From positions 1 to 46,031 of IMG/VR virus record IMGVR_UViG_3300033149_003541: a stretch of DNA of 46,031 nt; one strand, given 5' to 3'. The translations under genes and the position numbers were made by a program. The DNA comes from a virus. Shown here one piece after another: positions 1-46,031 of this stretch (position 1 is its first letter; each line of letters begins with the position of its first letter). Below the pieces are notes generated by a model, which saw nothing but the letters and a program-made list of their open reading frames with translations, was not told the DNA's origin and searched no databases.

Positions 1-1815
1 ACTTTATATTTAGACTCTACTATTAATTTAACGAATACTGCAAGTTATAGGTTTGATTCTTACAGTATGGCGATAGAATTTTATACTACTGAGTTTAGTC
101 AGGCTACAACTACGGGAACTGGGCAAATTAAAATTACTGACATAGATTATATAGAAGCAGGTGATACTTTATTACTTGGGCCTAGTTCTGACACAGATAA
201 TCAGTATGCATTTGAATATGTCACAGTAACTTCAGTTTCTGGTAGCTGGGCTAATATTACTGTAAGTGGCGCTATACCTCCTTTAAACGAATATGTTTCA
301 GGAGATTCTATTACCGTATGGAAAAATGCTTATGTATTTAGTGATGATGGTTTAAATGGAAATTCTAAAACAGGGTCTTTATATAAGGTAGATTTGAGAT
401 CTGGCACTATAAGTGGGGCACTTGAAAGTGGAATGTTTTCTAATGTTAGAGCTTCTTCATGGACTTCGAGTTATCAATCTATAGGATTTGTTAAAAACTC
501 TGATTTAATTTATTTTGATTTTGATGATAACGAAGTATATAAAGCACAAGCATTAAATAATATTAATTCCAATAAACGTACAATATTACCGGTTTATGAT
601 ATTGCGTTTAATGATTTGGCTATTTATCGTTTACAAGACAAGATAACACGCGTAGATGATAGTGGGGTGTGGTCTACTACTACCTGGTCTACGTATAATT
701 ATCATCAAGACACTATTTCACCATATACTAAAAGTCTATCTATACAAGCTATTCCAGATGGGATACTGTTAAATGATCAACAAGTCACTATAAAAGTTAT
801 TGTTAGAGATCAATTCGGAGTAGGTTTAAATAATAAAACAGTGTATTTTTATGATTCGCCTGATTATGGGGAGTTTTCTCCTATAAGTGCTCAAGCTACG
901 ACTAATGCTAATGGGGTCGCTACTATTATTTATGACGTTGACTATTTTGATATAAACGGAGCTGATGATGATAATGAATTTATAACTATAAAGGCTAGGG
1001 TAGATGGGGCTTCTTCATCTACTGGAAGCCAATATGTATGGGATGAGTTAGATTTGTTATTGTGTAAAAGATTTAGCATTCAATTAGATTTGTTACAAAA
1101 ACTAGATCGGTATGAATTATATATATTTTTAAGGCAGTTAGAAGGTTTAACTATTAATACTTATATTAAAGCGTTATCTAAGTTTCAATTTCCCGGCGGT
1201 GGTTGGAGTGGAGGGGGAGAGCCCTCAGATAATACAGTTATTATAAAACAACTGGAAAATTTTATAAGCACAGATTATATAAGGCAGATCGATAATGATT
1301 TTGAAATTGATGTTGGTTTGCAACAAAAGGGGGACAAGACTAATAGTTATCAGTTAAGTCAATTATATGTCAGTAAGCATAGAAGTAGTGGCCATAAGGA
1401 TACTACAAGCATCGATCAATTTAGATTTGTAGACGACGCCATACCTCCATTTTGGTCTGAGAAAAACGCGGTTAATACTAATATTTATATACGATTACGT
1501 CCATTTGCATTTAGTTTGAATCAATCCACATTAAAATTTAAAGTAAAAGAGATTTCTTATGCAGGCAATACAGGATATGTAGACGTAACTTCTCAATGCA
1601 ACATCTCAACGTTTGATGCTGGTGGGGGGTTATTAGGTTTAGACATTATGTATAATCCTGTTGCTGATTTTCATCATAATGCTCTTATTTATGTGTTTAT
1701 AGAAGTTTATGATACGGCGCCTACACCTAATATAATCATTACTGATTATTGGTTTAGGATTATACCAGATTATAAATCGCCGTATATTACTATACAGGAG
1801 TTGGTGTTGATATAA
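1..1815 (+). CDS. Virion protein with Ig-like domains, 5'-partial
   Basis: The frame is open to the left edge and the first ATG (67) has no ribosome binding site, so the gene starts upstream; 604 residues are visible. Residues about 246-316 look like a Big_1 (invasin-type) Ig-like domain: a DQFGVGLNNKTVYF strand pair followed by a T..NGVATI strand. A Gly-rich linker (FPGGGWSGGGEPS, about residue 397) leads to a second Ig-like unit from about residue 477 that begins DDAIPPFW and ends with TDYWFRIIPD. Such domains decorate phage tail and fibre proteins and often bind surface polymers; binding here is inference. The protein stops soon after the opening SPYIT of a further Ig repeat, whose remainder lies in another frame in the next ORF. 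This suggests a frame-changing deletion. Exact virion role is unknown. Confidence 0.75.
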   Translation, partial: TLYLDSTINLTNTASYRFDSYSMAIEFYTTEFSQATTTGTGQIKITDIDYIEAGDTLLLGPSSDTDNQYAFEYVTVTSVSGSWANITVSGAIPPLNEYVSGDSITVWKNAYVFSDDGLNGNSKTGSLYKVDLRSGTISGALESGMFSNVRASSWTSSYQSIGFVKNSDLIYFDFDDNEVYKAQALNNINSNKRTILPVYDIAFNDLAIYRLQDKITRVDDSGVWSTTTWSTYNYHQDTISPYTKSLSIQAIPDGILLNDQQVTIKVIVRDQFGVGLNNKTVYFYDSPDYGEFSPISAQATTNANGVATIIYDVDYFDINGADDDNEFITIKARVDGASSSTGSQYVWDELDLLLCKRFSIQLDLLQKLDRYELYIFLRQLEGLTINTYIKALSKFQFPGGGWSGGGEPSDNTVIIKQLENFISTDYIRQIDNDFEIDVGLQQKGDKTNSYQLSQLYVSKHRSSGHKDTTSIDQFRFVDDAIPPFWSEKNAVNTNIYIRLRPFAFSLNQSTLKFKVKEISYAGNTGYVDVTSQCNISTFDAGGGLLGLDIMYNPVADFHHNALIYVFIEVYDTAPTPNIIITDYWFRIIPDYKSPYITIQELVLI

Positions 1816-1826
1816 ATTCATTAGAA

Positions 1827-2207
1827 ATGTATGTTAATAATTTTATTGTCACGCCTACAATTACTACTATTTCTGGTGGTTATCATGTAGAATATTCTCC
1901 TACCGCTAATTTTATTTATAATAGGCCAGTGGAAGTGCTAGTTATTGTTGATGACTTATCCAGCAATAGAAATAAACTTTACGATAGTTGGCGGTTTTAT
2001 TGTGAAAGAAGTATAGGTCCGTGGATTGATCCAGAAAGTTTTGAGCCAGAAAATTGTACTGAGGGAGTTGCTAGGAAAGTTGCTAGGATATCTGCTAATG
2101 TGTATGCTGTAAATGGAACTGGTATTGATAAGGATAGTATTTTAGTATATATAGGTGGTATAAAGAGAAAAGTTAAAGTAATTCCAATAGTATATAGATT
2201 AGACTAA
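1827..2207 (+). CDS. Ig-like repeat protein, probable detached C-terminal piece of the preceding gene
   Basis: This 126-residue ORF reads as most of one Ig-like domain (VDINSLEMYVNNF, GGYHVEYSP, SWRFYCE) followed by the first part of another (GPWIDPESFEP, GTGIDKDSILVYIGG). Its frame is open upstream to 1776, overlapping the end of the preceding gene by 40 nt, and the codons before the ATG (TGVGVDINSLE) already belong to the domain. The ATG has no convincing ribosome binding site. It is best read as the downstream part of a once-continuous Ig array, now separated by a frame change, and may be translated poorly or not at all. The last domain is also short, ending after VIPIVYRLD. Whether it is a working gene is uncertain. 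Confidence 0.5.
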   Translation: MYVNNFIVTPTITTISGGYHVEYSPTANFIYNRPVEVLVIVDDLSSNRNKLYDSWRFYCERSIGPWIDPESFEPENCTEGVARKVARISANVYAVNGTGIDKDSILVYIGGIKRKVKVIPIVYRLD

Positions 2208-2245
2208 ATAAACTAACTGTTATCTATAGGAGCGTTGCCTGTTAA

Positions 2246-2866
2246 ATGGCTATTAGTATATATAATTTTTCATTGGATTATAAGGAATGGAAATACTTAG
2301 ATAATCTAGCATTTTTAGCTGTATCTGTAATAGAAACTTCTAGTGGAAGTTCGTTAGTATCGTCTGGAACGTATTTTATTAAAGACGGAATAAAGGTAGC
2401 TACTAGTTTATCAGGAATCACCAATGGTTATAGGTGTTACTATAACAATCCAGATTTAGTATCGAGTGGGGTTATAAATCTTACTATACGTGCTGAAAGC
2501 ACGTCTGGTGAGATAAAAACTAATACATATAAATTATTATTTGGGTATAATTTATTATTTGATGAATTAATTGATTGGGGTCCAAGTACAAAAGTTACGA
2601 CAACTGTTATCGCTAGTAATGATGTTGTATGTTCTAACACAGAGAGTGAGTCTTTTTATTTTAAGACTAAGGATTTTGAATCTACTGCACTATCGGCAAG
2701 TATTAGGCCAGTGGGATTTAAAAATTTAAGTGCGGTTGTTTATCCTCAAAATGATTTCTTTTTTTATGGGCATACATATACAATTACAGTTTCAGGTGTA
2801 CGTGATTATGACGGCAATGAAATGGCTCCATTTAGTTTTACGTTTAAAACTGAAAACCCAATATAG
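2246..2866 (+). CDS. Ig-like virion protein (206 aa)
   Basis: A Ser/Thr/Gly-rich beta protein with no membrane segment or signal peptide. The C-terminal half resembles an SbsA-type (Big_5) Ig-like domain: TYTITVSGVRDYDGNEMAP then FSFTFKTEN is the typical last-strand pattern in which a GN turn precedes the final strand. The N-terminal half (GYRCYYNNPDLVSSGVINL) looks like another Ig-type sandwich. The start has AGGAG about 13 nt upstream, a rather long spacing, and no better start is visible. It lies between other tail-type genes and probably belongs to the same virion appendage. Specific function is unknown. Confidence 0.65.
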   Translation: MAISIYNFSLDYKEWKYLDNLAFLAVSVIETSSGSSLVSSGTYFIKDGIKVATSLSGITNGYRCYYNNPDLVSSGVINLTIRAESTSGEIKTNTYKLLFGYNLLFDELIDWGPSTKVTTTVIASNDVVCSNTESESFYFKTKDFESTALSASIRPVGFKNLSAVVYPQNDFFFYGHTYTITVSGVRDYDGNEMAPFSFTFKTENPI

Positions 2867-2877
2867 GAGGTTTAGAC

Positions 2878-4479
2878 ATGGTTGCAGTTACTAGGTGGGT
2901 TGAGTATTCAACTACAGCGTCTGGAGTCGCAAATGATGGGAGAGGTGCAGGGTGTAAAGGGACACGCGGGTATTGTATTGGTACAGCAGATCCTGGCGAT
3001 GTTATAAATATTGGACCGACTACTAATCGTTTACATTTATCTATAGATGGGGACAGCGGTCCATATATAACTTTACATTCTGGTACAGGTTTAGATCCTA
3101 GGTTTGTAGCTAGGGATATAACTGATAAATTACATGCTTTGGGAAAGAATGATGCTAGATGGGATCACGCTATATGTAAATGGGAGAATACTGTTATTAG
3201 TGGTAGTATTAGTAAACGTAATAGATTTATTATTTATTCAGGCAGTTTAGGATCAAGTTCAAGTGTGTCTGTGGTTAGTGGTACTAATTCTGCGCATAGT
3301 GCCCTTGGTTTTCAGACAAAATCAGAGTCTGGAGGTACAACTACTCCTGATGGTAAGGCAGCGTATACTTTTAGTGGGGATGTTAGTATATCAGGTAGTT
3401 ATTATGGGTTATTTGATGAAACATATAAAATAGTAATTAGTAATGATAACGATGCTACTAGGGGCATTGGTACTCCTATTAAAGGCGGTAGTAATACTTA
3501 TGCTGGAACGTTATCTACTGGTGGTTTGTTTAATTATACTTCGGATATTCAATATACAATTGAAATAGACACTACAAACGGAACTACTATGGGTGCTGGT
3601 ACTGGTAATGTTCCCAGACTTAGATGGAGCAGCAGTCCGAACATTGATAGTCAGACTGATTGGGTAGAGATGCTTTATCCAGATTATTGGTATAAAATTG
3701 GTAAATATGGTTTAATGGTTAAGTTTACAGATGCGGTTTTTAATACCTGTAATCCGGCGTGGACAATCCAATGTTATAAACCAGACTATGCTTCTGGTAC
3801 TAATGCTAGTGCTCCAGTTGGCACAGCACAATATATTTTTAGCTCTGATCGAGGAGATGATAGTGCTTCTCCAATAACTAGTGTGTCCGGTGGTTGGACA
3901 AGGCTTGGTTCTAGGGGGTTATATATTAAATTTAATCCTACTGGAGGTTCTGATAATTTAGGTGCTGGGGATTGTTTTTACGTTATATGTTCTGGACCTA
4001 AACCATTAAATTATGATATAAGTCAGCTTAATTATGGTAATGTCACTGTATCTACAGAAAGTGATGTTAAAGTGGTAATGTTTGAGATAGAGTCTGGTGC
4101 AGTGCAGATGAGTACTGTCAAATTCGGGTTACAAAGTCACGGGACGTTTAGTCACCATAACGCTGGTAATAGTGATACATATTTTAGATTTGGTACAGTA
4201 GGCCCAGATAATACAGCAGGTTCATCTCCAATAAATGGAATTGAGTGGCGCGAGAATATACAGGCTGCTGATATAGATAATGATATTCCACCATTGTATT
4301 TATATGCTACGAAAGCTAATTTATCAGTAGTATCTACAGCTGATGCAAGTGAATCTATTGGACATTATCCGTTACGGGGTTTAACTGGAGATCCTATATG
4401 GTTGAATATTAGATTGGGCGTAGCTGAAACTGGTGCAAATTCAAGTATTAATTATCGTTTATTTTTTGATTACGCATAA
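2878..4479 (+). CDS. Virion protein with flagellin-IN-like module (533 aa)
   Basis: Start is supported by AGGAGG 7-8 nt before the ATG. Residues about 55-155 contain a pattern like the flagellin IN motif: a strand LHLSIDGDSGPYITL, a helix-like stretch FVARDITDKLHALG, then RFIIYSGSLGSSSSVSVV ending in SALGF. A related module occurs in the 2278-residue protein encoded at 10441-17277. The rest is Gly/Ser/Thr-rich, with a repeated theme around residues 260-380: TDWVEM..YWYKIGKYGLMVKF and later GGWTRLGSRGLYIKF, which looks like a duplicated beta domain. There is no transmembrane segment. It is probably a tail or fibre component; no enzymatic motif was seen. Confidence 0.65.
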   Translation: MVAVTRWVEYSTTASGVANDGRGAGCKGTRGYCIGTADPGDVINIGPTTNRLHLSIDGDSGPYITLHSGTGLDPRFVARDITDKLHALGKNDARWDHAICKWENTVISGSISKRNRFIIYSGSLGSSSSVSVVSGTNSAHSALGFQTKSESGGTTTPDGKAAYTFSGDVSISGSYYGLFDETYKIVISNDNDATRGIGTPIKGGSNTYAGTLSTGGLFNYTSDIQYTIEIDTTNGTTMGAGTGNVPRLRWSSSPNIDSQTDWVEMLYPDYWYKIGKYGLMVKFTDAVFNTCNPAWTIQCYKPDYASGTNASAPVGTAQYIFSSDRGDDSASPITSVSGGWTRLGSRGLYIKFNPTGGSDNLGAGDCFYVICSGPKPLNYDISQLNYGNVTVSTESDVKVVMFEIESGAVQMSTVKFGLQSHGTFSHHNAGNSDTYFRFGTVGPDNTAGSSPINGIEWRENIQAADIDNDIPPLYLYATKANLSVVSTADASESIGHYPLRGLTGDPIWLNIRLGVAETGANSSINYRLFFDYA

Positions 4480-4580
4480 ATCATTGATGGTGCTGCATCA
4501 ATTTAGCAGGCACTATGGATGGGATGGGTAGTAACTATAGTGTGGCGTTATGTACTGTGTTTTAGGAGATGGAGGTTATA
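4480..4580. other. Intergenic segment with inverted repeats and a possible coding remnant
   Basis: The roughly 100-nt gap holds two small inverted repeats: ATTGATG/CATCAAT (4483-4489 with 4496-4502) and CACTAT/ATAGTG (4511-4516 with 4537-4542). Neither is followed by a T-run, so they are not classical terminators. A short open stretch reads DGMGSNYSVALCTVF before a TAG at 4563-4565, similar in style to the C-terminal end of the upstream protein. It could be a decayed duplicate of a protein tail, but chance is not excluded. Confidence 0.25.
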
Positions 4581-4895
4581 ATGCAACGTTATTGGGAAGT
4601 GCAACTTAAGGATGGAACAATTATAAGAGAAGGGCAGATGGAGTGGCGAGAAGTACCTAAAAAAGCCATAATACGTCTGTCCTTATTTTTTGATGGTCGT
4701 TCTTGGCATTTAACTAATAAAGAAGCTTATTTTGTTAAATACAGAGCATCCATGGTTCCTGGTATACGAGAAAGTTTTCGTATTGAAAGGCGTACTATAG
4801 GTTTTTATGAAGGAAGTAATAAAATTTGTTATCATATAGATGAGTTAACTGGTAGATTTACTATGGAGGTTATAGATACTAATGCCGTTGGCTAG
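4581..4895 (+). CDS. Hypothetical phage protein (104 aa)
   Basis: I chose the ATG at 4581 because GGAGG (4571-4575) sits 5 nt before it; the earlier in-frame ATG at 4569 directly abuts its purine run and would lack a usable spacing. The product is a small soluble protein beginning MQRYWEVQLKDGTIIREG, with a DGRSWHLTNKEAYFVKYRAS centre. It is predicted mainly beta, with no Cys pairs or membrane helix. Its last 14 nt overlap the start of the 1717-residue gene, so the two are likely translationally coupled. The family is not recognised; a tail accessory or assembly role is inferred from position only. Confidence 0.65.
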   Translation: MQRYWEVQLKDGTIIREGQMEWREVPKKAIIRLSLFFDGRSWHLTNKEAYFVKYRASMVPGIRESFRIERRTIGFYEGSNKICYHIDELTGRFTMEVIDTNAVG

Positions 4896-7800
4896 TGGTG
4901 TTACTAACAATACATGTCAATATTGGGTACAAGAGCCTAGTGTGTGTACTAATTGGAGTATAGACAATATAGTGTGTTCTGATAAGTCAGCTCAGTTTTA
5001 TCCATTTTGTAATTTGTTAGGCACCGAAGTTAAATGTGATAAGTATAATAGTACTACTGATAATCTTACTTGGATGTGTGTTAGACCTGATCCTAACAGA
5101 ACCGTTTATAGTAGGAGAGATATTAAATGGGTAAATTTGCCAGTATTGGATAATTCTGGAAATATTAGTAAACCTGGTAATTATGATCCAATAACTTCTT
5201 ATAATAAGGGTAAATGTGATGGATCTGGAACTTCTATTAAATGTAGTGGATATATGCCATTTCATATGGGATTTTCAGAGTTACAACCAGACGATGAGTT
5301 AAGTTCTTTAGGGTATGATTTAGGAGATGAGATAACTACAACGTCTGGACTTGTTTATCGTTTGCCTCTTAGTTTTGAGATTTATAATATGCGAGCCAAG
5401 TTAGGTAGGTGTTATTGGTGGAGGGGCGATTCCTCGGAGTTTTCAGTATCTATTAGTGGAACAGTAGATTCTCCGACATTTCGTTGTACGAATGAGGATG
5501 AGATTACTAATGTGTTTAGCAAGTTTATGTATAATGCTGATTTAAATATGTATGTGCCTCCATGTAATGGCGCTAAACCGGAATGCCCGTTTTATACTAA
5601 TATATGTTGGAATTATTGTTTAGATGAATTTATGAAGCATGGTGATTTTGTATTGGCAGAGCAGATATTGGAACTTAGGTATTATATTCGTAAGGATAAA
5701 TGGTCTAAAGATGAATATGAAGAATTATTTTATGAGCCAGTATTATATGCTTGGTCAGGATTTTTGAAAAATATTGATTCGGGTAATTTTATTGAAACTC
5801 TTGTTCCAGCAATTAAGACGGAAATGAGTTCATTTGATTATTTTTCTTTAAATAGAGAAGATGTGTTGTTGGGGGTTGGGACTAAGGCCGATGATTATCT
5901 TCCTAGTTACCCTACTTTGGTTAGAGAATTAAAGGAGTTGACTTTAAAGCCTATAATATGTAATAAATTTGAAGTTGTTGAGAATACTAATATTTTTGAG
6001 ACGTATGACATTACTCATGAAAATATACTTATATTTGGAGATATTTTTAATTATTCTTCTGATGTATATGTATTTAATTTAAATGATCCAAATTTATTCA
6101 TACCGTCTGATATAAAAGCTGCTTTATTAAATAACAATAGTATCCGTGATTTAAAAATATTATTAGGAGAAGATTTTAATGAATTTTATACTAAATTTTA
6201 TAGTTTTTTAGATTATATTATATATAATTACCCCGACAGTGTAATAAAATCCGAGATCGGTGTGCACAATAATATGTTTATTGTAGAAACACCTACTTTT
6301 TTTGGAGATAATACTGTAGTAGTTGTTGAATTGAAGGACGGTGAAATTGAATTTGATAAAGTAAGTTTTAACAAACAATTCGTAGGTGGTGTTATAGGTC
6401 AATTATCTTTCAACGTAGAAGGTAAGGGGGTTATTAATTATTTACCGTCTTACGAAGACTCATTTATGACAGATGTTAATAATAATGGATCTATTACTTT
6501 TAAATTTTTTCCGTTTACTCCATATACAAATCCTGTTTATACATATATGGATGGAGTTAAACAACGATTATCTTCAAATTATTTGAATCAGTCTACTGAC
6601 ATATTTAAAATGAATTATAAATTATATAAGAGGAAATTGTTTTCTAATTTAGTGTTATCTATACAAACAAATGTAAGGTTTTTTGGTAATGCTGGCTATG
6701 CTTTAATTTCTATTCCAGATGAAAACAATGAATTAATTGATGTGTTTAAAGACTGGGAGATAGAGGGGATACGGCTTTATTATTCGACAAATGATTTTAT
6801 AGATATGGAAGTTGTTTATAAGGACAGCAGTAAATTAGAATTAAATCAATTAATAATAAAGCCAAAGGATATAAAAAAGTTTTCAGCTCCATGCCCAGAA
6901 GAAGCATTTATCACAATAGATTCTATTTATATATACGAACGCCACACAGCTAGTGAGGCTATGCCTATAAATTATATAGAAGTTAAAGAAGATTTTATTT
7001 CTAACGATGCTTTAGTTGAGTATTCAGCAGTGAAGATAATGGAATCAAATGGTACGTACACTGTTACTAAATTTAGCGACACTACTCTTGCGCCAAGTAT
7101 AGTATTTAGTGGCCGTACAGGCAAAATACGTGGACAAGCAAAAACTAAATTACTTACATGGGTTAGGCAGCCATTTTGTAGAGATGTTGAGATTTATTAT
7201 TCTTGGGAGGCTAAATACAAAAGGTATAAATTATTACCAGAATATAAGAAATATGGTCCTACTGGAGTAGAAACTTTTTCACAGTTAGGTACTAGAGATT
7301 ACACACCTCCATGTGGAGATCACGATTTGTCTTTTTTTAGTTTGACAGGGCCGATGTGGTATCCGTATGATGGATGTGATGAAGAAGCATATTATAATAT
7401 ACGCAGTGCTATTTTAGGAACAGATACGGGAGTTATGGAAGTATTTTTACCTAACTACGGGGCTGAGGTACCGCATGGTAAACATGATATGCGTATGTTA
7501 GGTCCTGCTGATAATCTAGGTGAAATCTGCGGTATACACGCAACTATTTGGAATTGCAGTGAAGATTGGTCATACTGTAACTGGGAAAAAGTAGGGGATC
7601 AGTACTATGTTGGTTATGCGAGGTATCGTGGTGGTTTATCTTATCTAGATAAGTTGCGTGCTACTCAGCTTGGCGGAAGACTGCCTAAATTTGGAAATAC
7701 CTATAGAGATTTTTTACGTAGTTTTCGTTCAACTGATAATGTTGATTATTATTATTGGGAAGGACAGTCTTATATTAGACGTAATAAATGGATGCCTCTA

Positions 7801-10035
7801 CCAGAATTATATTCTGTTGTTGATTATTCATCTAGTTTTAGTGATTATCCCTATAAAATGTATATAAGTAATGATTTTTATAGCGATAAATCATTGTTTT
7901 TAGATCAAATGGGTATGTTATTGGCAGATAGAGACATTGAGGCTATTTCGATTGGAGAAAGTGTTTTATACGATAGGTTTGATTTTAATGAAGTGTTTAG
8001 AGTACACGATACTACTGGAATTTATTACCCAGAACCTAAAAAGCAATATTTGAAAGGCGTTAATTTATTACCTGTTATAGCCTGGTATACATATAAAGAC
8101 AATCCAAAAGGAGATACATCTAAGTCTATCCAATGGGCTTGGCAAGAGCAATGGAGAGCCTCACATCCAATTTATTATAATACAAACATTATTAATAATT
8201 TACCATCTAGTTTGTATTCTAATGGTGTTGGTATACATAGGTTTTTAGACATTGAGTATCCTCCGTATAAGTATGGTGCTAGGCTGGATGAGCACAGACT
8301 CGTGTGTGATGAAGGTAATCATAATGTGCGCATTATACCTCCTTCAGTGTCTGGGTCATCTCCTACACCTGTATGGAAAGTACAGTTAAATAGTGGGCCT
8401 GAGAGGTGTTTTGATTTAGATGGGAATTGGTCTACCGCTAGCGGATGTAATGATGATTTATATTCAACTTGTACTCAGGCTCCATGGGTTACAGAAGTAA
8501 CAGTTTTTGATACTGGTTATACTAGTAAAACCCCAGATGTAAATCGTACTATAATTACATATGACGATGTCGGAAATGAAGTTAAAACATATTATCATAG
8601 AGGACTTAATATTGCGATAAATAAAGATAGGCTTAATGATTATTTACCATTTAAATATACTTTGTTAAAAGCTGAAGATTATGAATTAAAATTTAGTCAA
8701 AGGCCTATAAGAGATTTAGATGGATTTTGGAGCAGCTTGCCTGATTTAAACCAGTATTATCCGGCATATGTGGATATGGAGGCTATATTTAATGCAGAAC
8801 AGAATAGTGTCGATATTAGTATAAAACCAAACGGCACATCTGTGTTTGCTATAGGCGTTGAATATTTGTATGGGGCTATATCCACAAAAGAAAATGATGT
8901 TGAGAGGGTATTTTTATATAGTGTGCCTGGGATAAAGGTTACAAAAACATCAGTTGATTTGGAAGAATCTGAATTATTGTCTATAGATAACCTTATATTG
9001 GCAAACAAATCAGATAATTTTAATTCGTTAAAAACGTTTTATAAATTACCACATTCAATTAAAGATTTGTTTACTGGTGTAGATAATTTTAAAATATCTT
9101 TTCGTTTAAAAGCTACTGATGAAGAACTCTTAGATTTTGGATATAATACAGATTATTATGAATTAGAAAATGTGTTTAATTTAGTAGGTATAAAGAGGTT
9201 GTATGTATATACTGCTGAATTAATAGAGGCTGTAGAACCAATATTGACATATGAACGTAAGTATAATGTCTCATTAGGGACTCATGGGGATTTTCCTCCC
9301 CATGGTTATAATTCTACTGGTTCGTTGTTATATCATTTACCGGGAGATAGTTCTACAGTATATCAGATGGATTCGATTTATGGTGTTGTAGGTATGCCAG
9401 GAACAGCCGGTTCTTGTAAGACTATGAATAAAGTAAGAGGCCGGATAATATATGAATGCCACCATGATAAAGAGCCTATAGTTGGTTCTGCCGATCCATA
9501 TTATTATGAGGATGAACAGAAAAAAATACATGATAAAATAGCATTTGATGGAAATGTTTCGTTTACTATGTCTTCAGTGGCTCCGGCTAGTTTATCTGCT
9601 TTATTAGTAAGGTTAGGCTTGTCATTTCCGAAATGGAACTGTGAGTTTACAAACACTATTGTCAGACCATTAGCACCAATTCATAAGTTTACGAAATTTA
9701 GTCCGTGTGGGCATCATTTTAGGTATGATTTTGAGCATTTAGAACAAGCTCCTTGTGTGTTGTGTGGACATGCGTTGCCAGTACCGTGTGAATGGGAAGA
9801 TATTTATGATCGTATATATGAGCGTGCATGTCAATTTAGCGGATCTGGTTATAGCATTGTTCCTAATAATGCGGTTGTTGCATATTTTAGAGGCATAGCT
9901 AATGTTCTTATTAGACCATTTGAATATTTTTTACGTCCTCAAATTGAGAGATCTGAGTTTGTGGCAGAAGGCCTTAATAGTTGGTATGGTACTATAGAGT
10001 TTGATTTTCCTGATGGTCCTATAAGTTTATATTAA
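4882..10035 (+). CDS. Giant Cys-rich virion protein (1717 aa), unknown function
   Basis: One uninterrupted ORF with GGAGGT 11 nt upstream, starting inside the end of the previous gene. The first 250 or so residues hold about 14 Cys, many as isolated C in short Trp/Tyr/Pro-rich stretches (CQYWVQEPSVCTNW, PPCNGAKPECPFYTNICWNY). More Cys clusters occur in the middle (ICGIHATIWNCSEDWSYCNW). Near the C-terminus a zinc-ribbon-like set C1609/H1611/H1612 and C1625-x2-C1628 with C1636 is followed by a short tail. The protein is rich in Tyr, Trp and Asp, has no signal peptide or membrane helix, and shows no hydrolase motif I can name. Size and neighbours point to a baseplate, tail-tip or fibre protein. 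Its Cys may bind metal or form disulfides in the mature virion. Family not recognised. Confidence 0.7.
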   Translation: MPLASGVTNNTCQYWVQEPSVCTNWSIDNIVCSDKSAQFYPFCNLLGTEVKCDKYNSTTDNLTWMCVRPDPNRTVYSRRDIKWVNLPVLDNSGNISKPGNYDPITSYNKGKCDGSGTSIKCSGYMPFHMGFSELQPDDELSSLGYDLGDEITTTSGLVYRLPLSFEIYNMRAKLGRCYWWRGDSSEFSVSISGTVDSPTFRCTNEDEITNVFSKFMYNADLNMYVPPCNGAKPECPFYTNICWNYCLDEFMKHGDFVLAEQILELRYYIRKDKWSKDEYEELFYEPVLYAWSGFLKNIDSGNFIETLVPAIKTEMSSFDYFSLNREDVLLGVGTKADDYLPSYPTLVRELKELTLKPIICNKFEVVENTNIFETYDITHENILIFGDIFNYSSDVYVFNLNDPNLFIPSDIKAALLNNNSIRDLKILLGEDFNEFYTKFYSFLDYIIYNYPDSVIKSEIGVHNNMFIVETPTFFGDNTVVVVELKDGEIEFDKVSFNKQFVGGVIGQLSFNVEGKGVINYLPSYEDSFMTDVNNNGSITFKFFPFTPYTNPVYTYMDGVKQRLSSNYLNQSTDIFKMNYKLYKRKLFSNLVLSIQTNVRFFGNAGYALISIPDENNELIDVFKDWEIEGIRLYYSTNDFIDMEVVYKDSSKLELNQLIIKPKDIKKFSAPCPEEAFITIDSIYIYERHTASEAMPINYIEVKEDFISNDALVEYSAVKIMESNGTYTVTKFSDTTLAPSIVFSGRTGKIRGQAKTKLLTWVRQPFCRDVEIYYSWEAKYKRYKLLPEYKKYGPTGVETFSQLGTRDYTPPCGDHDLSFFSLTGPMWYPYDGCDEEAYYNIRSAILGTDTGVMEVFLPNYGAEVPHGKHDMRMLGPADNLGEICGIHATIWNCSEDWSYCNWEKVGDQYYVGYARYRGGLSYLDKLRATQLGGRLPKFGNTYRDFLRSFRSTDNVDYYYWEGQSYIRRNKWMPLPELYSVVDYSSSFSDYPYKMYISNDFYSDKSLFLDQMGMLLADRDIEAISIGESVLYDRFDFNEVFRVHDTTGIYYPEPKKQYLKGVNLLPVIAWYTYKDNPKGDTSKSIQWAWQEQWRASHPIYYNTNIINNLPSSLYSNGVGIHRFLDIEYPPYKYGARLDEHRLVCDEGNHNVRIIPPSVSGSSPTPVWKVQLNSGPERCFDLDGNWSTASGCNDDLYSTCTQAPWVTEVTVFDTGYTSKTPDVNRTIITYDDVGNEVKTYYHRGLNIAINKDRLNDYLPFKYTLLKAEDYELKFSQRPIRDLDGFWSSLPDLNQYYPAYVDMEAIFNAEQNSVDISIKPNGTSVFAIGVEYLYGAISTKENDVERVFLYSVPGIKVTKTSVDLEESELLSIDNLILANKSDNFNSLKTFYKLPHSIKDLFTGVDNFKISFRLKATDEELLDFGYNTDYYELENVFNLVGIKRLYVYTAELIEAVEPILTYERKYNVSLGTHGDFPPHGYNSTGSLLYHLPGDSSTVYQMDSIYGVVGMPGTAGSCKTMNKVRGRIIYECHHDKEPIVGSADPYYYEDEQKKIHDKIAFDGNVSFTMSSVAPASLSALLVRLGLSFPKWNCEFTNTIVRPLAPIHKFTKFSPCGHHFRYDFEHLEQAPCVLCGHALPVPCEWEDIYDRIYERACQFSGSGYSIVPNNAVVAYFRGIANVLIRPFEYFLRPQIERSEFVAEGLNSWYGTIEFDFPDGPISLY

Positions 10036-10046
10036 GAGGTGCATAT

Positions 10047-10448
10047 ATGTTTACAATTGAGTGTGATAATTGTGGGGGAGATTTATATATAGATGATGTA
10101 GCAACATTTGATAGTTACATGTCTGATGTAAATTATTTAGTTGATGAAACTGGAAGTATTGTTGAAAAGTCTCTCCAACAATTTTTAGTGTATAAATGTC
10201 AAATTTGTGGCAGTAATTATAAATTTACATACCGTGAGTGGGAGAAACGTTATAGAGAAAAGATTGCTAGAGAGGTTATGGAAGTTAGAAAACAACACAT
10301 GTTTTCTACTGTAATCAATCCTCAAACGATAGATCCTGATAATGGGATTGAGTTTTGTGGCAAATGTAGTGGATACTTTGGAGATGGTACTTGTTTAGTT
10401 GATGTAATAAAGCAGTGTACAATACTAAGAGATCATAAATATGTATAA
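10047..10448 (+). CDS. Small zinc-ribbon protein (133 aa)
   Basis: A GAGGTG ribosome binding site precedes the ATG. The N-terminus carries C-x2-C (CDNC, residues 6-9) and a second C-x2-C (CQIC) about 45 residues on, the usual layout of a treble-clef or zinc-ribbon. It is followed by a basic amphipathic helix (REWEKRYREKIAREVMEV). A second cluster CGKC plus two later Cys lies near the C-terminus. The gene is wedged between two giant structural genes and overlaps the next by 8 nt, so it is made together with them. It may be a small structural or assembly factor with a metal-stabilised fold. It could instead bind nucleic acid, but nothing besides the zinc ligands and a basic helix supports that. 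Confidence 0.65.
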   Translation: MFTIECDNCGGDLYIDDVATFDSYMSDVNYLVDETGSIVEKSLQQFLVYKCQICGSNYKFTYREWEKRYREKIAREVMEVRKQHMFSTVINPQTIDPDNGIEFCGKCSGYFGDGTCLVDVIKQCTILRDHKYV

Positions 10449-13400
10449 TTTACTTAAAGATGCTAGATTAATACAAAATTCGGATCTTTGTGTTTATGAT
10501 TCTTTAGATGCATACAGCTCAAATTTTACTACTAATGCTGATGTAGATGGGTGGGATGTATATTCTAATGTATATTTATACGGTTGCTGGAACGGGTTTG
10601 TGTTTGGAACAGCAGTTGGTAGGACTTGTTATATAAGTAGATCTAATCCATTTGTACCAATTGATGGGTCTGATTTTTATTATGTAAAAATTTTAATGAA
10701 GCTAGAAATTTATGATGAGGATAAAAAACCAACTAAAGGTAAAATTGCATGGATTCGTATCGATGATTCTGCATGGACTTCTGATAAAGAATTAGAGTTT
10801 GATATAGTAGCAGACAATAAATGGCATTTATATACTATAAATATGGGTCCTGAACAATATTGGCAAGGATTAATAAATAATTTACGTGTATACCCATTTA
10901 TAGACGGGCAATACAGAGATAAATTTTGTATTAGTTATATAAAAATTAGCTCATTAAATAAATATACATGTAACAACACTCAATGCTCTTATTACACTAA
11001 TTATGAACATCCTTGTCAAGGGGCTGGAAATAGAGGTTATTGTGAGGCTGATGAAAGCTATGATATTTATACAACGGTATCTGGAATAAATGATGAGTTA
11101 ATAGTTGACATTAATAATTATGGCCCTATGACTTTTAATTTAGGCACGAATGAAAATTTAAGAGGAGTTGAAATAGCAAAAGTTATTTCTAATAAAATAA
11201 GCAGTTTTAATCTTGGTGCTTTTATGTATGCGTATTGTGAGTACACAGAAGATCGAAAATTACGCATAAATTCAGGAACTAAAGGTAGCCATTCATATGT
11301 AACCGTGTCTGGTACTGCAGCTGAGCCACTTGGGTTTATTACGCAGACAAATGTTTATGGCAATGATCCTGCCGATGGATTTGATTTTAGTGGTTCTAGG
11401 TTATTATCTTCAATAGAAATTAACCGTATGGTAGATGGAATATATGATGATTTTGCTTATGTACACTCTTCAGGCCAGCCTTCTGTTGAAGGTGGTAGAA
11501 GAGATTTTAACAAAATTACACCATCTATTTTATTGGGTGAAACTTCAAACGAATATTATTCTACATTCGTTAATGATAATAAAACTCTAATTGATTTGTC
11601 TCACCCTATAAATTCAAATGGCCGTATAAATAAAATTTATATTGCGGGTATTATTAGTAGTAGATCTAAAATAAAGATTATACGTCCATTAAACAATGGT
11701 ACATTTAAAGTTATCCATACATTTGATTTTCCTTCTACTAATTCTAATTATTTATATACTATGAAACCTAATGTATATAGGGTGGATTGTGATGTTTTTG
11801 TAGAAAAAGGCGATTTATTGGCTGTTTACGATGTTAATTTGTATGTTGGAGTCACAACTACTAATTTACCAGACGCAACTTTTTTTCAAGTTAGTGGTGA
11901 TTTGTATGGTATATTTAGTATAGAAAATATAGACAAGAAATTTTATTCATTTGGAGTTGCTGGGTTTGCCGTATATTGTTGTAGTGATAGAAAACAAACT
12001 AATGTTGTTTTAGATATTGATCTTGGGGAACAAGTCAATGTAGAGACTCTAGATGTATTTGGGGTTGAAAAGTCACAATGGTTTGAATACAATATAGCTA
12101 GTTGTTTAGATGTTTCTTGGGAGGTAGACTTATTTGGTGCTAGCCATTCGCACAGTGGGTTTAATTGGCTTCTCGGTGAGCAGTGGTCTGAAACACATTT
12201 AAATAAAGCTTATGGAATAGAATGTCTAGATGATGCTATAGTTACAGCTGATAATGGACAGTTGGGGACTGTTTATACAGATAATGGTTTAGCAACTAAT
12301 GGCCCTCATTCTTATTTTTATGTGAATGGTGATGCAGAGTGGATTTATTCGTATGATTGTGACGGTAAACATGAGTTTTGTGGTTATATTACTGTAGATG
12401 GGCCACCATATGCTAGGTATTATAAACAAGATCCAATCCAATTTACTTTAAAGGTGCCGTATGAGAATGAGGTTGATATACATAAAAGTATAATTTATTT
12501 TAAAGAGCGGAATAATTTTAGGCATTTGGAATTATCTTATTATTTAGGTAATTATGATTATAGCGGGGATTTGACAGATCCTAGGTTTAAAAAAATTCCA
12601 GAATATACCTCGGTGGCTTTAGATGGTATAGTACATTATAATACTGAAGATGATCCGATAGCTGCATATGTGTTTTCTAACCCAATGGATGATAGAGTAA
12701 TTTATGCTCATGGTGACAGCGACCCTATTAATTGGGAAGTCGTTGAGGCTGCGGCTGGCGCTGATTGGTTGATCTTAGAGCATAATTTTGAACCTATATC
12801 TTGTAAAGGGTTTAGGATATACACAGCTAATCATAATAGTACAAAACTTACTGAAATTGAAGTTTATAGTAAAATGTATTCTACATCGTCATTATTAGAT
12901 AATATACAAGCATCTTTTTCTAGCTATGGAGATGTATGGAAAGCTGCTGAATTTGAAGTTATAAATTCTAATCAAGTATCAGCCTTTTTGGGAGGAGCTC
13001 CTAGATATATTAGACTTGAGTTTAATTCAGCTACACCTTTTTATGTCAATGAAGTAGCCGCGTTTTTATCTGAAACTCCTGGTAATAATTGTGAAGACGT
13101 TGTATTATTAAATGAAGCTGGTAGAACTAGTGTAAATGCATCTGAAGAATTGTCGTTTACTAATATTTATGGGAAAGTGTTAGATTTGAAAGTTGATATT
13201 CCAGTAGATACTGTAAGTACTAAAAATGTGTCATACTGGTCTAACTTAAGTTCATATACTGATATTGTTGTACCAAATTATGGGCCTAAGGCTAATTTAT
13301 TTAAAAATGAAGATTTTACTGTTGGTAATGATAACTATCAAACGGCTATTAACGTTGAAGCATACGGACTTAAAAATTTAATTGATAATAAAGAGGCTTA

Positions 13401-16400
13401 TTATACTTATGACAATGGAGAAACATGGCATAGTTATGGTGTTTTATCTAGCGGTGTTTCGATAGATTTTTGTAATGAGTTTACTGTTGAAAATAGGTTG
13501 TCTGAGATTACATTTACACCTTCATATAGTGCTAAATACTGGAAGATAGAATGTTCCGGAGGGGATGCGTTAGGTATAGTTAAATTTTTTGTATATTATG
13601 ATGACAATTTGTTGGAAGTTGAACAAGTATATTATGACGGAATTGTAGGTTCGTCTTCTTTTACTAACGCTGTTGATTATTCTAGCGAAAATTTGAGTGT
13701 GTCTCTGTGGGATGACTTTACTGGTTCTAATGGAGATCCTCCTAACCCTTTAAAATGGACTGAGTTATTTACAGGTACAGGAACTGCCCAAATAATGAAT
13801 AATTATTTAGAAATTACTACAAAAGACTCTTCTCAGTCTGCCTGGATTAAATCTAAGTGGTTGTTAAGTGGTGATTTTGATGTAGTTATAGATTTTAATT
13901 ATTTAACGGAGGGGAAGTCAAGTACTTCTAATGCGGGATTAGAACTTAAGATAACTAGTGGATCTGAATATATTTATTCTAAGATGGTTAGAACTACTGA
14001 TAATAGACGTTTGTGGACTAAGGGTGGTAAGACAGCTGGAGGCACTAAATCTTGGAGTTCTAATAGTTATTATGCATATTATACTAATGGAAAAATTAGA
14101 ATTATTAGGCAGGATAATAATGTTGTTTTATATTTTATGAATGGTGATGGTGCATGGAATGTTTTTAACTGTAAATCATCATGGAGTGGTTTTGCATTTA
14201 CAAGAAATCCTGTGGATATACGGATAGGCATTTATCAACCAGACAATAATTTGAGAAAAGCTGCAGTGGATAACTTTATGGTTATAAACGGGTTAATTGT
14301 AGCAAATGTCTTTGGGTTTAAGCTTAGTACTGATAGCCCTGTAAATAAAATTAGGCTAGTTCATGGAAATGGAAATTTAAATAATATTGTGGTAAGATCT
14401 AGCCATATAAATGGTTCGTATGTGTGGTCAGATGATAATATAACTGGAGAGTTGACTATATCTATTAATAATCAGCAATACAATACTTTATTTGCTATAG
14501 ATTTGACCAAACGCCACTCATTGGGTATTATTAGAAATTATGGATCGGAAGGATCCAAATTATGGATAAGTACTGAGAATAATACTTATTATTCTAATTC
14601 CGATGTTGAAGATGTTAGTGCGGTTGGTATTGACAATAGTACTTATAGCGATGCTAGATGGGTTTTTATCAAACTACAGAACTCGCAAGGTAATATTAAA
14701 TATATAAGAAAATTAGGCATTTACCCCAACATAAGAGATGTATTTTGTATTGGAGGTGGTTATAATTGTGAATGGCAGCAACTTGGTAAAATACTTAGCG
14801 ATTATACTTATGCTCAAAATGTTGCTTTAGGAGCGACTACTACAGGAACTAATACATATTTTAACGGATTTTATCCAAGTAATGCAGTAGACGGTATTTC
14901 TACTGAATATAGTATGAATGCATGTTGGGGATTTCAAAAAGATACAGAAGACCCCTATTTAGAACTTGATTTTGGCGATCTTTATTTAATAAATAAAGTA
15001 GTTTTGCACCACGGGTATGATACTATCGATTCTACATACATGAATAAATCTTATAAATTTGAAATATCTCCTACTGTTACGGGAAGTTTTACTACAGTAT
15101 TTACTATTACTGGCAACTCTAAATTTTTACGTGAGCACGAATTTGATCCTGTTTATGCTAGAAGGGCTCGACTTGTAATTACTGGCTATGATACACAATA
15201 TTTAAATTTTTACAATGCGGAAACAGGATCTTATGAAGTATTTCAAGGAAGTTTTTTGAGAGAAATAGAGGTTTATTCAGTTATAGATGAGACACATATA
15301 AACAGTGAAGATTGGCCGATAGTGTGTTTAAATCTTGATGATCAATTTGATATCACTGGACATTCATTAGTTAATTATAAATTTAATACTGGTGATTGGG
15401 ACAATGCTGAAGAATTTTTTAAATATTCAGATGATTTGTTTGATGACCCTAAGAAAGTCTCTTTTACAAGTTCGGGCGAATATAAAATACAATATGAAAC
15501 AAATGTGAGTACAGGTAATAGGCGTGGTGAAGTTGAATTTTTATTTGACTCTGATATATATTTTGATTCGGGAAATTACCTATTAGAGTGGGATAGTTAC
15601 GAAGCAAATTTAGAAGATGAAATAAGTATACGTTTGGAAGGATCTGAAACACTAGATTCATTTGCTAGTGTTATAGCAGCTGGATGGGTTCATCAATTTG
15701 GTGAGTTTAATATTACTAATCCTGGGTTTTATGATGTTAAGGCTGTAAGGCATATAAGTGGGGATTGGGATTCGAGTGATGCTAATTGGGGAGCTAGAAA
15801 TGTAGTTATTTATAGACCTGTAGGGTTAAGAAAATGGGTTGCTGTGACACGCGATACGGCTACGGGGTATTCTTATGATGGAGATCCAAGTAAATATGGT
15901 AAAGATTGGCTAAGTTTAATTAAAGTTTATGGAAATGAAAGATATAACATAACTGAGTATAGTTGGTGGTGGTCTTCTGTAATTAGTACATTGTCAAATG
16001 ATTATATCCATACAAAAGTGGGTGAAAGATCTTTACATATAAATTATCCAAGTTCCTCTGGTGTAGATACGTTAGAATTTATAGAGGGGGATACTTTTGG
16101 TAAAGATGTGTATTTTAGTCCCAAGGATTTTTTTACAGTGTGGTTGTATATAGATGATGTTACTAGGTTAGATACAACCTATGGTTATATAATTTTTGGA
16201 AGGTACAATGACTTACGTCCTAGTTATTATGGTTGGAATATTTCTAATATTGAATTAATTACTGGCTGGAACAATATAAAATTAAAGTTTGAAGACGCAG
16301 ATTTTACTTCACCGGCTAGATCTGCGTATGATCCTTTATATAGTTATTTAGACGATGATTTAGATTATAGGACTAATGGTAAAGAATTTACGTCAGTGCG

Positions 16401-17277
16401 TTTGGTTTATAGAGGTAAAGGCCAATCTTTTAATATGTATTTAGATTCTTTTGTTATAGAAAGAAATAAATTTGATGAGCAAGTCAAGTTTGGTACTGGA
16501 CTTTATTTGACAGGTAATGAGTATTTAGAGTTGCCTCTTTCTAATATAACATTAGAACACGGTACGATTGAGTTTTATATTAAATTGTGTACTGATACTA
16601 CAGGTATTGATATTTTTAATAATGTAGCCTCTAGACCTCTATTTACACTTATAAATACTAATAATGAAATTGTAGGGGCTTTGATAAAATCAGCTAATTG
16701 GTTTGAGGTAATTGCTGGAGATATTAGATATAATTTAAATGTGTTAAATATGGATACCAATTTATTACCATCAGAGTATTTGTTAGGAAGAAATGATGTT
16801 GTACACTTTGCACTTGTATGGAGCAATAATGGTGAATTTACTGATAATGGGGATACGTTGCGATTGTATATAAATGGTACGGCTGTGTGTGCATCTAAAG
16901 TAACGTGGGATGTAACTGATACTAAATCAGCAATTTTAAAGTTGGGAGGGGCCGTGCCGCAACTTACTGGAAATTCTGATATTTATGGAAATATGGTTTT
17001 TCATAATGTTAAAGTTTATGATTATTGCAAGACAAGTTTTTCTATAGAGAAGGCTGATATAGACTATGAGGAGTTATATTTACCAAACAACTTCATCGAG
17101 ATTTCTGATGATAACATTAATTTTTATGGAATAGGTGCTCCTGAATTGCCGTTAGTGTTTAATGCAATAGATCCTGGTGATGAAGTTACTATATTTATAC
17201 GGGCAAATAAAGGTGGAGCAAGTAAAATTTTATTATCTACCGCCACATTACTAATCGATTGGAAAATGCCAGTTTAA
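10441..17277 (+). CDS. Giant multidomain tail protein with glycan-binding-type sandwiches (2278 aa)
   Basis: The start overlaps the previous stop region by 8 nt with only a weak ribosome binding site, suggesting coupled translation. Visible domains, in order: an N-terminal beta-sandwich (about 30-170, WHLYTINMGPEQYWQG); a Cys segment (YTCNNTQCSYYTN, about 174-200); a flagellin-IN-like module (about 209-313, ending RINSGTKGSHSYVTVSG then LGF); and a discoidin-like stretch (about 724-810, FRIYTANHNSTKLTEIEVYS). Then follow a concanavalin/DUF1349-like sandwich (about 1085-1283, starting WDDFTGSNG), a clearer F5/8 type C-like domain (about 1459-1612, NAVDG..., YLELDFGD, LREIEVYS), and a LamG-like domain (about 2019-2200, LYLTGNEYLELP, LRLYINGTAV). 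Such folds usually bind sugars. A host-surface adhesion role is inferred. No catalytic motif seen. Confidence 0.75.
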   Translation: MYNLLKDARLIQNSDLCVYDSLDAYSSNFTTNADVDGWDVYSNVYLYGCWNGFVFGTAVGRTCYISRSNPFVPIDGSDFYYVKILMKLEIYDEDKKPTKGKIAWIRIDDSAWTSDKELEFDIVADNKWHLYTINMGPEQYWQGLINNLRVYPFIDGQYRDKFCISYIKISSLNKYTCNNTQCSYYTNYEHPCQGAGNRGYCEADESYDIYTTVSGINDELIVDINNYGPMTFNLGTNENLRGVEIAKVISNKISSFNLGAFMYAYCEYTEDRKLRINSGTKGSHSYVTVSGTAAEPLGFITQTNVYGNDPADGFDFSGSRLLSSIEINRMVDGIYDDFAYVHSSGQPSVEGGRRDFNKITPSILLGETSNEYYSTFVNDNKTLIDLSHPINSNGRINKIYIAGIISSRSKIKIIRPLNNGTFKVIHTFDFPSTNSNYLYTMKPNVYRVDCDVFVEKGDLLAVYDVNLYVGVTTTNLPDATFFQVSGDLYGIFSIENIDKKFYSFGVAGFAVYCCSDRKQTNVVLDIDLGEQVNVETLDVFGVEKSQWFEYNIASCLDVSWEVDLFGASHSHSGFNWLLGEQWSETHLNKAYGIECLDDAIVTADNGQLGTVYTDNGLATNGPHSYFYVNGDAEWIYSYDCDGKHEFCGYITVDGPPYARYYKQDPIQFTLKVPYENEVDIHKSIIYFKERNNFRHLELSYYLGNYDYSGDLTDPRFKKIPEYTSVALDGIVHYNTEDDPIAAYVFSNPMDDRVIYAHGDSDPINWEVVEAAAGADWLILEHNFEPISCKGFRIYTANHNSTKLTEIEVYSKMYSTSSLLDNIQASFSSYGDVWKAAEFEVINSNQVSAFLGGAPRYIRLEFNSATPFYVNEVAAFLSETPGNNCEDVVLLNEAGRTSVNASEELSFTNIYGKVLDLKVDIPVDTVSTKNVSYWSNLSSYTDIVVPNYGPKANLFKNEDFTVGNDNYQTAINVEAYGLKNLIDNKEAYYTYDNGETWHSYGVLSSGVSIDFCNEFTVENRLSEITFTPSYSAKYWKIECSGGDALGIVKFFVYYDDNLLEVEQVYYDGIVGSSSFTNAVDYSSENLSVSLWDDFTGSNGDPPNPLKWTELFTGTGTAQIMNNYLEITTKDSSQSAWIKSKWLLSGDFDVVIDFNYLTEGKSSTSNAGLELKITSGSEYIYSKMVRTTDNRRLWTKGGKTAGGTKSWSSNSYYAYYTNGKIRIIRQDNNVVLYFMNGDGAWNVFNCKSSWSGFAFTRNPVDIRIGIYQPDNNLRKAAVDNFMVINGLIVANVFGFKLSTDSPVNKIRLVHGNGNLNNIVVRSSHINGSYVWSDDNITGELTISINNQQYNTLFAIDLTKRHSLGIIRNYGSEGSKLWISTENNTYYSNSDVEDVSAVGIDNSTYSDARWVFIKLQNSQGNIKYIRKLGIYPNIRDVFCIGGGYNCEWQQLGKILSDYTYAQNVALGATTTGTNTYFNGFYPSNAVDGISTEYSMNACWGFQKDTEDPYLELDFGDLYLINKVVLHHGYDTIDSTYMNKSYKFEISPTVTGSFTTVFTITGNSKFLREHEFDPVYARRARLVITGYDTQYLNFYNAETGSYEVFQGSFLREIEVYSVIDETHINSEDWPIVCLNLDDQFDITGHSLVNYKFNTGDWDNAEEFFKYSDDLFDDPKKVSFTSSGEYKIQYETNVSTGNRRGEVEFLFDSDIYFDSGNYLLEWDSYEANLEDEISIRLEGSETLDSFASVIAAGWVHQFGEFNITNPGFYDVKAVRHISGDWDSSDANWGARNVVIYRPVGLRKWVAVTRDTATGYSYDGDPSKYGKDWLSLIKVYGNERYNITEYSWWWSSVISTLSNDYIHTKVGERSLHINYPSSSGVDTLEFIEGDTFGKDVYFSPKDFFTVWLYIDDVTRLDTTYGYIIFGRYNDLRPSYYGWNISNIELITGWNNIKLKFEDADFTSPARSAYDPLYSYLDDDLDYRTNGKEFTSVRLVYRGKGQSFNMYLDSFVIERNKFDEQVKFGTGLYLTGNEYLELPLSNITLEHGTIEFYIKLCTDTTGIDIFNNVASRPLFTLINTNNEIVGALIKSANWFEVIAGDIRYNLNVLNMDTNLLPSEYLLGRNDVVHFALVWSNNGEFTDNGDTLRLYINGTAVCASKVTWDVTDTKSAILKLGGAVPQLTGNSDIYGNMVFHNVKVYDYCKTSFSIEKADIDYEELYLPNNFIEISDDNINFYGIGAPELPLVFNAIDPGDEVTIFIRANKGGASKILLSTATLLIDWKMPV

Positions 17278-17288
17278 GAGGTATAAAA

Positions 17289-19403
17289 ATGCAGTATAAC
17301 TTAATACGTAATTCAGTATTCAAATCATTAACAATTTCTGGTACTGGAAATATATCTTTAACTGCTAGTGAGTTAGCCAAATTATATGATAACAACCTTA
17401 CTAGTTCAGGAGTGTCTGTAGTTTCTAGTGGAGTATTATATTTAGAAGCTGATCTTGCTAAAAGAATAAAAGTTGATGGTATTAGATTATATGCAGATGA
17501 TCTATCTAAAAAAAGTAATATAAAATTTTATTATAAAAATTCTGAGTCTGACAATTATACTATATTAACAACATATTCTGGAAGTCAATATTATTATACT
17601 AACGTACCAAGTCCATCAGCTCCTAGATATATATTAACTACTGTTAGTGGTGTAAATATTGAGTTGTATGAATTACAAATTTTTAACGATGATTATATTG
17701 TTGGATTTGGTGAAGATGGAAATGAAACAGAAGTATTTTTGAGCAATATGCCTATAGCCAGTGTCAGTAATTCAGTAGCTGTAGCTATTTATAATAATTC
17801 ATCTATTCCTGTTGATGCTTATACTTGCGTTGATTATACAGAATCTGATTTAGATTTTTATTTAGAAATTGCGAATAATGTGGGGGGTCCTTATTATAGT
17901 TTGAATGATGGTGTAATTTTAAATGATAACTACGCTAATTCTAAATATATTTGGAATATGGGGGTTTTTGATAATACTAAAGTTGTTAATAGCTCAGTTG
18001 TAGCAGATGGAGCTAGTGGGTACTATACAACTCCTATTTTTGATTTAGAAGATTCTGTAAAAGCAAGTTATTTTATAACTATAGAAGATAAAAACAGTGG
18101 CTTGATTAGTTTTGATGATACTGTAGATGGTACTATTAAAGTTAGGAGTTCTAATACAGAACCATTAATTGTTAATAGAATTTTTTGGCCTGCAAGGAAT
18201 AGTAATACATTAGATATGTACGATGTTGTAACTGATCAAGTTACCCAAAATATTATTTCATATGATATACCAGCGTATCCCCAAACTATATATGGCACTA
18301 CTGTAAATAGGTATAATGGACGAATTGCCTATTCAATTCAGTATGAGTCTTCTGGCTCTGAGAACAGAATTTATGTTTATAACTCGAATTATGCATATAT
18401 TGATTACTATATGATAAGTAACTGTAAAAAATTCAATGTTTTACTTGAATTTGATTCAGATAATGGTGTTTGGGGGTATGGTACTGCTGGTGAGGGTTCA
18501 TATAAAAGACTAGTTAGAGTTAATAATAACTATGATAGTACAAGCTGTAATATAGCCAGTGCAGATGATTTTTTATATGACGGATGTGTTGAGTGGGGCG
18601 GTGTTAATTTGTGGTATACCAACAAGTTAAATAATACTTTAAATTTTATTGATTACGCTGGTAATAGTATCTACACAATACCCCTATCTGCTCCACGGGC
18701 TATTTGTGCGACAGAAGATGGTGGGTGTTGGGTAGTTGATACTGGGATAAGTGCAATATGTAGGTATGATGCCAACGGTATTAAAATAGATGAGATGGCT
18801 ATTCCAAGCGGTGGTGTATCTAGAATGAAAAAAGATTTCGATGGTGGGTTTTGGTGTATTAATAGTTCTAGTGTTACATATGTAAATGAGGATAAAGAAA
18901 TTAGTTTTTCATTAGATGGTTTTACAAATTTAGCTAGAATTGTTGCTGGGCATAGTTGTTGCGTAGTATTTTCATATACAAATGATAAATTATGGTTTAT
19001 AAACTTAAAAACAAGAGCTATAGAGTACGAATGGCAGGGATCGTGGAGTTCTACAAAGATGCCTGGTTTATTATCTTTTTCTTTGAGTGATTCTATAGAA
19101 TATCATAAACCATACAGCGCCGGAATTTTTCCTCATGATTCAGATCCTGTTTGGGGATCATCAGGAATAGAGTGGAAAGAGGTACCAAAAAACAATTATT
19201 TCTTATCGAAAGCTAGATACCACCAATTAAAGTATAGAATTGTTGGTGATGCTGCGCTGAATAGTATTATATTAGCTCCTTCTGTAAAGTCTGAAAGTAT
19301 ACAGCCAAGTTCTTATAGAAATGTATATATAAGAACAGACATTCCGGCCGGCGTTGATATTAGTAATTACGAAGCACGGCTTAAAACATGGTGGGAAGAT
19401 TAA
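17289..19403 (+). CDS. Tail protein with discoidin-like region and beta-propeller (704 aa)
   Basis: I start at ATG 17289, which has AAGAGGT at a 6-nt spacing; an in-frame TTG at 17259 would extend the protein by 10 residues but overlaps the previous gene and lacks a good site. Residues about 56-136 look discoidin-like (KRIKVDGIRLYADDL, VNIELYELQIF). Residues about 328-594 contain NHL/SMP-30-type propeller blades (GVNLWYTNKLNNTLNFID, GGCWVVDTGISAICRYDANG, GGFWCINSSSVTYV). The C-terminal 80 residues, ending with NVYIRTDIPAG and WWED, look like an attachment segment used in other phage structural proteins. It is likely part of the same appendage as its neighbours. Ligand unknown. Confidence 0.65.
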   Translation: MQYNLIRNSVFKSLTISGTGNISLTASELAKLYDNNLTSSGVSVVSSGVLYLEADLAKRIKVDGIRLYADDLSKKSNIKFYYKNSESDNYTILTTYSGSQYYYTNVPSPSAPRYILTTVSGVNIELYELQIFNDDYIVGFGEDGNETEVFLSNMPIASVSNSVAVAIYNNSSIPVDAYTCVDYTESDLDFYLEIANNVGGPYYSLNDGVILNDNYANSKYIWNMGVFDNTKVVNSSVVADGASGYYTTPIFDLEDSVKASYFITIEDKNSGLISFDDTVDGTIKVRSSNTEPLIVNRIFWPARNSNTLDMYDVVTDQVTQNIISYDIPAYPQTIYGTTVNRYNGRIAYSIQYESSGSENRIYVYNSNYAYIDYYMISNCKKFNVLLEFDSDNGVWGYGTAGEGSYKRLVRVNNNYDSTSCNIASADDFLYDGCVEWGGVNLWYTNKLNNTLNFIDYAGNSIYTIPLSAPRAICATEDGGCWVVDTGISAICRYDANGIKIDEMAIPSGGVSRMKKDFDGGFWCINSSSVTYVNEDKEISFSLDGFTNLARIVAGHSCCVVFSYTNDKLWFINLKTRAIEYEWQGSWSSTKMPGLLSFSLSDSIEYHKPYSAGIFPHDSDPVWGSSGIEWKEVPKNNYFLSKARYHQLKYRIVGDAALNSIILAPSVKSESIQPSSYRNVYIRTDIPAGVDISNYEARLKTWWED

Positions 19404-19455
19404 TTAGTTTTTGTTGTATAGCATGGTTTATTAAAATTAGTTTAGAGGTATGCTG

Positions 19456-21285
19456 ATGGATGCTACATATATTTCTAGTAATAAATTTAGCGTGTCTGGA
19501 GATGTTACTGGTATTTTTGTATCTGGTAGGAGACTTAAATTAGACTGTGGTGTAGATGGTGTAAAGTACTGTACTGTACTGATTTCTAATTTTTCTAGTC
19601 CGAATACTGTTGTTATCATTAAAGAAAATGAGCTTACTAGTAATTTAAGTACGGTATTGTACGGAGTAGTGGAGCCAGGTAATATTGGAAGTTTACCAGA
19701 TCATATACATAGTACTAGTGAGGGGACTGGAGGTCCTCTTGAGTTTATAGGTCTTGTTGACACACCTACTACTTATTCTGGAATGAATGATAAATATTTA
19801 AGAACTACTTTAAGTGGTTTAGAGTTTGTTTCTAAAACAGATATAATAACACCAACTAAAGGTATCCAAACTATAAAATGTGAATACGCTAGTGTTAGTG
19901 GGGTTTATGTTAATCCTGGAGTAGTATATATTAATGATGGATCACAGGAAAGTTTTCATTATGTAGAATCGCGTTTTGAAAAAACTGGAAATTTTAATAG
20001 TAATACTTGGTATTATATATATGCGACTACTAGTGGAACAACATTAAACAGTAATAATATACAGTTTTCTACTACAGAGCCGACTTTAGATCGCGATAGG
20101 TATGGATATTATCATACTACGAGCTCTGGATGGAGATGTGTAGGATTTTTTCTAACAAATCCGTCTGATACCGATGTTGTTCCTTATGCGATAGATGGTC
20201 AGCATTATGTGTTTTTTAAGAGCCAGCAATCTTTAGCGTGGTCTTCTGTGTCTTCTGGTATTTTAGTGAGTCAAAAGGTGCCATTACCTAATTTGATAGT
20301 AGATGTTAATGCTAGAGTTTATTTAAATAGTTATTGTGTAAGTTATTTATACCATTCTTCTGATACTGCTTATACTAAGATTGTTGGTGTTAATAGATCT
20401 GATTCAAGTGAGGCTATGGCTAATGTTTTTGCGGTTAGCGATTCTAATAAGAAGGTAGGTTTAAGAGCTTCAACATATCCGATACAGGCCGCAATGAATA
20501 CTGGTGGATTTATTATTCCATATGAGATATATAATGGAGCTGGGAACGCTTTGACTGTGACAGATCCTGCATTAATTGCTATATATGAAGGGATGCAGTC
20601 GATAGGTATTAAGTATAAGGACTCAGATGAGATTTATATTGTACCTGGAAAAATAGAGATTAACGGTGGTTTGTATAAAGTTACGTCCCAATTTTCTAAA
20701 CAATTAACAAGTTTATCTGCTAGTACATGGTATTATATTTATGTAAAACCGCCATTGGTTGGTTCTGTAGTAACAAGTTTACAAATTGAATATTCATCCT
20801 CGGCTCCTAGTGAAGTTGGAGAAGTTGAGGGTTGGTACCACTCAGTTTATAATGATTGGCGTTGTATAGGAGCTGTTTATACAGATTCTGGTGGATCAAT
20901 TATAGAGTTTTTTGTTGATGGTGATTATATTGGGTGGGATGAAGGAGTACATACTAATGTAAGGTCTACAAATATAGGTACTTCTTCTTCTCCTACACAA
21001 GTTATTTGGGATGCGGTGCCTAAATTTTCTAAAAGACTTGCTGCAACATTTAAAACCAGCTCTTTTAATGCAAATTCTACTATGTTTTATAGTATATATA
21101 GTAGTGGTAGCAGCGGTACTGCTGTAACTAATTTTCATACTTCTGGTAGAGCTAAAATTGATTTAGCTATAGTTTTTTGTACTTCTTCACAAAACGGTTA
21201 TGTATGGGAAGGTACAGCTACTAGCAATTTATTTACTATTACTCAGTCTGGGTATTTTTTACCTAGATCTATTTATAATAGATAA
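19456..21285 (+). CDS. Fibre-like virion protein with duplicated domain (609 aa)
   Basis: ATG 19456 is preferred because AGAGG lies 7 nt upstream; ATG 19450 is only 1 nt from it. Near residue 95 is the phage-tail motif FIGLVDTPTTYSGMNDKYLR followed by GLEF, widespread in tail fibres and tail tip proteins. The body contains two copies of one domain, about residues 138-255 and 381-495. Both have a strand like YVNPGVVYIND or YIVPGKIEING, then NTWYYIYA or STWYYIYV, then GWRCVGFF or DWRCIGAV. The C-terminal 100 residues (TSSFNANSTMFYSIYSSGSS) look like a fibre head or collar. No chaperone-type or enzymatic motif was found. A receptor-binding or fibre role is inferred. Confidence 0.65.
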   Translation: MDATYISSNKFSVSGDVTGIFVSGRRLKLDCGVDGVKYCTVLISNFSSPNTVVIIKENELTSNLSTVLYGVVEPGNIGSLPDHIHSTSEGTGGPLEFIGLVDTPTTYSGMNDKYLRTTLSGLEFVSKTDIITPTKGIQTIKCEYASVSGVYVNPGVVYINDGSQESFHYVESRFEKTGNFNSNTWYYIYATTSGTTLNSNNIQFSTTEPTLDRDRYGYYHTTSSGWRCVGFFLTNPSDTDVVPYAIDGQHYVFFKSQQSLAWSSVSSGILVSQKVPLPNLIVDVNARVYLNSYCVSYLYHSSDTAYTKIVGVNRSDSSEAMANVFAVSDSNKKVGLRASTYPIQAAMNTGGFIIPYEIYNGAGNALTVTDPALIAIYEGMQSIGIKYKDSDEIYIVPGKIEINGGLYKVTSQFSKQLTSLSASTWYYIYVKPPLVGSVVTSLQIEYSSSAPSEVGEVEGWYHSVYNDWRCIGAVYTDSGGSIIEFFVDGDYIGWDEGVHTNVRSTNIGTSSSPTQVIWDAVPKFSKRLAATFKTSSFNANSTMFYSIYSSGSSGTAVTNFHTSGRAKIDLAIVFCTSSQNGYVWEGTATSNLFTITQSGYFLPRSIYNR

Positions 21286-21312
21286 TTAAAATAACAAAAG
21301 GATCTAAAATAT

Positions 21313-22215
21313 ATGCAGTGGTCTTCTACTATACAGCAGTGGGTTGATGATAATCTTATTCAATGGGGGGTTATCGGTGAGACTAAAGATGTTTTTATAG
21401 ATACCGATAATGCGTATATTGTTACGTCTAATGGCTTAGATATATATGATTTATATACTGAGCAATTATCCGCCTTTGTTTCTAGAGATGGAGGGTTTGT
21501 TACTATTTTTGGGAATAATGATTATATATTTTTAGGGACTACTGATAGTGGTGTTAAGTGTATTACGAAGAGTTGTATTAGTGGTAGTATTTCTAGCCCT
21601 ATTAATTTAGAATCGTGTTTAAATGATTTATCTGTATTAACACCTTATTATGAATTAACTTCTAATAAAATTGTGGATATTCATATATATGAAAATGTTT
21701 TATGTGCTATTACTAATAGTGGGGTGGATGTGGTTAAGTTGAATCCGCAGAGTTTTAGAAGTTATACAACTGTTAGTGGCGCGGAAAAGTGTTTTATAAC
21801 TAAAGACGAACTTTATTATATTGTGAATAATGAGTTATGTATTGTTAATACTTATTTAGTTGATTGGAATGCTCCCACAAAGTGTTATAGTCCAGGGAGT
21901 GGGGTGTTGGCTTCTGGTGTGAATATTAAAGACTTATTTGTAGACACTGGTGGAATTGATAATTTTATTTATTTAGCTACTAACTCTGGTATATATATTA
22001 TTAATGAATCTACCGATTCTTATAATGTATATGGTACCAATACTTATAATTCTATATCTATATTAAACAATAAAATATATGCTTCTACTGTTAGTGGAAT
22101 AGAGGTTGTATTATATGATACACTGAAGTTGTATGATTTATATACACCAGATGTGAGTGGGCGTGCTAGAGAACTTTTATATGACGGTGATTTAATAAGT
22201 TTTGAAGTGGCTTGA
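21313..22215 (+). CDS. Beta-propeller-like protein (300 aa)
   Basis: AAGGA lies about 10 nt before the ATG. The N-terminus (MQWSSTIQQWVDDNLIQWG) may be a docking segment. The rest consists of about six repeating four-strand units with a phrase such as AYIVTSNGLDIYDL, VLCAITNSGVDVVKL, FIYLATNSGIYIINES and KIYASTVSGIEVVLY. That is a blade pattern of NSG[IVL][DY][IV][IV] seen in LVIVD or two-component-regulator-type propellers. The protein is too short for a full seven-bladed propeller plus docking segment, so five or six blades are likely. It follows other tail genes with a 27-nt gap. Virion role and ligand are unknown. Confidence 0.6.
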   Translation: MQWSSTIQQWVDDNLIQWGVIGETKDVFIDTDNAYIVTSNGLDIYDLYTEQLSAFVSRDGGFVTIFGNNDYIFLGTTDSGVKCITKSCISGSISSPINLESCLNDLSVLTPYYELTSNKIVDIHIYENVLCAITNSGVDVVKLNPQSFRSYTTVSGAEKCFITKDELYYIVNNELCIVNTYLVDWNAPTKCYSPGSGVLASGVNIKDLFVDTGGIDNFIYLATNSGIYIINESTDSYNVYGTNTYNSISILNNKIYASTVSGIEVVLYDTLKLYDLYTPDVSGRARELLYDGDLISFEVA

Positions 22216-22247
22216 ATGTAATAAATATTAATGGCGGCTAATTAAAA

Positions 22248-24083
22248 ATGTCAGACAGCACCAATTTAAAAGCTACTATTACAGTAGTTGGTAAAGATCA
22301 TGTCAAAGAGTGCCCAACAGTGGTTGTGGGGTATGGTGATAATATTCCACAGATATTAAAACTTCCATGTCGTTATACCGGTTATCGTGGTTTGACAGGT
22401 AGTGTGTCTGGTCATGCGCCAGTAGTTAAGTATGTTGATTTACTTTCTTATATAAAATCTTCTATTCAAGCTACTCTTGGTTTAGGTGCCAGTGTTAGTA
22501 CTATACCCCCGGCTAATTTATCTTCTACTATCCATGGATTTGATTTGTTAAATTTGTCTACTGGTATTCATGGGTTTGATACGAAGGATTTAATGAGTAA
22601 TATATCTACACACCCACCATCAAATTTATCAGCTGTCGTAAATATAATAGAAATTAGGGATTTTGCAGCCAGTGTTGTGGGAGAATGGTGGCATGGATCT
22701 ATTAATTTAGGGGCTGGGTTTTATAGAATTTTTAATCGAGGAGCTCCAGTATTAAAAGCTTATATTCACAGTTATGATACTAGTGATTTAGCATCTTCAA
22801 TAGCATCTGTATATAAATCAGATTTATTAGCCACAATTAAGTCTACTACCTTACAAACTCTAGCGGCTTTTATATATGCTATAGCACCAAAAGATTTGTC
22901 TGCTGGTATACATGGGTTTGATATTAGTGATTTAATAGCTATCTTAGTAGGTGGTTATGGGCCAAATGATTTACAAGCACGTATTTTACCTATAGATCCT
23001 GTTAATCTAAATGCTATGGTTAGTGGGTTTAAAGGTATACAAATAACTTATAATTTAAGAGGTGTTGTTGAGGGTTGGTGGACTAAAAATTTATCTGCTT
23101 ATTTACAAGTTATTAATCATGTTGATTTGACTGCTATTTTAAACTCTTCAGGTAATGCCATAGATTTATATGCAAAAATTATTCCTAAAGTTGTACATGT
23201 TAAAAAGATTTTATTTGTGCCTTTGTTAGAACATTTAAATTTAAATGCTATAATTAATTCTAGTTGTTTTGCGTCGTCATATAAATCTTTGTATGCATAT
23301 GTACATGCGTTATATAAACACGATTTGCAAGCTGTGGTGTGGGGATGGAATTCTCTTGATAAGTTTTTAGATTTGTCTGCAGTGATAAATAGTGAAGAGT
23401 ATAGAGTAGTGGATTATTTTAATTTATCTGGTGTACCAGAGGCTCGAAAGGAAGTAAGACTTAAAGTTAAAACAACTCCAAAAATTACTACGTTAAAGTT
23501 TGATACATGCGCTGTATATGGGCCTGGGAGAGTAAAGTATTTACAATCTTATATTAATGGTACTTTAAATTATAAGAATTTAATGGCTTCAATAATTCCA
23601 GACTTACAATGTAATTATAGTGAGTTGCCTCCATATATAAACCCTAAAACCCATGAAGTAGTTATTAAATTTGATGAGAGTGGCAGAGAAAGATGGAGAA
23701 GATTTGTAGAAATAATGTTTAGGTATGATGGGGATGATCCATATCATTATTTTTATGTAACAGGAAGCAATAAAATTTATAAAGTGGATCGTACAAGATC
23801 TTGGACTGTATGGGCTTATTCTTATCTTAGAGATGATGATAATATGATTGAGCGTAGGGGAGTTAGGTCTAAGTTTATTTTTAACCTTAAAAACTATACT
23901 TCTATTGATGAAGCTATACGAGAATTAATTGATCGTGTAGGTGCTTATAGAGAAATAGATTTATCGGGAGCTATCACTGCGATTGTTGACAAGTATATTG
24001 ATTTAAATGTTAGTATCTCTGGGATAGGAAATGTAAAGAAGCGTTGGGTAGCATATTTAGGCGCAAAAATTGTAAGTGTATAA
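22248..24083 (+). CDS. Short-repeat virion protein with about 25 [DN]LxAxI units (611 aa)
   Basis: The start has a weak GGCGG about 12 nt upstream. The protein is made of short repeats with core [DN]L-x-[AS]-x-[IV] such as NLSSTIHGFD, NLSTGIHGFD, DLSAGIHGFD, DLQARILPID, NLNAMVSGF, DLTAILNSS and DLSAVINS. They are spaced 14-30 residues and occur from residue 6 to almost the C-terminus. A non-repeat insert at about 460-540 (HEVVIKFDESGRERWRRFVE, DPYHYFYVTGSNKIYKV) looks like a small globular domain. Two WW-containing units are also present. Regular hydrophobic spacing suggests an elongated beta-stack. It is the last gene before the replication promoter. A structural stalk or scaffold role is inferred. 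Confidence 0.65.
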   Translation: MSDSTNLKATITVVGKDHVKECPTVVVGYGDNIPQILKLPCRYTGYRGLTGSVSGHAPVVKYVDLLSYIKSSIQATLGLGASVSTIPPANLSSTIHGFDLLNLSTGIHGFDTKDLMSNISTHPPSNLSAVVNIIEIRDFAASVVGEWWHGSINLGAGFYRIFNRGAPVLKAYIHSYDTSDLASSIASVYKSDLLATIKSTTLQTLAAFIYAIAPKDLSAGIHGFDISDLIAILVGGYGPNDLQARILPIDPVNLNAMVSGFKGIQITYNLRGVVEGWWTKNLSAYLQVINHVDLTAILNSSGNAIDLYAKIIPKVVHVKKILFVPLLEHLNLNAIINSSCFASSYKSLYAYVHALYKHDLQAVVWGWNSLDKFLDLSAVINSEEYRVVDYFNLSGVPEARKEVRLKVKTTPKITTLKFDTCAVYGPGRVKYLQSYINGTLNYKNLMASIIPDLQCNYSELPPYINPKTHEVVIKFDESGRERWRRFVEIMFRYDGDDPYHYFYVTGSNKIYKVDRTRSWTVWAYSYLRDDDNMIERRGVRSKFIFNLKNYTSIDEAIRELIDRVGAYREIDLSGAITAIVDKYIDLNVSISGIGNVKKRWVAYLGAKIVSV

Positions 24084-24134
24084 GTATTTGATTTGTATAA
24101 TATTTTTGTGTTTTAAAAAAGTTTTTATAAAATT

Positions 24135-24163
24135 TTTACAATTTTATATTTTTGTGCTATAAT
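24135..24163 (+). promoter_or_regulatory. Extended -10 sigma70-type promoter for the replication genes
   Basis: TTTACA (24135-24140), a 17-nt spacer, and TATAAT (24158-24163) preceded by TGC, an extended -10 element. Transcription should start near 24170 and run into the sliding clamp gene. This is the only gap over 100 nt between the virion and replication blocks. A further TATAAT at 24096-24101 lacks a good -35 and may be a minor site. Confidence 0.75.
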
Positions 24164-24212
24164 ATAGATATAGAAGAACAGCGTGTATACATATATGTTT
24201 TTGGAGGATTGT

Positions 24213-25334
24213 ATGAAATTTAGGATTAAAACAGACGAGATGCAAGTTATTTTGAACCAGCTATCCTCTGTGGCGAAGTTAAGTGAAGACGGTGTTTTAG
24301 GAATGGTGCTTGTTACTGTAGACGATAATATTGTGTTTAGTGCTACAAATGGTGTTATAAGCATTGTTATAGTTTCTGACACTGGTAAAATTTTGGAGTC
24401 AGGCAAAGCTTTATTTAAATTAAAGGATATTAAAAGTTACATAACGAAGTTTATTCCGTTTGATGGTTCTATTGGCACAGATGTTTTTGAATTTGATTTT
24501 GCAAATAATGGTGTTATAAAAAGTAAGACTAAATTTGTGAACGGCAAACTATCTAATAAGCGGCTTAAGTTTGATTTATATAATCCAGAGATGTTTCCAA
24601 TTATTAAGATAGATAAACAAATAGATCTTATTTTGAATAGTACTTTATTAAAAGATGGTATAAATAGAACTATACAGTACGTAAATCCGCTAGAGATGCG
24701 TAAAGCTTTGTCAGGGTTATGTGTACGAATACATAATGATCGTGTAGTTTTTGTTGGTACGAGTGGTATTAAGTTAGCAGAATATGTTTTGCCAGTTGAA
24801 ACTATTATAGAGGATAAAATAGTTATTTTTAATTATGGATTAGCATATACATTAAAGAATTTATTAGATATTGATAGGCAAGTGTTTATGAAATTTGGTG
24901 CTAGGTATGCACATTTTAGATTTGATAACGTTTATTTGGTAGGAGCTCTTATTATAGGGGAAAGTTATCCTGATTATAAAAATATTATATCAAACACAGA
25001 AGCTAAATACATTTTTCCTAAAGACGAAGTACATGATGTATTAAAATCGGCTGTAAGTGTTTTAGATTCTGAAGATGATAATAAAGTAGTTTTTAAGTTT
25101 GATGGCACAGAGCTTGATATTTCTAGTACAAGGCTAAATTCAAAAATAGAATTGGACAGTGAGGTACATAGCCCAGCCCTATTTGCTGTAAATGGAGTTG
25201 AATTAGAGTCAATACTTCGAAATTTTATGCGGGATGATTTAGATTTATATATTGGTGATAGCGGAAAATTTATATTAATTGAATCTAACCATGAAAATTA
25301 TAGAGCTTTATTAACAACTCTTAAAACTATATAG
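24213..25334 (+). CDS. dnaN: DNA polymerase III beta subunit-like sliding clamp
   Basis: The 373-residue length matches bacterial beta clamps, which form a head-to-tail dimeric ring tethering the polymerase to DNA. Start at ATG 24213 is fixed by GGAGG 5 nt upstream; an in-frame GTG at 24183 is less likely. Family marks are the second-domain RKALSGL (from residue 163, compare R..L.G. in bacterial clamps), ESYPDYKNII (from residue 250, compare YPDY in E. coli), and a C-terminal strand ending in LLTTLKTI. The sequence is divergent but spans all three clamp domains. It is the first gene after a strong promoter. A clamp loader subunit and a family A polymerase are encoded at 43651 and 44791, so the phage has its own clamp system. 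Confidence in family is high. Confidence 0.88.
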   Translation: MKFRIKTDEMQVILNQLSSVAKLSEDGVLGMVLVTVDDNIVFSATNGVISIVIVSDTGKILESGKALFKLKDIKSYITKFIPFDGSIGTDVFEFDFANNGVIKSKTKFVNGKLSNKRLKFDLYNPEMFPIIKIDKQIDLILNSTLLKDGINRTIQYVNPLEMRKALSGLCVRIHNDRVVFVGTSGIKLAEYVLPVETIIEDKIVIFNYGLAYTLKNLLDIDRQVFMKFGARYAHFRFDNVYLVGALIIGESYPDYKNIISNTEAKYIFPKDEVHDVLKSAVSVLDSEDDNKVVFKFDGTELDISSTRLNSKIELDSEVHSPALFAVNGVELESILRNFMRDDLDLYIGDSGKFILIESNHENYRALLTTLKTI

Positions 25335-25342
25335 AGGGAATT

Positions 25343-25954
25343 ATGACTAATTATGATCTATTTACAGGTAAGTCTATGGAAGAGGTGCGCTTATTAGAAG
25401 CTAAAACCTTACTTGAACGTAATGGCTATAAAGTAATAAAAACTCCCGATGAAGCTAAAGAAGCGGCTATAGAGGCTGGATTTAGAGTCTCTTTGCCGCT
25501 TTTTGTTGATAAGTCTATAAAATCTTTTGCTGATTTACGAAATTTGTTTTATAAGAAGCTATACGCTGCTTATACTGATGTAGCCGGTTATAGTTTTGAA
25601 GGTAATTATAAAATTGATATGAAATATATAAGATTACTAGTAGAGTCTAGAGAAAAAACCGGGTTAAATCGTGAAAATGCTATACAAGAGGCGGCTGCTA
25701 TAATTAGTATTATTTTTGATTATGTAGATGAATTTAATTTTAGACAGGTTCCAGATATAAGAATTCTTGGGCAAGATAAAATGGCTTGGGTTACTGATAA
25801 GGCTTTATCTTTAATAAACAAAAAACTTTCTGATAGAGTTGTTGAAGAAGTTAATACAAGAATTGATGATATAGAAAATGAGATAGGCAATGAAATATCA
25901 AACGATGAAGTTGTAACACAGTTAAAATCTTTATTAAATGGGTTGAAGGAGTAA
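25343..25954 (+). CDS. Hypothetical protein between clamp and RecA (203 aa)
   Basis: An AGAGGGA site lies 4-5 nt before the ATG and the gene follows the clamp by 8 nt. The protein looks mostly helical and acidic. A central stretch (FADLRNLFYKKLYAAYTD, NRENAIQEAAAIISIIFDYV, DKMAWVTDKALSLINK) alternates amphipathic helices. The C-terminal 45 residues (VVEEVNTRIDDIENEIGNEI) may form a short coiled coil. No catalytic or metal-binding motif is visible. Location between clamp and RecA suggests a replication or recombination accessory factor, but the family is not recognised. Confidence 0.65.
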   Translation: MTNYDLFTGKSMEEVRLLEAKTLLERNGYKVIKTPDEAKEAAIEAGFRVSLPLFVDKSIKSFADLRNLFYKKLYAAYTDVAGYSFEGNYKIDMKYIRLLVESREKTGLNRENAIQEAAAIISIIFDYVDEFNFRQVPDIRILGQDKMAWVTDKALSLINKKLSDRVVEEVNTRIDDIENEIGNEISNDEVVTQLKSLLNGLKE

Positions 25955-25957
25955 AGA

Positions 25958-27001
25958 ATGGCAAAGAAAAAGCAATCTAAGTCTAATAAAGTTACTACGT
26001 TAGATATAATTAAAAAAGCAATTATAAAAAAATATGGTGAGGATGTTATTAGCCCACTTGGTAAACACGAAGATTTAAAAATTGACGCTGTATCTACAGG
26101 ATGTTTGGCACTAGATGCTGCATTAGGTGTAGGTGGGTTAGCACTTGGTAGGTTATATGAAATATACGGCCCAAATAGTAGTGGGAAATCTACATTAGCA
26201 ATTAGCACGTGTTTGCAAGCCGTAGAAACGGGGCACAATGTTGTATATGTTGATGCAGAGCATTCTTTAGATCCAAAGCTTGTTAGGTCTATGGGAGATT
26301 TTGTAGGAATTTCTAGGGATAAGATTGATACTATAGAGCTTGTTCAGGGATATACTGGAGATGAGAATTTAGATATTGCTGAAATGCTTATGAAAAGTGG
26401 AGAAATAGATGTGATGGTTATTGATAGTGTATCTGCATTGTTGCCTAAAGATATGGCAGAAGGTGAAATTGGAGATAATTATATTGGATTGTTGGCTAGA
26501 TTAATGAGTAAAGCTTGTTTGAAATTGAGTCCTATTGCTAATAGGACTAAAACGTTACTTATTTTTATTAATCAGATAAGACATAATATAGGTAAATGGG
26601 GGGATAGCAGAACTCCTACAGGTGGGGAAGCTTTGTCTTTTTATGCTACAGGTAGAATTAAAGTTGAGGGGGGCGAAGCTAAGTCTTCTCGGTTGTTAGA
26701 TAGTGATGGTGTGGTTATTGGACATACAAGTGATTTTGTTGTTGTTAAAAATAAATTAGCTACTCCTTGGCGTACTGCAAAAATAAATCTTGTTTATGGT
26801 AAGGGATATGATTTTGTTGATGAGGTTGTTAATTTAGCAGTTGATTTTGGAATTATTGAGCAGGCCGGCGCTTGGTTTACTTACAATGAGCATAAATTAC
26901 AAGGGAAAGATTCTATTATTAGTTTATTTAGGGAAAGCGAGACTGACTATTTAGAATTAAGATCGAAAATTAAATCTATGTTGGGTTTGAACGATGAGTG
27001 A
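25958..27001 (+). CDS. recA: RecA-family recombinase
   Basis: A 347-residue RecA with AAGGAG before the start. The Walker A motif is GPNSSGKST (71-79, catalytic K77), with Asn where bacterial RecA usually has Glu. VDAEHSLDP carries the conserved catalytic Glu (E101). VMVIDSVSALLPK is Walker B. EGEIGDNYIGLLARLMS matches the conserved GEIGD helix, and FINQIRHNIG then GGEALSFYAT is the L2/DNA-binding part. The C-terminal region is short but present. It catalyses ATP-dependent strand exchange and probably serves recombination-dependent replication and repair of phage DNA. Its 3' end overlaps a small nuclease gene by 8 nt, so the two are coupled. A UvsX-like phage role is inferred; RecA family membership is firm. 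Confidence 0.93.
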   Translation: MAKKKQSKSNKVTTLDIIKKAIIKKYGEDVISPLGKHEDLKIDAVSTGCLALDAALGVGGLALGRLYEIYGPNSSGKSTLAISTCLQAVETGHNVVYVDAEHSLDPKLVRSMGDFVGISRDKIDTIELVQGYTGDENLDIAEMLMKSGEIDVMVIDSVSALLPKDMAEGEIGDNYIGLLARLMSKACLKLSPIANRTKTLLIFINQIRHNIGKWGDSRTPTGGEALSFYATGRIKVEGGEAKSSRLLDSDGVVIGHTSDFVVVKNKLATPWRTAKINLVYGKGYDFVDEVVNLAVDFGIIEQAGAWFTYNEHKLQGKDSIISLFRESETDYLELRSKIKSMLGLNDE

Positions 27002-27344
27002 ATTATCTGATTTGACATATGACGTTCTTTTAAAATTATGGCCTTGGTATACTATTTTTAAGGAATATTATATTAAATATAAAAATACAAGGTTGTTTTT
27101 TGATTTTTACATCAAAGAATTACAATTAGCTATAGAGGTACAGGGGCGTCAACACAGTGAGTTTGTTAAATATTTTCACGGAGACAGGGAGGGTTTTTTG
27201 AAAGCATGCCGTAGGGATAATCTTAAAAAAGAGTATTGTGATATGAATGGCATAGTACTTATAGAAATATATAGTAAGGATGATTTAGATAAAGATCGAT
27301 TATTAAGTGCATTGTTTAAAAAATTAAAGGGAGCTAATAAATGA
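26994..27344 (+). CDS. Small PD-(D/E)XK endonuclease-like protein (116 aa)
   Basis: The start lies inside the recA stop region and lacks a strong ribosome binding site of its own, so translation is probably coupled to recA. The core reads FFDFYIKELQLAIEVQGRQH: D37 followed 11 residues later by E48-V-Q50, then H54. That is the layout of Vsr/DUF559-type PD-(D/E)XK nucleases in which Q can replace the Lys. A following helix (ACRRDNLKKEYCDMNGIVL) ends in strand LIEIYS, also typical of this fold. It may act as a junction, mismatch or nicking nuclease with RecA. A homing-type nuclease is possible but less likely given its tight operon position. Activity is inferred. Confidence 0.7.
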   Translation: MSELSDLTYDVLLKLWPWYTIFKEYYIKYKNTRLFFDFYIKELQLAIEVQGRQHSEFVKYFHGDREGFLKACRRDNLKKEYCDMNGIVLIEIYSKDDLDKDRLLSALFKKLKGANK

Positions 27345-27607
27345 TAGAGCTGATACTAACTAAAACTAAAGATCCGCATGACCCTGATTTGGAAAAAGAT
27401 TGTAATGATTTTGTTCCATTAGATGATGGTACTATTCGAGGAGATTGGAAATATTGTAATCTATCTTTTAAATGTAAACAGATTGGAATGTTAAGTGAGT
27501 ATGTTGAAATTTTTGATAGTGATGGAAATTTAGTAGAAAGGGACTATTTATGTACTGGTAAAAAAGCTCTATGGGAGGAACGTAGCGCTGATGACAAAGC
27601 CAGCTAG
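27341..27607 (+). CDS. Hypothetical small protein (88 aa)
   Basis: ATGA overlap of 4 nt with the preceding nuclease stop and a purine-rich AAAGGGAG site upstream. The protein is acidic with four Cys (DCND, YCNL, KCKQ, LCTG), not in tight C-x2-C pairs, so zinc binding is possible but unproven. Its phrase YVEIFDSDGNLVERDYLCTG looks like a beta hairpin of a small globular fold. The last 17 nt overlap the adenine methylase start. Function is unknown; it is likely cotranslated with the recombination and methylation genes. Confidence 0.6.
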   Translation: MIELILTKTKDPHDPDLEKDCNDFVPLDDGTIRGDWKYCNLSFKCKQIGMLSEYVEIFDSDGNLVERDYLCTGKKALWEERSADDKAS

Positions 27608-28403
27608 ATCGTTTTTAAAATGGGCTGGTAGTAAATTACGTAGTATAGAGTTTATAAAAGAAGCCCTAGATGAGCCAGTACATAGATTAGTTGAGCCGTT
27701 TGTTGGTTCGGCGGTTGTTTCATTGAATATCGAAGCCCATGAGTATTTATTGTGTGATTTAAATGATGATTTAATTAATGTTTTTAATACACTTAAAAAT
27801 GAGGGAGAGTATTTTATTAAATATTGTAAAATGTTTTTTAAAGATGGAAATACACAGAGACAGTTTTATTATAATAGATCTATGTTTAATGATTGTGAAA
27901 AAGGGTCTTTAGAAAGAGCGGCTCTCTTTGTTTATTTGAATCGCCATTGTTTTAATGGATTATGTAGGTATAACGTTAAAAGCGAATTTAATGTGCCCTA
28001 TGGAAAATATACGTCGGTACATTTTCCAGAATATGAAATGCGGATGTTTTTACACAAAGCTGATAAGTTTTTATTTAAATGTCAATCGTTTGAAAAAACG
28101 TTTAATGAATGCACTGAATTAGATGTGGTATATTGCGATCCTCCATATTTACCATTGTGTAAAACATCAAATTTTACGGATTATACTAGTGCTGGGTTTG
28201 GGTTAGAAGAGCACAAGGTTTTAGTAAATTATGCTATTAATTGTAAATGTAAAAAAGTATTGATATCTAATCACTGGATTCCAGGTGTTACTGAGGAGTT
28301 ATATAAAGATGGAAACACTGCGAGAAGAAAGTTTGTTAAACGATACATCAGCGCCTATAGTTCTAGGCCAGATGTTGAAGAGGTTTTGGTTATATACGAA
28401 TAG
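27591..28403 (+). CDS. dam: DNA adenine N6-methyltransferase, Dam/D12 class
   Basis: A 270-residue protein of normal length for D12-class enzymes, with GGGAGGAA 11 nt before the ATG. SAM-binding motif I is FLKWAGSK (residues 8-15), followed by LVEPFVGSAVVSLN. The catalytic motif is CDPPYLPL with D183-P-P-Y186. A helical target-recognition region lies between them (LERAALFVYLNRHCFNGLCR, a classic D12 segment). It transfers a methyl group to adenine N6, GATC being the usual site in this family; the actual site is not shown by sequence. GATC is present at many places in this window. It may protect phage DNA from host restriction or mark it relative to host DNA. The next gene is a nuclease-like protein. 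Confidence 0.9.
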   Translation: MTKPARSFLKWAGSKLRSIEFIKEALDEPVHRLVEPFVGSAVVSLNIEAHEYLLCDLNDDLINVFNTLKNEGEYFIKYCKMFFKDGNTQRQFYYNRSMFNDCEKGSLERAALFVYLNRHCFNGLCRYNVKSEFNVPYGKYTSVHFPEYEMRMFLHKADKFLFKCQSFEKTFNECTELDVVYCDPPYLPLCKTSNFTDYTSAGFGLEEHKVLVNYAINCKCKKVLISNHWIPGVTEELYKDGNTARRKFVKRYISAYSSRPDVEEVLVIYE

Positions 28404-28428
28404 AATTTATAAAAAGGAGGATTTAGCT

Positions 28429-28929
28429 ATGAGTAGTGCACAAAGTCAAGGGTCAATTGCTAATAGGGCTGGTAAAGCTTTAGAAAAATATGTAGAAGAT
28501 GTTTTAAAGAGTGCAGGTGTTTTAGTGATGCCTTACCGAGAATGGCGGGGATTAAGCTTTAAGCCAGCGCCTAGAGTTTTATTGAAAAATGTGCCATACA
28601 CAACAATATACGGTTCACGTGGGATAGGTGAGTTTGTATTAATGTTGGAGGGGCAGGGATTACATAATGGGATTAGGATAGAATGTAGATCTCAGCACGT
28701 GGCTGGTTCTGTAGATGAGAAATTGCCTTATTTATTTGAAAATGCTTTAGCGTTTGATCAAAAAAATGTAATTATTGTATTAGATGGGAATGGATTTAAA
28801 AAAGGTGCTAAGGAGTGGTTGATTAATAAAGCAAGATCTGTAGCGCATAAAAATATCGATGTAGTTATGGCAGATGATTATGAGTTTGAGTATTTTATTC
28901 GTATGGTAATGGATACAACAGAGGTATAG
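28429..28929 (+). CDS. PD-(D/E)XK nuclease-like protein (166 aa)
   Basis: AAGGAGG 8 nt upstream fixes ATG 28429; the same frame is open further upstream but that part overlaps the methylase. Residues 12-26 (NRAGKALEKYVEDVL) form the N-terminal helix seen in many nucleases of this fold. It continues with a GIGEFVL strand (E68) and then RIECRSQ (E85, R87, Q89), followed by GSVDEKLPYL. E68...E85-x-R/Q is consistent with a PD-(D/E)XK core in which the Lys is changed, as in several restriction enzymes. The C-terminal NVIIVLDGNGFKKGAKEWL also fits. It sits 25 nt behind an adenine methylase, so a restriction-modification-like pairing is possible. A recombination nuclease is the main alternative. Confidence 0.65.
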   Translation: MSSAQSQGSIANRAGKALEKYVEDVLKSAGVLVMPYREWRGLSFKPAPRVLLKNVPYTTIYGSRGIGEFVLMLEGQGLHNGIRIECRSQHVAGSVDEKLPYLFENALAFDQKNVIIVLDGNGFKKGAKEWLINKARSVAHKNIDVVMADDYEFEYFIRMVMDTTEV

Positions 28930-28931
28930 GT

Positions 28932-29402
28932 ATGGATATCAATAATTATCTTAAAAAAAGAGCTGATGATCTGATGGTATTTGCTATGCCTAAGAATGAA
29001 ACTTTAATGTCAGAGATTTTTAAATTTGATCCTAGGGAGCTTGAGTTAGTTTCGTCAGCAGATATTAGTAGGTACGCTATCGGTTTATCTCAATTTTTAA
29101 TTTATTTTACATCACAGATTAATTTATCAAAAGTTAAATTAATGCAGAAAAAACGATTGATAGAAAACCAACTTAATCAATCTACTGTAAAAGCTAAAAC
29201 AAAAGCAGAAAGAATTATTAAACTTGTTCAAGATAACAAAGAATTGGAACAGGTAGTGTCTGACATAGAAGCACTTGAGTGTGAAATTAAGATGACGGAA
29301 AATTTAGAAAAACACTATTTAGAATTAATAAATGCATTGAAGCGTGAGCTTGGGCGAAGAGAAGTTGAGTATAAATTATCAAAAAGTGCGAGGCTTTTGT
29401 AA
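28932..29402 (+). CDS. Coiled-coil hypothetical protein (156 aa)
   Basis: The gene follows the nuclease with a 2-nt gap and a GAGG site about 8 nt before the ATG. The N-terminal 60 residues are a mixed helix segment (DPRELELVSSADISRYAIG). From about residue 65 to 150 it is a long charged helical stretch with heptad-like spacing (KAERIIKLVQDNKELEQVVS, DIEALECEIKMTENLEKHYL), a probable coiled coil. No catalytic motif is visible. It lies directly before the replicative helicase, so a helicase-loading, recombination-mediator or scaffold role is possible but unsupported by recognisable homology. Confidence 0.65.
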   Translation: MDINNYLKKRADDLMVFAMPKNETLMSEIFKFDPRELELVSSADISRYAIGLSQFLIYFTSQINLSKVKLMQKKRLIENQLNQSTVKAKTKAERIIKLVQDNKELEQVVSDIEALECEIKMTENLEKHYLELINALKRELGRREVEYKLSKSARLL

Positions 29403-29403
29403 C

Positions 29404-30843
29404 ATGCTTGAAAAAATTAAATTAGCTTTTAAACAAAGTTTTTACGAAAGAGCTTTACTGTCTTATTGTTTTAATTCTATAAACAACTATTATTCGATAG
29501 CTGTCTCTATTAATCCTGAGGATTTTCTTGATTATGATCATAGACTTGTATGGACGTTATTTGAACAACTTGTTTCTAAGGGTGTAAAAAAGTTTGACAG
29601 TTTTTTAGTTATAAATGAAGCTAAGTCTAATAATATTTTGACTGAACAGTTGCAGTCATATATTATGGCTATAGCTTCTTTAGATTTATCCAATACAAAT
29701 TTAGAGTTTTGTAAACAGGCTGTTATAGATGCTAGTTCTAAGTATAAATTATACAAAAGTTTGGTTAAAAATATACGTGTTGTAGAAAACTCTGCTGAAA
29801 ATGATAAAATGTCTGCTGGTGATTTGATAGGATCTGTAAATAAAGAACTGTTAGATTTATCTTTAACAAGTAAATCTATTACTGAGGCTAAAAATTTAGC
29901 TGATGGAATTGATGAGTTTATAGAAAGTCGAAAAGCAAATCCAGTAGAGTTTTGTGGAATTTCAACAGGGTTTTCTATATTAGATAAAAGGATAGATGGG
30001 CTTGTTCCTGGAACTTTAACTGTGTTATGCGCTAGACCAAAACATGGGAAAAGCGCTTTTTTAAGTAATGTGGGGGCGCATGTAGCTTATAAATTGAATA
30101 AACCGGTGTTATATGTTGATACGGAGATGAATTTTGAGCAGTGGAGGGCTAGAATACTAGCAATGCTTTCAAATGTTTCAGAACGTAGAATTAAGCACGG
30201 AGGTTATACAGATGATGAGTATGAGCGTTTAATGTTAGCTGCAACGTTAATAAAAAAGGGTAAGTATTTTCATGAATTTATGCCAGGTTATAGTATTGAT
30301 AAATTAGTAGCACTGTATAATAAATATAGGTACGCTGAAGGTATAGAATTGGCTATTTTTGATTATATTAAATCTCCTAGTTCTGCTGATTTTAGGAATA
30401 AGAAAGAATATCAAATTTTAGGGGATGTGACTACTGCTCTTAAGGATTTGTCTGGTGAGTTGGATATCCCATTTTTATGTGCTAATCAGATTAATAGACA
30501 AAATGATGTTGCTGATAGTGATCGTATACTTCGTTATGCAGATGTATTAATGTTTTTTAAACCAAAAACTAAGGAAGAGTTAGATTCAGTCGCACCGTTT
30601 GAGAAAGACTACGGTAATTATAAATTAGTAATCACTGATAGTCGTCGTGGTGGAACTACTCCTGATGAAGGTATTGGATATTATTTTTTAAAAAGACTTT
30701 TAAAAATAGAAGAGGCGCAAAAACAACTTATTGATTACGATAAACTTAAAAATACAGAGAAAGATGATGTCATTGAAGATGATATTAATGAAGAAGACAA
30801 AATTATAAATGAGGGTGTTGCATATAACAATGAAGTATTCTAA
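29404..30843 (+). CDS. dnaB: DnaB-type replicative helicase
   Basis: I start at ATG 29404 (479 aa); the frame is open further upstream but that overlaps the previous gene. The N-terminal about 120 residues (YERALLSYCFNSI, DHRLVWTLFEQLVSKG) match the DnaB N-terminal helical domain. The RecA-like ATPase core has STGFSILDKRIDGLVPGTLT, Walker A ARPKHGKSAF (210-219, K216) and VLYVDTEMNFEQWRARILAM. Walker B is LAIFDY with D320. LCANQINRQ matches the DnaB motif SQLNR, and LVITDSRRGG carries the arginine-finger region. It unwinds DNA ahead of the fork as a hexamer and recruits primase. The acidic C-terminal tail (DDVIEDDINEEDK) is extra. The primase gene overlaps the 3' end. Confidence 0.9.
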   Translation: MLEKIKLAFKQSFYERALLSYCFNSINNYYSIAVSINPEDFLDYDHRLVWTLFEQLVSKGVKKFDSFLVINEAKSNNILTEQLQSYIMAIASLDLSNTNLEFCKQAVIDASSKYKLYKSLVKNIRVVENSAENDKMSAGDLIGSVNKELLDLSLTSKSITEAKNLADGIDEFIESRKANPVEFCGISTGFSILDKRIDGLVPGTLTVLCARPKHGKSAFLSNVGAHVAYKLNKPVLYVDTEMNFEQWRARILAMLSNVSERRIKHGGYTDDEYERLMLAATLIKKGKYFHEFMPGYSIDKLVALYNKYRYAEGIELAIFDYIKSPSSADFRNKKEYQILGDVTTALKDLSGELDIPFLCANQINRQNDVADSDRILRYADVLMFFKPKTKEELDSVAPFEKDYGNYKLVITDSRRGGTTPDEGIGYYFLKRLLKIEEAQKQLIDYDKLKNTEKDDVIEDDINEEDKIINEGVAYNNEVF

Positions 30844-31855
30844 AACAGATCAACGTAGATATCGAATAGCTAAACTAAAGCAAGCTGTGGATGCTAGGCG
30901 GTTATTAGAATCTCTTGGATTCAATATCGCTAGAGAAACCGCAACAGAAATTAGATCGCCGTGTAAAGTGCATGGCGGTGATAATAAGACTGCTTTCAGG
31001 ATGAATAAATTAACAAAAAATTGGGTGTGTTATTCACATGGGTGCCATGAGTCTATAGGACATGATGTTATAAGTTTAGTTCAACATATGTTGAATTTGT
31101 CTTTCATTGAAACAATTAATTATCTTGAGAATATAACTGGCATTAATATTAATGATCCTAATTTATATGTAAAATATGTAGATGAACAGGATAAGAGGGA
31201 TTTTATACATAGTACGTTAGATAATCAGCATATTCCACCTTCTTTTGTTAATGAAGAATACTTAGAATCTTTTAAAGCTTTTAGATCTCCATTTTTTACA
31301 TTAGAAGAAAATGGTGGGTTTCCTAGCGAGGTTTTGGATTTTTTTGAGATTGGCGGTGGGTATGTAGATAAGTATGGGTTTCAAAGAGATGTAATACCTA
31401 TTAGGGATGACGATTATAAACTTGTGGCATATAGTTGTAGGGATATTACTGGAAAAGCGGATGTATATACTAAGTATATTTTAACTAAAAATTTTTCTAA
31501 AAGCAGTGTTTTGTATAACCTGTGCAATGCTAAAAATAATCTTGGAAAGGATAGGACTTTAATAGTTGTTGAAGGGTTTAAGTCTGTATGGAAATTATTT
31601 ATGGCTGGCTATAAAAATGCTGTAGCTTGTATGGGAAGTAGTATTGCTAGAGAACAACAAAATTTGATTTATAAATATGCTATGAATGTAATAATATTGT
31701 TTGACGCAGATGAAGCCGGTGTAAAAGGGACTTTTAGAGCTCTTAAAAATATGAGTAGTAAAATACACATAAGACCTATATTTTTACCTTATACAGGTTT
31801 TGATCCTGCCGATTTGGATGTTGAAGAATTAAATTATTTGTTGGGAGGGGTATAA
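30830..31855 (+). CDS. dnaG: DnaG-type DNA primase
   Basis: ATG 30830 (341 aa) is preferred; an in-frame ATG at 30809 lacks a ribosome binding site. A CHC2-type zinc motif is present: C45-x2-H48 and C67-x2-H70-x-C72. A TOPRIM domain follows: IVVEGFKSVWKL with catalytic E248, and LFDADEAGVKG with D292 and D294. It synthesises RNA primers at the fork and should work with the DnaB-type helicase whose 3' end it overlaps by 14 nt. The protein is shorter than bacterial DnaG (about 580-600 aa) and lacks a clear C-terminal helicase-binding domain, as is common for phage primases. The next gene starts at the stop (TAATG). Confidence 0.88.
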   Translation: MKYSKTDQRRYRIAKLKQAVDARRLLESLGFNIARETATEIRSPCKVHGGDNKTAFRMNKLTKNWVCYSHGCHESIGHDVISLVQHMLNLSFIETINYLENITGININDPNLYVKYVDEQDKRDFIHSTLDNQHIPPSFVNEEYLESFKAFRSPFFTLEENGGFPSEVLDFFEIGGGYVDKYGFQRDVIPIRDDDYKLVAYSCRDITGKADVYTKYILTKNFSKSSVLYNLCNAKNNLGKDRTLIVVEGFKSVWKLFMAGYKNAVACMGSSIAREQQNLIYKYAMNVIILFDADEAGVKGTFRALKNMSSKIHIRPIFLPYTGFDPADLDVEELNYLLGGV

Positions 31856-32241
31856 TGGCAGATCTAAATAATTCTAATAAAACAGGTGATAATCAAGCGT
31901 ATAAAGAAGTAGTGGGTACGCCATCTTTATTATTACTTCCGTCTAGAAATTATAAATTTAGAGTATATGATACGCAGTATAGCATTAGAATACCTAGAAA
32001 AGGACATTACTCTGATTTTATCGAAATGGGTGAAGGTTTAGAAGGTGATTTTTCTATATTGACATATGATGATAAAGAAAAAATTAATATTTTATATTTA
32101 CCTACTATTCAAAAAGTTATGTACGCAACCAAACAGTATCCAGCACTAAAAGATAATCAAGCTTTGGTGGTCGTTGCGTTAGTTATAAGTGAAGAATTTG
32201 TGGATGTTATATGTAATTTAATAGATATGTTGGAGGATTAA
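31855..32241 (+). CDS. Hypothetical protein downstream of primase (128 aa)
   Basis: The ATG overlaps the primase stop by one base and has GGGAGGGG a few nt upstream. The N-terminal 20 residues are polar and likely disordered (NNSNKTGDNQAYKEV). A beta-rich middle (YKFRVYDTQYSIRIPRKGHY) leads to a C-terminal LYLPTIQKVMYATKQYP and VVVALVISEEFVDVICNLID. No metal ligands or catalytic motif. The layout (short beta core, acidic end LEDMLED-like) would suit a small DNA-replication accessory, for example a single-strand binding or primase partner, but homology is not recognised. Confidence 0.6.
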   Translation: MADLNNSNKTGDNQAYKEVVGTPSLLLLPSRNYKFRVYDTQYSIRIPRKGHYSDFIEMGEGLEGDFSILTYDDKEKINILYLPTIQKVMYATKQYPALKDNQALVVVALVISEEFVDVICNLIDMLED

Positions 32242-32244
32242 ACT

Positions 32245-32589
32245 ATGAGATGCGATAACTGTGGTTCGGATGAATTAATATTAGTTGGAGAGGAAGTTAT
32301 TACGTGTGATCACTGCAATAAAGACATTGTATTTGAGTATTATTTTTGTAATAGTTGTTTAATGTCTATTAGACGTAGAGACGGGGTTGTTGTAGACAGA
32401 GTGTCTTTGTTAGAAGCTAAGAGAATGTTTGATTTTGCAGACGTTGATTATCCAAAATCTATGACTGACTTATTACATAAATGTTTAAGGTGTGGATCTA
32501 TAAATGTTATTCATAGTGGAGACGTGTATGATTGTCAAGACTGTGGGTTTAGTTGGGAGGCTGTATCTGATGAAGATCCTGTCATTTGA
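32245..32589 (+). CDS. Zinc-ribbon protein (114 aa)
   Basis: GGAGG lies 8 nt before the ATG. The protein has two zinc-ribbon units: CDNC (3-6) with CDHC about 15 residues on, plus a CNSC pair, and a C-terminal CLRC with CDQ-type CQDC. Each resembles the rubredoxin-knuckle zinc ribbon (C-x2-C-G...C-x2-C). The two ends flank a helical middle (VSLLEAKRMFDFADVD). Such proteins can bind DNA, RNA or partner proteins. Position between primase and RuvC-like genes suggests a nucleic-acid role, but this is inference. The last 20 nt overlap the resolvase start. Confidence 0.65.
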   Translation: MRCDNCGSDELILVGEEVITCDHCNKDIVFEYYFCNSCLMSIRRRDGVVVDRVSLLEAKRMFDFADVDYPKSMTDLLHKCLRCGSINVIHSGDVYDCQDCGFSWEAVSDEDPVI

Positions 32590-33046
32590 TGTGTCGTCTA
32601 AATCTACGGGTTGGTCATTATTAGATCATAATGAAAATTTAATATTGTTCGATGTTATACAACCTCCAAAGTTAGAGCTTCAATTTAAACTTTATTGGTT
32701 TTATATACATGTTAATGGTTTGTTTTCTATTTTAAAGCCTGATGTTGTTATAATCGAAGAAACTTATTTGAAAAATGTAAAAACTTTGAAAGTATTATCA
32801 CAATTTATAGGTATAGTCAATCTTTTATGTGCTGTATATAACACTGCTGTAGTATTTGTTTCACCAAATACTGTACGTTCCGCATTTAAAATTAAAACTA
32901 AAGAAGACGTATTTAATTTTGTTAGGAATAAATATAAAGTTAAATTAAGATCACTATCGTTTGATTCTGGAAATGATATAACAGATTCTATAATTTTAGC
33001 ATTATATTATATTAGTATAGTTAATGGAGATGATAAAAATGAATGA
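32570..33046 (+). CDS. RuvC-like Holliday junction resolvase (RNase H fold)
   Basis: GGGAGG at 32555-32560, 9 nt upstream, fixes ATG 32570 (158 aa); the start lies inside the previous ORF. The RNase H-fold catalytic pattern is intact: SFDVSSKSTGWSLLD with D7, a second acidic strand VVIIEETYL (E63/E64), and a C-terminal GNDITDSIILALYY helix with D136 and D139. Size and motif order match RuvC and its phage relatives, which cut four-way junctions symmetrically. It probably resolves recombination or replication intermediates produced with the phage RecA, or trims branched DNA before packaging. It overlaps the next nuclease gene by 8 nt. Confidence 0.82.
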   Translation: MKILSFDVSSKSTGWSLLDHNENLILFDVIQPPKLELQFKLYWFYIHVNGLFSILKPDVVIIEETYLKNVKTLKVLSQFIGIVNLLCAVYNTAVVFVSPNTVRSAFKIKTKEDVFNFVRNKYKVKLRSLSFDSGNDITDSIILALYYISIVNGDDKNE

Positions 33047-34181
33047 TTCTATATTATTATCGGCTACGAGAATGTCAATGTTTTTACAGTGTAAGTGGAA
33101 ATATTGGTGTAATTATGTATTAAAACTACCTAGAAAACCGAACCCCGCATTTAAATTAGGTTTGGCTGTACATGAAGCGTTAGCAGCAGCTGGAAAGATT
33201 TGGATTAAAAATGAAAATTTTTCTGCTAATGATATCCAGAAGATTAGAGCGGTGTATAATGAGGTAGCAGCTAGAGAAGGTATAGAAGATCCAGTTATCC
33301 ATAAAGATGGATTAGATATGGTAATGAATAGAATTAAAGAGTTTGTGAATGGTACTATAATTACTATTGAAGAGAGATTTAAAGTAATTACTGATACTGG
33401 TGTTGTTTTGATTGGTGCGATGGATAAAGTAGAGCGGGTTAATAATGATACCGTGTTAGTAACGGATTATAAAACGTCTAAATATTTCGAAAGTGGTGAT
33501 GAATTAAAATCTGATATACAGTTGTCAATATATGATTTAGTAGCGTCTATTTTATTTTCTGATTATAAACGTATTATTTTATCTTTAGATTATTTACGTG
33601 GAGAGCCTGTGTATACTTACAGGACTTTAGATGAAAGGGCTGTGTTTTTAGAATATGTTACAGCTATTTACAATAAAATGCTAGAATTGCGTAAAGAAGA
33701 GGCTATCCCAACACTGAATTCTATGTGTAATTGGTGTGATTTTACTGATAATTGTAGTGCTTATAATGATGCTATAAGTAGTAAGACGTTTATTAAGCGT
33801 AAGCCAGAAGACTACAGTGATGAAGATTTGATAGCCGAGTATGAAGATATTCAAAATAAAAAACGAATTATAGATAAAAGAGAAAAATCTTTACGTAAGT
33901 ATATTTTAGATAAAATAAACTACACAGGAAAAAATGTTGCGGCAAATGGAGTAGAGCTTTATCCTAGACAAAGACTTACGACTACTTATGATCCTAAAAC
34001 ATTATATGAAAATGTACCTACTGATAAATTTTTACAGTTAGTATCGGTATCTAAGTATGATGTTGATAGGTATTTAAAGGAAGACCCTACAATTAAACCT
34101 TATTTAACTGAGACAGCTGTTAAAAAATACACGTCTCCATTTTTAGGTGTTAAGAAGGTTAAAAATAAAAAAGTTGGTTGA
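33039..34181 (+). CDS. Cas4/RecB-family PD-(D/E)XK nuclease with probable Fe-S cluster
   Basis: ATG 33039 has GGAG 9 nt upstream; two earlier in-frame ATGs are less well placed. Motifs of the RecB/PDDEXK_1 family are complete: GLAVHEALAAAG with H45, GAMDKVERV with D129, VTDYKTSKY with D143 and K145, and the downstream QLSIYDLVA. Cys residues C18 and/or C24 near the N-terminus with C230-x2-C233-x5-C239 match the 4Fe-4S arrangement of Cas4 and AddB. The C-terminal 120 residues, with a coiled stretch (EDIQNKKRIIDKREKSLRKY), are extra and may bind a partner. It is likely a 5'-3' or end-processing exonuclease for recombination. No cas1, cas2 or repeat array is nearby, so there is no reason to call it Cas4. 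Confidence 0.82.
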   Translation: MNDSILLSATRMSMFLQCKWKYWCNYVLKLPRKPNPAFKLGLAVHEALAAAGKIWIKNENFSANDIQKIRAVYNEVAAREGIEDPVIHKDGLDMVMNRIKEFVNGTIITIEERFKVITDTGVVLIGAMDKVERVNNDTVLVTDYKTSKYFESGDELKSDIQLSIYDLVASILFSDYKRIILSLDYLRGEPVYTYRTLDERAVFLEYVTAIYNKMLELRKEEAIPTLNSMCNWCDFTDNCSAYNDAISSKTFIKRKPEDYSDEDLIAEYEDIQNKKRIIDKREKSLRKYILDKINYTGKNVAANGVELYPRQRLTTTYDPKTLYENVPTDKFLQLVSVSKYDVDRYLKEDPTIKPYLTETAVKKYTSPFLGVKKVKNKKVG

Positions 34182-34185
34182 TAGG

Positions 34186-34214
34186 TTTACAAAATTAAAA
34201 ACATATGCTATTAT
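34186..34214 (+). promoter_or_regulatory. Extended -10 promoter for the glycan island
   Basis: TTTACA (34186-34191), exactly 17 nt, then TATTAT (34209-34214) preceded by TGC. The -35, spacing and TGC match the promoter before the sliding clamp gene. It lies in the 85-nt gap between the nuclease and the first glycosyltransferase, whose start has AAAGGAGGG. Confidence 0.65.
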
Positions 34215-34266
34215 TTAATCTAGAAGCGATATGTTTAAAGTATTATTTTCTTAAAGGAGGGTTTAA

Positions 34267-35592
34267 ATGGCTAAGAAATCTAGGAAAATAAAAGTTAAAA
34301 ATAAAACAGTTGGTGGAAAAGTCAAAAAAAAGATAAAAGTTTTAGCATATTGTGATAGCCCAACGTGTGCTACGGGATTTGCCACCGTTAGTCGTAATAT
34401 ATTTGAAGGTTTGTATAGGACAGGTAGATTTGATATTGATATTTTAGGAATTAATTACTGGGGAGATCCGCATGATTTTCCTTACCGTATATGGCCTACT
34501 GGTACTAATAACCAAAAAGACCCATATGGAAGGCAGAAAGTTTTAAACATGATTCCACATATGGATTTTGATATTTTATTTTTTCTACAAGATAGTTTTA
34601 TTTTAAATTTTCTTCCTACATTGTTAGATCATTTACGTAAAAATAGACAGAAACCCTTTAAATCAATATGTTATTACCCAGTAGATTCTATTATTAAACA
34701 AGAGTGGGCTAATAACTTAGTTCTAATTGATTATTTAGTAGCATACTCAGAATTTGGCAAGCAAGAAACATTGAAAAGGTTGGATAGAGATATACATGTT
34801 ATACCACATGGTGTAAATACGGGGGAATTTTATCCCTTACCACAAGATGAAGTTAAAAACTTTAGAGCTAAATATTTTGGTCAGTTAGCAGATAAATTTA
34901 TTATTACTAATGTTAACCGTAACCAACAACGTAAAGATCTTCCTAGGACTATCGCAGCTTTTAAAGAATTTAGAAAAGCAGTGCCGGATAGCATTTTATA
35001 TCTTCATTGTGCCATGCACGATCAGGGATGGAAGTTGGATGAAGTTTGTCAATCTTTTGGGTTTGATACGTCAAGGGATGTAATTTTTCCTAAAAATTTT
35101 GGTCCTAATCAAGGCTACCCAAGAGAAGTTTTGAATTTAATTTATAACGCTAGTGATGTTGTTATTAGTACCTCACTTGGTGAAGGTATGGGCTTAGCAT
35201 GGCTCGAATCGCTAGCGGCTAAAACACCGATATTAATGCCTAATAATACGGTTATGCCAGAATTTATAACAGAAGATATAGGGTGGCTAGCTAAAAGCGG
35301 CTCTAATCCATCATTATGGACTACTATACAGTTCGATAATGAAGTAAGACGTCCATTAGTAGATGTTGAAGATATGGTAGAAAAATTATTGGAGATATAT
35401 AATAATCCAGAAGAAGTACGTAAAAGAGTTGAGAATGGATATAATTGGATTGTTAATAAAATGGATTGGCAGAAAGGTATTGTCCCTCAATGGGTAAAGC
35501 TATTCGATAAAGCGTACACAGATATGAGATCAAAGGTTAGTATACCTGAACGTAGTTCTACTGAGCATACAATTAAGGCGGAGGTGTTTTAA
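34267..35592 (+). CDS. GT-B glycosyltransferase, GT4-like (441 aa)
   Basis: AAAGGAGGG precedes the ATG. After a Lys-rich N-terminal leader of 22 residues comes a GT-B fold: KVLAYCDSPTCATGFATVSR (N-terminal Rossmann half with the Gly-rich turn), YLVAYSEFGKQETLKRL, VIPHGVNTGEFYP (inter-domain IPHGVD-type motif), NVNRNQQRKDLPRTIAAFK, and the donor-binding STSLGEGMGLAWLESLAAK. Glu306 and Glu314 form an intact E-x7-E motif. It transfers a sugar from a nucleotide donor with retention in this family; donor and acceptor are unknown. It is the first gene of the island and its stop overlaps the next start by one base. The basic N-terminus is unusual for GT4 enzymes and could hold the protein near nucleic acid or membrane surface. 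Confidence 0.85.
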   Translation: MAKKSRKIKVKNKTVGGKVKKKIKVLAYCDSPTCATGFATVSRNIFEGLYRTGRFDIDILGINYWGDPHDFPYRIWPTGTNNQKDPYGRQKVLNMIPHMDFDILFFLQDSFILNFLPTLLDHLRKNRQKPFKSICYYPVDSIIKQEWANNLVLIDYLVAYSEFGKQETLKRLDRDIHVIPHGVNTGEFYPLPQDEVKNFRAKYFGQLADKFIITNVNRNQQRKDLPRTIAAFKEFRKAVPDSILYLHCAMHDQGWKLDEVCQSFGFDTSRDVIFPKNFGPNQGYPREVLNLIYNASDVVISTSLGEGMGLAWLESLAAKTPILMPNNTVMPEFITEDIGWLAKSGSNPSLWTTIQFDNEVRRPLVDVEDMVEKLLEIYNNPEEVRKRVENGYNWIVNKMDWQKGIVPQWVKLFDKAYTDMRSKVSIPERSSTEHTIKAEVF

Positions 35593-36710
35593 TGGAATTA
35601 ATAGGTATTAAATATATCGCGCCGTTTTTTGATGTGTCCGGATATGCAGAAGCGGCTAGAAATTATGTATTAGCTCTTTATAAATTAGGCGTGCCTTTAA
35701 CACTAGTTCCAGTTTCATTTGAGCAAGGTGAAGCTGAATTAGGGGAAGAAGGACGTATACTTAAAAGTTTAGTTAATGTTCCTATTGATTATAATATAGT
35801 GTTGATACATTTAACTGTTGAGCATTATCAAAAATTTATAGAGCCTGGAAAATTTAATATAGGTTATTCTATTTGGGAAACTAGCCGCATTCATGATAAG
35901 TGGGTGGAATGGATTAATAATTATGTAGATTTAGTTTTTACTGCTTCTGATTGGGGTATTAACGTTTATAAAGATTCAGGCGTGCTTAAGCCTATGACTA
36001 AGATTCCCCATTGTATAGACGTAGATAAGTATAAAGAAGTAGAAGAGTTTAAAGTGAGCGGGGTGGATCCTGCTGCTTATAAATTTTATGCTGTTTTTCA
36101 ATTTATAGAGCGTAAAAACCCATTAGCGTTAATTAAAGCTTACTGGAATGCATTTCAAAATGGTGAGAACGTTGCCCTTATTTTAAAAACTTATAGAGCT
36201 GATTTTTCAGATCCTGAGAAAGAAGCAGTTAAGTTTGTACTTAAAAAACTTAAAGACACTACAGTTTTTAATACTTATCCGCCAATTTATTTAGTGCTTG
36301 ATAAGTTATCTAATGATGAGATGTTAGGCCTTCATAAATATTGTGATTGTTTAGTACACACAGATCGTGGAGAAGGGTGGGGACTTAGCCCTTTTGTGGC
36401 AGGTGTGTTTGGAAATCCTATAGCTGTGACTGGATGGGGAGGAGTTACAGAATATGCTAAACCTGATAATAGTTATCTTATCGATTATATGTTGGAGCCA
36501 GTGTATGGCATGATGATTTCTCCTTTTTATAATGCTCACCAGCTTTGGGCATATCCAAGCATTATCCATACTAGTAGTATTATGAAGGGTATATATGCTA
36601 ACCGTGAGGAAGCTGCTGAAAAAGGTAAAAAACTTCGTAGCAATATAATAGAAAATTTTAGCCATGACGTCATAGGGAATAAAATTGTGGAGGCTATAAA
36701 ACAAGTATGA
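35592..36710 (+). CDS. GT-B glycosyltransferase (372 aa)
   Basis: Starts on the last base of the preceding stop with GGAGG upstream. The GT-B plan is clear: KYIAPFFDVSGYAEAARNYV near the N-terminus, GYSIWETSRI, VFTASDWGINVYKDSGV, KIPHCIDVDKYKE, then DRGEGWGLSPFVAG and GNPIAVTGWGGVTEY. The first Glu of the E-x7-E pattern is E261; the second position is Val269, so the motif is not canonical. This variant is frequent in phage and cell-surface glycosyltransferases, and does not by itself mean loss of activity. It probably works with the neighbouring transferases on one glycan. Confidence 0.8.
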   Translation: MELIGIKYIAPFFDVSGYAEAARNYVLALYKLGVPLTLVPVSFEQGEAELGEEGRILKSLVNVPIDYNIVLIHLTVEHYQKFIEPGKFNIGYSIWETSRIHDKWVEWINNYVDLVFTASDWGINVYKDSGVLKPMTKIPHCIDVDKYKEVEEFKVSGVDPAAYKFYAVFQFIERKNPLALIKAYWNAFQNGENVALILKTYRADFSDPEKEAVKFVLKKLKDTTVFNTYPPIYLVLDKLSNDEMLGLHKYCDCLVHTDRGEGWGLSPFVAGVFGNPIAVTGWGGVTEYAKPDNSYLIDYMLEPVYGMMISPFYNAHQLWAYPSIIHTSSIMKGIYANREEAAEKGKKLRSNIIENFSHDVIGNKIVEAIKQV

Positions 36711-37186
36711 AATTTTCATTAAATATAGGATGTGGAGATGATATAATTGATAATATTAACGGTTATAAATGTGTGAACGTTGATATTAGGCCTTTAGATA
36801 AAGTGGATATTGTGTGTGATGTTAGAAATTTGCCATTTCCTGATAGTGCTTTTGTTAGAATATTAGCGTCTGATATAATAGAACATTTTCCAGTTAGTGA
36901 TACTGATAAATTGTTAGCTGAGTGGGCAAGGGTTTTGGAAAATGGTGGTAGAATTAAGTTTAGAACTCCTAGTTTAAAGTGGGTGGCTCAAACTTATTTA
37001 AACACATTAGACGCTAAATTTGTATCTTGGCATATTTTTGGAGGGCAAGATTATAAAACTAATTTTCATTATGTAATTTTTGATCATATATGGCTTTCAA
37101 AGTTATGCAGTAAACATGGTCTAATTATGATAGATTATAAAGAAGTACATTCTAATTTTGAGCTTGTATGTGAAAAGAGAGTTTAG
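36707..37186 (+). CDS. Class I SAM-dependent methyltransferase
   Basis: A compact 159-residue Rossmann methyltransferase. Motif I is LNIGCGDD (residues 5-12), which binds SAM. VNVDIRPLDKVDIVCDVR provides the acidic strand-2 residue, LPFPDSAFVRILASDIIEHF contains the typical AxDxxxHF of Methyltransf_11, and VLENGGRIKFRTPS is the post-motif strand. The short size, lacking any added substrate domain, fits O-methyltransferases found in sugar or capsule clusters. It overlaps the upstream transferase by 4 nt. It may methylate the glycan made by this island; a small-molecule or protein target cannot be excluded. Confidence 0.78.
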   Translation: MKFSLNIGCGDDIIDNINGYKCVNVDIRPLDKVDIVCDVRNLPFPDSAFVRILASDIIEHFPVSDTDKLLAEWARVLENGGRIKFRTPSLKWVAQTYLNTLDAKFVSWHIFGGQDYKTNFHYVIFDHIWLSKLCSKHGLIMIDYKEVHSNFELVCEKRV

Positions 37187-37213
37187 CGGGTAAAAGTTTT
37201 TGGAGGGTATTTA

Positions 37214-37882
37214 ATGACTATAAAATTAATTCATTCAACTTTTGCAAGGGACGAATCTTACTGTATAGCTAATATGCTTGAGAGTATACTACCGTATGTG
37301 GATGAAAGTTATATTTTATTTGATGATAGATGTGATGAAGAGACATTGAAAGTGGTAGAGTCGTTTGGTTGTCATATTAAGATGGCTAAATTAGAAAATT
37401 TTGGTAAATTTAAAAATATTCAATTAGAATGGATAAATGATAAAGCAGATTGGGTTTTTGGGTTGGCGCCAGATGAAACTATAACAGAGGTGTTAGGTAG
37501 ACGTTTAAGACAATTAGCACAGGAACTACAAGCTTCTGATGTTGATGGGGTGTATTTTTCTAGAAGGCATTGGGCTGATTTAGAAATGATTAAGGAGATT
37601 AAAGGTAATGAAGGTTTAAAGGGGGAATCTGAGTGGTATCCAGATTGGCAACAACGTTTAGTAAGGTTGGATTATCCTAGGATTCATGCTGTAAGGTATG
37701 TACATGAAGTTATTGTTGGGATAAGACGTTCAATTAAAGTTCAGTTAGATATTAATCATTTTAATACTTACTGGAAGCCAAAATTAAATATAGATTGGAA
37801 TAAAATGTTAGAATATTATGAGCATTTAAAAAAACTACAGGCAATTGAAAGTGGGTATAATATTTGGCCAGATAAGGAGTAG
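37214..37882 (+). CDS. GT-A-like glycosyltransferase (222 aa)
   Basis: A GGAGGG site lies 7 nt before the ATG. The N-terminus IKLIHSTFARDESYCIANML with ILFDDRCDEETL and DWVFGLAPDE matches the Glyco_tranf_2_4-like pattern. RDE begins the nucleotide-binding turn, FDDRCDEET fills the acidic metal site, and APDE takes the place of the DxD-like acidic pair. The C-terminal part (YPDWQQRLVRLDYPRIHAVR, INHFNTYWKPKL) fits the acceptor-binding half. It is shorter than typical GT2 enzymes. Donor and acceptor unknown. The next gene begins 4 nt after its stop. Confidence 0.72.
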   Translation: MTIKLIHSTFARDESYCIANMLESILPYVDESYILFDDRCDEETLKVVESFGCHIKMAKLENFGKFKNIQLEWINDKADWVFGLAPDETITEVLGRRLRQLAQELQASDVDGVYFSRRHWADLEMIKEIKGNEGLKGESEWYPDWQQRLVRLDYPRIHAVRYVHEVIVGIRRSIKVQLDINHFNTYWKPKLNIDWNKMLEYYEHLKKLQAIESGYNIWPDKE

Positions 37883-37885
37883 AAT

Positions 37886-38899
37886 ATGAAAATAGGTGTT
37901 ATTGGAGCTGGTTATTGGGGGCCTAATTTAATACGAAATTTATTTGAGCTTGGTGTTTTGGAAATTATTTGCGATAAAAGCGAAAAGGCTTTAAATAAAG
38001 TAAAAAAATTGCCACATGCATATAATATTAAATTAACTAAAGACGTAGATGAGCTTCTCCAATCTAAATTAGACGCGCTTGTAATTTCTACACCTCCAGA
38101 TACGCACTATGAATTGGCTAAAAAAGCATTGTTAGCAAACAAACATATATTTGTTGAAAAACCTTTGACTTTAGATAGTGGGGAGGCTTCTGAATTAATT
38201 GAATTAGCTGAAAAGAAAGGTCTTGTGTTAATGGTTGGGCATACGTTTTTATATAGTCCAGATATAAAGTTGTTGAGAGATATTATTACGGATGAAGAGT
38301 TTGGAAATATATATTATATGTATAGTAGGCGCCTTAATTTAGGTAAAATACAGAGTTCAGCTAATGTAGTTCAGGATTTAGCCCCGCATGATATTTCCAT
38401 TTTTCAGTATTTATTAAATAGAAAGTGTGAATCTGTACAAGCTTATGGATCTAGTTATATTTTAGGTAATGTTGAAGAAGTAGTATTTATTAATTTAATA
38501 TATGAAGGTAATGTAGTTATTAACTTACATTTAAGTTGGATAGACCCATTAAAAGTGAGAGAGTTGGTAGTAGTAGGTTCTAAACAGATGGTTAAATGTG
38601 ATTCTCTTAATAAACGCATTAATTTATATAATAAAGGTGTTGATATTGATAGGCGTAGTTTAAAAAGTAAAGGTACCTATGCAGAACATTTATTGAATTA
38701 TAGATATGGAGATGAGGTAATTCCTTATATAGAGACGCAAGAACCTTTAAAAGTTGAAATGTTGGATTTTATAGGTTGCGTAGAGAATCCCGGCCTTCTT
38801 ATACCAGAATCAGATGGGCATCTTGGTTTAGAGGTGGTTAAGATTTTAGAAGCGATTCAAAAATCATTAAGGAATAATGGAAAATGGATAATATTATAG
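37886..38899 (+). CDS. Gfo/Idh/MocA-family sugar dehydrogenase (3-oxidase type)
   Basis: AAGGAG precedes the ATG. The NAD(P)-binding GVIGAGYWGPNLIRN (4-18) and the EKP motif (E91-K92-P93, where Lys is catalytic in the family) are intact, as is LAPHDISIF. The phrase LSWIDPLKVRELVVVGSKQM is typical of the Gfo/Idh/MocA branch that accompanies DegT aminotransferases and LbH acetyltransferases in surface-sugar clusters. That branch oxidises C3 of a nucleotide-linked sugar to a ketone before amination, as WbpB/WlbA does. The partners are encoded nearby at 40753, 41409 and 42009. The actual sugar is not known. Overlaps the next gene by 16 nt. Confidence 0.85.
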   Translation: MKIGVIGAGYWGPNLIRNLFELGVLEIICDKSEKALNKVKKLPHAYNIKLTKDVDELLQSKLDALVISTPPDTHYELAKKALLANKHIFVEKPLTLDSGEASELIELAEKKGLVLMVGHTFLYSPDIKLLRDIITDEEFGNIYYMYSRRLNLGKIQSSANVVQDLAPHDISIFQYLLNRKCESVQAYGSSYILGNVEEVVFINLIYEGNVVINLHLSWIDPLKVRELVVVGSKQMVKCDSLNKRINLYNKGVDIDRRSLKSKGTYAEHLLNYRYGDEVIPYIETQEPLKVEMLDFIGCVENPGLLIPESDGHLGLEVVKILEAIQKSLRNNGKWIIL

Positions 38900-39726
38900 T
38901 TGGAGTTTTTATTACTTACCAATGTATTTTTTTGGACTATCCGTTAGAAGCAGCTTTACGAAGCGCTTTTGATTTATGTGATTATGTAGTTGTTAATGAT
39001 GGTGGGTCAAAAGATGGTACGTTAGATTTAGTTTATTCTTTACAACGTGAGTATGGAAAGGATCGAATCAAGGTTTTAAATAGAAATTGGGTTCATGATA
39101 GAGGATTTTGGGCACGTGAAAGAAACTTTGTTTTGGATCAGATTCCGCCTAAACATTACGTTTTTAATTTAGCAGCAGATGAATGTATTCATGAAAATGA
39201 TATTGTTAGGATTCGGAAAGCTGTATTTAAATTGGGAGATAGGGGTTTAAGGTTTACCCCTATTCATTTTTATGGAAGGCCAGACTATGTAATTAGTGGG
39301 ACACATTGGGCCAAAATATTAACTAAACTATGGAGAAATGATTTAGGTATTAGATATTATAATGTGATTGGCGGCTGTGCAGATGATCCATTGTGGCCTG
39401 ATAAGACTCCAGTACACTTTAAAAAAGTGTACGCCTCTAATATAAACATTTATCATTATGGCCATTGCCGTAGTCCTAAAGCTTTGGCTATTAAAAATGA
39501 AAAAGCTCATTCGCTGTATCGTAATGAGCGGTTTTATATTAATGGATCTTTTCCTGTTATTAAATTATTTGATTATCAATTAGAAAGATATATAAATGGC
39601 TATAATGGTGACATAGCTACTAAATTTGATGGTACTCACCCTAAATACATATCGAGTTGGTGTAATGAACATGCAAATCAAAAATTATCGTACAGGAAGG
39701 CGGATGAAGAAATTGATAGAGTTTGA
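38884..39726 (+). CDS. Family 2-like glycosyltransferase (280 aa)
   Basis: Starts 16 nt inside the dehydrogenase gene with AAGGAA about 9 nt upstream. The GT-A core has a DYVVVNDGGSKDGT strand-loop (D39, the acidic residue of the nucleotide site), and a NLAADECIHE stretch that takes the place of the DxD motif (A-A-D-E). The C-terminal half (GGCADDPLWPDKTPVHFKK, NIYHYGHCRSPKALAIKNEK) ends in a His-rich acceptor region. No membrane helix is seen. It probably adds one sugar of the phage-encoded glycan. Confidence 0.76.
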   Translation: MDNIIVGVFITYQCIFLDYPLEAALRSAFDLCDYVVVNDGGSKDGTLDLVYSLQREYGKDRIKVLNRNWVHDRGFWARERNFVLDQIPPKHYVFNLAADECIHENDIVRIRKAVFKLGDRGLRFTPIHFYGRPDYVISGTHWAKILTKLWRNDLGIRYYNVIGGCADDPLWPDKTPVHFKKVYASNINIYHYGHCRSPKALAIKNEKAHSLYRNERFYINGSFPVIKLFDYQLERYINGYNGDIATKFDGTHPKYISSWCNEHANQKLSYRKADEEIDRV

Positions 39727-40738
39727 AATACAAAATACGTTTAATAGGTATGAAAAGTTGCAAAAACCATTACGTATTATTTTAGCAATGACGGTACGTA
39801 ATGAAGTGGAGTACGGTAAGCATATATATATGCAATTAGAAAATGCAGTAAAATTAGATTACGATGAAATAGTTATTTTAGACGATGGAAGTACTGATGG
39901 AACGTGGGATGTTTTGAAAGAGTATGCTAGTAAGTATAATCATTTACGCATTAAGCGGAATGAAGTGAATAGTGTAATTGCTAAAGGTGAAAATAGATGG
40001 ATAACTTTGATAAAAGAATGTGCTAAGTATTATCCAACGTGGCTACATTTTAGAGCATGTGATCAATTACATTCAAAGGCTTTTAATAATAATATGAGAG
40101 ACATAGTGTCATATTTTCATGAACAAGGAGGATGGCTTATTAGGATTCCTTTAGCACATTTGTGGAGATCTGAAGGGTGGTTAAGATTTGATAATGTTTG
40201 GTACAGCGATTTTGTTAATCATAGCCGTAGTCAATTATGGCGTTTTTATAAAGATTATAAATATAAAAAACATAGACATAAGGCGGCTTTGCATTTAGGT
40301 GGGCATCTACCTAATGTAGCGTCTCCTTATTCGGTTACACCTACTTTTAATATCAATTCATTTGATAGGAGCAGAACAAAAGAGGGTTATTGGAGATTTA
40401 TAGTTTTGCATTATGGACATACTACCCATGAAAAGAAAGAAGTTAAGTTTAGGCTCACAATGGATGCTGCAAAAAATGGTGTATCTGTTGGATGTCCACC
40501 ACCAGAGGAAATGCCTCATCCTCAATATTGGATGCATTATAATGGGTATAAGGGATTTTATGAATTTAATGTAGTGCTTAATAAAACGTCCCAAGAATGG
40601 TTTGATAAAGAAATAAATTTCGATGTCCCACAGTTTAAATCTTTTTATAATGTAATAGCTGAGTATAGGGTAGATCGTGCTGAGGAATATCAAGCTTTAT
40701 ATAACAAGTATAAAGAGGAAATACCTCATTATGTTTAG
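39704..40738 (+). CDS. Family 2-like glycosyltransferase (344 aa)
   Basis: The frame is open from 39626, but ATG 39704 follows AGGAAGG and gives a normal N-terminus, so I use it. It overlaps the upstream transferase by 23 nt. The GT-A core shows RIILAMTVRNEVEYGKHIYM and EIVILDDGSTDGTWDVL with D60 and D61, the standard GT2 nucleotide-binding motif. The central block WLHFRACDQLH has a C-x-Q in place of the usual DxD, which is unusual. The C-terminal part carries FIVLHYGHTTHEKKEVKFRL and a PPPEEMPHPQYW loop. The next gene starts 14 nt downstream. Confidence 0.76.
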   Translation: MKKLIEFEIQNTFNRYEKLQKPLRIILAMTVRNEVEYGKHIYMQLENAVKLDYDEIVILDDGSTDGTWDVLKEYASKYNHLRIKRNEVNSVIAKGENRWITLIKECAKYYPTWLHFRACDQLHSKAFNNNMRDIVSYFHEQGGWLIRIPLAHLWRSEGWLRFDNVWYSDFVNHSRSQLWRFYKDYKYKKHRHKAALHLGGHLPNVASPYSVTPTFNINSFDRSRTKEGYWRFIVLHYGHTTHEKKEVKFRLTMDAAKNGVSVGCPPPEEMPHPQYWMHYNGYKGFYEFNVVLNKTSQEWFDKEINFDVPQFKSFYNVIAEYRVDRAEEYQALYNKYKEEIPHYV

Positions 40739-40752
40739 GCGTGGAGGTAATT

Positions 40753-41415
40753 ATGAAGTTAACGAGGAGTTATCTACAAGAATTAAAAGATAAGTGTACA
40801 ATTTTTTCAGAGGTAGTAATAGGAAAAAATGTTACATTTTTTCCTTATGCGGTTATAGGAAGGCCCAGCTTTGTTCCAAGTGGAGCTACATCTCGTCGAG
40901 TTAGTACTGATATAGAGCCTACAATTATAGGGGATAATTCTGTAATAGGGTCTGGAGCAGTTGTATACCATGGATCTATAATTGGAAAGAATTGTTTGAT
41001 AGGGGATCAAGCTAAACTAATGAATAATGTTGTTATTGGAGATTATAGTCTGATTGCTATTAATGTTAAGGTTGGGTACGAGACAATTATAGGGCATCAT
41101 ACACGTATAATGGATTTAACAAACGTTGCAGGACGAGCCATCGTAGGGAATAATGTTTTTATAGGTCCAGGAGTTATGATGGGGAATGATAACAAAATGG
41201 GCCGTGCTGGTGGAGAAGGTGATAAAGGCCCAATAATTGAAGACTATGTTACAATCGGTATGAATGCTTCTATACTGCCTGGAGTAAGAATAGGTAAAGA
41301 TAGTATTATAGCTGCTGGATCTGTTGTTACTAGAGATGTTGAGCCTGGATGTTTATATATGGGGACTCCAGCTAAATTTAAAAGGAAATTAAGAGGAGAT
41401 GAAATCAGATGTTAA
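40753..41415 (+). CDS. Left-handed beta-helix acyltransferase (220 aa)
   Basis: GGAGG 5 nt before ATG 40753 fixes the start; an in-frame GTG at 40741 overlaps that site. Hexapeptide repeats of the [LIV]G-x4 type run through most of the protein (VVIGKNVTFFPYAVIG, TIIGDNSVIGSGAVV, SIIGKNCLIGDQAKL, VTIGMNASILPGVRIG, SIIAAGSVVTRDVEPG). The end YMGTPAKFKRKL is the usual C-terminal motif of acetyltransferases such as WbpD/WlbB relatives. Such trimeric enzymes move an acetyl (or acyl) group from CoA to an amino or hydroxyl group. With the dehydrogenase and aminotransferase nearby, N-acetylation of a 3-amino sugar is the likely job. Its stop overlaps the next start by 7 nt. Confidence 0.82.
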   Translation: MKLTRSYLQELKDKCTIFSEVVIGKNVTFFPYAVIGRPSFVPSGATSRRVSTDIEPTIIGDNSVIGSGAVVYHGSIIGKNCLIGDQAKLMNNVVIGDYSLIAINVKVGYETIIGHHTRIMDLTNVAGRAIVGNNVFIGPGVMMGNDNKMGRAGGEGDKGPIIEDYVTIGMNASILPGVRIGKDSIIAAGSVVTRDVEPGCLYMGTPAKFKRKLRGDEIRC

Positions 41416-41906
41416 TAGGGCAATTCAACGTTATAGAAGACTTTGTTGATATCGCTGATGATGTGGAAATTAAACATTTTAATTATATATGGAAAAACGT
41501 TAAGATTGGAAAAGGTTCTAAAATAGGAAGTTATTGCGAATTAGAAGAAGGGGTTGTTGTAGGTGACAACACCATACTTCAAGGACGTGTGAGGTGTGGT
41601 CCAAATGCTGTTATAGGTAATAATGTTATTATTAAATATGGAACAATTATTACTGATAAAGCAGTTATTAAAGATAATGTTTTTATAGGTCCAAACGTAA
41701 TCACACTTGGGTCAGAGCCGAATACTAGTAAGATATATGGTACAATTATAAATGAGAATTGTTTTATTGGTGCAGGAGTTAAAATATCTGCTGGCATTAA
41801 TATTTGTAAAGGAGTAGTGATAGGGGCTAATAGTTTTGTTAATAAAAATATTAATGTTTCAGGGCTATATGCTGGATCGCCTGTTAGACGTATTAAAGCT
41901 TTTTAA
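41409..41906 (+). CDS. Second left-handed beta-helix acyltransferase (165 aa)
   Basis: AAGAGGAG lies upstream and the ATG is within the previous gene's last codons. The protein is a shorter run of hexapeptide repeats (VKIGKGSKIGSYCELEEG, VVVGDNTILQGRVRCG, AVIGNNVIIKYGTIIT, CFIGAGVKISAGINI) ending YAGSPVRRIKAF, a variant of the YAG.PAK.I ending in O- and N-acetyltransferases. Together with the upstream enzyme it gives two acyltransferases in one island; one may act on the amino group and the other on a hydroxyl group. Which is which cannot be decided from sequence. Confidence 0.78.
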   Translation: MLIGQFNVIEDFVDIADDVEIKHFNYIWKNVKIGKGSKIGSYCELEEGVVVGDNTILQGRVRCGPNAVIGNNVIIKYGTIITDKAVIKDNVFIGPNVITLGSEPNTSKIYGTIINENCFIGAGVKISAGINICKGVVIGANSFVNKNINVSGLYAGSPVRRIKAF

Positions 41907-42008
41907 TTTTTCTCTGTTATTTTTGGTAAGTTGTGATATTTTATTGGAAGGGGGTAGGAGGCTATTTTTATTGTGGTATTGAATAAGTAACGGCTTCCAA
42001 AAATTAGT
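41907..42008 (+). promoter_or_regulatory. Leader of the aminotransferase gene with displaced ribosome binding site
   Basis: The ATG at 42009 has no purine-rich site nearby. The only strong one is TAGGAGG at 41955-41961, 47 nt upstream. Behind it are a GTG (41973) and a five-codon ORF ending at 41990. A 7-bp inverted repeat, TTGGAAG (41944-41950) and CTTCCAA (41994-42000), encloses the site. TATTTT at 41937-41942 with TG upstream could be a weak -10 but has no clear -35. The structure could control translation of the aminotransferase; this is inference. Confidence 0.35.
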
Positions 42009-43124
42009 ATGAAAATTAATTTTGTAGATCTTAAAGCGCAGTATAACCCATATTTAGAAGAAGTAATGAATAAAGTTAAGAATATACTAGAAACTACATC
42101 TTTTGTAGGTGGAAAATATTTAGAAGAATTTGAAAATAAAGTTGCACGATTTAATAATAGTAAATATTGTATTGGTGTTGGATCTGGAACTGACGCATTA
42201 TTACTGACTTTGTTGGCTTATGGTATAGGTCCAGATGATGAAGTTATAGTACCAGCTAATACCTTTATAGCAACAGCTTTTGCAGTAACACATACAGGAG
42301 CAGATGTAGTTTTTGTAGACGTAGATCCAGATACGTATTTAATAGATTTAACTTCATTGTTTAAAGCTATAACACCGAAGACAAAAGCAATAATTCCAGT
42401 ACATTTGTATGGACAAATGTGTGATATACAAGCTATAAAAGGCATTATAGCTGGTAGGGACATAAAAATTATAGAAGACTGTGCGCAAGCATTTGGGGGG
42501 TTATATCTTAATAATAGGCCAGGTTATTTTGGAGATGCTGGATGTTTTTCATTTTATCCTTCCAAGAATTTAGGTGGACTTGGTCAAGGCGGGTGTGTAG
42601 TTACTAACGATGCAGAATTAGCAAATAAAATAAGATCATTTGGTGATGTTGGAAGATCACTGACTGATAAGTATAAACATGAGCTTGTAGGTTTTAATTC
42701 AAGGTTAGATACTATTAATGCAGCTTTTCTTGGCGTTATGATTGATCATGTGGATGAATGGAATGCTAATAGGTATTTTGTGGCTAGACAGTACAATCTT
42801 TTACTTAAGAGTGTTCCAGAGGTTAAAACGCCAGCTGAGGATAAAAATGCGTTACATATTTATCATTTATATGAATTGAAATGTAGAAATAAAGATGAGA
42901 GGGATGCTTTATTTCAATTTTTGTTAAATAAAGGTATAGGTGTAGGGTTACATTATCCAATACCATGTCATAAACAGCCTATGTATAAACATTTAGGGTA
43001 TAAACTTCCTATTTGTGAAGAACTTTGTGATACGCTGTTGTCTCTTCCAATGCATCCTAATTTATTAGTGGATGATATAATGTATGTAATTAAATCAATA
43101 CGAGAATTTTATGGTAGGGTGTAA
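42009..43124 (+). CDS. DegT/DnrJ/EryC1/StrS-family sugar aminotransferase
   Basis: A 371-residue PLP enzyme of normal length. The start MKINFVDLKAQY is the usual N-terminus of the family, so ATG 42009 is right even though it lacks a nearby ribosome binding site. Marks are GSGTDALLLTL (PLP-phosphate contact), DEVIVPANTFIATAFAV, IIEDCAQAFGG with D157 (pairs with the pyridine nitrogen), FSFYPSKNLGGLGQGG with Schiff-base K186, and LHYPIPCHKQP. It transfers an amino group, usually from glutamate, to a keto-sugar on a nucleotide carrier. With the neighbouring C3-oxidising dehydrogenase the product is likely a 3-amino-3-deoxy sugar (WbpE/WlbC or FdtB-like). Position specificity cannot be proven here. 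Confidence 0.9.
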   Translation: MKINFVDLKAQYNPYLEEVMNKVKNILETTSFVGGKYLEEFENKVARFNNSKYCIGVGSGTDALLLTLLAYGIGPDDEVIVPANTFIATAFAVTHTGADVVFVDVDPDTYLIDLTSLFKAITPKTKAIIPVHLYGQMCDIQAIKGIIAGRDIKIIEDCAQAFGGLYLNNRPGYFGDAGCFSFYPSKNLGGLGQGGCVVTNDAELANKIRSFGDVGRSLTDKYKHELVGFNSRLDTINAAFLGVMIDHVDEWNANRYFVARQYNLLLKSVPEVKTPAEDKNALHIYHLYELKCRNKDERDALFQFLLNKGIGVGLHYPIPCHKQPMYKHLGYKLPICEELCDTLLSLPMHPNLLVDDIMYVIKSIREFYGRV

Positions 43125-43125
43125 T

Positions 43126-43614
43126 ATGAGTGATTTAGATAATATAAAATTAATAATTTCTGAAATTGATGGGGTTATTACTGACGGTAAATGGACCGAA
43201 GATGAAATTGGTAATGTATTATATAAATCGTTTCAAAGTAAAGATTTTGATGCAATAAATGAGCTTAGGAAATCATATAAATTTGTGTTCTTATCTGAAG
43301 ACAATAGGATTAATTATAATATGTGTAAGCGGAGAAATATTCCGTTTTATTGGGGTAGAAATAGAGAGGAAAAGTATAAAAAAGCAATAGATATTTTACA
43401 TAGATATTCATGTACTCCAGATAACACATTGTTTATACCATCAAAATTAAGTGATTTAAAATGTTGTCAGTTAATACCGAAAACGATATGCCCAGACGAT
43501 GTTGGTGAGTATTTAAAGTCTAAATGTTGGGCTGAGTTTAAAATAGGCGGTGGAGAAGGAGTGCTTGTTGAATTGGTATACTTATTAAATAGTATTAAAA
43601 CACTTAACGTTTAA
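43126..43614 (+). CDS. KdsC-like HAD-family protein with altered active site
   Basis: ATG 43126 (162 aa) follows an AGGG run; the frame is also open a few codons upstream. The N-terminus IISEIDGVITDGKW matches the C0-type HAD phosphatases (KdsC, D-x-D-G-V-x-T-D-G), but the nucleophile Asp is Glu13, leaving E-I-D15. Motif II (normally ITGR) reads VFLSEDN, with Ser in a plausible place. Lys-rich KYKKAIDIL supplies motif III, while motif IV (normally GDD) reads IPSKLSDL, losing acidic residues. KIGGGEGVLVELV is kept from the KdsC C-terminus. KdsC relatives remove phosphate from sugar phosphates in surface-sugar routes. This one may be inactive or have a changed role. Confidence 0.65.
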   Translation: MSDLDNIKLIISEIDGVITDGKWTEDEIGNVLYKSFQSKDFDAINELRKSYKFVFLSEDNRINYNMCKRRNIPFYWGRNREEKYKKAIDILHRYSCTPDNTLFIPSKLSDLKCCQLIPKTICPDDVGEYLKSKCWAEFKIGGGEGVLVELVYLLNSIKTLNV

Positions 43615-43633
43615 TGGAATTATATGCTATAAT
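43604..43633 (+). promoter_or_regulatory. Extended -10 promoter for clamp loader gene
   Basis: TATAAT (43628-43633) preceded by TGC, the same -10 block as upstream of the clamp gene. A weak -35 TTAACG (43604-43609) lies 18 nt upstream, overlapping the end of the HAD gene. The clamp loader ATG follows 17 nt later with GAGGAG. Confidence 0.55.
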
Positions 43634-43650
43634 ATATAGAGGAGAGTATA

Positions 43651-44694
43651 ATGATTATTAAGCGAGGAAAAGGCGATCTTAATTTAGTGTATAGACCTTG
43701 TCGTATAGATGAAGTATATGGGCACGATACTATTAAACGTGTAATAAGTAACGCATTGACTACAGGACAGTTACCACATTCTATGCTATTTGTTGGACCT
43801 TCTGGCTGTGGAAAGACGACGTTTGCGAGAATTGTTGCTTTAGGATTAAATTGCGAAAAAGGTCCAACTCCCAATCCTTGTTGTAAGTGTTCATCTTGCA
43901 AATCTATATTAGGACTTAATAGCTTATCTGTAGTTGAGGTAGATGCTGGACGAATTGGCGATGTTGCAACTGTGAGAAGAATACTTGATGAACTTCCTTC
44001 CTCCCCTATAGATGCTAAGTATAAGGTAGCGATTTTTGATGAGGCGCATTTGTTAGTAGCGCCTTCTAAGTCTGAAGATGCGTTGCTCAAATTTTTAGAA
44101 GATACTCCTAACCATGTTTATATAATATTATGTACTAATTACCCTAATAAACTTAAAGAGGTTACATTAAATCGTTGTAAAGTATTTAGGTTTGAAAGGC
44201 TTTTAGATAAACATATCTATAAGTTATTAGAAGAGGTAGCTCAGTTTGAAGGATTTGAGTATAAATCAAATATTCTAAAACGTATAGCTACTGAAGCTGA
44301 CGGTGTTCCTAGAGCGGCTTTATCATTTCTACAACAAGTTGCGTTAGAAGGTACATGGTCTGAAGAGGCTGTAAATGCTATTACAAATACAGCCAATGAA
44401 GAGGAATATGCCATAGGTATAGATTTAGTTAAAACGTTGCTTTATAAAGGGTTTAAAGAGGCTATGGTTATATATTCTAAATTGAACAATGTTCAATTAG
44501 AAACTGTACGCATGATTGTATGTGGGTATTTAGTCGGCAGTCTTAAAAAATCGAAAAATATAAATGAGGCTGTGAAATTTTCTAAGGCTATAGAATTATT
44601 TGAGGAGCCTTATTTTAATAATCCAAAACCTGAGCATAAGTTTATAAATTCTTTATTTAAAGCTGCACTTATTTTACATAATAAAAGAATTTAA
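43651..44694 (+). CDS. dnaX: DNA polymerase III gamma/tau-like clamp loader subunit
   Basis: GAGGAG precedes the ATG. The 347-residue protein has all marks of the DnaX AAA+ family: LVYRPCRIDEVYGHD, Walker A GPSGCGKTT (49-57, K55), a zinc module C68-x8-C77-x2-C80-x2-C83, and Walker B AIFDEAHLL with D130/E131. DALLKFLEDTPNHVYIIL is the sensor-1 region, and LNRCKVFRFERL has arginine finger R175 where bacterial DnaX has SRC. It loads the ring clamp onto primed DNA. The clamp itself is encoded at 24213. There is no tau-type C-terminal extension, so it corresponds to the gamma form. The other loader subunits (delta, delta prime) are not visible in this window and might come from the host or from elsewhere in the genome. 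Confidence 0.88.
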   Translation: MIIKRGKGDLNLVYRPCRIDEVYGHDTIKRVISNALTTGQLPHSMLFVGPSGCGKTTFARIVALGLNCEKGPTPNPCCKCSSCKSILGLNSLSVVEVDAGRIGDVATVRRILDELPSSPIDAKYKVAIFDEAHLLVAPSKSEDALLKFLEDTPNHVYIILCTNYPNKLKEVTLNRCKVFRFERLLDKHIYKLLEEVAQFEGFEYKSNILKRIATEADGVPRAALSFLQQVALEGTWSEEAVNAITNTANEEEYAIGIDLVKTLLYKGFKEAMVIYSKLNNVQLETVRMIVCGYLVGSLKKSKNINEAVKFSKAIELFEEPYFNNPKPEHKFINSLFKAALILHNKRI

Positions 44695-44708
44695 TATGTG
44701 GAGTAAAT

Positions 44709-44717
44709 TGTTATAAT
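44709..44717 (+). promoter_or_regulatory. Possible extended -10 element before DNA polymerase gene
   Basis: TATAAT (44712-44717) preceded by TGT, in the 96-nt gap before the polymerase. No good -35 is found at 16-18 nt spacing (best TTTAAT at 44690-44695), so it would rely on the extended -10. Transcripts would carry a 65-nt leader. Confidence 0.45.
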
Positions 44718-44734
44718 GAATAAGTAATTTAATA

Positions 44735-44790
44735 GAAAGGAAGAATAGCACCATTGAATAAATTAATGGTATTCTTAGTATTTAAATGTC
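44735..44790 (+). promoter_or_regulatory. Polymerase leader: distant ribosome binding site, hairpin and mini-ORF
   Basis: AAAGGAAG (44736-44743) is the only strong Shine-Dalgarno sequence, nearly 50 nt before the polymerase ATG (44791). Directly behind it, 44741-44746 pairs with 44771-44776 and 44750-44757 pairs with 44763-44770, giving a 14-bp stem (one G-U pair) with a 3-nt bulge and a 5-nt loop. Folding would bring the site to about 14 nt from the ATG, as known for phage T4 gene 25. Alternatively, a TTG at 44754, 10 nt after the site, opens a 16-codon leader ORF ending at 44804, 14 nt into the polymerase gene. No T-run follows the stem, so it is not a terminator. Confidence 0.5.
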
Positions 44791-46031
44791 ATGACTGTAT
44801 TTGATATGCATAGTGAGTTAGGCAATTTACCTAAGCCAGATTATATATATGTTACATCTAGTGAAGAAGCTATTAGATGTTTACAAGATATCTCTAAATA
44901 TAATGTCATTAGTGTTGATACTGAAACTACTGGTTTAGATCCATTTGTAGATAAAATTGTATTGTTACAGATAGGAGCGGGGACTAAAAGTTATATATTT
45001 GATGTTCGTGATGGTAATGTAGATGCTACTATTTTTAAACCTATACTTGAATCTGATAAGCAGCTTAAATTGTTTCAAAACGCAGTGTTCGATGCTAAAT
45101 TTTTAAAATATCAATATAACATTAGGTTAGTTAGAATTTATGATACTATGCTAGCTGAACAGTTGTTATATTTGGGTTTTAATGTAAAAGCTAGTTTAGA
45201 TCATCTTGTAGACAAATATTTAAAAATTCATATGCCTAAAGAGTCTGCAACTACATTTAAAGATTATTACCAAAAGTATTCAGAAACTCAACTTATTTAT
45301 GCTGCTAATGATACTTTGGTTTTGCCGGAAATTTATAATTTACAGTTAGCTAAATTAATGAATTCTAATTTAGTTAGAGCTGCTAAATTAGAGTTTGATT
45401 TTGTAAGAGCGCTAAGTGAAATGGAATTAAATGGAATGCTGTTAAATATTGATAAATGGCGTGAGCTGCTTAGTGGAATAGAAACTGAACGTAATAAAGT
45501 CGGTATTCAATTACGACAAATTTTAGGAGAAACTAGTAATCAAAATACCCTGTTTGATGTTTCTTTAATAAATTTAGATAGTCCTATTCAAGTAGTTAAA
45601 GCTTTAAATAAATTAGGTATTAATGTTAAAAGTACAGATGTTAAAGAACTTAAAAAATATGGCAACAGTCCAGTAGTTAAACTATTGTTAGAGTATAGGA
45701 AACACGAAAAATTTTTAACTACTTATGGAGAAGCATTAATAGAAAGAGTTCATTTTAAAACAGGCCGTTTACATAGTGATTTTAGACAAATGGTAGCCAC
45801 TGGTAGGTTGAGCTCGTCTAACCCCAATTTACAAAATATACCGTCTGAAAAAATATACAGGGCTTGCTTTGTGGCACAGCCTGGATATAACTTAATAACT
45901 TGTGATATGTCTCAAGCAGAATTGCGTATTTTAGCTGCGTATTCAAAAGACCCTGTATTCTTGGAAGCATTTGAAAAAGGCTTGGATTTACATGCTAGAA
46001 CAGCAGCTGATTTATTTGGAGTAACGTATGA
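44791..46031 (+). CDS. polA: Family A DNA polymerase (DNA polymerase I-like), 3'-partial
   Basis: The frame runs from ATG 44791 to the right edge; about 413 codons are visible and the gene continues. The N-terminal part has an intact DnaQ-like 3'-5' exonuclease: VISVDTETTGLDP with D43 and E45, LFQNAVFDAKFLK (motif II), and YAANDTLVLPEIY (motif III). The polymerase part starts with FDFVRALSEMELNGMLLN. It reaches MVATGRLSSSNPNLQNIP and motif A CDMSQAELRILAAY with catalytic D372, where the usual DYSQIELR has Tyr and Ile changed to Met and Ala. There is no 5'-3' exonuclease domain at the N-terminus, as in T7-like and Klenow-type phage enzymes. It is the likely replicative polymerase. Translation start appears specially regulated. 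Confidence 0.92.
   Translation, partial: MTVFDMHSELGNLPKPDYIYVTSSEEAIRCLQDISKYNVISVDTETTGLDPFVDKIVLLQIGAGTKSYIFDVRDGNVDATIFKPILESDKQLKLFQNAVFDAKFLKYQYNIRLVRIYDTMLAEQLLYLGFNVKASLDHLVDKYLKIHMPKESATTFKDYYQKYSETQLIYAANDTLVLPEIYNLQLAKLMNSNLVRAAKLEFDFVRALSEMELNGMLLNIDKWRELLSGIETERNKVGIQLRQILGETSNQNTLFDVSLINLDSPIQVVKALNKLGINVKSTDVKELKKYGNSPVVKLLLEYRKHEKFLTTYGEALIERVHFKTGRLHSDFRQMVATGRLSSSNPNLQNIPSEKIYRACFVAQPGYNLITCDMSQAELRILAAYSKDPVFLEAFEKGLDLHARTAADLFGVTY

Follow-up and report, generated by a model that had tools for sequence, protein, structure and literature searches.

The locus lies in IMG/VR record IMGVR_UViG_3300033149_003541, a genome fragment of an uncultured bacteriophage, of which positions 1-46,031 were analyzed (46,031 nucleotides, hereafter the window). 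Genes were assigned to families with Pfam, NCBIfam, and PHROGs profiles. Between positions 34267 and 43614, eleven co-directional genes, all on the + strand, encode five glycosyltransferases, a methyltransferase, a Gfo/Idh/MocA dehydrogenase, two LbH acyltransferases, a DegT aminotransferase, and a KdsC-type HAD protein. An earlier sequence-only reading had placed a glycan island here, and all of its genes were recovered on this strand at the positions it gave; the HAD gene (43111-43614), which ends the island, had been missed. The island sits inside a replication operon. Its conserved left boundary is a Cas4-like PD-(D/E)XK nuclease gene (33024-34181, + strand; PF12705, 2.5e-20), which adjoins the first island gene, GT4a, in lineage loci. 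The right boundary, in the window as well as in the related records IMGVR_3300021467_000093 (L105) and L106, is a DnaX-like clamp loader gene (43651-44694, + strand; PF13177, 1.7e-27), followed in the window by DNA polymerase A (PolA; 44791-46031, + strand; PF00476, 9.8e-42), which runs off the contig end. The proposal that a single promoter drives the island was not borne out: 61 promoter-like matches were counted against 69 in shuffles, and several relatives have no gap between Cas4 and GT4a. The large upstream ORFs of the window had almost no PHROGs or Pfam matches, its structural genes had no family matches, and hence no candidate glycoprotein can be named. The terminase family PF03237 had no match in the nine records scanned.

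GT4a (34267-35592) is a glycosyltransferase of GT-B fold (Glycos_transf_1, PF00534, 2.7e-11; phrog_2170, 1.7e-52) and the conserved entry gene of the cassette, present in 38/38 lineage loci. The best PDB match of its AF2 model (pLDDT 83.5) was 3oy2, chlorovirus B736L. Among its BFVD structure matches, one phage protein annotated as a DNA alpha-GT appeared at rank 33. The GT4-like GT4b (35592-36710; phrog_2170, 1.4e-21) is the conserved partner of GT4a and occurs in 33 of the 38 loci, several of which end before it. A class I SAM methyltransferase gene follows (36707-37186; PF08241, 4e-9; 77% in L105). Four of the five glycosyltransferases that had been claimed have a family-profile match, with GT2b (38884-39726; PF00535, 4e-4) a weak match below the curated cut-off and GT2c (39704-40738; PF00535, 1.6e-9) a clearer one. 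The fifth, the GT-A-like GT2a (37214-37882), had no sequence-family match and was recognized by the fold of its AlphaFold model, whose overall confidence is low (pLDDT 60.8) and which is reliable over the N-terminal ~110 residues. The N-terminal half adopts a GT-A fold, and the best Foldseek matches were the peptide S-glycosyltransferases SunS/ThuS, together with TarP. GT2b and GT2c correspond to one 622-aa ORF in L105 with two GT2-type matches, to which GT2c of the window is 65% identical.

The Gfo/Idh/MocA dehydrogenase (37886-38899; PF01408, 3.8e-26) is predicted to oxidize a UDP-HexNAc at C3. Its Lys92 (EKP), His168, and D169 are invariant in an 18-sequence alignment. The best NCBIfam model was the UDP-GlcNAc 3-dehydrogenase NF040723, and the 158 bits obtained are far below the curated cut-off of 450, so that this label does not settle the specificity. 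In profile comparisons with the PDB, 3c1a (150 bits) and 7bvj (145 bits) scored above 3q2k (88 bits), which we take to be WlbA; by these scores, the nearest characterized relative of the dehydrogenase is not WbpB/WlbA.

The DegT/DnrJ/EryC1/StrS aminotransferase (42009-43124; PF01041, 1.7e-110) retains its PLP lysine (Lys186 in FYPSKNLG) and is a predicted sugar 3-aminotransferase. Its PDB scores were higher with 7b0d (342 bits), QdtB (309), WbpE (261), and the DesV entry 2oga (253) than with perosamine synthase (197) and ArnB (164). DesV is a sugar 3-aminotransferase, and the positions for QdtB and WbpE are taken from their names. The enzyme is thus closer to characterized 3- than 4-aminotransferases in these scores, and its nearest solved relatives are mostly sugar 3-aminotransferases. 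Its best NCBIfam model was PseC, a 4-aminotransferase, at 237 bits and under the 423.5 cut-off. Both hexapeptide acyltransferases have left-handed beta-helix repeats (PF00132). LbH1 (40753-41415; 3.7e-32) matched QdtC (3fs8) best in the PDB, and LbH2 (41409-41906; 4.8e-23) matched the N-acetyltransferase 7s43 and the WxcM-like 4mzu. The HAD protein is of the KdsC/KDN-9-phosphatase type (NF058599, 1.3e-11; NF007019, 7e-10). Alignment with 1j8d places Glu18 at the position of the motif I nucleophile Asp, and the acidic pair of motif IV is replaced. This Glu is kept in three phages (the window, L105, and L106), and the protein is probably a pseudoenzyme.

The dehydrogenase, LbH, and DegT genes form a real bacterial cassette. 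In the bacterial loci of the closest dehydrogenases, DegT was found within 3 kb in 28/40, LbH in 25/40, and both in 19/40. Gfo-LbH fusions also occur among these loci, and most of the adjacent bacterial LbH proteins prefer LbH1 over LbH2; by this synteny, LbH1 is likely the N-acyltransferase of the trio. The 3-acetamido-sugar trio of the sequence-only reading is well supported because its families, intact catalytic residues, nearest solved 3-aminotransferases, and conserved bacterial synteny agree, and C3 chemistry is the best reading. Its WbpB/WbpE/WbpD label and dTDP-sugar substrate fared less well. No UDP-sugar 6-dehydrogenase of the WbpA type (PF03721) exceeded the cut-off in the window or 18 related records. 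This fits the proposed supply of nucleotide-sugar precursors by the host, as does the lack of a nucleotidyltransferase; a 6-dehydrogenase could likewise come from the host. Because the 6-dehydrogenase is missing there and WbpB/WlbA is not the nearest relative of the phage dehydrogenase, UDP-GlcNAc appears the likelier substrate than UDP-GlcNAcA or dTDP-sugars. A dTDP route of the QdtA/B/C type requires a 3,4-ketoisomerase and a 4,6-dehydratase and uses no Gfo/Idh enzyme. It was rejected, as the island has no Pfam match for either of the two required enzymes.

The Cas4-GT4a-GT4b junction is shared by ~35 uncultured IMG/VR phage contigs, and a glycan cassette adjoins PolA in every lineage contig that reaches that far. 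The survey of related phages that had been suggested thus recovered the junction widely and the whole island in L105, which carries homologues of ten of the eleven island genes in the same order (51-82% identity). Another relative, with an 85% identical GT4a, has no trio gene. Across the lineage, GT4a and GT4b are retained and the cargo is swapped: the trio, a GT9, a UDP-GlcNAc 2-epimerase, a 4,6-dehydratase-type enzyme, or a sulfotransferase. The island genes compared are under purifying selection (pN/pS 0.19-0.53), and the lineage dehydrogenases group in one set (SH-aLRT 100). Single-protein scans of viral_contigs with the Gfo/Idh, DegT, and DnaX proteins of the window returned no close relatives; alignments were needed for this purpose.

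Taken together, the eleven genes probably make an unusual amino sugar from host UDP-GlcNAc and build a sugar chain that contains it. The dehydrogenase would oxidize UDP-GlcNAc (less likely UDP-GlcNAcA) at C3, the DegT enzyme would aminate the resulting 3-keto sugar, and LbH1 would N-acylate it to a UDP-2,3-diamino sugar such as UDP-GlcNAc3NAc. In the inferred order of assembly, GT4a and GT4b would first make an inner portion of the chain, common to the lineage. Further sugars, including the amino sugar, would be added by the three GT2-type enzymes, and the methyltransferase and LbH2 may cap or decorate the chain; the HAD protein would probably be a catalytically dead partner. The acceptor would most likely be one or more virion proteins. 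We give about an even chance to this reading as a whole, a phage glycan-assembly cassette with cargo swapped between relatives and virion protein as the favored acceptor. Virion protein as the acceptor, preferred over DNA, the host envelope, or an undecided answer, likewise has about an even chance. No membrane segment was predicted in the island proteins (hydropathy at or below 1.6 in every 19-residue window), and therefore a soluble acceptor fits. The best matches of GT4a and GT2a, chlorovirus B736L and the peptide glycosyltransferase SunS, were counted as pointers in the same direction. Counted against it, the acceptor cannot be read from a GT4 fold, and that of B736L itself is unknown (PMC9614988).

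Genes between GT4a and GT4b in relatives could point to DNA instead: TS-like genes (PF00303) in L165, L166, L167, and L172, and ThyX-like genes in L106, L168, L183, and L191. A TS/ThyX-family enzyme would make a 5-substituted pyrimidine, to which GT4a and GT4b would attach sugars once the DNA is replicated; decoration by the cargo would follow, giving switchable protection from restriction and CRISPR. The location within the replication operon agrees with this, and in metaviromes TS domains have been linked to DNA modification (PMC8670742). However, blastp detected neither TS nor ThyX homologues in the window, a genome fragment, or in L105, which carries the whole island. At the position-177 motif, the TS-like proteins have retained Asn (dUMP type), as is usual in unmodified contigs (PMC8670742), although their His147 is Leu. 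Moreover, T4 alpha- and beta-glucosyltransferases (AGT/BGT) were absent among the 50 best PDB structure matches of GT4a, the DNA alpha-GT annotation at BFVD rank 33 notwithstanding. We consider a glycan on phage DNA unlikely, and chains of several sugars with a 2,3-diamino sugar on DNA bases, with cassette swapping as a switch of DNA glycan type against restriction and CRISPR, quite doubtful. A search for TET/JBP enzymes gave no match, and its controls were equally silent. A C5-methylase gene of L106 and L172 was discounted as a sign of DNA modification; it adjoins an HNH gene, probably as a restriction-modification pair.

Alternatively, the target might be the envelope of the infected host: the cassette would alter its O-antigen, capsule, or teichoic acid and thereby change receptors or keep out superinfecting phages. 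The trio and glycosyltransferase families are typical of bacterial surface-polysaccharide loci, and TarP-type folds are among the GT2a matches, but neither family profiles nor hydropathy revealed a membrane protein, flippase, polymerase, ligase, or lipid-carrier transferase in the island, which is moreover embedded in the replication operon; this makes an envelope acceptor rather improbable. A recent capture from the host, or a binning or assembly artefact, is very hard to credit as the origin of the island, even with a trio of bacterial origin, given the uniform GC (30-34%, like the remainder of the window), the same position in ~35 independent contigs, the single set of lineage dehydrogenases, and purifying selection.

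The locus resembles a serotype-switching locus, here in a phage, and its carriers may alternate between displayed glycans. If so, some phages would diversify a glycan much as bacteria diversify O-antigens, by swapping whole nucleotide-sugar pathways between close relatives around two fixed glycosyltransferases. Few systems of phage-encoded virion glycosylation are known, and those known to us use few glycosyltransferases; a literature search gave no match for phage amino-sugar gene sets. The locus offers a defined set of genes with which to ask how sugars benefit phages, be it through defence evasion, adsorption, or DNA protection. It is also a compact supply of enzymes for 3-amino sugars.

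The closest pathway is WbpB/WbpE/WbpD (WlbA/C/B), which leads to UDP-GlcNAc3NAcA in P. aeruginosa, Bordetella, and Thermus (PMC10622841). The phage trio has the same three families and, as predicted, the same reaction order (C3 oxidation, C3 transamination, N-acetylation). Unlike that route, the window has no WbpA 6-dehydrogenase, its scans showed no UDP-GlcNAc 2-epimerase (relative L167 has one), and the dehydrogenase profile is nearer to other Gfo/Idh proteins than to 3q2k. GnnA/GnnB oxidize and aminate UDP-GlcNAc itself at C3 (PMC5644692). With these enzymes and the archaeal UDP-GlcNAc 3-dehydrogenase, whose model ranks first for the phage enzyme, the phage route would share that C6 oxidation is not needed; it differs from them in its hexapeptide acyltransferases, in the lack of lipid A genes seen in the island, and in the sub-threshold NF040723 score. 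O-antigen and capsule loci differ from the island, which has no family match for a flippase, polymerase, or lipid-carrier transferase. T4 DNA glucosylation likewise links phage glycosyltransferases to replication genes, whereas blastp found no pyrimidine hydroxymethylase (TS family) in the window fragment, TS-like genes occurring in some relatives, and GT4a is not among AGT/BGT-like folds in its top 50 PDB matches. In Tetrasphaera phage TJE1 (HQ225832), a GT4a homologue (38%) adjoins nucleotidyltransferase, epimerase, and methyltransferase genes, and BLAST found no Gfo/Idh-DegT-LbH trio in the region examined. That phage glycosyltransferases modify virion proteins is established for mycobacteriophages Che8, Corndog, and Myrna (PMC12363180, citing Freeman 2023) and was counted in favor of the virion reading. 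The window shares with them phage-encoded glycosyltransferases and, on the preferred reading, the kind of acceptor. To our knowledge, these mycobacteriophages lack both a pathway dedicated to amino sugars and a cassette of several genes that can be swapped. Giant viruses glycosylate autonomously, with viosamine in Mimivirus and clade-specific sugars in Megavirinae (PMC10117803, PMC9614988). As in the phage lineage, their virus-encoded aminotransferase, acetyltransferase, methyltransferase, and glycosyltransferase genes are clustered and differ between clades; in contrast, their hosts are eukaryotic, their C4-amino sugars arise via a 4,6-dehydratase, and their glycans have been shown on fibrils, whereas the phage system is predicted to follow a C3 route.

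Eleven + strand genes lie between a Cas4-like nuclease gene (33024-34181) on the left and, on the right, a DnaX-like clamp loader gene (43651-44694) followed by DNA polymerase A in this 46,031-base IMG/VR virus record. Their order is GT4a, GT4b, methyltransferase, GT2a, Gfo/Idh dehydrogenase, GT2b, GT2c, LbH1, LbH2, DegT and KdsC-type HAD. Most adjacent genes overlap or are separated by ≤36 bases, the widest gap being the 102 bases 5' of DegT, and the island has the same GC as the remaining phage sequence. All genes named in the sequence-only reading were present, with the HAD left unnamed there. The single promoter it proposed was not borne out: promoter-like matches were rarer in the real sequence than in shuffles, and Cas4 runs into GT4a without a gap in several relatives. 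Elsewhere, the large upstream ORFs (67-24083; the longest 2278 aa) have hardly any PHROGs/Pfam matches; they are highly divergent and probably encode structural proteins. Within the replication block, a D12-class (Dam-like) adenine methyltransferase gene is followed by that of a PD-(D/E)XK protein (27591-28929).

Alignment-based scans of IMG/VR yielded 38 lineage loci from ~35 contigs. Cas4-like and GT4a genes were present in all 38, with GT4b next in 33; upstream RecA, DnaB, primase and RuvC genes were seen in most loci where the contig extends to them. Dehydrogenase genes occurred in 14 loci (11 contigs). The locus L105 (IMGVR_3300021467_000093) carries the entire island, including DegT and HAD, with a single 622-aa ORF covering the GT2b and GT2c region. 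L106 (IMGVR_3300035527_000232) carries island-gene homologues, extra insertions and a different GT2 gene at the GT2b position. L162, whose GT4a is 85% identical to that of the window over the matched part, has a GT9 protein and other genes in place of the trio (dehydrogenase, DegT and LbH). Others encode a UDP-GlcNAc 2-epimerase (L167, 290 bits), an NAD-dependent epimerase/dehydratase with DegT (L174), or a sulfotransferase near the dehydrogenase (L107). Across the lineage, GT4a/GT4b are thus constant and the sugar-making cargo is variable. In a quick tree without bootstrap, the lineage dehydrogenases and that of the window formed one set (SH-aLRT 100), joined by two long-branch rows that are identical to each other and come from viral contigs of other kinds. 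Taken as a whole, the viral dehydrogenases need several origins in this tree. Outside the lineage, Gfo/Idh, LbH and DegT homologues lie close together on L109, L112, L114, L117, L122-L124, L126, L128, L143, L146 and L147; several of the tree positions suggest repeated acquisition.

In the dehydrogenase, Lys92 (the EKP lysine), His168 and Asp169 are retained and do not vary across 18 sequences. Homologues with up to 44% identity were found in 59 of 189 genomes, all from a single bacterial phylum, the one containing a Myxococcales genome. Of 40 bacterial loci, counting same-strand neighbors at ≤3 kb, 28 had DegT, 25 had an LbH gene and 19 had both; these counts, made at dehydrogenase loci, express association, not an enrichment factor. 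Several of the loci carry Gfo-LbH fusions. LbH1 is likely to be the trio partner, since the neighboring LbH proteins in bacteria usually resemble it more closely than they do LbH2. DegT retains the PLP lysine (Lys186), and its top solved relatives were 7b0d, QdtB, 5u1z, 7n63, WbpE and the DesV entry 2oga, with the 4-aminotransferases perosamine synthase and ArnB far behind. The top NCBIfam model, under cut-off, was the 4-aminotransferase PseC, which points against a 3-aminotransferase. The HAD matches KdsC and KDN-9-phosphatase models. Its nucleophile Asp is replaced by Glu18, as in two other phages, and it has lost the acidic pair of motif IV. The protein is probably a pseudoenzyme that has been maintained (pN/pS = 0.32).

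The top NCBIfam model for the dehydrogenase was UDP-GlcNAc 3-dehydrogenase, with a score far under cut-off. Against the PDB, its profile fitted 3c1a and 7bvj (presumably GnnA; deposited only as 'Oxidoreductase, NAD-binding') better than 3q2k, which we take to be WlbA. GnnA/GnnB oxidize and aminate UDP-GlcNAc directly (PMC5644692). In the WbpB/WbpA route, the WbpB substrate UDP-GlcNAcA is produced by WbpA (PMC10622841); neither the window nor any of 18 related records contained a UDP-sugar 6-dehydrogenase above the cut-off. Together, these observations favor UDP-GlcNAc as the trio substrate, and the product would be UDP-GlcNAc3NAc or a relative.

Among PDB entries, the predicted GT4a structure (pLDDT 83.5) is nearest to chlorovirus B736L, whose own acceptor is unknown (PMC9614988), and then to ordinary GT4 enzymes. 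The GT2a N-terminal domain, a weak model, resembles SunS/ThuS peptide glycosyltransferases and TarP, and membrane segments are predicted in none of the island proteins. These features are consistent with a soluble acceptor, above all a virion protein, for which mycobacteriophages (PMC12363180) and giant viruses (PMC10117803) offer analogies. Phage DNA as acceptor is a serious rival, albeit an improbable one. In four relatives, a TS-like gene sits precisely between GT4a and GT4b (L165:8192-8941, L166:11520-12173, L167:11319-12131, L172:12031-12837), and in four a ThyX-like gene occupies this place (weak PF02511 matches; L106:6751-7374, L168:11315-11890, L183:12580-14172, L191:11284-12855). However, at the two positions considered (PMC8670742), all four TS-like proteins retain the dUMP-type Asn (177 motif), with Leu of a conserved DPPCLR at the position of E. 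coli TS His147. They may simply produce dTMP, and the window and L105 have no TS-like gene.

In the relatives, an intein-like insertion (L162:10001-12478; starting CLSPDTNIYT, ending VHN|S) splits the EX7E donor-binding motif of GT4a, the GT4a ORFs of L181, L183 and L185 are also oversized, and intein-like insertions lie within the ThyX-like copies of L183 and L191. The Cas4/GT4a junction is a recurrent insertion site of homing-endonuclease-like genes whose products bear zinc-binding CPxGH repeats (L105:3000-6318, L106:3893-4756, L159:9151-10005, L166:8365-9963). Within the glycan island, a C5-cytosine methylase adjoins an HNH-containing protein (L106:13680-16131, L172:19804-21253), probably as a restriction-modification pair.

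Bacterial 3-amino-sugar enzymes, giant-virus sugar clusters and phage glycosyltransferases are each known already. To our knowledge, which covers the literature in part, a glycan cassette that stays at a fixed locus, swaps its cargo and contains all three members of a 3-amino-sugar trio has not been described in any phage lineage.
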